Assembly: GCA_001777015.1 (NCBI GenBank)
Contig: MFCV01000039.1
Span: forward strand, 1-53,632
DNA length: 53,632 bases
Source: Candidatus Daviesbacteria bacterium RIFCSPHIGHO2_02_FULL_36_13
GTDB taxonomy: Bacteria > Patescibacteriota > Microgenomatia > Daviesbacterales > UBA10151
Direction of reading: 5' to 3'
Of this stretch, positions 1 to 53,632 are shown in pieces (the first letter of the stretch is position 1; the number at the start of each line of letters is the position of its first letter). The position numbers were made by a program, and so were the translations under genes. Below the pieces are notes generated by a model that did no database searches, had not been told where the DNA came from, and saw only the letters and a program-made list of their open reading frames with translations.

Positions 1-311
1 ATGGTAAATCTTCTCTTGCCAGACTTGGAGTTGTTGTGCATTCTACAGCTGCCAGGTTTGATCCAGGTTGGGATGGCTGTCCTGTTTTAGAATTTGGAAC
101 TTTTTTAAAAGGGAAAAAGCTAGTTATATATGAAGGATCTCCAATTTGTGCTTTTTCTTTTGAAAAATTATCAGCACCTGTTCAAAGATCATATAAAAGT
201 TCTCCTAATAATAGGTATGGGGGTTCTGATATGCCGCAAGTTTCAAATTTAATGGGAGGACGGGCTCATCATGGCAAAAAGCACCGCTCGACTAGGAAAC
301 CTAAATCATAA
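1..311 (+). CDS. dcd: dCTP deaminase (dCTP deaminase/dUTPase family), 5'-truncated by window edge
   Basis: Frame from base 3 reads GKSSLARLGVVVHSTAARFDPGWDGCPVLEF...LSFEKLSAPVQ-like, the C-terminal half of Dcd including the VLEF catalytic Glu; the ATG at 36 is internal. Confidence 0.85.
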   Translation, partial: GKSSLARLGVVVHSTAARFDPGWDGCPVLEFGTFLKGKKLVIYEGSPICAFSFEKLSAPVQRSYKSSPNNRYGGSDMPQVSNLMGGRAHHGKKHRSTRKPKS

Positions 312-335
312 AGTTATTTTCTAGTCTCGCTGTGG

Positions 336-370
336 GAAAATTTGTGATTTAGGACTTCACACAAATTTTC
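336..370. repeat. 11-bp perfect inverted repeat (hairpin) between the two dcd-family genes
   Basis: GAAAATTTGTG (336-346) and CACAAATTTTC (360-370), 13-nt loop; no U-tract follows. Confidence 0.6.
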
Positions 371-409
371 TAACTGCTTTTATGCTCATGATTTCGCCCT
401 TTTTATATT

Positions 410-994
410 ATGAGTGTATTAGGAATTGATGAAATATTAAGAAGAGTAAAAAAAGAAAAACTCATAGAAAACCTTGGGAAAAGGGAGTTAGAAAATCCTG
501 AAGGGGTGGGGGTGGATTTAAGATTGGGAAGTGTACACAGGATTGTAAGTGGTGGGGCTTTTATAGAAGCAGACCCTTCGACAGGCTCAGGGCAAGTGGT
601 TCTTGGAAAACGTAAGGGAGTGAAAACTGAGCTGGTGGCCGAATTTAAACCCAGAGCTAAAAAACAGAAAGAAATTGTGATAAATCCAGGTGATTATTTA
701 TTAGTTTCCTGTTTTGAAAAATTAAATACCCCAAAAGATTTAATGCCGGTTGTTTTTCCTAGAACTTCTCTTTTTAGAGCAGGACTTCTTTTATTAAATT
801 CTAAAACAGATCCCGGATATAAAGGAACTCTTACTATGGGACTGAAAAATCTTTCAGAGTTTGATGTTAAGTTGCAAATGGGAGCCAGAATTTGCAACAT
901 AGTTTTCTTTAAAATTGAAGGCAAAACAGTATCTTACAGAGGACAGCATCAAGGTGGTAGAATAAGTCCTTCCGATGTTGAACAGCAAGTCTAA
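410..994 (+). CDS. second dCTP deaminase/dUTPase-family protein, probably dUTPase-like
   Basis: FPRTSLFRAGLLLLNSKTDPGYKGTLTMGLKNLS...RGQHQGGR; Dcd/DUT fold motifs but TMGLKN where Dcd has VLEF. Confidence 0.75.
   Translation: MSVLGIDEILRRVKKEKLIENLGKRELENPEGVGVDLRLGSVHRIVSGGAFIEADPSTGSGQVVLGKRKGVKTELVAEFKPRAKKQKEIVINPGDYLLVSCFEKLNTPKDLMPVVFPRTSLFRAGLLLLNSKTDPGYKGTLTMGLKNLSEFDVKLQMGARICNIVFFKIEGKTVSYRGQHQGGRISPSDVEQQV
574..596 (+). repeat. 23-bp repeat inside the second dcd-family gene
   Basis: CCCTTCGACAGGCTCAGGGCAAG, encodes DPSTGSGQ. Confidence 0.8.
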
Positions 995-1964
995 CAAACA
1001 CCCAGAGTACCAATATTTAGATCTTTTAAAAGAAGCTTTAGAACATGGAGTGAAAAAGGTAGACCGTGGAACAGATATTGTTTTATATTCTCTTTTTGGT
1101 AAACAAACCAGATATGACCTGTCAGAAGGATTTCCACTTTTAACAACTAAAAAAGTTTACTGGAATGGAGTTTTGCAGGAACTGTATTGGTTTATGTCAG
1201 GACAAACAAATATAAAATATTTAGTAGAGAAACAAGTCCATATTTGGGATGATTATCCCTATAAGATTTACAAAGTAAAGAACAAAAATGGAAAAAAGCT
1301 ATTAACTAAAGAAGAGTTTATTGCCAAAATTGCCTCAGATAAAAAGTTTGCCAAACAGTGGGGGGAGCTGCCGAGAATTTATGGAGAGATGTGGAGAAAA
1401 TGGCCAACCAGAAAAAAAGGAAAAACTATTGATCAACTTAAATGGGTAATGAAAGAATTAAAAGATGATCCAGATGCTAAAAATTTAATTGTTAATTCCT
1501 GGAATCCTGAATATTTATATACTATGGCAGAAGGAGGGGATGCTTCACTTTTCCCAATTTGTCACAATATGTATCAGATAAGCAATAGAGGGGGAAAACT
1601 ATCCTTACAGCTTTACCAAAGATCCTCTGACTTATTTTTAGGAGTGCCTTTTAATATTGCCTCTTATGCGCTGTTAACAATTGTCCTTGCTAAAATTGCA
1701 GGACTTAAACCCGGGGAATTTATCCATACTTTTGGAGATGTGCATATTTATGAAAATCATATCCCACAAGTTATGGAGCAATTAAAAAGAAAGCCTAAGC
1801 CCTTTCCCAAAATTAAACTAAGCTCAAAAATTAAAAGTATTGATGATTTTAAACCAGAGCTTGTTACTCTGGAAGGTTATGATCCGCACCCTTCAATGAA
1901 AGCAGAGTTAACAGTAGCTGGTGGATTATATGATCCCTCAACTGGTAAAATGGCAGGACTATAA
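975..1964 (+). CDS. thyA: thymidylate synthase
   Basis: LFPICHNMYQ active-site Cys, QRSSDLFLGVPFNIASYALL, HIYENH. Confidence 0.95.
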   Translation: MLNSKSNKHPEYQYLDLLKEALEHGVKKVDRGTDIVLYSLFGKQTRYDLSEGFPLLTTKKVYWNGVLQELYWFMSGQTNIKYLVEKQVHIWDDYPYKIYKVKNKNGKKLLTKEEFIAKIASDKKFAKQWGELPRIYGEMWRKWPTRKKGKTIDQLKWVMKELKDDPDAKNLIVNSWNPEYLYTMAEGGDASLFPICHNMYQISNRGGKLSLQLYQRSSDLFLGVPFNIASYALLTIVLAKIAGLKPGEFIHTFGDVHIYENHIPQVMEQLKRKPKPFPKIKLSSKIKSIDDFKPELVTLEGYDPHPSMKAELTVAGGLYDPSTGKMAGL

Positions 1965-1968
1965 GAAC

Positions 1969-2454
1969 ATGAAAATATCAATGATTGCTGCTATTGCTTC
2001 TGAAAATAATGCCTTAGGATTAAATGGCAGATTAATTTATGCCATCAGTGATGATTTAAAAAGATTTAAAGAAATTACCACAGGTCATCCAATCATTATG
2101 GGAAGGAAAACATTTGAGTCAATTGGTATGCCACTTCCCAATAGACGAAATATTGTTATAACCCGTGATGAAGATTATTTTGCTGAAGGAGTGGTGATAG
2201 TTCATTCTTTGGAAGAAGCTTTAGGGTTGGTACAAAATGAGGATGAGATTTTTATCATCGGCGGTGGAGAAATATATAAGCAGGCAATAGACATAGCAGA
2301 TAAACTCTATTTAACTATAGTTGAAGAAAACCCGGAGGCAGATACATATTTTCCTGATTATTCTAATTTTAAAAAAGTTGTTTTTGAAGAAAGCCATGAA
2401 ACCGAAGATGGATTAAAGTACAAATTTTTAGATTTAGAGAAAAGCCCCTCTTGA
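1969..2454 (+). CDS. folA: dihydrofolate reductase
   Basis: MKISMIAAIASENNALGLNG...IIMGRKTFESIG...FIIGGGEIYKQ; ATG at 1969 is more plausible than ORF start 1921. Confidence 0.92.
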   Translation: MKISMIAAIASENNALGLNGRLIYAISDDLKRFKEITTGHPIIMGRKTFESIGMPLPNRRNIVITRDEDYFAEGVVIVHSLEEALGLVQNEDEIFIIGGGEIYKQAIDIADKLYLTIVEENPEADTYFPDYSNFKKVVFEESHETEDGLKYKFLDLEKSPS

Positions 2455-2480
2455 CAGGCGAAATTAAATTTATTTATTAT
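2451..2480 (+). promoter_or_regulatory. putative promoter TTGACA-N18-TATTAT for the 77-aa ORF
   Basis: TTGACA 2451-2456, TATTAT 2475-2480, ATG 10 nt downstream. Confidence 0.5.
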
Positions 2481-2490
2481 AGTTTTATAA

Positions 2491-2724
2491 ATGAAATCTC
2501 CAGATATAGATACTTTTACAGGAGAATTTGGAATACCCCGCTATGATTTACTGATTAATACACAAGCCCTTACCCCATTGGGTAGAGATCATTGGCAAAG
2601 AGGTGAAAATTTTGATATGTATCAACAGAGAAACAGGTCAAGTTTGGCTAGAGCTGTAGCACAAAATGTTGGTCATAATACCCCCAGGGGTCATCATGTT
2701 ACCAGACATGGCAATAGGCGTTGA
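2491..2724 (+). CDS. hypothetical protein (77 aa)
   Basis: ORF with its own putative promoter; no family recognised. Confidence 0.4.
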   Translation: MKSPDIDTFTGEFGIPRYDLLINTQALTPLGRDHWQRGENFDMYQQRNRSSLARAVAQNVGHNTPRGHHVTRHGNRR

Positions 2725-2749
2725 CTTTTAGCCTCCAAACCTATAAAAT
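2721..2749 (+). promoter_or_regulatory. putative promoter TTGACT-N17-TAAAAT for rpsB
   Basis: TTGACT 2721-2726, TAAAAT 2744-2749; overlaps the TGA of the preceding ORF. Confidence 0.65.
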
Positions 2750-2769
2750 ACTTTTTATTAAACATCTAT

Positions 2770-2820
2770 CAGTATTGTTTTCCTGAAACTATACTGCTGG
2801 TAGAGGTGATCAAGGAAAAC
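2770..2820 (+). promoter_or_regulatory. candidate H-type pseudoknot in the rpsB 5' leader
   Basis: CAGTAT 2770-2775 pairs with ATACTG 2791-2796; GTTTTCCT 2777-2784 pairs with AGGAAAAC 2813-2820, next to ATG 2823. Confidence 0.5.
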
Positions 2821-2822
2821 TT

Positions 2823-3668
2823 ATGTATCAATTACCTAAAATAGAAGAATTATTAGAAGCTGGTGTTCATTTTGGACATCAAATCCGTCGTGGTCATCCC
2901 AGAATGAAGCCATATATTTATGGAGCTCGTGAGGGAGTTCATATTATTGATTTAACTAAATCTGAAATTTATCTTAAAGAGGCTTGTGAATATGTTTATA
3001 GTTTGGGAAAAGAAGGGAAAGTTTTACTTTTTGTTGGAACTAAAAAGCAGGCCAGACCAATTGTTGAAGAATTAGCTAAAAATCTAAAAACCCCATATTT
3101 AATTGAAAGATGGATTGGAGGATTTTTAACAAACTTTGAACAAATGCAAAAAAATCTAAAAATTCTAAAAGAATTTAAAGAAGCAAAAGAAAAAGGAAAT
3201 CTTAAAAAATACACTAAAAAAGAACAGCTTTTGCTTGATAGAAAAATGAATAAATTGGATCGTGATTTTGAGGGAGTTATGGAATTAGGTATTTTACCTG
3301 ATGCAGTATTTGTATCAGACGCTGTTACAGAAAATATTGCTGTGAAGGAAGCAAACAGAATGGGAATAAAAGTTGTGGCTATTGCTGATTCAAATTGCAA
3401 TCCTTCCCAAATTGATTATCCCATTCCTGGAAATGATGATGCTATAAAGTCTATTAAAATATTACTTGAAGCAGTAGCAGGCGCATACGCTGAGGGGAAA
3501 AAGGAAGCAGGGGTGGTGGCAGAAAGAGCTGCTAAACAGGCCGAAAAAGATGCTGCCAAAAAAGCTGCAGATGATAAAGAATTAGATGAAACTCTAAAAG
3601 TAGAAGTAGCTGCTGCTGAGGAGAGCTTAGAGAAAAAAGCTGTAAAAGATTCAGAAAAAGTGGTCTGA
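2823..3668 (+). CDS. rpsB: 30S ribosomal protein S2
   Basis: LLEAGVHFGHQIRRGHPRMKPYIYG...WIGGFLTNF...AIADSNCNP. Confidence 0.95.
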   Translation: MYQLPKIEELLEAGVHFGHQIRRGHPRMKPYIYGAREGVHIIDLTKSEIYLKEACEYVYSLGKEGKVLLFVGTKKQARPIVEELAKNLKTPYLIERWIGGFLTNFEQMQKNLKILKEFKEAKEKGNLKKYTKKEQLLLDRKMNKLDRDFEGVMELGILPDAVFVSDAVTENIAVKEANRMGIKVVAIADSNCNPSQIDYPIPGNDDAIKSIKILLEAVAGAYAEGKKEAGVVAERAAKQAEKDAAKKAADDKELDETLKVEVAAAEESLEKKAVKDSEKVV

Positions 3669-3675
3669 AAACCAT

Positions 3676-4131
3676 ATGAATATAACTGTCGAAGCCATTA
3701 AAAAATTAAGAGAAGAAACAGGGGCAGGTATTGCTGATTGTAGAGAAGCACTTACTGAATCAGCTGGAGATATGGAAAAAGCCAAAGGGATTTTAAAGAA
3801 AAAAGGTTTAGACAAAGCTGTCTCAAAATCAGACAGAGAAGTAAAAGCTGGACTGGTGGATGTATATTCCCATAATGGTAAGGTTGGGGTTTTGGTAGAG
3901 GTGCTTTGTGAAACTGACTTTGTTGGCAAAACAGAAGATTTTAAAAATCTGGCTCATGAACTTTCATTGCAAATTGCATCCATGAATCCATCTTCTGTTG
4001 AAGATTTATTATCTCAAGAATATATTAGGGATAATTCTTTGACTGTGGATCAGCTAGTAAAAAGTATTAGTGGAAAATTGGGGGAAAATATTCAGATTGG
4101 AAGATTTGAGAGAATTGCTTTAGGAGACTAA
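3676..4131 (+). CDS. tsf: elongation factor Ts (short form)
   Basis: IKKLREETGAGIADCREAL...ETDFVGKTEDFKNL. Confidence 0.93.
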   Translation: MNITVEAIKKLREETGAGIADCREALTESAGDMEKAKGILKKKGLDKAVSKSDREVKAGLVDVYSHNGKVGVLVEVLCETDFVGKTEDFKNLAHELSLQIASMNPSSVEDLLSQEYIRDNSLTVDQLVKSISGKLGENIQIGRFERIALGD

Positions 4132-4685
4132 TGGATCCAGTACTAACTGCCGCCAATGAAAAAATAGACGCCGCTCTGCATCATTTTAAAGTGGAGATTG
4201 CTGGAATTCGCGCCGGAAGAGCTAATCCTGCATTAATTGAAAATATTCCTGTAGAAGCATACGGCGGCAGAATGAAGCTTATGGAAGTTGGAAATATTTC
4301 TGCTCCGCAACCAACTCTTTTAACAGTTCAACTTTGGGATGCCTCCATTTTACAGACTGTTTTAAAAGCAATTCAGGATGCTAATTTAGGACTTAATCCT
4401 TCAAATGACGGATCCTTAATACGTTTGCCAATCCCATCTTTAACAGCTGAAAGAAGGGAAGAATTTATAAAGATTCTACATACAAAAATGGAGGATGGCA
4501 AAGTAGCTATCAGAAATATAAGACAGGAATTTAGAAATGAATGGAAGAAGGATTCTGATAATGGAATAATTTCTGAGGATGAATTCGGCAGACGTGAAAA
4601 ACTACTGCAAGTAATGATTGATAAAAAAATTATTGAGATTGATGAGTTGGGTAAAGCAAAAACGGAAGAGCTTACCCAAATATGA
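4131..4685 (+). CDS. frr: ribosome recycling factor
   Basis: AGRANPALIENIPVEAYGG...SLIRLPIPSLTAERREEF. Confidence 0.95.
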   Translation: MDPVLTAANEKIDAALHHFKVEIAGIRAGRANPALIENIPVEAYGGRMKLMEVGNISAPQPTLLTVQLWDASILQTVLKAIQDANLGLNPSNDGSLIRLPIPSLTAERREEFIKILHTKMEDGKVAIRNIRQEFRNEWKKDSDNGIISEDEFGRREKLLQVMIDKKIIEIDELGKAKTEELTQI

Positions 4686-5767
4686 TTTTACCTATTTTAA
4701 TTTTTATACTCACGCTTCTGGTATTGGTTCTAATCCATGAATTTGGCCATTTCCTAATGGCTAAAAAATTTGGAATAAAAGTTGAAGAATTTGGATTTGG
4801 TATTCCTCCAAGAGTTTGGGGTAAAAAAATTGGTGAGACTTTATATTCTATAAACCTGCTTCCATTAGGGGGATTTGTAAAACTGCAAGGAGAAGATGAA
4901 GTTGGAGGGATACCTAAAGATTCAAATAGAGATTTTAGGGGCAAACCAGTATGGCAAAGGATAGTGGTAGTGGTTGCCGGGGTGGTTATGAATTTAGTAT
5001 TGGCCTGGATTATTTTTTATAGCCTTTTAATTTATTCAAACTTTAGGATTATTTATCCAACCATAGAGAGTGGCGCTTTTATTGGAGGGGTGGAGGAAGG
5101 TTTTCCAGCTAAAGATGCTGGAATTGTGGTTGGAGACAGGGTTTTAAAAGTTGATGGTAAAGATGTTAAGGCTTGGGAAGATGCAAGAACTTTCATTAAA
5201 GAGAAAAATGGAAAAGAAGTTGTTCTGATTCTTTCTGATTTAGAGGGAAAAAATACAAGAGAGGTTACAGTTACTCCCAAAGAAACTGATGGAGATTATT
5301 TAATTGGAGTGGTGTTTTCTCCAATTGGAATAAAAGAATATAAAACCACCCAGGAAAAAATATTTTCAGGGATAACTTATTCCTGGGATTTAACAAAATT
5401 AACTTTTGCAGGATTTTCTAAATTAATAAAAGATTTGACTGGCGGGGATATTAAGACTGCCAGTGAATCTGTTTCAGGACCTATTGGACTGGCTAATGTC
5501 AGCACAAATATTTTAAGCGGCGGCAGGGAAGCCTTGCCATTTTACGCTTGGTTTGTAGGGGTAATATCCTTAACTTTATCTATTTTTAATGTTTTGCCAA
5601 TACCAGCCTTAGATGGAGGAAGATTATTATTCTTACTGATAGAGGCCACATTCAGAAAAAAGGTAAGTGAGAAAATTGAAACAGCAGTTCATCAAATTGG
5701 ATTTATTGTTTTAATAGGTTTAGCCATTCTTGTTACCTACTCTGATATCTCCAAACTTATCCATTAA
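4682..5767 (+). CDS. rseP: site-2 zinc metalloprotease RseP family, PDZ-containing
   Basis: HEFGHFLMAKKFG HExxH, PDZ-like region, NVLPIPALDGGRLL motif. Confidence 0.92.
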   Translation: MILPILIFILTLLVLVLIHEFGHFLMAKKFGIKVEEFGFGIPPRVWGKKIGETLYSINLLPLGGFVKLQGEDEVGGIPKDSNRDFRGKPVWQRIVVVVAGVVMNLVLAWIIFYSLLIYSNFRIIYPTIESGAFIGGVEEGFPAKDAGIVVGDRVLKVDGKDVKAWEDARTFIKEKNGKEVVLILSDLEGKNTREVTVTPKETDGDYLIGVVFSPIGIKEYKTTQEKIFSGITYSWDLTKLTFAGFSKLIKDLTGGDIKTASESVSGPIGLANVSTNILSGGREALPFYAWFVGVISLTLSIFNVLPIPALDGGRLLFLLIEATFRKKVSEKIETAVHQIGFIVLIGLAILVTYSDISKLIH

Positions 5768-5774
5768 TTTTTGG

Positions 5775-5786
5775 TATAGTTAAATA
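5775..5786 (+). promoter_or_regulatory. putative -10 box TATAGT 6 nt before a GTG start
   Basis: TATAGT 5775-5780, GTG 5787. Confidence 0.45.
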
Positions 5787-6941
5787 GTGGCCAAGCTGCT
5801 TACGATATTTACACTTATTTTAGCCGTAGTTTTATTCCCGCCGGCTGCTTTAGCTTTAATTTCTAATAATGCTGTACCTGGTGACCGGACGTATCCTATT
5901 AAAAGAGGACTGGAGAATATAATTTATGCTGTTGCCTCTATTACTCCAACTACGAAAGCCTGGTTTTCTGCTGCCAGGTCTGATAGGAGGTTTGATGAAC
6001 TTTCCACTCTTTTTAATCAAAAAAAATCTACTGTCCAAACAATAATAGAACTAGTTAGTCAAACAAAGACAGCTGCAACTCAGATTAAATTTCTGGATAA
6101 TGGGCAGCAGAAAAAAGACCTCCAAAGTAATCTCCAGGCTTCAACACAAAAATATGTAGAAAAACTTAAGGAATATTCGCAAACATCAAGTTCAACTCAG
6201 CAACCTGTGGTTAATCCAACGCCAACCCCCATTCCTACTGTCGCTACTCCAACACCAACACCAACACCAACACAAAACCCAACCCCTCGGCCTACGTCAA
6301 CTCCAACTCCGAGACCTGGTGCTACAGCAACTCCAACACCGACAGCAACTCCTGTGCCTACAGCTACTCCTGTACCTACAGCTAATCCAACAGTTGCTCC
6401 AACTCCGGTTGCAACACCTGTGCCTACTCCTGCTCCTACACCAGTTCCCATACCATCTGAGATAGAGAGAGACGATTGTTTCAACCAATATCTTATTCTT
6501 ACCCCTCCAAATTGGGAAGGATGGGGAGCCTGTGAGTTAGCAAAAGTTAATACAGGATTAGTTACCACTTCTTCTAATGATACAAATAACAGGTCTGGTG
6601 GTGGTATTGGTGCTAGTTCATTGAATGGTGAGGCTCAAGTTGTACCTACCGGTAGAATAGTTACCTCATCAGTTGTTAATGGTCTGGCTACTATTTCTGC
6701 TTATTGGTCCAATTTTGATTCAAAGGCTGTGATTTGTGTTGCAACCCCAGGGGTAAGTGGAGGAGTTGAGAGGGTTTTCGCCAGCGGAAATGGGCCAAGT
6801 GGTAATTTGAGTTCGGATACAGGTAGTGGAGGAAGTGGTTGGATTTCGCCAGGGACTAGCTATACATTTAAACTTCATAGTTCTCCCATAATTGATTGTA
6901 GCGGTCCGGAAGAGGCTACTGTTGTAGTTACCGGCCCTTAA
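5787..6941 (+). CDS. secreted/anchored protein with DUF5667-like N-terminal region and long Thr-Pro spacer
   Basis: Signal peptide; PGDRTYPIKRGLENI...; ~75-residue TPTPTP/PVPTA tract; globular C-terminus. Confidence 0.6.
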   Translation: MAKLLTIFTLILAVVLFPPAALALISNNAVPGDRTYPIKRGLENIIYAVASITPTTKAWFSAARSDRRFDELSTLFNQKKSTVQTIIELVSQTKTAATQIKFLDNGQQKKDLQSNLQASTQKYVEKLKEYSQTSSSTQQPVVNPTPTPIPTVATPTPTPTPTQNPTPRPTSTPTPRPGATATPTPTATPVPTATPVPTANPTVAPTPVATPVPTPAPTPVPIPSEIERDDCFNQYLILTPPNWEGWGACELAKVNTGLVTTSSNDTNNRSGGGIGASSLNGEAQVVPTGRIVTSSVVNGLATISAYWSNFDSKAVICVATPGVSGGVERVFASGNGPSGNLSSDTGSGGSGWISPGTSYTFKLHSSPIIDCSGPEEATVVVTGP

Positions 6942-6963
6942 GGTTATCATTAGAATTAACTTT

Positions 6964-8691
6964 ATGAAATATTCAAAGCTTTTTGGAAAAACTATCAAGG
7001 AAACGCCTAGTGATGCAACTTTAATTTCCCATAAACTGCTTTATAAAGGCGGATTCCTGCGTGAATCAACTGCTGGTAGGTATTACCTTTTGCCTTTAGG
7101 ACTAAAAGTCCAGCAAAAAATTCAAAAAATAATTAAAGAAGAGATGGATTCTGCTGAAGCACAAGAATTAATTACTCCAGTTTTACATCCTAAAGCTTTA
7201 TGGGAAGAAACTAATAGAACTAATTCTGTGGGGTTTGAACTAATGAGTATTAAAGATAGAAATGAATTTGAATTTGTTTTAGGCGGAACAGCAGAGGAAA
7301 TGTTGGTAGATTTAGTTAGAAAATTTCAACTAAGTTACAAAGATTTACCTGTTAATTTATATCAATTTTCTATTAAATTTAGGGATGAATTAAGAGCTAG
7401 GGGTGGTTTGCTTAGAGTCAGGGAATTTTTAATGAAAGATGCTTACTCATTTCACGTCTCAGAAGAAGATTTTAAGAAAGAATATGAAAATATGAAAAAA
7501 ACTTATACCAAAATCTTTGAAAGATTGGGTTTAAAAACAATAATTGTTGAATCTGATAATGGTTATATTGGCGGCGAATATTGTCATGAATTTGTAGTGG
7601 AATCAGAGGTTGGTGAGAGTAGGTTTTTAGTTAATCCTGATGGAAGTTATGCAGCTCATGAAGATGTGGTTAAATTTGTGCCTGAAAAGAAGAATATAGC
7701 TGAAAAAGAGGAATCTTTAAAAGAGGTTGAAGCAGTGAGAGGTAAGACTATGGAGGATGGTGCAAAATTTCATAAACTTCCACTTTGGCAGCAGATAAAA
7801 GACGTTTTATTTGTAGATGAAAAAGGTAGATTTATTCTTTCAATAATTAGAGGAGATTATGATGTAAATGAAACCAAGCTTAAGCATATTATTAAGGCAT
7901 ACCAACTCCGTCACGCTACTGAAGATGAAATAAGAGAAAAGATTCATTCAGAACCTGGATTTATTTCCCCTGTTGGAATCAAAGAAATTGTTAAAAAGGG
8001 TATAGAAATTATTATTGTGGCTGATGAAACACTCTCCACTGTTAAAAATTCTTATGGTGGAGCCAATAAAAAGAACAGGGATCTTTTAAATATGAATATG
8101 GGAAGAGATTACAAGCCAGATATTACTTCGGACATAGCTTTAGCAAGAGAGGGAGATTTGGCTCCAGATGGGAGTGGTCCATTAAAAGAAAAAAGAGGGA
8201 TTGAGGTGGGGAATATTTTCCAGCTAGGATTCCATTATTCTTCAAAAATGAAAGGGGCTGAGTTTACAGATGCTGATGGCAGTAAAAAACCATATTATAT
8301 GGGCTGTTATGGAATTGGATTGGGTAGAAGCTTAGCAACGATAGTAGAAGTATTTCATGATGATAAAGGAATAATTTGGCCAGAGAGTGTAGCTCCATAT
8401 CAAGTACATCTAATAGGGCTGGATATGGATGAAGCTGAGAAGGTATATAAGCGAAGCTTGAAAACCTCTGAAGAGGTTTATAAATCCCTTCTAGCAGAAG
8501 GAATTGAAGTCCTTTTTGATGATAGGGATGTCTCTGCTGGAATTAAATTTACAGACGCAGATTTAATAGGAATTCCATATCGGGTTGTAGTTTCCAAAAG
8601 AAATGAAGGAAAATTAGAAATTAAAAGAAGAGATAAAGGTGAAACTGAATTTAAAACACTTGGACAACTCCTAAGTCTGGTTTCTCATTGA
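6964..8691 (+). CDS. proS: prolyl-tRNA synthetase
   Basis: STAGRYYLLPLGLKV...KFRDELRARGGLLRVREFLMKDAYSFH; insertion domain; MGCYGIGLGR. Confidence 0.95.
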   Translation: MKYSKLFGKTIKETPSDATLISHKLLYKGGFLRESTAGRYYLLPLGLKVQQKIQKIIKEEMDSAEAQELITPVLHPKALWEETNRTNSVGFELMSIKDRNEFEFVLGGTAEEMLVDLVRKFQLSYKDLPVNLYQFSIKFRDELRARGGLLRVREFLMKDAYSFHVSEEDFKKEYENMKKTYTKIFERLGLKTIIVESDNGYIGGEYCHEFVVESEVGESRFLVNPDGSYAAHEDVVKFVPEKKNIAEKEESLKEVEAVRGKTMEDGAKFHKLPLWQQIKDVLFVDEKGRFILSIIRGDYDVNETKLKHIIKAYQLRHATEDEIREKIHSEPGFISPVGIKEIVKKGIEIIIVADETLSTVKNSYGGANKKNRDLLNMNMGRDYKPDITSDIALAREGDLAPDGSGPLKEKRGIEVGNIFQLGFHYSSKMKGAEFTDADGSKKPYYMGCYGIGLGRSLATIVEVFHDDKGIIWPESVAPYQVHLIGLDMDEAEKVYKRSLKTSEEVYKSLLAEGIEVLFDDRDVSAGIKFTDADLIGIPYRVVVSKRNEGKLEIKRRDKGETEFKTLGQLLSLVSH

Positions 8692-8716
8692 TTTTAAGAG
8701 CAGTTTGGACTACAAT
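8688..8716 (+). promoter_or_regulatory. putative promoter TTGATT-N17-TACAAT for tig
   Basis: TTGATT 8688-8693, TACAAT 8711-8716, ATG at 8726. Confidence 0.55.
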
Positions 8717-8725
8717 ACCTAGCTA

Positions 8726-9835
8726 ATGATACAGAAAAATATTAATAAATTACCTAAATCTGTGGTTGAGGTAACTGTAACTGCTCCATGGGCAGATATA
8801 TCTGCTACCTGGGATCAGACTTTACAAAGATTATCAGCTGATGTAGAAATAGCAGGTTTTAGGAAAGGTCAGGTTCCTATCAACATGGTTGAAACTCAGC
8901 TTGGATCCAAACTTCAGGATGAAGTATTAAAAACTGCCATGCCAAATTTTTTAATAGAAGCTCTTAAAGGTACTGATGTGGTACCAATTGATTATCCAAA
9001 ATATGATCTAGTTAATTTTGTTAAAGGACAAGGTATTCAATTTAAAGCAACTATTACTAATAGACCTGCTGTCAGCGTAGGAAACTACAAAACTATTAAA
9101 ACAGTCAGACCTGCTATTAAGCCTGTAACTGATGAAGAAGTAGGAAAAGTTTTAGACGATCTTTATAAAAGATGGAAAACTAGGCAGCCTGCAGTTAACA
9201 ATCCACAGCCTGCAGCTACACAAAATACACCAGCTGGGTCTGGATCTCTAAATTTCCAAAAGAGTGAGATTGCTTCGTCGCCTGCGGCTCCTCGCAATGA
9301 CGGAGTGGCTGAAGCGCCCGATGATACTTTTGCTAAAGCTATGGGGGCAACATCTTTAGTTGACCTTAAGGATAAAATCAGAAAAGATTTAGAAGCCAAT
9401 GTTAAATACAATAATGAACTTGACTATGAAGAAGCAATCTTGCAGGAAGTTGAGAAGATCACTACTGTTGAGCTGCCTGATATTTTAATTGCTGATGAGC
9501 TAAATAGGATGCTTGTTTCACTTCAAAGGAGAGTAGCAGACATGGGACTTCTTTTAGAGGATTATTTAAAAGGACAAAATAAAACTTTAGAGCAAATTAA
9601 GCAGGAATGGAAGCCACAGGCAGAGAAAAATGTCAGAATGGAATTAGGTTTAGCTGATATCGCAAGACAGGAAAATGTCACAATTTCTGACCTTGAACTT
9701 CAGGCAGAAGTTGATAAAATCACTGATGCCAAAGTCAAAAAACAATTTGAATCACAAGAGCCAAGATTGCACCTAAGGCATGCTCTCCGCCAAACCAGAA
9801 CCTTAGATCTTCTCAAAAAGATGGTAGGAGGTTAA
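8726..9835 (+). CDS. tig: trigger factor-like chaperone, apparently without FKBP/PPIase domain
   Basis: N-terminal GFRKGQVPINMVE ribosome-binding signature and C-terminal DDTFAKAMGATSLVDLKDKIRKDLEAN region joined by a low-complexity linker. Confidence 0.85.
   Translation: MIQKNINKLPKSVVEVTVTAPWADISATWDQTLQRLSADVEIAGFRKGQVPINMVETQLGSKLQDEVLKTAMPNFLIEALKGTDVVPIDYPKYDLVNFVKGQGIQFKATITNRPAVSVGNYKTIKTVRPAIKPVTDEEVGKVLDDLYKRWKTRQPAVNNPQPAATQNTPAGSGSLNFQKSEIASSPAAPRNDGVAEAPDDTFAKAMGATSLVDLKDKIRKDLEANVKYNNELDYEEAILQEVEKITTVELPDILIADELNRMLVSLQRRVADMGLLLEDYLKGQNKTLEQIKQEWKPQAEKNVRMELGLADIARQENVTISDLELQAEVDKITDAKVKKQFESQEPRLHLRHALRQTRTLDLLKKMVGG
9266..9302 (+). repeat. GC-rich short dispersed-type repeat inside tig
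   Basis: gagattgcttcgtcgcctgcggctcctcgcaatgacg, encodes EIASSPAAPRND. Confidence 0.7.
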
Positions 9836-9836
9836 T

Positions 9837-10166
9837 CTGGACTGTCTATTCTGCAAAATTATAAAAAGGGAAATTCCCTCAAATATAGTACATGAGAATG
9901 ATTCCTTGGTAGCTTTTCCAGATATAAATCCTTCAGCTGACGTACATTTATTAATAGTGCCTAAAGAGCATATTGGAAGAATAGAAGATTTAGGTAAAGG
10001 ATCTGGATCAATATTGGAAGAAGTATACCTGGCTGTTAATAAGTTGGTGGCAGATTTTAATTTAAAAGACAATTTATACAGAGTGGTGGTAAATGGTGGG
10101 AAAGCCCAGCATGTACCCCATTTACATTTTCACCTACTAGGTGGACAATGGAAGAAATACGTTTAA
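9837..10166 (+). CDS. HIT family nucleotide-binding protein, probable CTG start
   Basis: (L/M)DCLFCKIIKREIPSNIVHENDSLVAFPDINP...HVPHLHFHLLGG; AGGAGG 9826-9831 five nt before CTG 9837; no ATG/GTG/TTG in frame before 9906 matches the conserved N-terminus. Confidence 0.8.
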   Translation: MDCLFCKIIKREIPSNIVHENDSLVAFPDINPSADVHLLIVPKEHIGRIEDLGKGSGSILEEVYLAVNKLVADFNLKDNLYRVVVNGGKAQHVPHLHFHLLGGQWKKYV

Positions 10167-10181
10167 CCCCGCCCTGCGGGG
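10167..10181. repeat. GC-rich hairpin just after the HIT stop
   Basis: CCCCGC-CCT-GCGGGG directly after TAA 10164-10166. Confidence 0.6.
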
Positions 10182-10211
10182 GGTGAGTCAGGAGGTGTTC
10201 TTTTATACTTT

Positions 10212-10409
10212 ATGTCAATAATAGTTAAAGCAAATCCTGGTGACAGTAGCGATTCTGTTATCAGAAAATTTCAAAAAAAGGTTATTGCTGAAGGTTTAGT
10301 TCAGGAAATCAGAGACAGGTCTGTTTATAAAAAGCCTTCACAACGCCGTCAGGAATATTTGGCTGAAAAACGCCGAAAAATAATGAGAGCCAAAAGATAT
10401 GGTGGATGA
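10212..10409 (+). CDS. rpsU: 30S ribosomal protein S21
   Basis: MSIIVKANPGDSSDSVIRKFQKKV...RRQEYLAEKRRK. Confidence 0.9.
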   Translation: MSIIVKANPGDSSDSVIRKFQKKVIAEGLVQEIRDRSVYKKPSQRRQEYLAEKRRKIMRAKRYGG

Positions 10410-10863
10410 TATTGCAACTGCTCTAAAGCAAGCTCAGCTCGACAGGGATGAGACTAAAGTATCAACCCTAAGACTTCTTTTATCTGAAATTAAAAATGCA
10501 GAGATTGCTAAAGGTGGAGAGCTTTCCAACGAAGATATAATTTCTGTTGTTCAAAAAGAGATTAAGAAAAGAAAAGAAGCAGCTATTGGTTTTAGATCCG
10601 GAGGTAGGGAAGAATCTGCCTTAAAGGAAGAGGCAGAATCAAAAGTGCTGGAAGTTTATCTCCCTGCTCAAATGGAAGTTGACCAGTTGACTAAAATAAT
10701 TGAAGACACTATAAGCGAAGCTTGCCAGCTCGCGCTGGTAACTGGTTCAGAAAAGCCCTCTTTACAAGACATGGGTAGGATAATAAGATTAGTTATGGAT
10801 AAGGTAAAAGGTCAGGCAGATGGTGGAACAGTTAGTTTATTAGTTAAACAGAAGCTTTCATGA
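10399..10863 (+). CDS. yqeY: GatB/YqeY domain protein
   Basis: STLRLLLSEIKNAEI...VVQKEIKKRKEAA...YLPAQM. Confidence 0.9.
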   Translation: MVDDIATALKQAQLDRDETKVSTLRLLLSEIKNAEIAKGGELSNEDIISVVQKEIKKRKEAAIGFRSGGREESALKEEAESKVLEVYLPAQMEVDQLTKIIEDTISEACQLALVTGSEKPSLQDMGRIIRLVMDKVKGQADGGTVSLLVKQKLS

Positions 10864-11270
10864 TAAATATAATTGTAAATTCAGATCCCAGATACAACAT
10901 TAACAAAGATGCTATTAAAATGGCAGTTTCAGATGTTTTGCAAAAGCATCATATCGGGGGAAAGGTTGAGCTTGGGGTAAGTATTGTAGGTGACAGGAAA
11001 ATGCATGAGCTTAATAGAAAATACAGAGGTATTGATTCCACAACAGATATTTTGTCTTTTGCCCTGGAAGATTCAAATCCTGGTAGCTTACAGCATATTC
11101 CAAGAATTGGATTTGTAGCTGCACCTGATAGATGGCTTAGACTTGGGGATATTATTATTTCTTATCCACAGGTAATGGAAGATGCATCAATGGATGGAAT
11201 TTCTGTTGATCAGGAGATAAAAACTTTAGTTGAACATGGTGTAAACCACCTGCTTGGAATCCATCACTGA
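10860..11270 (+). CDS. ybeY: endoribonuclease YbeY
   Basis: TDILSFAL, LGDIIIS, terminal HGVNHLLGIHH (HGxxHLxGxxH). Confidence 0.88.
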   Translation: MINIIVNSDPRYNINKDAIKMAVSDVLQKHHIGGKVELGVSIVGDRKMHELNRKYRGIDSTTDILSFALEDSNPGSLQHIPRIGFVAAPDRWLRLGDIIISYPQVMEDASMDGISVDQEIKTLVEHGVNHLLGIHH

Positions 11271-11271
11271 T

Positions 11272-12846
11272 ATGAGTGCATTTTATTTAAAATACAGACC
11301 CCAGTCTCTGGGAGATTTAATTGGACAGGAAGCCTCTAAAAAGGCACTGATGTCAGCTTTTCAAAATAATAAACTATCTCATGCCTATCTTTTTGTAGGA
11401 CCAAGAGGAACAGGTAAAACTTCCACAGCCAGAATTTTAGCCAAAATGGTTAACTGTTTGGATAAGGATGCGCCTTGTAATAAGTGTACTATTTGTACCT
11501 CTATCACTGATGGATCTAATCTTGACCTGATAGAAATTGATGCTGCCTCAAACAGAGGAATAGAAGATATAAGAGCTTTAAGGGAAAAAATAAAACTTGC
11601 CCCATCGTCTCTTAAGAAAAAAGTCTACATAATTGATGAGGTTCATATGTTAACTACCGAGGCTTTTAATGCACTTTTGAAAACTTTGGAAGAGCCACCT
11701 GCCCATGCTCTTTTTATTCTAGCTACCACAGATGCTTCTAAAATGCCTGCAACGATACTTTCCAGGGTTCAAAGATTAGATTTTAAACTGGCAAATCCTT
11801 CAGAACTTTTGGAGGCTTTGCAAAAAATAATAAAGTCAGAAAAAATTGATATTGATGAAGAGGCTCTAAAATTACTTATTAAAAAATCAGAAGGAAGTTT
11901 TCGGGATGGGGTTAAACTTTTAGATCAAGCCTCCTCCATAGGAGGCAAAATAACTGCTGAAGTTTTGGAAAAAAATCTAAAATCCTCTAACTTTGAAGAG
12001 ATTTTAAGTTTAATGGAAGCTATCAGCAAAAAAGACACAGAAGCATCCCTGCTTTGGATTAATAAACAAACTGAAGAGGGATCTGACAGCAAGGATTTAA
12101 TTTTATCCTTAATGGAAAGTTTAAGATCCCTAATTTTTATAAAGAATGGATTGGGTAGTCAATTGGTAGAGTCAAAAATGATGGCAGAACAGTATCAAAG
12201 TTTAGTCAAAGTTTCAGAAAATTTTACAAATTCTGATTTAACTAAAAATCTGGATAGTTTACAAAAAGCCTTAGAAAAATTGAAAACAACATCAATTCCC
12301 TCACTTCCACTAGAGGTGGCAGTAGTGGAAATATGTTCCGAAGAAAAAATTTCTATTAAGAAAAGCGAAGACGTCGCTGCCAGTGCAGTCCAATCTCTGT
12401 CTGAGCAAGGCGAGTCCGTAGCAGACGAGCCGGTCCGCCAACTGGCGGATGCGAGTTTGATTGGCGAGCACAGCGATGTCGAGCTAACACCATCAGCTGA
12501 TATATCTTTATTAAAAGATAAATGGACTTATGTTTTAGAAACCATCAGGCCATATAATTTTTCGCTGGAAGCACTGCTTAGATCTATAAGTGTTAGAGAG
12601 TGTACTCAAACTTTAGTTTTGATGGAGGTTCCTTATTCTTTCCATCAAAGGATTTTGGAGGCCCCAAAAAATAGGGATCTTTTGGAATCTATTTTTTCTG
12701 AAATTTTAGGAAGAACAATTAAAGTCTCTACTGTCTTAGGCAATAGACCTTCAAGAACAGAAGATGTAGCTAATATAGAGATAGCAGCTGATGATGAAAT
12801 AATCAGAGTAGCTGCAGAAATCTTTAACTCTGACTCTGTAAATTAA
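11272..12846 (+). CDS. dnaX: DNA polymerase III subunit gamma/tau
   Basis: MSAFYLKYRPQSLGDLIGQE...GPRGTGKTSTARILAK; zinc Cys cluster; IDEVHMLTTEAFNALLKTLEEPP. Confidence 0.95.
   Translation: MSAFYLKYRPQSLGDLIGQEASKKALMSAFQNNKLSHAYLFVGPRGTGKTSTARILAKMVNCLDKDAPCNKCTICTSITDGSNLDLIEIDAASNRGIEDIRALREKIKLAPSSLKKKVYIIDEVHMLTTEAFNALLKTLEEPPAHALFILATTDASKMPATILSRVQRLDFKLANPSELLEALQKIIKSEKIDIDEEALKLLIKKSEGSFRDGVKLLDQASSIGGKITAEVLEKNLKSSNFEEILSLMEAISKKDTEASLLWINKQTEEGSDSKDLILSLMESLRSLIFIKNGLGSQLVESKMMAEQYQSLVKVSENFTNSDLTKNLDSLQKALEKLKTTSIPSLPLEVAVVEICSEEKISIKKSEDVAASAVQSLSEQGESVADEPVRQLADASLIGEHSDVELTPSADISLLKDKWTYVLETIRPYNFSLEALLRSISVRECTQTLVLMEVPYSFHQRILEAPKNRDLLESIFSEILGRTIKVSTVLGNRPSRTEDVANIEIAADDEIIRVAAEIFNSDSVN
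12368..12485 (+). repeat. GC-rich palindromic insertion inside dnaX
   Basis: Ends gACGTCGCTG / CAGCGATGTc are near-inverted; internal TCCGCCA-AC-TGGCGGA (12434-12449). Confidence 0.6.
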
Positions 12847-12861
12847 TTATACCGCCGCAGA

Positions 12862-12890
12862 TTGACTTATCCGATAGTTTGGAGTATTGT
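12862..12890 (+). promoter_or_regulatory. putative promoter TTGACT-N17-TATTGT for the giant surface protein
   Basis: TTGACT 12862-12867 (the ORF track's TTG start), TATTGT 12885-12890, GTG 12898. Confidence 0.55.
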
Positions 12891-12897
12891 GCAAGTT

Positions 12898-15800
12898 GTG
12901 AGAGTTTTTAGAAAATTTATTTCTTCCTTATTAATTACTACCCTTCTTTTCTTTCAAGGATTAATCTATCCAATCATTCCTTTTGTTACCCCAGTTCATG
13001 CAGCTATTATAGGAACGTTTTCTGCAAATGAAACAGTAGCAAATGCAACAACGGGTGCTGCTATTCAAACCTTCACTAATGCCAGTATAACTCCTAATGA
13101 TCCAGCCGGAGCGAACACTCAAACAAATGTTACTGCAGAAACTCAAGCTAATGTTTCAGAAGTTAAAGCCACTAGGATTTTAACAGTTGGTGTACTTCCA
13201 GCTAATGCGGACACTATAACTATTGGTTCATGTGCAGTAACCTTTACAACAACAGCAAGTTCAACTGCAGACGATACTGATTGTGCTGGTGGTGCCATTA
13301 TAGATACAAATCTTGATGCTGGTGATACTAATAGAACAATAGATGAAATAGCTGCAACACTACGCAGTTTATCAAATGTAGCTGATGCTGCTCATGGAAA
13401 TTTGACTGTTGGGGGTTCTGGTACTACCGCCTCTTTTACAACTACCAATACAGAAAATAGTGCTTCTGACATTACATTTACAGATGGCACTGGGGGCGAC
13501 ATAACTGCTACCACTACTACAACTGGAGTAATTCCTGTCGCACAAGTAAGTACTGTAACACCTGCTAATATAGAAGTTGGAGATGTATTTACTGCCACAA
13601 TTAACGGTCTTGCTGTTAACTTTACTGCTACTGCAGGAACTGTTGTAAATGTTACAGATGGTTTAACAACAGCTATTAATGCTAGTGCTCAAGCTAGCAA
13701 TGTGACAGCAGTTGATAATACTACAGAAGTTCAAATTACTTCTGATAGTGCAGGTACTTCTTTTACTATAACTTCTGGAACTACTAATTATGCAGGTGTT
13801 AAACAGGTTGATGATTTAACCCCATCAAATATAGAAGTGGGAGATATATTTACTGTAACTGACGTATCAACAGATCCTGTAAATGTAACAGCTACTTCAA
13901 CTTCCGCAATGACTTTGGTGAATTCTTTAGTCACTGCAGTTAATGGTGCAACTGGAGTAACAGTTGCTTCAAATAGTGCTAATAAATTAAGACTAACAGC
14001 AAATGTTGCTGGAACTGGATTTACAGTAATTCCATCAACAACTAATAGAGTTGCAGTTGCTCAAGTTGTTACTTTTACTCCAGCAAATGTAACAGCAGGA
14101 GAAACATTTAGAGCAATTATAAATGGAACTAATTATGATTATTTAGCGGATTCTGGTAATACAGTAGATACAGTAGTTAGTGCTTTGGCTCTTCTTATGG
14201 ATGCAAATGCAGCCGCAGATTGTACTGAGGATAATAATACAAAGGTTACTTGTACAGCATCTGCAGCAGGAACTGCATTTACAGATGATGTACCTAATGC
14301 AGCAACAGTATTTGATATAACTGCACCTGCAGCTCCATCCATACCAAACCTTGATGATGCAAGTGATTCTGGAACTTCAAATTCAGATAACATCACAAGT
14401 GATACTACGCCAACATTTAGCGGAACAGCTGAGAGTAGTTCAACAGTAAAGCTTTATGATAGCGATGGTACTACTGAAATTGGTAGCGGTACAGCTACAG
14501 GTGGAGATTACAGTATAACTACCTCAGCACTTTCAGATGGAGTACATAGTATTACTGCAAAAACTACTGACACTGAAAATAATACTTCAGCTGCCTCCAG
14601 TGCCTTAGATGTAACTATCAATACATCAGCTCCTTCAGCAGTAGTAACTTATTCTATCAACAGCGCAGTCAAGGATACTGATACTTTGGTAATTACTGCA
14701 ACATTTAGTGAAGATATTGTAAATACTCCAAAAATTGCTATCACAGGAAGTGACACTTTAGCGGCTACTGATATGACTTTTTCTTCTGCTACTGTCTTTA
14801 CTTATAGTCATAATGTGGGAACGGGTAATGGTACTGCCACAGTTGCTTTGAGTGTTGGAGAGGATGCTGCAGGAAATGTAGTAACTTCTGCTCCCACAAC
14901 TGGTGCAACATTTACAGTAGATAATTCAGTTCCTACTATATCTTCTATTACCACCAAAGATACCAGTGGTGATGGCAGGGTAGAGACAGCTACTATTGTC
15001 TTTAATGAAGCAGTTGATGATTCAACTTTCTCAGCAGACGATTTTACCATCGCAGGAGCTGCTGTTACCTCATTTAATTTTGGTACCGCTGATGATGACA
15101 GCTTTGATGTAATTGTGAACGGTGGTGTAGCTGGTACTGAGGCAAAACAAGTAACTTATACTCAAGGTACAGGTGCCGATCTAGCAGATAATCTTTTGGC
15201 AAATGTGGCTAATGGAGATGAATCAGAAACAGATGGAGCAAGCCCGGTACTGCTTTCTGCTAGAACCTTCTCAACTACCCAAATTGACCTTACTTTTAGC
15301 GAGGATTTAGACGGTGCTTCACTAGCAATGTCTGATTTTACTGTAAGTGGATATACTTTAACTGGTGGAGTTAGTGAGCCTTCTGCAGGGGTCGCGAGAT
15401 TAACAGTATCTTCTGCTTTTGCTACTAACGCAACCCCAGCTGTGTCTGTGGTTGGAACAGTTCCTGACCTTGCCTCAAATAATGCGATAACAGTTTCGAA
15501 TGTGATTCCAACTGATGGTGTTGCACCGGTGCTTTCTCCAGTCAGTATTGCATCAGATAATACAATCAGTGCACTATTCGGTAAAATCGGAGCAACTGTT
15601 ATTTTAACCTTTACTGCCAGCGAAACTATTAATGCTCCCACAGTGACTATTACTGGTAGTTCCGTCACACCAACTAATCCAAGTGGGAATAATTGGATAG
15701 CTGCTTACGAGCTAACTATAGCTAACTCAGAAGAAGTGGTTCCTTTCAATATTTCTTTTAGTGATACTTCAGCAAACTCAGGTACTCCTGTGACTGCTAC

Positions 15801-18800
15801 CACGAACAGTTCATCTGTCACCTTTGATAAAACTGTTCCTACTATCCCTGGTATGCCTTCCACTACAACACCTACTAATTCTTCACCTCAGAATTGGAGT
15901 TGGACAGCGTCCTCGGATGTTTTATCAGGTTTTTATCTATATAACTGGAGAGCTGTTCAGGGTGTGACAGAAGTTACTGGTACTAGTAATATCAACTCTG
16001 CCCTCAGTTCCTTAGTAGAAGGTATTTGGAATTTCTTTGTTAAAGCTATAGATAATGCCGGTAATGAAAGTGCGGAGTCAAGTGTTGGGACTGTAACTGT
16101 TGATCAAACTCAACCTGATACTTTTTTAACAGCTTATTCTCCAGATCCTTCCAAAGATAACACTCCTACCTATACAGGAACAGCTACGGATGAAGCCACT
16201 AATATTACTGGAGTTGAGTACAGAGTTGATGGAGGTTCCTGGACTGCTGCTTCTGCCACCGATGGATTATTTGATTCCACCTCAGAAAATTTTACCTTTA
16301 CAATCTCTACTTTATCAGATGATACTCATATAATTGAAATTAGAGCTACAGATGAGGCTGTAAATGTAGAAACTTCCTTTGCATCTGATACTTTGCTGGT
16401 TGATACTACAGTTCCAGATGCTCCAACGATTACTCTTTTAGACCCAATATATATTGGCAATCAAGAAGCAGTAACAATTACAGGTACAGGTGAAGCAGAT
16501 GCTACCTTTACCTATACTATTACAGATACTGATTTAAATGTTGTTTCAGGTAATGGTGTAGTTGGTGGAGATGAATCAATCACTATAAATGCTATCGATG
16601 TCTCTACATTAGTTGATGGAGAATTAACAGCTTCAGTAACTTTAACAGATGCTGCAGGAAATAGTGGTTCAGCTGGTACGGCTATCGCTACTAAAGATAC
16701 AGTTGCACCCGATCTTCCAGGGGTTCCTACTGTTGGAGGAGATAATTTAGTTAACTATGACGAATGGAATGATGGCAGCATTATTGTAGAGGGAACTGCA
16801 GATGCTGGTTCTTTAGTAACTGTTAATATTGAAGATGATTGTGGAAGCAGTACGAGTGGATCTGAACAATTATTAGGTGGTGCAACAGACTATTCAATTA
16901 CAACAAGCGCTGATCTTTGTGATGGGCCATATTATGTGTCAGTAACAGCCACTGATGCCGCAGGAAATATAAGTAGTACACAAGATGGAGCAAGCGTTAC
17001 ACAGGATACGGAAGCTCCAACTTTAAGTCCAGTTTCTATAGCTTCATCTAATTCAAATAGCTCTTTTGCTAGAGTTGGGCATACTGTTACTGTAAGTTTT
17101 ACATCTGATGAAACAATTCAGGATCCCATTGTTACTATTGCTGAACAAAGTGCAACTTTAAATCTACAAATTGGTACTGAATGGAGCGTTTATTACACAA
17201 TGACTGCAAATGAAACAGCAGGTAATGTGCCTTTTACGATTGACTTTAGTGATTTGGCTGGTAATCCTGGAGAACAAGTGAGCGCAGCAGATAATTCACC
17301 AGTTATTTTTGATAAAACAGCTCCTGAAATTACTGAAGTAACATTAAAATATGCAGGTACTTCAAATGATGCTCTTGTTGTACAAAATGAAGATGTACTA
17401 ACATTGACTGCAACTGTGACTGATGATGCTAACCAGGTAGAAATGATGCCTGAGGATATTAGTGCAGACTTTACTGGTTTGGGTGGAACTATCGGTGTTA
17501 ATAACCCAACAAGTTATATAGATGGAGTTGCAACTTGGGATGATATAGAAGTTTCAGGAACTATTGATGAGGATATAACTGTGACAGTTGATGCAAATGA
17601 TCCAGCATCTAATCCTGCTAATCAGGGCTCTATAATAACTGATGCCAATAACAGTACTCCTGTTGGGGTAACAGATTCTGTTACAGTTGTTGAAGATACA
17701 GATTTGGATATTCCTACTTCAGATCTTTTAGAGAATGATACTGATGCTGGGGAAGATAGCTTAACTATAACTGCTGTTTTTAATGCTGTTCATGGAACTG
17801 TTTCTCTTTCTGGAAGCACTATAACATTTACCCCTGAGGCAGGTTATATTGATAATGAAGCAAGTTTTACTTATACAGTTTCTGACGGATTTTTATCAGC
17901 AACAGGTACTGTTAACGTAACAGTTAACCCACCAGTTGCAGAAGATGAGGTTTTACTGGAACCTGAAACAGAAGTTGATAGCTCTCATCCAAATATTGTA
18001 GTTGGAGAAACAGATGAAGATTCGACTATAACTATTCCAGCAGGGGTTAATAATGCCACAATTGATTTAAGTAATTTGATAGAAACCTCAGGAGGTAATG
18101 ATGAGGTAACATTAGATAATTCTATTACTCTAGAATCAGATACTTCTGTTGGAGAGGTCAGTATTGAGATTCCAGCTGGAATAACTATTTCCGGTCCATC
18201 CAGCACTTGGGATGGAGTAGTTAATGCCCCACAAATTCAAGCTAATAGTAGTGTAGCTATTGGTAGCTTGTCTGGATCTACCTCAACTCAAATACTTTCT
18301 GTAATTGAGGTTGGGTTTGGAGATATTCTCCTGACTTTTGATAAAGCTGTAAAGATTGTTATTGAGGGTGGAAATCAGGTTCCTGTAGGGTATTCAAGAG
18401 CAGGGATTTTTACTGAAATAACTAATACTTGTATAGATAATTCTCAAGCTGGTAATGATGCTAATTTAGCTGCTGGAGCTGAATGTAAAATTTATGTTGG
18501 GGGAGATGCTGTTATCTGGACAAAGCATTTTACAAAATTTGTCACTTTTAGTAAAACTGATGGAGCATCTGTTCCGCAGCCTGGTGCACCTACCTACAAT
18601 TCAACCCCTCCAGTATGTAATGATAGTAAACCAGGCGGAGCGCCAAGTTTTGTATCAGCTCAAGCTGGAACAAATTCTGTAACATTGACCTGGACAGGAG
18701 CACCTGATCCTGTAACTTATTACCTGATAACTTATGGAACAACAACTGGTGCCCAAACTTATGGCAATCCAAATGTTGGAGGAAAAGGTTCAACATCCTA

Positions 18801-19113
18801 TACAGTTGGTAATCTTTCAGGAGGACAAACATATTACTTTAGGATAAGAGCTGGAAATGGTTGTGCCCCAGGCAGTTATTCAGGTGAAATTTCAGCTACT
18901 CCTGGTGGAGGAACAGTGTCTGGCACAGCACCAGGATTTGCTGAAGGAGTATTAGGTGCTAAAGCACAAGCAACAAATGATGGAGTTATACAGGAAGTTT
19001 CAGGGGAACAAACAATCACTATACCTGGTGTTTCTTCTGAGGTACAACAAACTCCTAAGCTTGGATTTTTTGGAGCGATCTGGAAATTTATCCTCTCCCT
19101 TTTTGGTAGATGA
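12898..19113 (+). CDS. giant secreted surface protein/adhesin with Ig-like, cadherin-like and fibronectin-III-like repeats
   Basis: Signal peptide VRVFRKFISSLLITTLLFFQG...; Thr/Ser/Ala-rich repeats; VEDTDLDIPTSDLLENDTDAGEDSLT domain; FnIII-like PSFVSAQAGTNSVTLTWTGAP; C-terminal hydrophobic FFGAIWKFILSLFGR. Confidence 0.8.
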   Translation: MRVFRKFISSLLITTLLFFQGLIYPIIPFVTPVHAAIIGTFSANETVANATTGAAIQTFTNASITPNDPAGANTQTNVTAETQANVSEVKATRILTVGVLPANADTITIGSCAVTFTTTASSTADDTDCAGGAIIDTNLDAGDTNRTIDEIAATLRSLSNVADAAHGNLTVGGSGTTASFTTTNTENSASDITFTDGTGGDITATTTTTGVIPVAQVSTVTPANIEVGDVFTATINGLAVNFTATAGTVVNVTDGLTTAINASAQASNVTAVDNTTEVQITSDSAGTSFTITSGTTNYAGVKQVDDLTPSNIEVGDIFTVTDVSTDPVNVTATSTSAMTLVNSLVTAVNGATGVTVASNSANKLRLTANVAGTGFTVIPSTTNRVAVAQVVTFTPANVTAGETFRAIINGTNYDYLADSGNTVDTVVSALALLMDANAAADCTEDNNTKVTCTASAAGTAFTDDVPNAATVFDITAPAAPSIPNLDDASDSGTSNSDNITSDTTPTFSGTAESSSTVKLYDSDGTTEIGSGTATGGDYSITTSALSDGVHSITAKTTDTENNTSAASSALDVTINTSAPSAVVTYSINSAVKDTDTLVITATFSEDIVNTPKIAITGSDTLAATDMTFSSATVFTYSHNVGTGNGTATVALSVGEDAAGNVVTSAPTTGATFTVDNSVPTISSITTKDTSGDGRVETATIVFNEAVDDSTFSADDFTIAGAAVTSFNFGTADDDSFDVIVNGGVAGTEAKQVTYTQGTGADLADNLLANVANGDESETDGASPVLLSARTFSTTQIDLTFSEDLDGASLAMSDFTVSGYTLTGGVSEPSAGVARLTVSSAFATNATPAVSVVGTVPDLASNNAITVSNVIPTDGVAPVLSPVSIASDNTISALFGKIGATVILTFTASETINAPTVTITGSSVTPTNPSGNNWIAAYELTIANSEEVVPFNISFSDTSANSGTPVTATTNSSSVTFDKTVPTIPGMPSTTTPTNSSPQNWSWTASSDVLSGFYLYNWRAVQGVTEVTGTSNINSALSSLVEGIWNFFVKAIDNAGNESAESSVGTVTVDQTQPDTFLTAYSPDPSKDNTPTYTGTATDEATNITGVEYRVDGGSWTAASATDGLFDSTSENFTFTISTLSDDTHIIEIRATDEAVNVETSFASDTLLVDTTVPDAPTITLLDPIYIGNQEAVTITGTGEADATFTYTITDTDLNVVSGNGVVGGDESITINAIDVSTLVDGELTASVTLTDAAGNSGSAGTAIATKDTVAPDLPGVPTVGGDNLVNYDEWNDGSIIVEGTADAGSLVTVNIEDDCGSSTSGSEQLLGGATDYSITTSADLCDGPYYVSVTATDAAGNISSTQDGASVTQDTEAPTLSPVSIASSNSNSSFARVGHTVTVSFTSDETIQDPIVTIAEQSATLNLQIGTEWSVYYTMTANETAGNVPFTIDFSDLAGNPGEQVSAADNSPVIFDKTAPEITEVTLKYAGTSNDALVVQNEDVLTLTATVTDDANQVEMMPEDISADFTGLGGTIGVNNPTSYIDGVATWDDIEVSGTIDEDITVTVDANDPASNPANQGSIITDANNSTPVGVTDSVTVVEDTDLDIPTSDLLENDTDAGEDSLTITAVFNAVHGTVSLSGSTITFTPEAGYIDNEASFTYTVSDGFLSATGTVNVTVNPPVAEDEVLLEPETEVDSSHPNIVVGETDEDSTITIPAGVNNATIDLSNLIETSGGNDEVTLDNSITLESDTSVGEVSIEIPAGITISGPSSTWDGVVNAPQIQANSSVAIGSLSGSTSTQILSVIEVGFGDILLTFDKAVKIVIEGGNQVPVGYSRAGIFTEITNTCIDNSQAGNDANLAAGAECKIYVGGDAVIWTKHFTKFVTFSKTDGASVPQPGAPTYNSTPPVCNDSKPGGAPSFVSAQAGTNSVTLTWTGAPDPVTYYLITYGTTTGAQTYGNPNVGGKGSTSYTVGNLSGGQTYYFRIRAGNGCAPGSYSGEISATPGGGTVSGTAPGFAEGVLGAKAQATNDGVIQEVSGEQTITIPGVSSEVQQTPKLGFFGAIWKFILSLFGR

Positions 19114-19128
19114 ATTTTATTTCTTCTT

Positions 19129-19180
19129 GACCCATTCGATTGCACTCAGGGTCAATAGTGAGTTAAATCGAACTATTGAC
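19129..19180. repeat. intergenic palindromic element between giant gene and glyA
   Basis: GACCC...GGGTC ends (19129-19153) and GTCAATAGT/ACTATTGAC (19151-19159/19172-19180). Confidence 0.5.
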
Positions 19181-19217
19181 AGAAAAGGGTAGTTCCATAT
19201 AGCATATAGGCCTAAAG

Positions 19218-20549
19218 ATGGCATCACACGTTGCAGGAGCAAAAAAAGTTTTTGATTTAATAAGAGAAGAAGAAAAAAGACAGAAAGAAGTTTTGGAAAT
19301 GATCCCTTCTGAAAATTACGCGTCTGCGAATGTGATGAGGGCTACGGGATCTGTTTTGACTAATAAATATTCAGAAGGTTATCCTCACAAAAGATATTAT
19401 CAGGGTAACTCTGTTGCTGATAAGGTAGAAGATTATGCTCAGGAGTTAGTTAAAAAATTATTTGATGTTCCTCATGTTAATGTCCAACCTTATTCTGGTT
19501 CTCCTGCAAATGCAGCTGTCTATTTAGCCTTAATGGAACCTTTTAAGGATAAGGTAATGGGGTTAACTTTATCTTTTGGAGGACATCTAACTCATGGTTC
19601 ACCAGTCTCTTTTTCTGGAAAATATTTTCCAGTTGTTTCCTATCCTGTAGGAGAAGATGGATATTTAGATTATGACGCTATTGAAAAAATGGCTGTTAAA
19701 GAAAAACCAAAATTAATTATTTGTGGATTTACAGCTTATTCCAGAATTATAGATTTCAAAAGATTTGGGGAAATTGCTGATAAAGCAGGAGCATATCTTT
19801 TAGCAGATATCTCACACATCACAGGCCTTGTGGTAGCAGGTGTTCATCCATCGCCAGTTCCTTATGTACATATTATTATGACAACAACTCACAAAACTTT
19901 AAGAGGACCAAGAGGAGCAATGTTAATGGTGACTGAAAAAGGTATCAAAAAAGACCCTGAGTTAGCTGAAAAAATAGATAAAGCTGTTTTTCCAGGTCTT
20001 CAGGGTGGACCGCATGATAATACAACTGCAGCAATAGCTGTGGCTTTAGAGGAGGCTTCAACTCCAGCATTTAAAAAATATGGGGCTCAAATTGTTAAAA
20101 ATTCAAAAGCACTTGCAAAACAATTAATAAAAAATGGTTTTGATTTAGTATCAGGAGGAACTGATAATCATCTAATATTAATTGATCTTCAAAATAAAAA
20201 TGTAAATGGGGCAGCAGCTGCATTGGCTTTAGAAGTAGCAGGAATAGTTACAAATAAAAATGCAGTGCCCAAAGATCCAATGCCACCTTTTTATCCTTCA
20301 GGTATTCGTCTTGGTACACCAGCTCTTACCACCAGGGGAATGAAAGAAAAAGATATGGTTAAAGTTGCAAATTGGATAAAGGAAGTAGTTTTGGAAGTAA
20401 GTGGGCAACAAATGCCAAGGGACAAAGAACAAAGGTCAGAGTTTTGGAAAAAGTTTAGAAAAGAAGTTGTTAAAAATAAAAAACTGCTTGCTATCGCAAA
20501 GGAAATTAAAGTCTTTGCTGGAAAATTCCCCGTGCCTGGTATACAATAA
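19218..20549 (+). CDS. glyA: serine hydroxymethyltransferase
   Basis: MIPSENYASANVMRATGS...YPHKRYYQG...TTTHKTLRGPRGAM PLP-lysine motif. Confidence 0.95.
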   Translation: MASHVAGAKKVFDLIREEEKRQKEVLEMIPSENYASANVMRATGSVLTNKYSEGYPHKRYYQGNSVADKVEDYAQELVKKLFDVPHVNVQPYSGSPANAAVYLALMEPFKDKVMGLTLSFGGHLTHGSPVSFSGKYFPVVSYPVGEDGYLDYDAIEKMAVKEKPKLIICGFTAYSRIIDFKRFGEIADKAGAYLLADISHITGLVVAGVHPSPVPYVHIIMTTTHKTLRGPRGAMLMVTEKGIKKDPELAEKIDKAVFPGLQGGPHDNTTAAIAVALEEASTPAFKKYGAQIVKNSKALAKQLIKNGFDLVSGGTDNHLILIDLQNKNVNGAAAALALEVAGIVTNKNAVPKDPMPPFYPSGIRLGTPALTTRGMKEKDMVKVANWIKEVVLEVSGQQMPRDKEQRSEFWKKFRKEVVKNKKLLAIAKEIKVFAGKFPVPGIQ

Positions 20550-20552
20550 GTT

Positions 20553-21395
20553 ATGGCCAAAGTTTCTGGTAAAGAAGTTGCAGAAGCAATTCTTTCTAAA
20601 TTAGAAAAAGAAATCAAAGAAAAAAACTTAAAACCTGGTTTAGCCATTATCCTTGCTGGTAATGATCCTTCTTCCAGGATTTATGTTAGAAATAAAATTA
20701 AGGCTGCTGATAGGGTTGGTGTTAAAGCTAACCTTTATGAATTTAAAGAAGAGGAATTAGATAAGTGCATAGAGCTTCTAAAGGGGTTAAATAAGGATTC
20801 AAATGTCCATGGTGTTATCATTCAGCATCCAGTTTATACCTCCTGGAATTATGATGAATTATTAAGCCACCTTGATCCTCAAAAAGATGTAGATGGATTC
20901 TTGGAGAACTCTCCTTATAGTGGAGCTACAGCTATAGCTGTCTGGGAGATGCTGACAGCCTTTTCTTTTCTTGAAGGATTTAAAACAACAGAAAGTTTTC
21001 TGAAGGAGAAAAAAATTGCAGTTTTAGGAAGAGGAAGAGCAGCTGGCGGTCCCATAATTAAACTTCTAGAGGAAAAAGGATTTTATCCGGAGGTTATTGT
21101 GAGAGATACAGAAAATCCTGCTTTAAAAATTAAAAAGGCAGACATTGTAATTGGAGCAACAGGTGCTAAAAATATTCTTAATAAATCAAACATAAAAAAA
21201 GGGGCATATGTGGTAGGGGTTGGGTTAGGTAAGGAAATTATTGAAGGAAAGGAAAGGATATATGGGGATATTAATGAGGAGGAAGTTTCAAAAATAGCTA
21301 AATTTTATAATCCTAACCTTGGAGGCATAGGGCCTTTAACAATTGTTTCATTGCTTGAAAATGTGTTAAAATCAGCACAGAAAGCGAGTGAATAA
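20553..21395 (+). CDS. folD: FolD-family bifunctional methylenetetrahydrofolate dehydrogenase/cyclohydrolase (divergent)
   Basis: LAIILAGNDPSSRIYVRNKIKAA, DPQKDVDGF, IGATGAKN, GGIGPLTI; QLPLP and PCTPxG motifs altered. Confidence 0.85.
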   Translation: MAKVSGKEVAEAILSKLEKEIKEKNLKPGLAIILAGNDPSSRIYVRNKIKAADRVGVKANLYEFKEEELDKCIELLKGLNKDSNVHGVIIQHPVYTSWNYDELLSHLDPQKDVDGFLENSPYSGATAIAVWEMLTAFSFLEGFKTTESFLKEKKIAVLGRGRAAGGPIIKLLEEKGFYPEVIVRDTENPALKIKKADIVIGATGAKNILNKSNIKKGAYVVGVGLGKEIIEGKERIYGDINEEEVSKIAKFYNPNLGGIGPLTIVSLLENVLKSAQKASE

Positions 21396-21397
21396 AT

Positions 21398-21670
21398 ATG
21401 GGTTTCATGGACAATTTAAAACAGCTTGGTGATCTTAAAAAAATGAGAGATCAGGCAATGGAAGTTCAAAAAAAGCTGGGTGGAATTAAAATTACTGTTG
21501 AACACAGAGGAGTGACTGTTGTTATGACTGGAGATCAAAAAGTTGTTTCAATTTCAGGTGAAATGGAGCCTGAAAAAGTAACAGAGGCAGTTAATGAAGC
21601 CTTAAAACAATCTCAAAAAGTAGCTGCAGATGAAATGAAATCCCTCATGGGCGGTATGCCCGGTATGTAG
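21398..21670 (+). CDS. ybaB: YbaB/EbfC nucleoid-associated protein
   Basis: Short protein between folD and recR with typical YbaB pattern. Confidence 0.85.
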   Translation: MGFMDNLKQLGDLKKMRDQAMEVQKKLGGIKITVEHRGVTVVMTGDQKVVSISGEMEPEKVTEAVNEALKQSQKVAADEMKSLMGGMPGM

Positions 21671-21693
21671 TTTATGCTACAATTGGCCTCATT

Positions 21694-22290
21694 ATGGCAC
21701 AGGTTCCAAAGAGCGTTCAGAGTTTAATTGAGGCATTTGAAAGACTTCCAGGTATTGGTCCAAAAACTGCACAAAGACTGACCTTTTATTTACTGCATGC
21801 TCCAAAAGAAGAAGCCCAGGCTCTTGCGAAAGCTGCCTCAGAGATGAAAGATAAAACAGTTCTTTGTTCAATTTGTTTTAATATTGGAGAAGAGGACCCC
21901 TGCAGTATTTGTGCAGATCAAAATAGAGACAAAGAACTATTGGCAATTGTAGAAGATCCTTTGGATTTATTGGCTTTGGAAAAATCCGGCTTTAAAGGAC
22001 TTTATCATGTTTTACACGGAGTAATCTCCCCCTTAGAAAATATTGGCCCAGATGAAATTCATATAAGAGAGCTTTTGCCTAGACTTAAGGATGGAAGTAT
22101 AAAAGAGATAATTTTAGCTACAAATCCAACAATGGAAGGTGAGGCAACAGCTATGTATATTCAAAGACTAATTTCACCCCTGGGTGTTAAGATAACCAGG
22201 ATTGCCAGAGGCTTACCTGTTGGATCAGATTTAGAGTATGCAGATGAGACAACTTTATCCAGGGCTCTGGAAGGAAGAAAAGAATACTAG
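21694..22290 (+). CDS. recR: recombination protein RecR
   Basis: LIEAFERLPGIGPKTAQRLTFYLL; C-x2-C zinc finger; Toprim; TRIARGLPVGSDLEYADETTLSRAL. Confidence 0.95.
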   Translation: MAQVPKSVQSLIEAFERLPGIGPKTAQRLTFYLLHAPKEEAQALAKAASEMKDKTVLCSICFNIGEEDPCSICADQNRDKELLAIVEDPLDLLALEKSGFKGLYHVLHGVISPLENIGPDEIHIRELLPRLKDGSIKEIILATNPTMEGEATAMYIQRLISPLGVKITRIARGLPVGSDLEYADETTLSRALEGRKEY

Positions 22291-22303
22291 TAGAATAATA
22301 CTG

Positions 22304-22735
22304 ATGGCAAATAATGTAATTGGGCAATTTAAAGATGAAATTGAGGAGGCAGTTGGTGAGGTTGCCTCTGATGTTAAAGATTCTGTGGGCGAGGCAATTG
22401 AACAGGGTGCTCAATCTACTGTAGGTACACCTCTTACTCCTCAACAGCTTCAACAGCAGCAGCAAGATAATCAGCAAAAAGAAATAGACAGACAAAAGGA
22501 AATTGCCCGTACCAGAAATTTTCTCCAAAATATTGATGAGGCTCAAAAAAGAGTCAGGATGGAGAATAAACAAAAAGAGGATCAAAGGCTTCAAGCTCAG
22601 CAGCAGGAAGAACAAGATAAAAAGATTGAAAAAGTTCAACTCCAACAAGCATCAAAAACTCCTGGAAAGGCATTAAGAGCAGATATAGCAGAATCTATGC
22701 CAGAACTTCGATCAGGAAGAGGCAAGGGAGGATGA
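22304..22735 (+). CDS. hypothetical Gln-rich coiled-coil protein
   Basis: MANNVIGQFKDEIEEAVGE...QQLQQQQQDNQQKEIDRQKEIARTRNFLQ; overlaps cysS start. Confidence 0.6.
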   Translation: MANNVIGQFKDEIEEAVGEVASDVKDSVGEAIEQGAQSTVGTPLTPQQLQQQQQDNQQKEIDRQKEIARTRNFLQNIDEAQKRVRMENKQKEDQRLQAQQQEEQDKKIEKVQLQQASKTPGKALRADIAESMPELRSGRGKGG

Positions 22736-24093
22736 AACTTTACAATTTTCTGCATAGAAAAGTTGAGGAATTTATACCCTTAAAATCTCCTGTTGGAATG
22801 TATAGTTGTGGTCCAACTACTTATGATTTTGTTCATATTGGTAACCTTCGAACTTTTATTTTTGAAGATGTTTTACAAAGAGTTTTAGAGGCTAATGGGT
22901 TGGAGGTAAAAAGGGTTATGAATATAACGGATATTGATGACAAGATTATAAAAGGGGCTAAGGATGCAGGTTTACCAATAGAGGAGTTTTCCAAGCCTTA
23001 TGAGAAAGTTTTTATGGAGGATTTAAGTAAGCTAAATATCAAATATGCCAATGTCTATCCTAAAGCTACAGAACATATAGGCCATATGATTAAATACATT
23101 GAGGAGTTAATCAAGAAAGGGTTAGCTTATGCGCGGGAAGGTTCAGTTTATTTTGATATTTCTGAGTCTCCTGGTTATGGAAAGCTAACAGGTTTAGAAA
23201 ATATCAGTCTTAAAGAGGGAACAAGAATTTCATCTGATGAATATACCAAAGATGATGTTCAAGATTTTGCTCTTTGGAAATCAGTTGAGTCAACTGAGGT
23301 TGGTTATGATTCTCCTTGGGGCAGAGGAAGACCAGGCTGGCATATAGAATGTTCTGTAATGAGCCAGGAATATTTGGGTAATACTTTTGATATACATGCA
23401 GGAGGAGTTGATTTAATTTTTCCTCATCATGAAAATGAAATAGCTCAAGCAGAGGGAAAAACTGGAGAAAAGTTTGTAAACTTCTTTGTGGAGGGGGAAC
23501 ATTTATTAGTAGATGGGGCTAAGATGGCCAAGTCGAAAGGTAATTTTTACAAGCTAAAGGATTTAGAGGAAAAGGGTATAGAGCCCGTGGTCTTTAGATA
23601 CCTTACCTTAACAGCTCATTACAGGGATAAGCTGAATTTTAGCTGGGAATCCTTGCAGGGAGCTCATAATGCTCTAAACAATTTAAGGGAGAAAATTAGA
23701 GGTTGGAATGAAGAGATTGGGTTGTCAGAACAGTCTAATCTAGGGGATAACCTATTCTGGCAGAGGTTCTTTGAGAGCGTTAATAATGACCTAAATCTAC
23801 CACAAGCTGTTGCGGTGCTCTGGGAGATGGTAAATTCAGACACCACAACCCCTGGTAGATCAAAAGTTTTACTAGAGATGGATAAAATTCTAGGTCTTAA
23901 CCTGGATCAGTACCTAGGAAAGACAATTGAAATACCAGAAGGAGTTCAAAAGCTTATAGGTAGACGTGAAGAAGCCAGAAAAACTGGAAACTTTAAGGAA
24001 TCCGATAAATTAAGGCATGAAATTAAAAAGTTAGGATTTGAAATTTTGGATACTGAATCTGGCCCAAAAATTAAAAAGACTAATGCTTCTTAG
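22732..24093 (+). CDS. cysS: cysteinyl-tRNA synthetase
   Basis: MYSCGPTTYDFVHIGNLRTF, GRPGWHIECSVMS, FPHHENEIAQ, AKMAKSKGN. Confidence 0.95.
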   Translation: MKLYNFLHRKVEEFIPLKSPVGMYSCGPTTYDFVHIGNLRTFIFEDVLQRVLEANGLEVKRVMNITDIDDKIIKGAKDAGLPIEEFSKPYEKVFMEDLSKLNIKYANVYPKATEHIGHMIKYIEELIKKGLAYAREGSVYFDISESPGYGKLTGLENISLKEGTRISSDEYTKDDVQDFALWKSVESTEVGYDSPWGRGRPGWHIECSVMSQEYLGNTFDIHAGGVDLIFPHHENEIAQAEGKTGEKFVNFFVEGEHLLVDGAKMAKSKGNFYKLKDLEEKGIEPVVFRYLTLTAHYRDKLNFSWESLQGAHNALNNLREKIRGWNEEIGLSEQSNLGDNLFWQRFFESVNNDLNLPQAVAVLWEMVNSDTTTPGRSKVLLEMDKILGLNLDQYLGKTIEIPEGVQKLIGRREEARKTGNFKESDKLRHEIKKLGFEILDTESGPKIKKTNAS

Positions 24094-24235
24094 AAATTTT
24101 GTGAGTGAAGGATTTCTGTTCATCGGACCTATCTACTCTACCAAAAAGAGCAAGATATCCACTTATTACTACGAGAAGAATTAGAGGAAAAAAATAAGCT
24201 ATATAATCTATAATACCTTTTAGAATATAATCCAT
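24080..24235 (-). CDS. small (51 aa) single-TM protein, absent from the ORF track
   Basis: MDYILKGIIDYIAYFFPLILLVVISGYLALFGRVDRSDEQKSFTHKISKKH; TAATG overlap with the upstream minus-strand ORF. Confidence 0.5.
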   Translation of the reverse strand: MDYILKGIIDYIAYFFPLILLVVISGYLALFGRVDRSDEQKSFTHKISKKH

Positions 24236-24456
24236 TACTTACCTTTCTCTGCAATTATAACAGCGTTTACCAGTATAAACAATCCAGCAGCCAGAAAACC
24301 AAAACCTGAAATTTTGGAATAATTACCTGTTAAACTAATTGCTTCAGGTACAAATATAGCTGCCAACCCAAATAATATAATAGCTTGTGAAATATTGGAA
24401 AAAGCAGACGAAAGAAGTTTCCATTGTTTTGGAGTTAATTTGGGACCTTTGAGCAT
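24235..24456 (-). CDS. small two-TM membrane protein
   Basis: 73 aa, two hydrophobic segments. Confidence 0.55.
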   Translation of the reverse strand: MLKGPKLTPKQWKLLSSAFSNISQAIILFGLAAIFVPEAISLTGNYSKISGFGFLAAGLFILVNAVIIAEKGK

Positions 24457-24584
24457 ACATTGGATATATCATATTTAGATTTAAATTCTTGATAAAATTG
24501 AGGCAGAACTCCTAGAGGAAAGCAAACAGATCCTTTCTTTTGATTTTAAAAGGAGAAAAATTGTGCTAAACTAACAAATTAGGC

Positions 24585-25241
24585 ATGGAAATTGTAACAA
24601 TTGATGGTCCGACATCTTCAGGAAAGAATTCAGTAGGATTTTTACTCTCCCAAAAATTAGGCTATCAATATATTGATACAGGAATGATTTATAGAGTCGG
24701 GACGTATTTAGTTTTAACAAGCAACACTGCTTTGAATGATGTAGCTGCCATTGTGAATATCTTCAAAAGTTTAAATTTAAGATTCCAAACAGATGAGTCA
24801 GAGCTAAGGATTTTTAATGAAGATGTGGATTTAACAGGTTTCCTGCACAATCAGGACGTTACTCAAAATGTGCCTATTGTGGCAGCAATAAAAGAGGTTA
24901 GAGAAATAACCAAAGTAGTTCAAAGAAGATTAGGTGAATCACAAAATACTGTTATGACCGGCAGAGATATTGGCTCTGAAATTTTTCCTGAAGCTAAATA
25001 TAAATTCTTTTTAACAGCCAAAGTTGAAATAAGAGCAAAAAGAAGATTTGATCAACTGATTAAAATTAATCCCACCACCTCTTATGAAACAGTTTTAGAT
25101 GACATGATAAAAAGAGATAAGGTTGATACTGAAAGAGAAGTTTCTCCTTTAAGAATTCCAGAAGGGGCAATTGTAATTGACAATTCAAACCTTAATGTTG
25201 AACAATCAGTTGAAGAGGCGTTAAAACATATTAATGCATAA
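24585..25241 (+). CDS. cmk: cytidylate kinase
   Basis: VTIDGPTSSGKNSVGFLLSQKLGYQYIDTGMIYR...MTGRDIGSEIFPEA. Confidence 0.92.
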   Translation: MEIVTIDGPTSSGKNSVGFLLSQKLGYQYIDTGMIYRVGTYLVLTSNTALNDVAAIVNIFKSLNLRFQTDESELRIFNEDVDLTGFLHNQDVTQNVPIVAAIKEVREITKVVQRRLGESQNTVMTGRDIGSEIFPEAKYKFFLTAKVEIRAKRRFDQLIKINPTTSYETVLDDMIKRDKVDTEREVSPLRIPEGAIVIDNSNLNVEQSVEEALKHINA

Positions 25242-26496
25242 TTTAACAACTTTAAAAAACGGATTAACTTTAATTACTGTTAATCTTCCGCATTTAGATT
25301 CTGTGACCACTTTAGTTGCGGTAGGGGCAGGATCAAGATATGAGACCAAATCTACTAATGGCATATCTCATTTTTTGGAACATATGTTTTTTAAAGGATC
25401 AAGAAAATATCCAACTGCAGAAATAATATCCAATTTAGTTGATGGCATAGGAGCTGTAAATAATGCTTTTACTTATAAAGAATACACAGCTTATTGGATT
25501 AAATCTTCATCAAAACATATAGAACTAGCTTCAGATTTATTATCATCAATGATTAAGGATTCTCTTTTGTCAGAGGAAGAAATAGAAAGAGAAAAGGGAG
25601 TTATTATTGAAGAACTTAGGATGTATCGAGATAATCCCCAAAGATATGTTTGGGAATTATACGAGCAGCTGCAGTTTGGGGATCAGCCTTTAGGTTGGGA
25701 TATAGGTGGGGATGAGAAAACTATAACGTCATTTCATAGGGATGATTTTGTGAAATATATAGACTCACTTTATAGCCCGGAAAATATGGTTTTAGTGTAC
25801 GCCGGAAAACTTCCAGCCAATGTTGAAAAAATTGCAGAAAAATTATTTTTGGATTTGCCAAAACGGTCTCAGTATAAATTTAAGCCATACAAAAAAAACA
25901 AACAGGATAAAGCCCGGGTGAACGTTTTTTATAAAAAAACAGATCAAGCCAATTTAATATTGGGAGTTGAGGGTTTTGACCGCCTTGATAATAAAAGATA
26001 TGCAGCCAAGGTTTTATCAACAATTTTAGGTGAGGGGATGTCCTCAAGATTATTTTTACAGGTTAGAGAAAGAAGAGGTTTAGCTTATCATGTTAGCGCA
26101 GATCACTATACATATATGGATACAGGAGCTTTTGCCATTTATACCGGAATTAAATTGGAAAAAATTGAGGAAGGTTTGGAAATTATTCTTTCAGAAATTG
26201 AAAAAATTAAGGTAGAAAAGGTCGGAGACGAAGAATTGAAAAAAGCAAAAGAGATGACAAGAGGAAGGTTGGCTATAAGAAAAGAGTCGACTAATTTTTT
26301 AGCTGAGTATTTTGGAACAGAATTTGTTGTTGAAAGAAAAATTGAGGAATTTGAAGACTTCCTGGAAAGAATCGAACAGGTAACGGCTGATGAGGTTAGG
26401 GATGTGGCTAGAGAACTTTTTAAAAAAGAGAAATTCAATCTTCAAATAATTGGACCTTTTAAGGATTCGAGCAAATTTATTAAAATTCTTAAATAA
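25234..26496 (+). CDS. M16 family zinc peptidase
   Basis: GISHFLEHMFFKGS (HxxEH), IGAVNNAFTYKEYTAYW, ILGEGMSSRLF. Confidence 0.92.
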   Translation: MHNLTTLKNGLTLITVNLPHLDSVTTLVAVGAGSRYETKSTNGISHFLEHMFFKGSRKYPTAEIISNLVDGIGAVNNAFTYKEYTAYWIKSSSKHIELASDLLSSMIKDSLLSEEEIEREKGVIIEELRMYRDNPQRYVWELYEQLQFGDQPLGWDIGGDEKTITSFHRDDFVKYIDSLYSPENMVLVYAGKLPANVEKIAEKLFLDLPKRSQYKFKPYKKNKQDKARVNVFYKKTDQANLILGVEGFDRLDNKRYAAKVLSTILGEGMSSRLFLQVRERRGLAYHVSADHYTYMDTGAFAIYTGIKLEKIEEGLEIILSEIEKIKVEKVGDEELKKAKEMTRGRLAIRKESTNFLAEYFGTEFVVERKIEEFEDFLERIEQVTADEVRDVARELFKKEKFNLQIIGPFKDSSKFIKILK

Positions 26497-26544
26497 TAAG
26501 AACCTTATGAAAGAACCCTGCCTTTTTAAAAGGAGTTTAAAAAC

Positions 26545-27789
26545 GTGAATATTTTTGAAGGAGCTCTACAACATTTAAAAAAGGCAGCCAGACAAATAGA
26601 TTTAGAGGATGGAATATTAGCTCAACTAGAACAGCCTCAAAGAACTATTCAACTGAATTTCCCAATTATTTTGGATAATGGAAAAGTAGAGATAATAAGA
26701 GGATATAGAGTTCAATATAATAATTTCTTAGGTCCATATAAAGGAGGGCTTCGTTTTCATCCCAATGTTGATATGGATGAGGTAAAAGCCTTGGCTCTTT
26801 GGATGATGATAAAAAATGCCTTGATTAATGTTCCTTTCGGCGGAGGTAAAGGAGGGTTGGAGATTGATCCTAAAAATTTATCTGAAAAAGAATTAGAAAA
26901 GATTTCAAAAGGTTTTGCCAAAGCACTGGCTCCAAATATAGGACCCTTAATTGATGTACCTGCTCCTGATGTAAATACCAATTCCAAAATTATGGACTGG
27001 ATGGTTGAAGAATTAAATGGTAGAGAAAATTACTTAGCTTCTTTTACTGGAAAATCAATAGAAAATGGAGGATCTTTAGGAAGAGAAGAAGCAACGGGTT
27101 TAGGGGGAGTAATAGTTTTAGAAAAATTAATAGAGAAGCTAGGTTTTAAAAAACCTCTAACTGTGGCAATTCAGGGATTTGGAAACGTTGGTTCAAATAT
27201 TGCCAAAATATTAGACACTCGAGGATTTAAAGTTGTGGCAGTCTCTGATGTTAAAGGGGGAATATATAATGCCGGAAGAGAAGGATTTAATATTGATCTT
27301 GTCAGAGAATGTAAATTGGAAAAAGGATTATTGGCGGGGTGTTACTGTATTGGGTCTGTATGTGATAGCGCAAAAAAAGTTGATGATGGAATCATTTCCA
27401 ACGAAGATCTATTAGAACTTGATGTCGATATTCTGATCCCAGCTGCAATGGAAAATGTGATAACTTCTAAAAATGCCAAAAATATCAAAGCCAAAATAGT
27501 CTTTGAAATGGCTAATGGTCCGGTTTCTTCTGAAGCTGATGGAATCTTAAATCAAAAAGGAATTTTAATAGTGCCTGATGTTTTAGCTAATTCGGGTGGT
27601 GTAACTGTTTCATATTTTGAATGGTATCAAAATATATACAAAGAAAAATGGGATTTAAAGAAAGTGAATTCTAAACTTAAAGAGAAAATGGAAAAGGCTT
27701 TTGAGGAAGTCTGGAAAATTTCCAAAGACAAAAAAGTAGACTTAAGAACAGCCGCTTATATATTAGCTCTTCAAAGATTGAATAAATAG
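26545..27789 (+). CDS. gdhA: glutamate dehydrogenase (Glu/Leu/Phe/Val family)
   Basis: GPYKGGLRFHP, PFGGGKGGL, VQGFGNVG-like IQGFGNVGSNIA; GTG start with AGGAG upstream. Confidence 0.93.
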   Translation: MNIFEGALQHLKKAARQIDLEDGILAQLEQPQRTIQLNFPIILDNGKVEIIRGYRVQYNNFLGPYKGGLRFHPNVDMDEVKALALWMMIKNALINVPFGGGKGGLEIDPKNLSEKELEKISKGFAKALAPNIGPLIDVPAPDVNTNSKIMDWMVEELNGRENYLASFTGKSIENGGSLGREEATGLGGVIVLEKLIEKLGFKKPLTVAIQGFGNVGSNIAKILDTRGFKVVAVSDVKGGIYNAGREGFNIDLVRECKLEKGLLAGCYCIGSVCDSAKKVDDGIISNEDLLELDVDILIPAAMENVITSKNAKNIKAKIVFEMANGPVSSEADGILNQKGILIVPDVLANSGGVTVSYFEWYQNIYKEKWDLKKVNSKLKEKMEKAFEEVWKISKDKKVDLRTAAYILALQRLNK

Positions 27790-28299
27790 GCCATTAAGTA
27801 ATTTTTTAAGCTGTATGGAAATTGCTACTGAAGCAAGCCCAGTTCCGAATCCTCCTAAGATATCCAAAGGATAGTGTACCCCTACAAAGATTCTGGAAAA
27901 TCCTATCCAGAGCATGAGAAATAGAAAAAGAGGAGTCCATTTGGATTTGTAATAACTATAAGCAAAAGCAATAACTGCTATTGTTGATGCGTGCCTTGAG
28001 GGAAATGATGCATCTTCATGCAAGTAAGATATTAAAGGTAGGATATCATAGGTAACAAAAGGTCTGGCCTCAAAAAAGAATATATGAATTGATTTAATAA
28101 TTACAACCATAATAGGGAAAGATATAAGAGTTAAAAGAAAAGCTTTTTTCTCAGAAACTTTACCCCTAAATGCTAACAGACAACTTAATCCAATTGCCAA
28201 ATAAATTAAAGATTCTGCACCAGAGATCATTAAATAATCTAAGATAGAATTTTTACCATTAAGGCCAAATATTAGGTGAAATAAGGAAATATTATCCAT
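27763..28299 (-). CDS. PAP2 superfamily phosphatase
   Basis: SFPSRHAST and FVGVHYPLDILGG motifs. Confidence 0.85.
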   Translation of the reverse strand: MDNISLFHLIFGLNGKNSILDYLMISGAESLIYLAIGLSCLLAFRGKVSEKKAFLLTLISFPIMVVIIKSIHIFFFEARPFVTYDILPLISYLHEDASFPSRHASTIAVIAFAYSYYKSKWTPLFLFLMLWIGFSRIFVGVHYPLDILGGFGTGLASVAISIQLKKLLNGLFIQSLKS

Positions 28300-28628
28300 A
28301 AACCGATTACCACAGAAGTTACAGCTGAAACTAAAACTGCTGCTGCCGAAATATCTTTAGCAAGTTTTGCCCCTGGGTGATTTGTTTGAATGACATGATC
28401 CACAACAGCTTCAACAGCAGTATTTGTTAATTCAACACAAATAACAAACCCGATAAGAAAGATAAGAATAATCCAATCCCCTCTGGAAACCTTAAGCAGA
28501 AAGGCAGTAATAATTACCAAAAGACCAGCTAGAAAGTGAAATTTTAAATTTGGTTCTTCTCTTAAAGCAGCCACTAATCCTTCAAAAGCAAACTTAAAAG
28601 ATAGTACATGAAACTTTTTTGTGTCCAT
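28272..28628 (-). CDS. dgkA: diacylglycerol/undecaprenol kinase (DgkA family)
   Basis: AFEGLVAALREEPNLKFH; ELTNTAVEAVVDHV. Confidence 0.85.
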   Translation of the reverse strand: MDTKKFHVLSFKFAFEGLVAALREEPNLKFHFLAGLLVIITAFLLKVSRGDWIILIFLIGFVICVELTNTAVEAVVDHVIQTNHPGAKLAKDISAAAVLVSAVTSVVIGLWIIFPYFT

Positions 28629-28657
28629 ACTATTATTAGTATATCATGCTATGATTC

Positions 28658-28686
28658 TTGACTTTAAGGCTAATTTTGAGTATATT
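28658..28686 (+). promoter_or_regulatory. putative promoter TTGACT-N17-TATATT for purF
   Basis: TTGACT 28658-28663, TATATT 28681-28686, ATG 28692 five nt downstream. Confidence 0.65.
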
Positions 28687-28691
28687 AAGCT

Positions 28692-30092
28692 ATGGGAACC
28701 GAAATTAAAGAAAAGTGCGGAATATTCGGTGTATACGGGAAAGACTTTCAGGCAGCCCGCTTAGTTCATCCAGGCCTTTGGGCACTTCAACACAGAGGTC
28801 AAGAATCTTCAGGAATTGCATCATCAGACGGTAAAAAGATTTATATTCACAAAGGTATGGGGTTAGTTGCTGCTGTTTTTGCAGAAGAAGATTTAAAAAA
28901 GCTAAAAGGATATTTGGCAATTGGTCACAACCGTTATTCAACATCAGGTGATTCTAAACTTGAACATGCCCAACCCGTTATAGAAAGACTTAAAAACGGA
29001 GAGTTAATTGCTGTGGCTCACAATGGTACTTTACCATCCACAAAAAAAATAGAAGAATTTTTAAAACAAAGAAAGATAAATATTTCTGGTGCAAACGATT
29101 CGGAGATGATTGCTAAAGCCGTAGGGATTTTTATGTCTGAAGGTAACTCTTTAGAGCAAGCAGTTAGAAAAGCATATCCGTTGTTTACTGGAGTGTTTTG
29201 TCTTCTTTTAATGGACAAAAGTAAAATTGTTGCAGTTAGGGATAGTTTTGGGATAAGACCTCTTAGTTTGGGTAGATTAAACGGGGGATTTGTAGTTGCG
29301 TCAGAAACTTGTGCGTTAGATATTATAGGGGCTGAATTTATTAGAGATATAAAGCCTGGCGAAATGGTAGTACTTCATGAAAAGGGTATTAAGAGTTTTC
29401 AACTTGAGAAGGGTCAAGAAAGATTGGATGTTTTTGAATTTGTTTACTTTGCAAGACCGGATAGTATCTTAATGGGTAGAAGTGTTGATCAAGTAAGACA
29501 AGATATGGGGGTGCAGCTTGCTAAAGAATTTAAGTTGAAGGCAGATGTTGTAGTACCGATACCTGATTCAGGAATTCCTGCTGCCTTAGGTTTTTCTAGA
29601 GAGTCAGGAATACCCTTTTATCCAGGGCTTATCAAAAATCGTTACATTCACAGAACATTCATTATGCCGGAACAACACGCTAGAAATCAGGGAGTAAAAT
29701 TAAAACTTAATCCATTAAAACATATTATAGAAGGAAAAATTGTCATACTGATTGATGATTCAATAGTTAGAGGAACTACATCGAAACAAATTATTGATAT
29801 GATAAAGTCTGCTGGAGCTAAAAAAATATACTTTTTAATTGCATCTCCTCCTTATAAATATCCGGACTTTTATGGAGTTGATACCCCAAAACAAACAGAT
29901 TTAATTGCAGCTAGAATGAGTGTTAAAGAAATCGAGAAGGAAATAGGTGTTGATTCATTGCACTATCTTTCTTATGCAGGACTCTTAAAGGCTATTGGAA
30001 TCTCTGAGGATTTACTTTGTACGTCATGTTTTACAGGGAATTATCCAGTTGATATTGGTGAAAGGGTAAAAGAAATTAAAAGAATTGATTAA
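28692..30092 (+). CDS. purF: amidophosphoribosyltransferase
   Basis: KCGIFGVYG Ntn Cys after short propeptide; PIPDSGIPAALGFS; VILIDDSIVRGTTSKQII; C-terminal LCTSCFTGNYP. Confidence 0.95.
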   Translation: MGTEIKEKCGIFGVYGKDFQAARLVHPGLWALQHRGQESSGIASSDGKKIYIHKGMGLVAAVFAEEDLKKLKGYLAIGHNRYSTSGDSKLEHAQPVIERLKNGELIAVAHNGTLPSTKKIEEFLKQRKINISGANDSEMIAKAVGIFMSEGNSLEQAVRKAYPLFTGVFCLLLMDKSKIVAVRDSFGIRPLSLGRLNGGFVVASETCALDIIGAEFIRDIKPGEMVVLHEKGIKSFQLEKGQERLDVFEFVYFARPDSILMGRSVDQVRQDMGVQLAKEFKLKADVVVPIPDSGIPAALGFSRESGIPFYPGLIKNRYIHRTFIMPEQHARNQGVKLKLNPLKHIIEGKIVILIDDSIVRGTTSKQIIDMIKSAGAKKIYFLIASPPYKYPDFYGVDTPKQTDLIAARMSVKEIEKEIGVDSLHYLSYAGLLKAIGISEDLLCTSCFTGNYPVDIGERVKEIKRID

Positions 30093-30095
30093 TTT

Positions 30096-30698
30096 ATGAA
30101 GAGGATTGCGGTACTAATTTCTAATAAAGGAACAGGTACTAACTTACAAGCAATCATTGACGGGGTAAAATCAGGAAAAATTCAAGCAGAAATAGTAGCT
30201 GTTATTTCAGATACAATTGATGCTTTGGGTTTAAGAAGAGCAAAAGAATTTAATATTCCAATTAAAATAGTTCCCGAAAAAGAAAATTTATTAAAAGTTC
30301 TAAAAGAAATAAATCCAGACTATATTTGTTTAGCTGGTTGGAAACAAATCATTTTGGATGAAGTAATAGATGCTTTTCCAAACAAAATTCTAAACACTCA
30401 TCCTGGTTTAATTCCTGACACAATGAATGGCATTGTTAAAAATCCTGATGGAACAAATGCAGTATGGAATAAAGGGAAGATGACTGCTAAAGCAATGCAG
30501 AATTTCCTGGATAGTAATGCAACATACGCCGGATGTACTAATCATTTTCTTTCTCAAGAGTTTGATTTTGGTCCAATACTTGGAAGATGCTTTGAAAAAA
30601 TTGAAGGAGGAGATACTGTTGAATCTTTATACCAAAGACTTAAGGTTAAAGAAAACCAACTATATGTTGATGTTTTAGAAAGGCTTTGTAATGAGTAA
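30096..30698 (+). CDS. purN: phosphoribosylglycinamide formyltransferase (divergent)
   Basis: VLISNKGTGTNLQAIID, NTHPGLIP, DFGPIL. Confidence 0.85.
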   Translation: MKRIAVLISNKGTGTNLQAIIDGVKSGKIQAEIVAVISDTIDALGLRRAKEFNIPIKIVPEKENLLKVLKEINPDYICLAGWKQIILDEVIDAFPNKILNTHPGLIPDTMNGIVKNPDGTNAVWNKGKMTAKAMQNFLDSNATYAGCTNHFLSQEFDFGPILGRCFEKIEGGDTVESLYQRLKVKENQLYVDVLERLCNE

Positions 30699-32001
30699 TT
30701 TGAAAACCGTGTTAGTAATTGATGGAGGAGGAAGGGGTGCTGTTTTAGTTGATAAATATGGGCAGTCTCAATCAGTTGGAAGAATTCTAGTTGTGCCAGG
30801 AAATGATTTAATGGCGATTAATACAAGCAAAGATGTTATTACATACCCTAATTTAAAAACAACATCAATCAAGGAAATTTTAGAAATCGTAGAAAAAGAA
30901 GATGTTAATTTAGTAGATGTTGCACAAGATAATGCAGTAGAAGCAGGGTTAGTAAATGAATTAGAAAAATTAGGGATTGCAGTTATTGGCCCAACTAAAG
31001 AGGCCGGGCAAATAGAATGGGATAAAGCCTGGGCCAGAAATTTTATGAAAAAATACGGGATTCCTTCTCCGGAATATCATGTTTTTAATTCTGAAGAGGC
31101 GGGATTAGATTTTATTAAAAAGAACCCTGGGAAAAAATGGTTTATAAAAGCAGCAGGACTTGCTGAAGGAAAAGGAGTAATTCCTGCTGAAAATTTTAAT
31201 AAAGCAATTAAGGCAATAAAAGAAATGAGTAAATTTGGAAAGGCCGGTGAAACCTACCTCTTGGAAGAATGGTTAGAAGGGGAGGAGTTTTCTGCATTTG
31301 CTCTTTGTGACGGAGGAAGCTTTAAATTAGTAGGATGTGCTCAGGATCATAAAAGAGTTAATGACGGTGATAAGGGTTTAAATACGGGAGGAATGGGTTG
31401 TGTTTCCAATCCAAAAGTTGTCACAAAATATATTACTTCTCAGATTAATCAAATCTTCAAAAAAACAATTGAAGGATTGAACAATGAAAGAAGACCCTAT
31501 AAAGGAATTTTATATTTAGGAGGAATGGTTCTAGATAAAAAAGTTTCTGTTATTGAATTTAATGCCAGATGGGGAGATCCCGAAGCGCAAGTTATTTTGC
31601 CATCGATCCAAAATGATATCTATAAAGTTAGTATGGCAATTGTTTCAGAGAGTTTAAAGCAGCTAAAAATTAGAATTGATGAAAACACCAGAGTTGTTGT
31701 AGCGGGTACTTCAAAAGGTTATCCAGGTGATTATTCTAAGGTAAAAGGGAAAAAAGTTTTTGGAATAAGTGAAGTTCAAAAGATTGAAGGAATAAAGATT
31801 TATGGAGCTGGGATCAAAAAAAGTGAAAAAAATTGGGTAGTAAACGGAGGCAGAGTCTTATACATAGCAGGAGAAGGAAAAAATATTATTGATGCAAGAA
31901 AAAAAGCTTACGGGGCAATGGCATTAATTAGTATCGAAGGAAATAACTTACACTATAGATCTGACATAGGATTTCGGGATTTAGAAAGACTTCGAAAATG
32001 A
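30691..32001 (+). CDS. purD: phosphoribosylamine-glycine ligase
   Basis: ATP-grasp; WDKAWARNFMKKYGIPSP, KAAGLAEGKGV, EFNARWGDPEAQVILP. Confidence 0.93.
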   Translation: MSNLKTVLVIDGGGRGAVLVDKYGQSQSVGRILVVPGNDLMAINTSKDVITYPNLKTTSIKEILEIVEKEDVNLVDVAQDNAVEAGLVNELEKLGIAVIGPTKEAGQIEWDKAWARNFMKKYGIPSPEYHVFNSEEAGLDFIKKNPGKKWFIKAAGLAEGKGVIPAENFNKAIKAIKEMSKFGKAGETYLLEEWLEGEEFSAFALCDGGSFKLVGCAQDHKRVNDGDKGLNTGGMGCVSNPKVVTKYITSQINQIFKKTIEGLNNERRPYKGILYLGGMVLDKKVSVIEFNARWGDPEAQVILPSIQNDIYKVSMAIVSESLKQLKIRIDENTRVVVAGTSKGYPGDYSKVKGKKVFGISEVQKIEGIKIYGAGIKKSEKNWVVNGGRVLYIAGEGKNIIDARKKAYGAMALISIEGNNLHYRSDIGFRDLERLRK

Positions 32002-34682
32002 TACACAAAGTGAGGGTGGCACCAAGAAATTCAAAAATTGAAAAAAGAGATGCTTTTAAAAAAGTAAAAGTCTATAGATTAGAAGGAATTAGTTTGGAGG
32101 ATACAAAAATACTGGCAGAAAAAGTTTTATCAGAAGAATTAACTCAAATTTGCTCCATTGATAAGCAACTTGTTAAAGAAAAAGTGATAGAAGTTGCCTA
32201 CAAACCAGGAGTTATGAATCCTGAGGTTTCCTCAATAATGAAAGCTGCTTCCGATTTAGGAATTAAATTGCTTGCTGCTGACTCATCATATGAGTATGTT
32301 TTACCTATTAATCAGCATAATTTGTATAACCCTTTGACTGAATATATTATGGAGGAAGAACCAGAAACATTGGTGATCAAAGGAGTTCCAGGAAAAACTG
32401 AAATTGTTCCTCTTAGAAAAATGAATGAAGAGGAGTTATTGGAAATTTCAAAAGATAAACTATTTCTAAACAAAGATGAAATGAAAGTTATTCAAAATTA
32501 TTTTGAGGATTTAAAAAGAGATCCAACTGATTTAGAACTGGAAACTTTAGCACAAACCTGGAGTGAACATTGTGCACACAAAACTTTTAAGGCAAAAATA
32601 ATTTTAGATGGAAAGGAAAAGGAACCACTGTTTAAAAGATTAAAAGATGAAGCTTTAAAACATGACAAAAATATTGTTTCAGCATTTGTGGATAATGCTG
32701 GAGTGATGGATTTTTATGATGGATGGGCCATTAATGGAAAAGCTGAAACTCACAATGCTCCATCTGCAATTGAACCATATGGTGGAGCTATGACAGGGAG
32801 TGGTGGAGTTTTTAGAGATGTTGTAGCAACTGGCCAGGGAGCTAAAGCTGTTGTTTCAACAGATATATTCTGTCTTGCTGATCCTAATATGGATAAAGCT
32901 AAATTACCAGAAGGAACACTTCCACCGGACTATATCTTAAAAAGAGTTGTTGCAGCTGTACGGGATTACGGAAACAGAATTGGAATTCCAACCAATAATG
33001 GATCATTTCACTTTCATGATGATTTTAGAGCCAAGCCAATTGTTTTAGTTGGGGCATATGGAATTTTGCCTAAAGATAAAGCTCAAAAGGGAGAGCCAAG
33101 AATTGGTGATATAGCAGTTGTGATTGGAGGAAAAACAGGAAGAGATGGAATTCACGGAGCTACTTTTTCTTCGGGAGAAATGAGTGATAGAACAATTTCT
33201 GTTAATGCCACAGCAGTGCAAATTGGCAATGCTATTGAAGAAAAAATAACTTTTGATGCCATACTTGAAGCCCGTGATAAAAATTTAATAACAGCTGTGC
33301 AAGATCTAGGCGCTGGTGGATTTTCCTCAGCTATAGGTGAGATGGGAGAAATAACAGGAGTAACTGTGCATCTAGAAAAAGCGCCTTTAAAATATCAAGG
33401 CCTTTCTCCTTGGGAGATTTGGGTGTCAGAATCACAAGAGCGGATGTTAATAATTTTATCTCCAAACAATTTAAATGATTTTTTAAAAATTTGTAAAAAA
33501 TATAATGTTGAGGCTACAGAAATTGCTAAGTTTGATGGAACTAAAAGACTACAAGTTTTTTATGGAAAAGAAAAAGTAGGAGATTTGGACATGAAATTTC
33601 TATATGGAGGACTTCCTCAAAGAGTAATGAAGGCAATTTCTCCTCGTCATTCTGAACGAAGTGAAGAATATAATTTATATCCTTCGGCTATGCCTCAGGA
33701 TGACAATGGATGGATAAAGCTTTTGGAGAAAACATTATCATCTGGAGATGTAAATTCCAAGGAATCGATACTTAGATTATATGATCATAATGTTCAGGGA
33801 ACTAGTGCCTTGCCCCCATTTGTAGGAGTTGATATGGATGGACCAACAGATGCTGCAGTTATAAAACCCTTGCTTGATAAGCCTTATGGTTTAATTGTTT
33901 CTCATGGATTAAGTCCAAAGAAAACCTTAGAGGATTCCTATGAAGGAACTATTTGGTCTGCTACTGAGGCCATCAGTAATTATGCGGCAGTTGGGGGAGA
34001 TTATAAAGAAGCTTGCCTAATAAATAATTACATTTGGCCTTTCCCAGATCCACAGTGGCTTGGAAAATTAGATTCCTGTGTAGACGGCGTGGTTGATTTT
34101 ATGAAAGCTTTGAAAATCCCAGTTATTTCTGGAAAGGATAGTTTGTCTGCAACATACAGGTCTTCAGACGGAATTGTTTTACATAGTCCTCCAACGCTTG
34201 CTATGTCTGTTTTTGGAAAAATACCTGATGTTAAAAAAACAGTTTCTTCTGATTTTAAAAAAGTCGGGTCAGTTATTGTATTGGTAGGTAAGCAGGATAT
34301 ACGAGTTGATCTTAAGGTTTTACCGAAAGTGTTAGAGGCAATGTATAAGGCAATAAACACAGGAAAAGTTTTAGCCTCTCATGATATTTCAGAAGGGGGA
34401 CTTGTAACTGCTATTTTTGAGATGTGTGTTGGAGGAAATTGCGGAGCCTTTATAAAAGTAGAAAGTGGTGAATTACTTTTAGAAACTGCTGGATGTTTTA
34501 TTGTTGAAGTAGAAAATGAAGAAACTGCTAATGAATTATTTAAAGGAATACCTTACAAGATTTTGGGTACTACTACAAAAGATGAGAAGTTATCAGTTGA
34601 GGGATTATTCAGTGCAGATATGAAGCAATTACAAGAAGCATGGAGTAAACCAATGAAGGAGATATTCGGATGGAACAGGTGA
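31998..34682 (+). CDS. purL: phosphoribosylformylglycinamidine synthase, PurS-PurL fusion
   Basis: ~100-aa PurS-like N-terminus; LAQTWSEHCAHKTFKAKI, NGKAETHNAPSAIEPYGGAMTGSGGVFRD, HDISEGGLVTA. Confidence 0.9.
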   Translation: MIHKVRVAPRNSKIEKRDAFKKVKVYRLEGISLEDTKILAEKVLSEELTQICSIDKQLVKEKVIEVAYKPGVMNPEVSSIMKAASDLGIKLLAADSSYEYVLPINQHNLYNPLTEYIMEEEPETLVIKGVPGKTEIVPLRKMNEEELLEISKDKLFLNKDEMKVIQNYFEDLKRDPTDLELETLAQTWSEHCAHKTFKAKIILDGKEKEPLFKRLKDEALKHDKNIVSAFVDNAGVMDFYDGWAINGKAETHNAPSAIEPYGGAMTGSGGVFRDVVATGQGAKAVVSTDIFCLADPNMDKAKLPEGTLPPDYILKRVVAAVRDYGNRIGIPTNNGSFHFHDDFRAKPIVLVGAYGILPKDKAQKGEPRIGDIAVVIGGKTGRDGIHGATFSSGEMSDRTISVNATAVQIGNAIEEKITFDAILEARDKNLITAVQDLGAGGFSSAIGEMGEITGVTVHLEKAPLKYQGLSPWEIWVSESQERMLIILSPNNLNDFLKICKKYNVEATEIAKFDGTKRLQVFYGKEKVGDLDMKFLYGGLPQRVMKAISPRHSERSEEYNLYPSAMPQDDNGWIKLLEKTLSSGDVNSKESILRLYDHNVQGTSALPPFVGVDMDGPTDAAVIKPLLDKPYGLIVSHGLSPKKTLEDSYEGTIWSATEAISNYAAVGGDYKEACLINNYIWPFPDPQWLGKLDSCVDGVVDFMKALKIPVISGKDSLSATYRSSDGIVLHSPPTLAMSVFGKIPDVKKTVSSDFKKVGSVIVLVGKQDIRVDLKVLPKVLEAMYKAINTGKVLASHDISEGGLVTAIFEMCVGGNCGAFIKVESGELLLETAGCFIVEVENEETANELFKGIPYKILGTTTKDEKLSVEGLFSADMKQLQEAWSKPMKEIFGWNR
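33645..33705 (+). repeat. ~61-bp palindromic repeat inserted in-frame in purL
   Basis: cgtcattctgaacgaagtgaagaat ... atccttcggctatgcctcaggatgaca; inverted ends GTCATTCTGA / TCAGGATGAC. Confidence 0.7.
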
Positions 34683-35458
34683 AAGTTTGTATCCTACAAT
34701 CTGATGGGACTAATTGTGATAATGAACTCTTTTATGCATTTAAGAAAGTTGGGGGAAGTCCTGAGTTTGTACATGTTAATGAACTTAGAGACAAATCCAG
34801 AAGTTTGAAAGATTTTGATATCCTGGCTTTACCTGGAGGGTTTTCTTATGGAGATGATATTGCATCTGGAAAAATTTTAGCAATTGAACTTATTAGTTTT
34901 CTAAAAGCTGAGATAGAAAAATTTAAGAGTGGAGGAGGATTAATTATTGGGATTTGCAATGGATTTCAAACTCTTGTTAGGACAGGCCTTTTACCTTTCG
35001 GAAATTTAGGAAAAATGGATGCAACTTTAGATAATAATGACAGCGGGCATTTTGAATGTAGATGGATAGATCTAAAATCTGAAAAAAGTAAATGTGTATT
35101 TTTAAAAAATTCTTATAAAGGACATTTTGCAGTTAATCATGGAGAAGGAAAATTCTTTTCGCAACCTTCGGTTATTAAAAAAATTGAGGATCAAAATTTA
35201 GTAGTTTTTAGATATGTAGATGAGTCTGGAAATCCCACTCAAGAATATCCTGAAAATCCCAATGGATCTATAAATGCTATAGCTGGAGTAACAGATCCAA
35301 CAGGAAGAATATTGGGAATGATGCCACACCCGGAAAAATTTGTTGACAGCACTCAATATCCAAACTGGAGAAGAGAGACCCTTCGACAAGCTCAGGACAA
35401 GCCTCATGGGCTTTTTATCTTTGAAGATATGGTAAATTATGTTAAGGAGGATAAATGA
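34670..35458 (+). CDS. purQ: phosphoribosylformylglycinamidine synthase glutaminase subunit
   Basis: LALPGGFSYGDDIASGKI, GICNGFQTLVRTGLLP, GMMPHPEK. Confidence 0.93.
   Translation: MEQVKVCILQSDGTNCDNELFYAFKKVGGSPEFVHVNELRDKSRSLKDFDILALPGGFSYGDDIASGKILAIELISFLKAEIEKFKSGGGLIIGICNGFQTLVRTGLLPFGNLGKMDATLDNNDSGHFECRWIDLKSEKSKCVFLKNSYKGHFAVNHGEGKFFSQPSVIKKIEDQNLVVFRYVDESGNPTQEYPENPNGSINAIAGVTDPTGRILGMMPHPEKFVDSTQYPNWRRETLRQAQDKPHGLFIFEDMVNYVKEDK
35379..35401 (+). repeat. 23-bp repeat inside purQ, same family as 574-596
   Basis: CCCTTCGACAAGCTCAGGACAAG vs CCCTTCGACAGGCTCAGGGCAAG: two differences. Confidence 0.8.
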
Positions 35459-37044
35459 TAATTTTAGTTGATTTTGGGGGACAAACTGCACATCTTATCG
35501 GTAGAAGAATAAGAGAGCTTGGTGTGGATTGTTTAATAGTTTCACCAGATGAAGCTTTAGATAGAAGTAGGGATAAAAATCCAAAAGGGATTATATTTTC
35601 CGGTGGACCCGCCTCAGTTTATGAAAAAGATTCACCTACTATTGATGAGAAAATCTTTAACCTTGAAATTCCTATTTTAGGAATATGTTACGGTGAACAA
35701 TTAATAGCACATCTTTTAGAAGGAGAAGTGAAGTCGGGAAATAAAAAGGAATATGGACCTGCTGTTTTAAGTGGAGTAAATATTGATAAATCACAATTAC
35801 TTTCTGGACTACCCCAGGAATCTAATGTTTGGATGAGCCATGGGGATGAGGTAGTAAGAGAACCTGAGGGGTTTGAAACATATGGTGTAACAGCAACCAT
35901 CCCACATGCCGTAATAGAAAATAAGAGTAAAAAAATATATGCCATTCAATTTCATCCTGAAGTTGTACATACGCAGTTTGGTACACAAATTTTAGAAAAC
36001 TTTTTAAAGATTTGTGGAATTACTCCTAAGAAAGTAGAAATCAATGAAGACTATGTAAATAATCTGGTTAAAGATATTAAGGACTCAGTAGGAGATGAGA
36101 AAGCGATCTGTGCATTATCTGGTGGGGTTGATTCATCTGTTGCGGCTTTACTGGTTCACAAGGCCATTGGTGAAAATCTGGAATCTATTTATATCGATTC
36201 TGGTTTAATGAGAGAGGGTGAAACAGAAAACCTGGATCATGTTTTTAAAGAACACTACCAAATGAATGTCAAAATTGTAGATGCCAAAAAGGAATTTTTG
36301 AATGCATTAAAAGGGATTAGGGATCCTGAAGAAAAAAGGAAAGCTATTGGAAAAACTTTTATAGATTGTTTTGAGGCAGAGGCAGCTCGCCCCGCCTCCG
36401 GCGGTAAAAGCCTTGGTGCGAAGTTTCTGGTACAGGGAACAATATATCCTGATGTTATTGAAAGTGCTGGATCCAAGCATGCAAAGACAATGAGTATACC
36501 CAGTTCAGAAACTGGGGTATCCTCTTCTCACGCTGTGAGAATTAAGTCTCATCATAATGTTGGAGGACTTCCGGAAAATATGAATTTAGTACTTATAGAA
36601 CCTTTAAGAAATTTTTATAAAGATCAGGTTAGAAAGATTGGAGAAATCTTAGGGTTACCAGAATCTATAACAGAAAGACAACCATTTCCAGGACCTGGTC
36701 TTGCTGTCAGAATTATTGGAGAGGTAACTGAAGAAAAGTTAGATTTGTTAAAAAAGGCAGATAAAATTGTCACAGATGAACTAGATGGTATTAAACTTTG
36801 GCAAGCCTTTGCTGTTTTTACTGGAATTAAAACAACAGGAGTTAGGGGAGATGAAAGAGCATATGGGGAAACAATAGCAATTAGGGCAATTGAGGCAACA
36901 GATGCAATGAGTGCCAACTTTGCAAAATTGGATTATAAACTTCTAGATAAAATTTCAACAAGGATTGTCAATGAAATACCAGAAGTTAATAGAGTGGTTT
37001 ACGACATCACCAACAAACCCCCTGCCACTATGGAATGGGAATAG
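35455..37044 (+). CDS. guaA: GMP synthase (glutamine-hydrolysing)
   Basis: PILGICYGEQLI, LSGGVDSSVAALL, RQPFPGPGLAVRIIGEV, PPATMEWE. Confidence 0.95.
   Translation: MIILVDFGGQTAHLIGRRIRELGVDCLIVSPDEALDRSRDKNPKGIIFSGGPASVYEKDSPTIDEKIFNLEIPILGICYGEQLIAHLLEGEVKSGNKKEYGPAVLSGVNIDKSQLLSGLPQESNVWMSHGDEVVREPEGFETYGVTATIPHAVIENKSKKIYAIQFHPEVVHTQFGTQILENFLKICGITPKKVEINEDYVNNLVKDIKDSVGDEKAICALSGGVDSSVAALLVHKAIGENLESIYIDSGLMREGETENLDHVFKEHYQMNVKIVDAKKEFLNALKGIRDPEEKRKAIGKTFIDCFEAEAARPASGGKSLGAKFLVQGTIYPDVIESAGSKHAKTMSIPSSETGVSSSHAVRIKSHHNVGGLPENMNLVLIEPLRNFYKDQVRKIGEILGLPESITERQPFPGPGLAVRIIGEVTEEKLDLLKKADKIVTDELDGIKLWQAFAVFTGIKTTGVRGDERAYGETIAIRAIEATDAMSANFAKLDYKLLDKISTRIVNEIPEVNRVVYDITNKPPATMEWE
36388..36405 (+). 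repeat. GC-rich short palindrome insertion in guaA
   Basis: cgccccgcctccggcggt with CCGCC-TCC-GGCGG (36392-36404); encodes ARPASGG where GuaA has none. Confidence 0.65.
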
Positions 37045-37060
37045 TTTAAAATAAAAGTAT

Positions 37061-37972
37061 ATGTCTGAGGCACCTGCAGGTACTAGTGAGGGAGTAAAAT
37101 ATCCACCTCTGAATGTAAGATATGAAGGAGAATTAACCCCTGAAAATGCACTTTTTAATATCGATGGAACTCTTTTAGCACAAGCTATACAAGAGAGTGG
37201 ATATTCTAGATCCGTAGTTTCTAATGTGGTAATTTCCAACAAAGCTGATACGGGAGAAATAGCTCATTTTAATGGCTATAAAAACGAAGTAGTTTTATAC
37301 CAGGATGAAGTGATAAAAAGCTTAAGAAGACATAGACAGGAAGAACAAGATGGATTAGATGCGGTATCAGAAAGCCCGAATAGATTAAAAGACTTTTTGT
37401 ACAGAGTGAGATATTTACTTAATCCAATGGAAGCCCCATATCAACAATTAAACAATAAAGGCAAATATTTACATATATATTCTGGTAATAGAGATAGAAG
37501 AAACCGATATAGAGATCAAGCTCAAGAAGGGTTTGAATTTAAAAAAGACGGTGAAACAGTTAAGCTTTCCCGCGAAGAATCTGTTGATCACGCAAAACAA
37601 TTATTTGACAGACTTTTAGAAAGAGCAGCACCGGGTATATTGGGTTGGGTGGTAGCTCATGAATTTGAACATAAACATCATCATGGTAGGAAATTATCAA
37701 TAAGGGTCGGATCTTTGCTTGTGCCTGGTTTTGGAGGATTTGTTGTGGGTTCAGCCGTAGGTACAGGTTTAGCTATTCCAGCTTTTGCCATGGGAGGAGC
37801 GCTTTTAGGATGGGTAGGTAGTATAGTGGGAATAAAAGCTGATGAAGAGGCATCTTTTGATGCTGGGGACAAAAACTTTGCTAAATTTGCCAAAGCAATT
37901 TCAATAAATCATGATGTTTTTAGAAGAGAAGTATTAGGCGGAGTATCAAAACCAGCTATTGCTAAAGGTTAA
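37061..37972 (+). CDS. putative membrane gluzincin metalloprotease (M48-like)
   Basis: VVAHEFEHKHHHG (HExxH), Gly-rich hydrophobic hairpin, then KADEEASFDAG as possible third-ligand motif. Confidence 0.6.
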   Translation: MSEAPAGTSEGVKYPPLNVRYEGELTPENALFNIDGTLLAQAIQESGYSRSVVSNVVISNKADTGEIAHFNGYKNEVVLYQDEVIKSLRRHRQEEQDGLDAVSESPNRLKDFLYRVRYLLNPMEAPYQQLNNKGKYLHIYSGNRDRRNRYRDQAQEGFEFKKDGETVKLSREESVDHAKQLFDRLLERAAPGILGWVVAHEFEHKHHHGRKLSIRVGSLLVPGFGGFVVGSAVGTGLAIPAFAMGGALLGWVGSIVGIKADEEASFDAGDKNFAKFAKAISINHDVFRREVLGGVSKPAIAKG

Positions 37973-38018
37973 TGTATTCTTCTCTTTGAGGACTAATTAA
38001 AATAGCCTTATTGACAAT

Positions 38019-38048
38019 TTGTATTAATTATTCGAATAATTAATACAA
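38019..38048. promoter_or_regulatory. perfect 30-bp palindrome, putative operator of the adjacent YerC/TrpR-family gene
   Basis: TTGTATTAATTATTCGAATAATTAATACAA, downstream of TTGACA 38011-38016 and 1 nt before ATG 38050. Confidence 0.8.
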
Positions 38049-38049
38049 G

Positions 38050-38508
38050 ATGGGAAGAATCTCCAGAAGAAGAATAGATCCGGAAATTGAAGAAAGAATT
38101 TTTGAAATATTTTGGGATTATTTAGCTACTTTAAAAAAACCAGAAGGTATTCATGAATTTTTAGTTAGTCTTCTGTCCTATACAGAACAAGTTATGTTTT
38201 CCAAAAGACTTGCAATAGCTGTACTTTTGACTAGGGGATACAACTATAGAGATATAGATGAAACATTAAAAGTTTCCACCTCAACAGTAGGTACTGTTCA
38301 TAAACAGTTATTAGTTGGTGCACCAGGGTACACGAAGGCAGTAAATAAAATTCTTACTAAGGAAAAAATAGAGAACGTTTTCAATACTTTAGATGAAATA
38401 CTTATAAAAATGTCTGGTCCTAAAAGATATGGTTCTTTAACTTGGGAGCAGAAAAGTAAGAGGGGTAAAGTTTTATCCAAACGCCAAAGAAAATTATCTG
38501 CTCTTTAA
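38050..38508 (+). CDS. YerC/YecD (TrpR-superfamily) DNA-binding regulator
   Basis: LLSYTEQVMFSKRLAIAVLLTRGYNYRDIDETLKVSTSTVGTVHK helix-turn-helix. Confidence 0.82.
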   Translation: MGRISRRRIDPEIEERIFEIFWDYLATLKKPEGIHEFLVSLLSYTEQVMFSKRLAIAVLLTRGYNYRDIDETLKVSTSTVGTVHKQLLVGAPGYTKAVNKILTKEKIENVFNTLDEILIKMSGPKRYGSLTWEQKSKRGKVLSKRQRKLSAL

Positions 38509-38510
38509 TT

Positions 38511-38528
38511 CGACTATTCGAATAATCG
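38511..38528. promoter_or_regulatory. second imperfect palindrome related to the operator
   Basis: CGACTATTCGAATAATCG; with downstream CTACAAG shares TATTCGAATAAT...TACAAG with 38019-38048. Confidence 0.55.
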
Positions 38529-38540
38529 CTACAAGCACAG

Positions 38541-40335
<1,795 letters not shown>

Positions 40336-40354
40336 TAATTTAATATAATGAATT

Positions 40355-41371
40355 ATGGGATACTTGAAAAACACAATTGTAACGCTTGGATCTCACTCTG
40401 CCCTGCAAATCCTCAAAGGGGCAAAAGATGAGGGTTTTAAAACTTTAGTTGTTTGTACTCCTGATAGAGAAAGACTTTATTCTTCATACACAAATTTTAT
40501 TGATGAAATTATAATAATAAATAAGTGGTCTGATTTTCCAAAATTAGAAAAACAACTCCTTAAAAAAGACTGCATAATTATTCCCCATGGATCCTTTGTG
40601 GCATATCTTGGGATGGATGAAAATAAGAAAATGAAGGTTCCATATTTTGGTAACAAAAAAGTTTTAGATTGGGAAGAAAACAGGAAAATGCAAAGGGAAT
40701 GGATGGAAAAATCAGGCATTAAAGTTCCCAGGAGATTTAAAAAGGGAGATAAGATAGATAGGTCAGTTATTGTTAAGTCCTACGGAGCTGCTGGAGGAAA
40801 AGGATATTTTACTGCCAGAAATCAAAAAGAATTAGACGCAAAATTAAAAACTTTTTCCGAGGAGCGGTTTATGGTTCAGGAATATGTTATTGGAGTTCCT
40901 GTTTATTTTCATTTCTTTTATTCACCTTTAACTAAAAAGGTAGAACTTATGAGTGTTGATAAAAGATATGAAACAAATGTTGATTCTTTGGGTAGAATCC
41001 CTGCTAAAAATCAAAGAGGATTAAATATAGAGCCGTCATTTGAGGTTGTTGCCAATATTCCAATGGCTGTAAGGGAATCAATGATCGCAGTGGCAGTGGA
41101 GATGGCAGAAAGGGTTGTTAAAACTTCACAAAAGCTAATAGATTCTAAAGGGCTTTTTGGGCCATTTTGTTTAGAAACTATTATTACCTCTACTGAAGAG
41201 ATTTATGTGATAGAAATTTCTGCCAGGATTGTGGCAGGAACAAACTTTTTTATTAATGGTTCACCCTATACATATCTACTTTATGATGAACCAATGTCTA
41301 CTGGCAGAAGAATTGCCAGAGAGATTAAAGATGCAATTTCTAAAAATAAACTTAAGGAGGTATTGGATTAA
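40355..41371 (+). CDS. purP: formate-dependent AICAR formyltransferase PurP (archaeal-type ATP-grasp), copy 1
   Basis: TLGSHSALQILKGAKDEGFKTLVVC, IIPHGSFVAYLG, VIVKSYGAAGGKGYF, ISARIVAGTNFFINGSPYTYLL. Confidence 0.85.
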   Translation: MGYLKNTIVTLGSHSALQILKGAKDEGFKTLVVCTPDRERLYSSYTNFIDEIIIINKWSDFPKLEKQLLKKDCIIIPHGSFVAYLGMDENKKMKVPYFGNKKVLDWEENRKMQREWMEKSGIKVPRRFKKGDKIDRSVIVKSYGAAGGKGYFTARNQKELDAKLKTFSEERFMVQEYVIGVPVYFHFFYSPLTKKVELMSVDKRYETNVDSLGRIPAKNQRGLNIEPSFEVVANIPMAVRESMIAVAVEMAERVVKTSQKLIDSKGLFGPFCLETIITSTEEIYVIEISARIVAGTNFFINGSPYTYLLYDEPMSTGRRIAREIKDAISKNKLKEVLD

Positions 41372-41372
41372 A

Positions 41373-42455
41373 ATGAAAAACTACACCATTGCAGTTCTAG
41401 GTTCTCACTCAGCCTTAGATGTATGCCGCGGTGCCAAAGATCTTGGTTTCAAGACTTTGGTTATTTGTAAAAAAGGAAGAGAAAAAACTTATAAAGATTA
41501 TTATGCATCAAACGGGGAAATGGGTTGCGTTGATGAAGTAATAGTACTGGATGATTTCAAAGAGATTTTAAGTGAAAAGATTCAAAAAGAACTTCTAAAA
41601 AGAAATTCCATATTCATTCCTCACAGATCATTCGAAGTTTACATTAATGATTATAATGCCATTGAAAATAAATTTAAGGTTCCTATGTTTGGCAATAAGT
41701 TTTTATTAAGATTTGAAGAAAGAGATGAAAAACCAAACCAATATGATTTATTGGCAAAGGCTGGAATTAAGACACCAAAGACTTTTAAAAATCCAAAAGA
41801 TATAGACAGGTTAGTTATTGTAAAAGTTTTAGAAAAGGAAAGAGGATTTGAGAGAGCATTCTTTTTTGCAGAATCTTACGGCGAGTATGAGATTGGGGTA
41901 AAGCATGGATTGGGTGTTGGCAAATTTACAGAGCAGCAAATTGAATCAGCTGTTATTGAAGAGTTTATTGTTGGAGTACAAGCTAATTTTAATTTCTTTT
42001 ATTCCCCGATGAATAAAAGATTAGAATTAATTGGTACTGATACAAGGAGACAGACTAATATTGAAGGCTTAACTAAATTGCCATCCATTTATGAAGAAGA
42101 AGTTATGAAAAAAATCGGAGTTAAATATGAGGAGGCAGGACATATTGCTGTAACAGTTTTGGAATCTCTTCTGGAGGATGCTTTTGATATGGGCGAAAAA
42201 TTTGTAGAAGCATGTGAGAAATTAAGAGTTCCAGTCATAGGCCCGTTTGGTTTACAAACTGTTATTACAGCAGGTCCTCCAAAGAAAGAGATAATTGTAT
42301 TTGATGTTTCACCTCGAATGCCAGGATCTCCCGGAATTTTCTCAACACCATATTCTGGATATTTATATGGACAAAATATTTCTATGGGAAAAAGAGTGGT
42401 TATGGAAATTAAAGAAGCTATTGAGAAAAATCAGTTAGGAAAGGTTTTAACCTAA
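41373..42455 (+). CDS. PurP paralogue, copy 2 (divergent)
   Basis: VLGSHSALDVCRGAKDLGFKTLVIC, FIPHRSFEVYI, VSPRMPGSPGIFSTPYSGYLYG; ATG 41373 with GGAGG upstream. Confidence 0.8.
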   Translation: MKNYTIAVLGSHSALDVCRGAKDLGFKTLVICKKGREKTYKDYYASNGEMGCVDEVIVLDDFKEILSEKIQKELLKRNSIFIPHRSFEVYINDYNAIENKFKVPMFGNKFLLRFEERDEKPNQYDLLAKAGIKTPKTFKNPKDIDRLVIVKVLEKERGFERAFFFAESYGEYEIGVKHGLGVGKFTEQQIESAVIEEFIVGVQANFNFFYSPMNKRLELIGTDTRRQTNIEGLTKLPSIYEEEVMKKIGVKYEEAGHIAVTVLESLLEDAFDMGEKFVEACEKLRVPVIGPFGLQTVITAGPPKKEIIVFDVSPRMPGSPGIFSTPYSGYLYGQNISMGKRVVMEIKEAIEKNQLGKVLT

Positions 42456-42456
42456 G

Positions 42457-43989
42457 ATGAGTAACCGATATGCTCTTCTGTCAGTTTATGATAAAACAGG
42501 CATTTCGGATTTTGCAAAAACCCTAGTCAAAAATGGCTTTAAAATTATTTCCACAGGTGGAACATTTGAAGAACTGAAGAAAAATGGAATTGATGTAACT
42601 CCCATAGAAGAAGTAACCGGAAATCCAAGAGATTCATTTGATGGCAGAATGAAAACCATCAGTTTTCAAATAGAATCAGGAATTTTATTTGATAGAAAAA
42701 ATAAATCCCATGTTAATCAGGCAGAAAAATTAAACATTCCCCAAATTGATGTGGTGGTTTGCAATCTTTATCCATTTGAGGAAAAGCCGGGAGTTGAAAC
42801 AATTGATGTTGGTGGACCGACCATGATTAGGTCTGCTGCCAAAAATCACGAAAGTGTTTTGGTGGTGGTGGATCCTGAAGATTATAAAAAAATTGGGAAG
42901 TTGATGGAAGATGGAAAATTGGATGGGACTTTAAGAAAAGAATTGGCTGGAAAAGCCTTTTATCATCTGTCACTGTATGATTCCTTAATTGGAAATTATT
43001 TTTCAGATGATAGATTTCCAAAAGAGTTGACTGTTCCTATCAGAAAAGTCAGTGACTTAAGATATGGAGAAAATCCACACCAAAAAGGATCATTTTATAT
43101 AATGCCCAAAACAAATTCACCACTTTCTAGATTAAAAAAACTTTGGGGAAGAGACTTATCCGGGACAAATATTGGAGATATTTATTCAGGGCTAGAAACT
43201 GTCAGACAATTTAAAGAACCCTCCGCAGCTGTTATAAAACATTTAAGCCCTTGTGGAATTGCTATTGGAAAAAATGCACAGGAAGCTTTGGATAGAGCTA
43301 TTAAGGCAGATCCGGTTTCTGCATTCGGGGGCGTCATTGTTTTAAACAGGGAAATGGATTTGGCTACTGCCAAGATTGTGGCGGCTTTTAAGGAGGAAAG
43401 CGAAAGCAACATAGATATTGTGGCAGTACCTTCTGTTAGTGACGACGCTTTAGACCTTTTAAAGAAAACCAGAAAAAGTATGGGTGTTTATACATTTAAT
43501 GAAATTCCAGAAAATAGATCTGAAAATTGGGACCTAAAATATTTTGCAGGTGGAATATTATTGCAGGATTTTGATGACAATATTGAGGAAAGCTATAAGG
43601 ATTGGAAAGTGGTGACAAAAGTTAAGCCTAATAAAAAACAATTAGAACAAATGAAATTTGGAATAAAGTGTGTCAAGAGTGTTAAATCAAATTCAGTATT
43701 GGTTGTAGATAAAGAAATTCCAATGACCCGCGGAATTGGATCTGGTCAAACATCAAGAGTTGGGGCTACAAAAATTGCTTTAGAGCAGGCAGGAGAATTT
43801 AATAATAGTGGAATTTTAATTTCTGATAGTTTTTTCCCTTTTGATGACAGTGTAAATTTAGCTGCACATTATGGCATAGCCGCCATTTTAGAGCAGGGTG
43901 GATCTGTTAACGATAAACTTTCAATTAAGGCCGCAGACAAAGCAGGTATTGCTATGGTATTCTCAGGAAGGAGATCATTTAGACATTAA
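42457..43989 (+). CDS. purH: bifunctional AICAR transformylase/IMP cyclohydrolase
   Basis: STGGTFEELKKNGIDVTPIEEVTG, DVGGPTMIRSAAKNH, RYGENPHQKG, KHLSPCGIAIG, SDSFFPFDD. Confidence 0.95.
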   Translation: MSNRYALLSVYDKTGISDFAKTLVKNGFKIISTGGTFEELKKNGIDVTPIEEVTGNPRDSFDGRMKTISFQIESGILFDRKNKSHVNQAEKLNIPQIDVVVCNLYPFEEKPGVETIDVGGPTMIRSAAKNHESVLVVVDPEDYKKIGKLMEDGKLDGTLRKELAGKAFYHLSLYDSLIGNYFSDDRFPKELTVPIRKVSDLRYGENPHQKGSFYIMPKTNSPLSRLKKLWGRDLSGTNIGDIYSGLETVRQFKEPSAAVIKHLSPCGIAIGKNAQEALDRAIKADPVSAFGGVIVLNREMDLATAKIVAAFKEESESNIDIVAVPSVSDDALDLLKKTRKSMGVYTFNEIPENRSENWDLKYFAGGILLQDFDDNIEESYKDWKVVTKVKPNKKQLEQMKFGIKCVKSVKSNSVLVVDKEIPMTRGIGSGQTSRVGATKIALEQAGEFNNSGILISDSFFPFDDSVNLAAHYGIAAILEQGGSVNDKLSIKAADKAGIAMVFSGRRSFRH

Positions 43990-43992
43990 TAT

Positions 43993-45384
43993 ATGAAAGA
44001 CTATTCAAGATATACAAGCCCTTTTTCTTGGAGATATGGATCTGATGAAATGAGAACCATATTCTCAGAGGAAAATAAATATAAGCTTTGGAGAAAAATC
44101 TGGGTGGAGTTGGCATCTGCTCAGCATAAGCAAGGCTTAGTTTCTAAAGAAGAATTGTCTGATTTAGAAAAACATCAAGAAAACCTTGATATAGAAAGAA
44201 TTTGGGAAATTGAAAAAGATACCAGACACGATGTTGTTGCCGCTATTAAGGAATTTGCAGAAAAAGCAAAAATTGGGGGAGGAAAAATTCATCTGGGAGC
44301 AACCTCCATGGACATTAATGATAATGCAGAAACAATCAGAATTTCTGAAGCCCTTAGTTTGGTGGAAAAAGAGCTAGTTAATTTACTGAAAACCTTTGGT
44401 AAACAGATTGAAAAATATTCGGACTTTACTTGTATGGGTTATACTCATCTTCAAACAGCAGAGCCCACAACTTTAGGATATAGATTTAGCTTTACTGCCC
44501 AGGATTTATTAATGGATTTGGAACAATTGGAATTTGTTAAAAAGAATTTAAAAGCTAAGGGTATGAAAGGTGCAGTTGGAACATCTGCTTCGTATGTAAA
44601 ACTTTTGGATGCTCAGGGTGCTGAAGAAATGGAAAAGATAGTAATGGATAGTTTGGGAATTCAGGCAATTGATATTGCCAATCAAACATACCCAAGAAAA
44701 ATTGATTTATTAGTTTCTAATCTTCTTTCTTCTATTGCGCAAAGTTTAAATAAATTTGCTTTTGATTTAAGAATAATGCAGTCAACAAATTTTGGAGAGT
44801 GGCAGGAGCCATTCGGTAGTCTTCAGGTTGGTTCCTCCGCCATGCCCTTTAAGAAAAATCCAATCAAGAGTGAACAGATTTGTTCACTTTCCAGACTGGT
44901 TGTAAATTTAGGAAGAACTTCTTGGGATAATGCATCCAATATGTTGCTTGAAAGGACTTTGGATGATTCTGCAAATAGAAGAATAGCAATTCCTGAAATG
45001 TTTTTAAGCATAGATGAGATGCTTACCTCTACTAATAATATTGTTGAAGGATTAATTATTAATGAAAAGAGAATTCATAAAAATCTAGAAACATATTTTC
45101 CATTTTCAGCATCCGAAGGAATAATAATTGAGGCAGTCAAAAAAGGTGCTGATAGACAAATGATGCATGAGGTATTACGTGAGATTTCTATGAAAGCTTG
45201 GGAGGCAATACAAGATGGGGAGGGAAATCCCATGGAAGATTTAATAATGAGCAATCAAGAGATTGGTAAATATTTAAGTAGTGAAGAAATACTAAAACTC
45301 ATGGATGCAAAGAATCATACTGGTAGTGCACAAAGTAAAGCTTTGACAATTGCCAAAAAAATTGGTAACTTAAAAAGCCTATAA
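43993..45384 (+). CDS. purB: adenylosuccinate lyase
   Basis: TRHDVVAAIKEF, GYTHLQTAEPTTLG, GSSAMPFKKNPIKSE. Confidence 0.94.
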   Translation: MKDYSRYTSPFSWRYGSDEMRTIFSEENKYKLWRKIWVELASAQHKQGLVSKEELSDLEKHQENLDIERIWEIEKDTRHDVVAAIKEFAEKAKIGGGKIHLGATSMDINDNAETIRISEALSLVEKELVNLLKTFGKQIEKYSDFTCMGYTHLQTAEPTTLGYRFSFTAQDLLMDLEQLEFVKKNLKAKGMKGAVGTSASYVKLLDAQGAEEMEKIVMDSLGIQAIDIANQTYPRKIDLLVSNLLSSIAQSLNKFAFDLRIMQSTNFGEWQEPFGSLQVGSSAMPFKKNPIKSEQICSLSRLVVNLGRTSWDNASNMLLERTLDDSANRRIAIPEMFLSIDEMLTSTNNIVEGLIINEKRIHKNLETYFPFSASEGIIIEAVKKGADRQMMHEVLREISMKAWEAIQDGEGNPMEDLIMSNQEIGKYLSSEEILKLMDAKNHTGSAQSKALTIAKKIGNLKSL

Positions 45385-45414
45385 GCAAAGCTTGAAATTT
45401 TATATAATAAAATT

Positions 45415-45930
45415 ATGAAAAAAGTCGTCATCATCTCTGCATCAGATTCAGAACTAGAAATAATGAATGAGGTAAGGAAAATATTGGATGAGTTTGGAGT
45501 AGAAAGTGAAATAACAATTTCTTCTGCACACAGATCACCTGAAAGAACAAAAGAAATTGTAGTAGATGCACAAACTAGTGGAGTAAAAGTAATAATTTGT
45601 GGGGCAGGACTTGCTGCACATTTAGCAGGAGTGGTAGCGGCTCACTTTCCTTTGCCTGTTATTGGAATTCCTTTGGGAGGCGGACCTCTTAAAGGTCAGG
45701 ATGCTCTGTTGGCAACACTTCAAATGCCATCAGGTATTCCTGTGGCAACAGTAGGGATAGATAATGCCAAAAATGCCGGACTTTTAGCTGTGCAGATTTT
45801 AGCAACCTCAGATCCCGCTTTAGAGAAAAAAATGGTAGATTATAAAAATAAACTTTCAATTAGTATAGAAGAAAAAGCTGCAAAGCTTCAAGAATTAGGG
45901 GTTGAAGGGTATCTGTCCAGCAAGAAATGA
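45415..45930 (+). CDS. purE: 5-(carboxyamino)imidazole ribonucleotide mutase
   Basis: SSAHRSPERTKE, GAGLAAHLAGVVAAHFPLPVIGIP, LQMPSGIPVATVGI. Confidence 0.93.
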   Translation: MKKVVIISASDSELEIMNEVRKILDEFGVESEITISSAHRSPERTKEIVVDAQTSGVKVIICGAGLAAHLAGVVAAHFPLPVIGIPLGGGPLKGQDALLATLQMPSGIPVATVGIDNAKNAGLLAVQILATSDPALEKKMVDYKNKLSISIEEKAAKLQELGVEGYLSSKK

Positions 45931-46889
45931 TTAGTACAAAAAAAATAATTGAAAATATTCCAAATGCCCTAAAAACAGTTAATATATCAGGTCTTGGCAA
46001 AAAAACTCAAGGAAAAGTTAGAGATATTTATATCTCAAAAGGCAAAAGAGTTTTCATAACAACAGACAGACAATCTGCTTTTGATAAAGTTCTAGGATAT
46101 ATTCCATTTAAAGGACAAGTGCTAACCCGACTTTCTGTCTTCTGGTTTGAGAAAACGAGAGATATAGTTGCAAATCACTTAATCTCCATGCCAGATCCTA
46201 ATGTATTAATAGTTAAAGAGTGTAAATTAATCCCGATTGAAATGGTTGTCAGAGGATATATAACCGGAGTTACAGATACATCCATTTGGGGTAGTTATGA
46301 AAAAGGGGAAAGAGTGATTTATGGAATAAAATTTCCAGAGGGATTAAAGAAAAATCAAAAACTTCCGGAAAATGTAATAACTCCAACTACCAAGGCAGAT
46401 TTTGGGTTGCATGATGAAAGATTAGCGGAGAAAGATATCTTAAAGAAAAAAATCGTTGACCCCAAAATATGGAAACAAATGAAAAAAGTCACATTGGCTT
46501 TATTTGAGCGAGGGCAAAAGATTTGTGATAAAGCTGGAATAATTTTGGTTGATACAAAATATGAATTTGGTTTAGATGATAAAGGAAAACTTATATTAAT
46601 AGATGAGATGCATACTCCTGATTCTTCAAGATATTGGATTAAAAAAAGTTATAAAGATAGACTGAAAAAAGGTCTGGAACCTGAAAGCTATGATAAGGAG
46701 ACTCTCCGAATTTGGTTTAAAGATCATGGTTACAAAGGGGAAGGTAAGATCCCCAAGATGCCCCTTAAGTTTATTGCTAAAATGAGCTCACTTTATATGG
46801 AAATTTATGAAAAAATTACAGGAAAAAAGTTTACACCTGATTTAACCAAAAATGTCAGCAAGAGAATCAAAGATAATTTAATGGTATAA
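45927..46889 (+). CDS. purC: SAICAR synthetase (long form)
   Basis: GKVRDIY, RQSAFDKVLG, VVRGYITGVTDTSIWGSYEKG, IDEMHTPDSSRYW. Confidence 0.94.
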   Translation: MISTKKIIENIPNALKTVNISGLGKKTQGKVRDIYISKGKRVFITTDRQSAFDKVLGYIPFKGQVLTRLSVFWFEKTRDIVANHLISMPDPNVLIVKECKLIPIEMVVRGYITGVTDTSIWGSYEKGERVIYGIKFPEGLKKNQKLPENVITPTTKADFGLHDERLAEKDILKKKIVDPKIWKQMKKVTLALFERGQKICDKAGIILVDTKYEFGLDDKGKLILIDEMHTPDSSRYWIKKSYKDRLKKGLEPESYDKETLRIWFKDHGYKGEGKIPKMPLKFIAKMSSLYMEIYEKITGKKFTPDLTKNVSKRIKDNLMV

Positions 46890-46901
46890 TTTTCTAAGCT
46901 T

Positions 46902-47903
46902 ATGCCTAACAATAACGGATTTGTATTATTAACAGGTACAGCAAATTTAAAACTTGCTCAGGATGTTGCTAAGATTTTAGGAAAAGATGTAGGTGAGACT
47001 GTTTCTGTTTTTGCAGATGGCGAAAAGAGAGTTATCATCCCTGAAAATCTTCGAAAAAGAGATGTATTTATAATTCAACCTACTTGTCCTCCGGTTGATT
47101 CCAGTATTATAGAATTATTTTTAATAATTGATGCAGCAAAGCGATCTTCAGCTTCAGAGGTTACTGCAATAATTCCTTACTTTGGATATTCAAGGCAAGA
47201 TAGAAAAGATAGACCCCGAGTGCCTATTTCATCTTCAATTATTGCCAGACTCATTGAATACTCAGGGGCTGACAGAATTTTAACCATTGATATACACTCA
47301 GAACAGGAACCAGGATTTGTAGAGATTCCTTGGGATAATTTATATGGCAGTTATTCACTTCTGCCGGAATTGCAGAAGCATTTTAAATCATCCAATTTAG
47401 TTATAGCCTCACCTGATAAAGGTGGAGTTCCAAAAGCTACTTTTTATGCAGAACTTTTAGACGCAGAAGGTATTGCCACAGTTTTTAAAGAGAGAGATAT
47501 GGATAAAAATAATGAGAGTGAAGCCTTGGACATGATTGGAGATGTTAAAGGTAAGGATGTTTTGATCGTTGACGATATGATCGATACAGCAGGTACACTT
47601 TGTAATGCAGCAAACCTTATTAAAGAGCGTGGGGCAAAAAGCATAAGTGCTGCTTCCACTCATGGATTATTTTCAGGACCTGCCCCAAAAAGAATTGAAG
47701 AGTCGCCAATAGAGAAGATTTTTATAACTGATTCAGTGCCCTTACGAGAAGAAATGAAAAATAGCAAAAAACTTATAGTTACATCGATTGCAAAACTTCT
47801 AGCAGAGGCTATAGAGTGTATTTATGATGGGTCATCCATGAGTGAGAAACTTATTCCTAAGGCACATCAAACACATGATGATAGAGATTTAGCGGAGGTC
47901 TAA
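46902..47903 (+). CDS. prs: ribose-phosphate pyrophosphokinase
   Basis: FADGEKRVIIPENLRKRDVFIIQP, YFGYSRQDRKD, DVLIVDDMIDTAGTL. Confidence 0.94.
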   Translation: MPNNNGFVLLTGTANLKLAQDVAKILGKDVGETVSVFADGEKRVIIPENLRKRDVFIIQPTCPPVDSSIIELFLIIDAAKRSSASEVTAIIPYFGYSRQDRKDRPRVPISSSIIARLIEYSGADRILTIDIHSEQEPGFVEIPWDNLYGSYSLLPELQKHFKSSNLVIASPDKGGVPKATFYAELLDAEGIATVFKERDMDKNNESEALDMIGDVKGKDVLIVDDMIDTAGTLCNAANLIKERGAKSISAASTHGLFSGPAPKRIEESPIEKIFITDSVPLREEMKNSKKLIVTSIAKLLAEAIECIYDGSSMSEKLIPKAHQTHDDRDLAEV

Positions 47904-49004
47904 AGAACTTCCTTCAAAGGTAATATCTTTTTGTTTTAGTACAACTTTTCTTTCACCAGCTTCAAGAAATCCTGCATCTAAACTTTCAAACCCATTTGTC
48001 TTTATAATTTCTTGGGCTTTTGCAATATCTGAAGGGGACACAAAAATAGCATAATCCTGTCCCATGTTATAAGTTTCATACATTTCTTTTTCAGCAAGAC
48101 CGGCGTTTTCTTGGATAAAATTAAAAACTTCTTGTGGCTCAAATAGTTCTTCTATGACATAAATGAAATCTCGATTAGATCTCATGATTTTTCTAAGTCC
48201 ATGACCAGTAATGTTTGAGATATAGTGGATATCAACATTCCCATCCAATAAACCCTGAATTAATTTTGCATAAATATTTGTTTTAGTTAAGATTGCCTCT
48301 CCATACAGAGTGCCATCTTTAAGTTTTGTACCATAACCCTGCTCTAATTTTTCTGCCACAGCTCTTGTTAGAGAAATGCCATTAGCATTTACACCGTTAC
48401 TTTTTAAAAGTAGAATTCTGTCCCCGACAATTAATTTTTTATCCGTTATTAACCTTTTGTCGTTTGTAATAATTCCTACAGCGGATCCTGCTAAATCCAC
48501 TGTATCTTTTTCAATAACTCCTTTATCTGTAGCGGTTTCACCACCTCCCCAGGAACATTCTGCTAAATCACAAGCTGATTTCCACCCTGCAATTAAATCC
48601 TTCATGCGTTCTTCATCCTGCAGCCAACTATTATCTTCAATTGCCCAATAAGCATGTACTACTAGAGGTTTTGCCCCGACTGTTATTAAGTCGTTGATAA
48701 TTGTGGCAACAGTATCGTGACCAATGATGTCATAGTAGGTCTTACCTGTGATTTTTCTTGTATTGTCAGCTACTAAATTTTTAGTTCCTAAACCTTCAAT
48801 AACTGATGCCATAAAAACATCACCTTGTTTCCAAACATATGCAGATTCACCTCTAGTTTCAGATACCTCTATCAAGCCATTTTTGAGATTTTTGGAAGTG
48901 GAAGCGGCTGCAGTTTGAGCTAATTTTTTAATGGGGTCTTTAGTACCGTAATCATCACCAACCTGAGAGTATGTGATCTTTTTCGTAGAACGGTCAGGTT
49001 TCAT
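47889..49004 (-). CDS. purM: AIR synthetase (phosphoribosylformylglycinamidine cyclo-ligase), divergent
   Basis: VIEGLGTKNLVADN, DTVATIINDLITVGAKPL, GGGETATDKGV, YNMGQDYAIFVS. Confidence 0.82.
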   Translation of the reverse strand: MKPDRSTKKITYSQVGDDYGTKDPIKKLAQTAAASTSKNLKNGLIEVSETRGESAYVWKQGDVFMASVIEGLGTKNLVADNTRKITGKTYYDIIGHDTVATIINDLITVGAKPLVVHAYWAIEDNSWLQDEERMKDLIAGWKSACDLAECSWGGGETATDKGVIEKDTVDLAGSAVGIITNDKRLITDKKLIVGDRILLLKSNGVNANGISLTRAVAEKLEQGYGTKLKDGTLYGEAILTKTNIYAKLIQGLLDGNVDIHYISNITGHGLRKIMRSNRDFIYVIEELFEPQEVFNFIQENAGLAEKEMYETYNMGQDYAIFVSPSDIAKAQEIIKTNGFESLDAGFLEAGERKVVLKQKDITFEGSSLDLR

Positions 49005-49019
49005 CTTCCTAATATACCA

Positions 49020-50096
49020 CTATAGTTTTGTTGGATCAACTTTGATAATTTTATCATCACCTGAATTTACTACCCCTCTGCCGTCTCTATTACTGGTTGT
49101 GATATATAACATATTGTCTAGTCCTAAGACTACATCTCTTATTCTTCCAAACTCGCCTTTGAAATAAATTTTAAACTCTTTTGCTTCTATATTATATTGG
49201 AAAAGAGCAGTGCCCCTTAATCCCCCAAAATATAAAGATCCATTTAAAAAAGCTAGACCCGCAGGGGCCCAGGTTTCTGAACCACTTTGCAAAATAGGAG
49301 TTACTAGTGAGTCCTTTTCTTCAATGCCTCTAATAGTAGGCCATCCATAATTTTTACCCTCTTCTATTAAATTAAGTTCATCAGTTGCTGATTGTCCGTG
49401 TTCAACTTCCCAAAGTCGATTCTTATCATCAAAAGCTATTCCTTGAGGGTTTCTGTGGCCTAGTGAATAAACCTTTAGATCTGAGCCATCACTCTTGACT
49501 CTTAAAATCTTTCCAGCCAAGGAATTTTTGTTCTGAGATAAAGATGGTTCCTGGGCATCACCAGTTGTAATATATAAAAATCCGTCAGGTCCAAATTTTA
49601 TTCGTCCTCCGTCATGAAAAATGGAAGCTGGGATTTTATCAACAATTACAGTTTCATCTTCTAAGCTTTTTGAGTCAAAAACAAACCTGGAAACTCTATT
49701 TAGAGAGTTATTGTCTTTTGAAGAGTATGTGTAATAAAGATAAACATAATGATTGTCATTATATTTTGGATCAATGGTAATTCCATGTAACCCGCTTTCA
49801 CCAGTTTGCTTAACAGGAATTGTAGCCAGGGGCTTTTCTGAAAGATTACCATTTTTGTCAATTATTCTTACAGTGCCTTTACGTTCAGTTACTAAAATAG
49901 AATTGTCAGGTAAAAAGGCTAAGGCCCAAGGTACTTCTAGGTTGGAAGCTATGACCTGTGTTTTAGAAGTATCTTTGGAAGTTGTCTGAGTAGGGGAAGG
50001 ACTAGAGAGTGGTGGGGCTACTTTTTCGGATTTATTGTTTGTGACAACTATAGCAATGGTTATTAAAATTAAAAGTAAAATTATAGCCTTCCACAT
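49020..50096 (-). CDS. membrane-anchored PQQ-dependent sugar dehydrogenase-like (GSDH beta-propeller)
   Basis: LEVPWALAFLPDNSILVTERKGTVRII, GHRNPQGIAFD, NYGWPTI, NRDGRG. Confidence 0.88.
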   Translation of the reverse strand: MWKAIILLLILITIAIVVTNNKSEKVAPPLSSPSPTQTTSKDTSKTQVIASNLEVPWALAFLPDNSILVTERKGTVRIIDKNGNLSEKPLATIPVKQTGESGLHGITIDPKYNDNHYVYLYYTYSSKDNNSLNRVSRFVFDSKSLEDETVIVDKIPASIFHDGGRIKFGPDGFLYITTGDAQEPSLSQNKNSLAGKILRVKSDGSDLKVYSLGHRNPQGIAFDDKNRLWEVEHGQSATDELNLIEEGKNYGWPTIRGIEEKDSLVTPILQSGSETWAPAGLAFLNGSLYFGGLRGTALFQYNIEAKEFKIYFKGEFGRIRDVVLGLDNMLYITTSNRDGRGVVNSGDDKIIKVDPTKL

Positions 50097-50104
50097 ATGG
50101 TAAT

Positions 50105-50112
50105 ATTATACT
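50105..50112. promoter_or_regulatory. overlapping divergent -10 elements
   Basis: ATTATACT: minus TATAAT (50110-50105) and plus TATACT (50107-50112), 8 and 7 nt from the two ATGs. Confidence 0.5.
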
Positions 50113-50119
50113 CTCTTTT

Positions 50120-51031
50120 ATGCGCCTTCGAAGATGGATTAGGTTTTTAATAGGTTGTTTTATCTTAGGAATATTTGTAGTTTTTATCTTCAATTTTTTT
50201 AAATTTTTAACCGGCGGTTTTTCAACAGTTCTAATTTCTCCGATTCTTAATTTAGAAAACTTAAAACAAAATAGTTCTTTGGAAAAAGGTATTAATAAAG
50301 CTTTGGAGGGATCAACAGGCACTTATTCTATAGCTGTTAAAAATTTAAAAACAGGCAAAAGTTATTATCTTGATGAACATAGAGTTTTTGAGGCTGCCAG
50401 CCTTTATAAACTTTGGGTTATGGGAGAGGTATTTAATCAGATTAAAAAAGGAGATTTAAAAGAGGAAGATGTTTTAAGTAAAACCATACCCTATCTAAAC
50501 AACAAGTTTGGGATATCTCAAGAGGATGCAGAACTTAAGGAAGGAGGCATTACATTAAGTGTTAAAAATGCCTTAAACCAGATGATTACAATTTCCCACA
50601 ACTATGCTGCTATGCTTCTAACAGAAAAAGTAAAATTATCTTCAGTTGAAAAATATTTAAAGGATAATGGTTTCAAAGAATCTAAAGTTGGGACAGATGG
50701 TGATTCTCCAAAAACAACAGCTTTTGATATTTTGCTTTTCTTCGAGAAATTATACAACGGAAGATTGATAGAGGGAGAGTATACAAAACAAATGCTTGAG
50801 CTTTTAAGTAAACAGCAGCTTAATAATAAATTGCCTCAAAAATTACCGGCAGAAACAGTTATAGCTCACAAAACAGGAGAAATTTATTCTTTCTCTCATG
50901 ACGGAGGAATTGTCTTAACCTCCAAAGGAGATTATATTATTGTTGTTTTAGCAGATACTGCTATTCCAAAAGCTGCAGATGATAGAATAGCAGATATATC
51001 TTTGGCTGTCTATAAATATTTTACCCGCTAG
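50120..51031 (+). CDS. membrane-anchored class A beta-lactamase-fold serine hydrolase
   Basis: ASLYK (SxxK), SHN, HKTGE (KTG) motifs; N-terminal TM. Confidence 0.83.
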   Translation: MRLRRWIRFLIGCFILGIFVVFIFNFFKFLTGGFSTVLISPILNLENLKQNSSLEKGINKALEGSTGTYSIAVKNLKTGKSYYLDEHRVFEAASLYKLWVMGEVFNQIKKGDLKEEDVLSKTIPYLNNKFGISQEDAELKEGGITLSVKNALNQMITISHNYAAMLLTEKVKLSSVEKYLKDNGFKESKVGTDGDSPKTTAFDILLFFEKLYNGRLIEGEYTKQMLELLSKQQLNNKLPQKLPAETVIAHKTGEIYSFSHDGGIVLTSKGDYIIVVLADTAIPKAADDRIADISLAVYKYFTR

Positions 51032-51383
51032 GGATAAAACGGATTGAAAGGGAATTGACGCAGTGTCTTGTATCCTTTTCGGTTAAATGTTCCCCTTTAA
51101 ATTCATGACCCAGGTGAGCATTACAATTAGCGCACTGAATTTCTATTCTTTGCCCATCAGCATCTGGAATTCTTTTTAATGAATTGGGATACTCATCATC
51201 AAATGAGGGCCAGCCGCATCCTGCATCAAACTTTGACTCTGATGAAAAAAGTGAAGCATTACATTTTTTACAGATGTATCTTCCATCTTTGTAGAAATCA
51301 TCATACTCACCGGTAAATGGGGCCTCGGTACCTTTGTCCTCAATTATATCTTTTTCCTGAGGGGTTAGTTTATTGTAGGACAT
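51021..51383 (-). CDS. msrB: peptide-methionine (R)-S-oxide reductase
   Basis: GTEAPFTGEYDDFYKDGRYICKKCNASLF, FDAGCGWPSFD, HCVNSLSIRF. Confidence 0.92.
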   Translation of the reverse strand: MSYNKLTPQEKDIIEDKGTEAPFTGEYDDFYKDGRYICKKCNASLFSSESKFDAGCGWPSFDDEYPNSLKRIPDADGQRIEIQCANCNAHLGHEFKGEHLTEKDTRHCVNSLSIRFIPSG

Positions 51384-51467
51384 TAGCCTAAGTAGCCTAA
51401 AACTAATACAAAATTGACCGTAATATCCATACTTACATCATTACAGCTTATGGTAAAATCTGTCAAT

Positions 51468-52484
51468 ATGCGTTTTGCTGCCATATTAATTTTTATTGGT
51501 TTAATATTTGGAACAATCTTTCTCCTAAAAAATTACAAGGTTCCTCAAAGTATAGAGCAGTCTTTTGTATTTAAAGCCAGCCCAACTCCTACTCCTTTTT
51601 ATGAAATGACTATTCCTTATTTACGAAGTAGAGAATATAAATCCAATTTAGGTGAACTTGAGAAAATTTCAGAAAATGGTAGTTACACTTCCTATTTAAC
51701 TAGTTATACCTCAGATGGATTAAAAATTAATGGACTTTTAACAAAACCTAAAGGTGATATGCCAGAAGGAGGATTCCCTGCTATTGTTTTTATTCATGGA
51801 TATATTCCTCCAACTCTATATAAAACAACAGAAAAATATATTGATCATGTAGATTTTTTAGCCAGGAATGGAATTGTAGTTTTTAAAATAGATTTAAGAG
51901 GACATGGAGATTCAGAAGGAGAGGGCGGCGGAGCTTATTATTCTCCTGATTATATTATTGATGCTCTATCAGCTTTGTCTGCCTTAGATTCATCAGATTT
52001 TGTAAATAAAATTGGACTTTGGGGACACTCTATGGCAGGCAATGTAGTTTTAAGATCTTTTGCTTCAAAGCCTGAAATTCCAGCAGTAGTTATTTGGGCA
52101 GGGGCAGTTTATTCATATGAGGATTTTGTAAAATACAGACTAAGTGATAATAGTTATAGACCTCCTGAATTATCTTCTCAAAGGCAAAAAAGAAGACAGG
52201 AACTTTTTAGTGTACATGGGGAGTTTAATAAAGATAATGCTTTCTGGAAACAAGTCGCCCCAACAAATTATCTAGGGGATATAAAAGGTGCGATCCAGTT
52301 ACATCATGCTATTGATGATGATGTTGTTAATATTGGATACAGTAGGGATTTAATGAAGATCTTAGATCAAACTAAAATCCCACATGAGCTTTTTGAATAT
52401 CCCAACGGAGGACACAATATAAGTGGACTAAGTTTTACTCAAGCTATGCAGAAAACAGTAGAATTTTTCAAAAATACTTTATAA
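51468..52484 (+). CDS. membrane-anchored alpha/beta hydrolase (S9-like)
   Basis: GHSMAGNVVLRS nucleophile elbow, RGHGDSEGEG; ATG 51468 preferred over TTG 51414. Confidence 0.82.
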   Translation: MRFAAILIFIGLIFGTIFLLKNYKVPQSIEQSFVFKASPTPTPFYEMTIPYLRSREYKSNLGELEKISENGSYTSYLTSYTSDGLKINGLLTKPKGDMPEGGFPAIVFIHGYIPPTLYKTTEKYIDHVDFLARNGIVVFKIDLRGHGDSEGEGGGAYYSPDYIIDALSALSALDSSDFVNKIGLWGHSMAGNVVLRSFASKPEIPAVVIWAGAVYSYEDFVKYRLSDNSYRPPELSSQRQKRRQELFSVHGEFNKDNAFWKQVAPTNYLGDIKGAIQLHHAIDDDVVNIGYSRDLMKILDQTKIPHELFEYPNGGHNISGLSFTQAMQKTVEFFKNTL

Positions 52485-52524
52485 ATGCTTGACAAAATAA
52501 ATTGAAAGTGAGATTGTTATATTA

Positions 52525-53001
52525 ATGATCAAAAATCTAATTTTAGGACTTGTGGTATTAGCAGTACTTGGTTTAGGGTATATGATGTTTTTTAATAACA
52601 AACAAACTCAACCAGCATCAACAACTGTCATAAAAGTAACCAGCCCTTCAGCCAGTCTCTCAGCAAGTCCTTCAGACATATTAGTCAATCTTTCAGAACA
52701 GAATGAATCAAGCCAGTCAGGTACAGCTACATTAACTGAAGCTAATGGGAAAGTAAAAGTAACACTTAAGCTAACAGGTGCACCAAAGGATGCTGCCCAG
52801 CCTGCGCATATTCATAAAGGAGCTTGTCCTGATGTGGGGGCAGTACTGCATCCTCTTAACTCTCCTGTAAATGGTATGTCTGAAACAATTCTTGATACTA
52901 CATTTGCCAAGTTAAAAACTGAACTTCCTCTTGGTATAAATGTTCACAAATCAGCAGCTGAATCAAAAGTCTATGTCTCCTGCGGTGATCTAAAATTCTA
53001 A
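52525..53001 (+). CDS. CHRD-domain-like secreted protein
   Basis: TM/signal anchor; PAHIHKGACPDVGAVLHPLNSPVNGMSET...LGINVHKSAAE. Confidence 0.65.
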   Translation: MIKNLILGLVVLAVLGLGYMMFFNNKQTQPASTTVIKVTSPSASLSASPSDILVNLSEQNESSQSGTATLTEANGKVKVTLKLTGAPKDAAQPAHIHKGACPDVGAVLHPLNSPVNGMSETILDTTFAKLKTELPLGINVHKSAAESKVYVSCGDLKF

Positions 53002-53271
53002 GAAGGCATTACATTTATAGCACCAGAGCCAGTTGTAGTCACATTTGTGAGGTTTTACAAAAGGGTGATCTGAGCTTTTAAAATGTTCGGTATTGTGAGC
53101 ATTGTGTGATTCACAGCAAAAAACTTTGCCGCAGGTTAAACAAATCCTTAAGTCTTCGTTAAAACCACAAACTTCACAAGCATCTTTTTCTGAGGTGGTG
53201 TCCTCTTTTAGATCAGCTATATGAGGGCACTCAGCCTTTTTAATATGTTTCCAATCTCCAACTCCAGCCAT
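52990..53271 (-). CDS. UBP-type zinc-finger protein
   Basis: CPHI...CEVCGFNEDLRICLTCGKVFCCESHNAHNTEHFKSSDHPFV...WCYKCN. Confidence 0.75.
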   Translation of the reverse strand: MAGVGDWKHIKKAECPHIADLKEDTTSEKDACEVCGFNEDLRICLTCGKVFCCESHNAHNTEHFKSSDHPFVKPHKCDYNWLWCYKCNAFLEF

Positions 53272-53315
53272 AGTCCGATTATACTATATAATTTTCTATT
53301 TGGTATAATTTGGGT

Positions 53316-53552
53316 ATGAAAGAAAGATGGAGAAATATCAGGGTGGCTTTAGGAGTACTTATTCTTGCTTCAGCTTTTGTTGGAAATAGAGGTGTAGTAA
53401 ATCAGGAGAATTCTCCTGCAAAAGCAGCTCAACCTCCTCAGTCTTTATTCATTCCTCCAACTCTCAGATCCCTAATGTTTGAAATAGGTGGTTATGTTAT
53501 CCCTGAAAAACTAGGTGTTAGATCCTATCCAAGTGCTAATAAGTTTGACTAG
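53316..53552 (+). CDS. small secreted/anchored hypothetical protein
   Basis: N-terminal hydrophobic segment; TATAAT 53304-53309 six nt before ATG 53316. Confidence 0.5.
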   Translation: MKERWRNIRVALGVLILASAFVGNRGVVNQENSPAKAAQPPQSLFIPPTLRSLMFEIGGYVIPEKLGVRSYPSANKFD

Positions 53553-53632
53553 ACAATAATCCCCAAAAGTCCTAAGCAGAGCTTGCCTGTTTTCTGCGAA
53601 AAAGGTAAAATTTGTCTCTTAAGAAGAGGTAA

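What the first reader, a model, noticed from the sequence alone, without database searches (positions are those of the whole stretch)
40355..43989. Two archaeal-type PurP paralogues in tandem with a full-length bacterial PurH
The sequence shows two adjacent PurP-like ATP-grasp genes directly followed by a 510-aa PurH that keeps the cyclohydrolase and AICAR-transformylase signatures (RYGENPHQ, KHLSPCG). PurP (formate- and ATP-dependent AICAR formylation) is the archaeal solution for the same step as the folate-dependent PurH domain. Having both, with PurP doubled, in a bacterial purine locus suggests either a folate-independent bypass, a condition-dependent switch, or a new function for one PurP. 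Probable inter-domain transfer is inference.
Basis: partly seen in the sequence, partly recalled or inferred. Interest (0 to 1): 0.8.

Follow-up and report, generated by a model that had tools for sequence, protein, structure and literature searches.

The report
Archaeal PurP enzyme pair in bacteria
A tiny, CPR-type bacterium carries, beside the normal bacterial enzyme for the last two steps of purine making (PurH), the two-gene enzyme pair that archaea use for the same steps, and relatives that keep the pair but have lost PurH suggest that the pair alone can finish the job, including one step whose archaeal gene has long been missing.

Summary
40355-41371 and 41373-42455 encode two PurP-family proteins, and 42457-43989 a full-length PurH with both sets of catalytic residues. 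All three are intact and nearly touching in a CPR purine locus. The PurPs are not a recent doubling. They are the two ancient archaeal paralogues of Brown et al. 2011: cluster I (N258, GG-loop) and cluster II (H258, no P-loop). These split cleanly in all 252 sequences classified here. In CPR the two are kept or lost together (37 of 38 and 44 of 46 PurP+ genomes hold exactly two). PurH is not tied to them: 12 CPR genomes (91-98% complete, five families of the window's class, one in its own family) keep cluster I+II in purine loci without PurH, stand-alone PurH2 or PurO. I therefore read the pair as an archaeal-type, formate- and ATP-dependent AICAR-to-IMP module, redundant with PurH here and apparently sufficient in relatives. 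Cluster II then becomes a candidate for the missing IMP cyclohydrolase, or an obligate partner of cluster I; sequence cannot decide. The same gene set is known from Methanosarcinales; a 2014 survey called PurP exclusively archaeal, and I found no paper describing it in CPR. Number and direction of transfers are unresolved.

The parts
40355..41371 (+). PurP cluster I (FAICAR synthetase-like ATP-grasp, 338 aa)
   Evidence: Pfam and PDB matches; H27, S94, N258, S266, R314 and the GAAGGKGYF loop; cluster I clade
41373..42455 (+). PurP cluster II (360 aa; H258, ERGFERAFF loop, no P-loop)
   Evidence: Pfam and PDB matches; residues; cluster II clade; AlphaFold pLDDT 88.9, TM 0.87-0.88 to M. jannaschii PurP
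42457..43989 (+). PurH, bifunctional AICAR transformylase / IMP cyclohydrolase, 510 aa
   Evidence: catalytic residues
40321..40349 (+). promoter-like TTGACT-17-TATAAT, ending 5 nt before the cluster I ATG (would give a nearly leaderless mRNA)
   Evidence: 11 of 12 matches; such sites are no commoner than in shuffles (35 against 40.5)
41354..41360 (+). AAGGAGG Shine-Dalgarno-like site before the cluster II gene
   Evidence: read from sequence
43993..45384 (+). purB
   Evidence: named from the translation; conserved neighbour and homologous family in the relatives
45415..45930 (+). purE
   Evidence: TIGR01162 178 bits
45927..46889 (+). purC
   Evidence: named from the translation; conserved neighbour
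46902..47903 (+). prs
   Evidence: named from the translation; conserved neighbour
47889..49004 (-). purM
   Evidence: TIGR00878 183 bits, below its cut-off
39008..40291 (-). purA (divergent from the purP promoter)
   Evidence: named from the translation; conserved neighbour
28692..30092 (+). purF
   Evidence: TIGR01134 485 bits
30096..30698 (+). purN (10-formyl-THF dependent GAR transformylase, divergent)
   Evidence: PF00551; TIGR00639 126.7 bits, below cut-off 150.1; NTH and DFG motifs
30691..32001 (+). purD
   Evidence: TIGR00877 392 bits
31998..34682 (+). purL (894 aa, N-terminal extension)
34670..35458 (+). purQ
   Evidence: TIGR01737 199 bits
35455..37044 (+). guaA
   Evidence: named from the translation; conserved neighbour
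19218..20549 (+). glyA, source of methylene-THF
   Evidence: PF00464 E=5e-156
20553..21395 (+). folD, source of 10-formyl-THF (divergent)
   Evidence: PF00763 and PF02882

Best explanation
The two PurP genes are one inherited unit: the archaeal cluster I + cluster II pair, which converts AICAR to IMP with formate and ATP. Cluster I is most likely the AICAR-formate ligase (FAICAR synthetase). Cluster II is its constant partner; it most likely either closes FAICAR to IMP or forms a mixed enzyme with cluster I that is needed for activity. In the window's organism the pair runs parallel to a complete folate-dependent PurH, so there are two routes for the same two steps. In related CPR lineages PurH is absent and the pair appears to carry the steps alone. 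Shown: gene identities, residues, pairing, operon maps, absence of known alternatives. Inferred: the catalysis, the division of labour and the redundancy in the living cell.
For: Family, residues and fold. The pair is kept as a pair: 37 of 38 PurP+ genomes of the phylum sample and 44 of 46 of the class sample have exactly two copies (cluster identity checked for those read out). Cluster I and II trees are correlated (r=0.68, Mantel p=0.0005). 12 genomes 91-98% complete, in 5 families, have both PurPs but no PurH, no stand-alone PurH2 (only weak hits of about 15-25 bits, mostly in frames of about 1,050-1,190 aa, the length of carbamoyl-phosphate synthase) and no PurO; the 11 of them whose loci were read out have purine gene clusters around the pair (e.g. 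G535 purF-N-D-L-Q-P1-P2-B-E-C plus purM). No gene family other than purine genes and the PurPs is shared by all 11 PurH-less loci. In CPR loci with PurH its place varies (after P2, between P1 and P2, or elsewhere) while P1-P2 keep theirs. In archaea, 12 of 22 named PurP+ genomes likewise gave neither PurH nor PurO.
Against: Brown 2011 (PMC3261824) reports that P. [quoted passage not shown] Cluster II lacks the glycine-rich ATP loop. Both proteins score below NCBI's equivalog cut-offs. In the window itself PurH is complete, so nothing proves that the pair is used. An unknown cyclohydrolase elsewhere in the PurH-less genomes cannot be excluded; only neighbourhoods were compared.
Confidence: 0.62

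Rival explanations
1. Backup formylation: cluster I (with cluster II as a regulatory or structural subunit) only makes FAICAR from formate and ATP, as PurT does beside PurN in E. coli; PurH or an unknown enzyme closes the ring.
For: PurH keeps its cyclohydrolase residues. No FTHFS over the cut-off was found in 60 CPR genomes, so PurP could be their way to capture free formate. M. jannaschii works with a single cluster Ia PurP plus PurO (PMC3261824).
Against: 12 CPR genomes have no known cyclohydrolase; cluster II has its own strictly conserved residues (H258, N208, N210, Q230, D310), unlike a decaying or merely structural subunit.
Confidence: 0.3
2. Cluster II (or both) acts on another substrate in or near purine metabolism and not on AICAR or FAICAR.
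For: Individual archaeal cluster Ib and II proteins were reported inactive as AICAR formyltransferases (PMC3261824); N258 that contacts the carboxamide of AICAR is His in cluster II.
Against: Constant purine-operon context in CPR and several archaea; shared formyl-contacting H27 and R314; kept or lost together with cluster I.
Confidence: 0.15
3. Transitional redundancy: PurH does the work in this organism and the PurP pair is on its way out.
For: PurH complete; pair absent from many relatives.
Against: Both PurPs are intact, and pairwise dN is low against high or saturated dS (cluster I dN/dS about 0.05-0.10, cluster II dN 0.13-0.25 with dS saturated); pair present side by side in every read-out PurP+ locus of the family; within the class it is PurH that is missing from PurP+ genomes.
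Confidence: 0.08
4. Assembly chimera or contamination by archaeal DNA.
For: Archaeal-type proteins in a bacterial contig.
Against: Same operon in independent genomes and families; one contig with bacterial housekeeping genes; CPR sequences form their own branches.
Confidence: 0.01

Closest known systems
Archaeal PurP clusters Ib and II (Brown et al. 2011, PMC3261824)
   Same: Same two clusters, same diagnostic residues (N258 against H258; GG-loop against a longer loop), paired occurrence, purine gene neighbourhood, frequent absence of a known IMP cyclohydrolase.
   Different: Here in CPR bacteria, embedded in a bacterial purine operon, with PurH directly downstream in the window's family.
Methanosarcinales gene set (full-length PurH + PurN + two PurPs; PMC3261824)
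   Same: Same combination of genes: PurN, complete PurH and cluster I + II PurP.
   Different: Archaeal hosts; here one bacterial gene cluster.
M. jannaschii PurP MJ0136 (cluster Ia, PDB 2r7k-2r7n)
   Same: Fold (TM 0.87-0.88 for cluster II); formyl contacts H27 and R314 kept.
   Different: Single-copy enzyme with proven activity and PurO as partner; cluster II has H258 and no P-loop, the CPR cluster I has E297 for Q297.
P. furiosus PurP PF1517 (cluster Ib, PDB 2r84-2r87)
   Same: 51% identical to the window's cluster I protein; crystallised with AMP, ATP and AICAR.
   Different: Reported without AICAR formyltransferase activity; Brown et al. list no known IMP cyclohydrolase (PurO or PurH2) for Pyrococcus.
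E. coli PurN / PurT pair (general knowledge; also discussed in PMC3261824)
   Same: A folate-dependent and a formate/ATP-dependent enzyme for one formylation step.
   Different: That is the GAR step; here it is the AICAR step, and the formate route has two genes.

Membership tests
PurP (formate-dependent FAICAR synthetase) | DUF1246 + DUF1297 domains / ATP-grasp PurP fold | tested here: met
   both proteins; cluster II model TM 0.87-0.88 to 2r7m/2r7k
PurP (formate-dependent FAICAR synthetase) | formyl-contacting His27 and Arg314 (M. jannaschii numbering) | tested here: met
   present in both
PurP cluster I | Asn258 and glycine-rich loop | tested here: met
   first protein only; (K/R)GG(K/R)G consensus is AGGKG here
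PurP cluster II | His258 and longer loop without the P-loop glycines | tested here: met
   second protein; 115 cluster II sequences classified
PurP (formate-dependent FAICAR synthetase) | NCBIfam equivalog cut-off | tested here: not met
   398.7 of 580 and 279.2 of 556 bits; homologues, not proven equivalogs
PurP (formate-dependent FAICAR synthetase) | catalysis AICAR + formate + ATP to FAICAR | not testable with these tools
   needs assay
PurH (bifunctional) | full-length with IMPCH and AICARFT catalytic residues | tested here: met
   PRK00881 cut-off passed, TIGR00355 not
IMP cyclohydrolase (proposed role of cluster II) | sequence relation to PurO or PurH2 | tested here: not met
   only PurP-like Pfam and PDB matches; the role is inferred from phyletic pattern alone
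IMP cyclohydrolase (proposed role of cluster II) | FAICAR to IMP activity | not testable with these tools
   needs assay

The most novel reading that the evidence does not exclude
Cluster II PurP is the long-missing IMP cyclohydrolase of archaea that lack PurO and PurH2, and CPR bacteria obtained the complete two-gene AICAR-to-IMP module, which in several bacterial lineages has replaced PurH altogether. This would be a third, unrelated IMP cyclohydrolase family, built on an ATP-grasp fold.
Probability: 0.35. Interest if true: 0.8.

Novelty: new member of a known kind. Interest (0 to 1): 0.56.

Why it matters
The enzyme that closes the purine ring in Crenarchaea and Pyrococcus has been listed as unidentified since at least 2011 and again in 2019 for Crenarchaea (PMC3261824, PMC6797443). 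Brown et al. suggested that a PurP paralogue might do it but called the pattern imperfect. CPR bacteria give an independent, replicated comparison: close relatives with the same purine genes and the same PurP pair, with or without PurH. That makes the question testable by E. coli purH complementation with a bacterial gene pair. It also corrects the statement that PurP is exclusive to Archaea (PMC4177761).

Tried and rejected
Recent duplication of one PurP: rejected, the clusters separate with full support, each holding both CPR and archaeal sequences. Chimeric contig: rejected. PurH transformylase domain decayed because PurP took over: rejected, residues intact in PurP+ and PurP- genomes. Altered KTISF motif in the window's PurH as a sign of relaxed cyclohydrolase: rejected, PurP-less class members G156 and G311 have it too. 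Folate independence as the reason: unlikely, purN is kept in PurH-less operons and glyA/folD are in the window. Separate archaea-to-CPR transfers: not demonstrated, one CPR clade not rejected (p=0.66 for I, 0.147 for II). Weak PurH2 hits in PurH-less genomes: mostly in frames of about 1,050-1,190 aa, read as the MGS domain of carbamoyl-phosphate synthase. Riboswitch or other Rfam element: none.

Full report
What is there. The window holds a purine locus: purF-purN-purD-purL-purQ-guaA (28692-37044), purA on the minus strand (39008-40291), then purP-I (40355-41371), purP-II (41373-42455), purH (42457-43989), purB, purE, purC, prs, and purM on the minus strand. One base separates purP-I from purP-II and purP-II from purH, three separate purH from purB. 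A TTGACT-17-TATAAT sequence ends five bases before the first ATG, although such matches are no commoner than in shuffled sequence. glyA and folD lie at 19218-21395 in the same window. No Rfam element was found. The source is a 0.96-Mb, 96%-complete genome. Handles of its phylum match contigs titled Peregrinibacteria and Gracilibacteria by length (for example G317:C1, 998,424 bases, and PGYE01000001.1), so it is inferred to be a CPR (Patescibacteria) bacterium, of another class than those.

The two PurPs. Both have the two PurP domains. The first is 51% identical to P. furiosus PF1517 in the alignment; the second has M. jannaschii PurP as its closest solved structure and an AlphaFold model of pLDDT 88.9 that superposes on it with TM 0.87-0.88. 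They match the two archaeal clusters described by Brown et al. 2011 (PMC3261824): cluster I with Asn258 and a glycine-rich loop, cluster II with His258 and a loop two residues longer without the glycines. Among 252 sequences besides the M. jannaschii reference (CPR, DPANN, Thermococcales, Brockarchaeota, Bathyarchaeota and others) the split at residue 258 is complete: 137 cluster I, 115 cluster II, with further nearly fixed differences such as Y/N208, H/N210, E/Q230, E/Q297 and E/D310, while H27, E265, S266 and R314 are shared. Cluster II is therefore a differently specialised protein, not a decaying copy. A joint tree separates the clusters with full support.

PurH. All residues that Brown et al. 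list as important for the cyclohydrolase and transformylase halves and that I could place are intact in the window and in nearly all other PurP+ genomes examined. The unusual KTISF motif of the window's PurH is also found in PurP-less class members, so it is a lineage trait.

How common is it? In 380 genomes of the phylum, 38 have PurP, 37 of them exactly two copies (the exception, G234, has one divergent cluster II with H27 replaced by R); 36 of the 38 also have PurH, and another 43 have PurH without PurP. In 233 genomes of the window's class, 46 have PurP and 44 of these have exactly two copies. I and II trees are correlated (r=0.68, Mantel p=0.0005). The pair thus behaves as one unit.

The informative comparison. 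Within the class, 12 PurP+ genomes of 91-98% completeness (families f1, f9, f167, f175, f179) have no PurH. A sensitive PurH2 profile finds only weak matches there, mostly in frames of about 1,050-1,190 aa, the length of carbamoyl-phosphate synthase, while it clearly recovers the split PurH2 of family f5. PurO is absent. The gene maps, read for 11 of the 12, show purine gene clusters: G535 has purF-N-D-L-Q-P1-P2-B-E-C and purM, G545 the same, and family f167 has purA, B, P2, P1, M, D, N, glyA, F, E, C, with purQ/purL where the contig stretch reaches far enough. G496, of the window's own family and 98% complete, has the pair followed directly by purB, with no purH. Where PurH is present its position varies: after P2 (window's nearest relatives), between P1 and P2 (G550), or elsewhere (G515, G524, G590, family f5). 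PurH state changes at least four to five times on the PurP trees of the class. No gene family other than the purine genes and the PurPs is shared by all 11 PurH-less loci. The archaeal side agrees: of 22 named archaeal PurP+ genomes, 12 gave neither PurH nor PurO (completeness of those genomes is not given).

Interpretation. The simplest reading is that cluster I + II together take AICAR to IMP using formate and ATP, and that in the window's organism this module coexists with a full PurH. Cluster I is the likely ligase. Cluster II is either the ring-closing enzyme or an obligate partner. The report that P. furiosus PF1517 and PF0421 showed no AICAR formyltransferase activity (PMC3261824) argues against each acting alone as a formyltransferase and is compatible with an obligate pair; I could not read the primary paper and do not know whether the two were tested together. 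Folate shortage does not explain the pair, since PurN is kept in PurH-less operons and GlyA-FolD are encoded in the window. No FTHFS over the cut-off was found in any of 60 genomes, so PurP might be a formate-capturing enzyme there; that is inference.

What is known. The combination PurN + PurH + two PurPs is described for Methanosarcinales, and the missing cyclohydrolase and the idea that a PurP paralogue might supply it come from Brown et al. 2011; PMC6797443 (2019) still lists the crenarchaeal enzyme as unidentified. PMC4177761 (2014) calls PurP exclusive to Archaea. My searches found no paper on PurP in CPR, but subscription journals and preprints are not held. The proteins belong to a known family and NCBI's models already name them, so I call this a new member of a known kind; the value lies in the PurH-less bacterial relatives.

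Limits. Everything about catalysis is inferred. Genome completeness is below 100%, but a single missing gene inside otherwise well-kept purine clusters in five families is unlikely to be chance. Whether CPR genomes with a purine operon but neither PurP nor PurH exist was not tested. The number and direction of inter-domain transfers are not resolved.

Noticed in passing
L105:8849-10580, L106:9803-11378, L246, L248, L249 (family f5): PurH is split into two genes in this CPR family, transformylase first and cyclohydrolase second, i.e. in inverted order relative to the usual fusion; both halves keep most catalytic residues.
   Followed up: partly
L090:8962-10224 (G234): A lone, divergent cluster II PurP with H27 replaced by R and no cluster I or PurH in the genome: a likely relic or a repurposed protein.
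   Followed up: no
window 31998-34682: PurL is 894 aa with about 150 extra N-terminal residues, and no separate purS was seen; possibly a PurS-PurL fusion.
   Followed up: no
window 20553-21395: FolD keeps YxxxK, Q and DVDGF motifs but appears to lack the usual PCTP motif; FolD scores are also low in several other genomes of the class.
   Followed up: no
window 50120-51031: A class A beta-lactamase-like protein (PF13354, 145 bits) next to the purine locus of a CPR genome, far below the NCBIfam cut-offs.
   Followed up: no
window 12862-19113: A 2083-aa surface protein with bacterial Ig-like and fibronectin III domains.
   Followed up: no
L139, L167: Two contigs titled Nitrospirota/Nitrospirae whose PurP genes resemble those of Gracilibacteria (L139 in the same gene order, genome held about 0.9 Mb): probably misbinned or mislabelled CPR genomes.
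   Followed up: partly
window 40321-40355: A near-consensus sigma-70 promoter ends five bases before the purP-I ATG, which would make the operon's mRNA nearly leaderless.
   Followed up: no
L124:1335-2264, L125:503-1432: Thermococcus carries an extra, very divergent PurP-like gene near the normal one; the L125 genome also has a PurO match, like the thiC-purC-purO-purP cluster described in PMC6797443.
   Followed up: no
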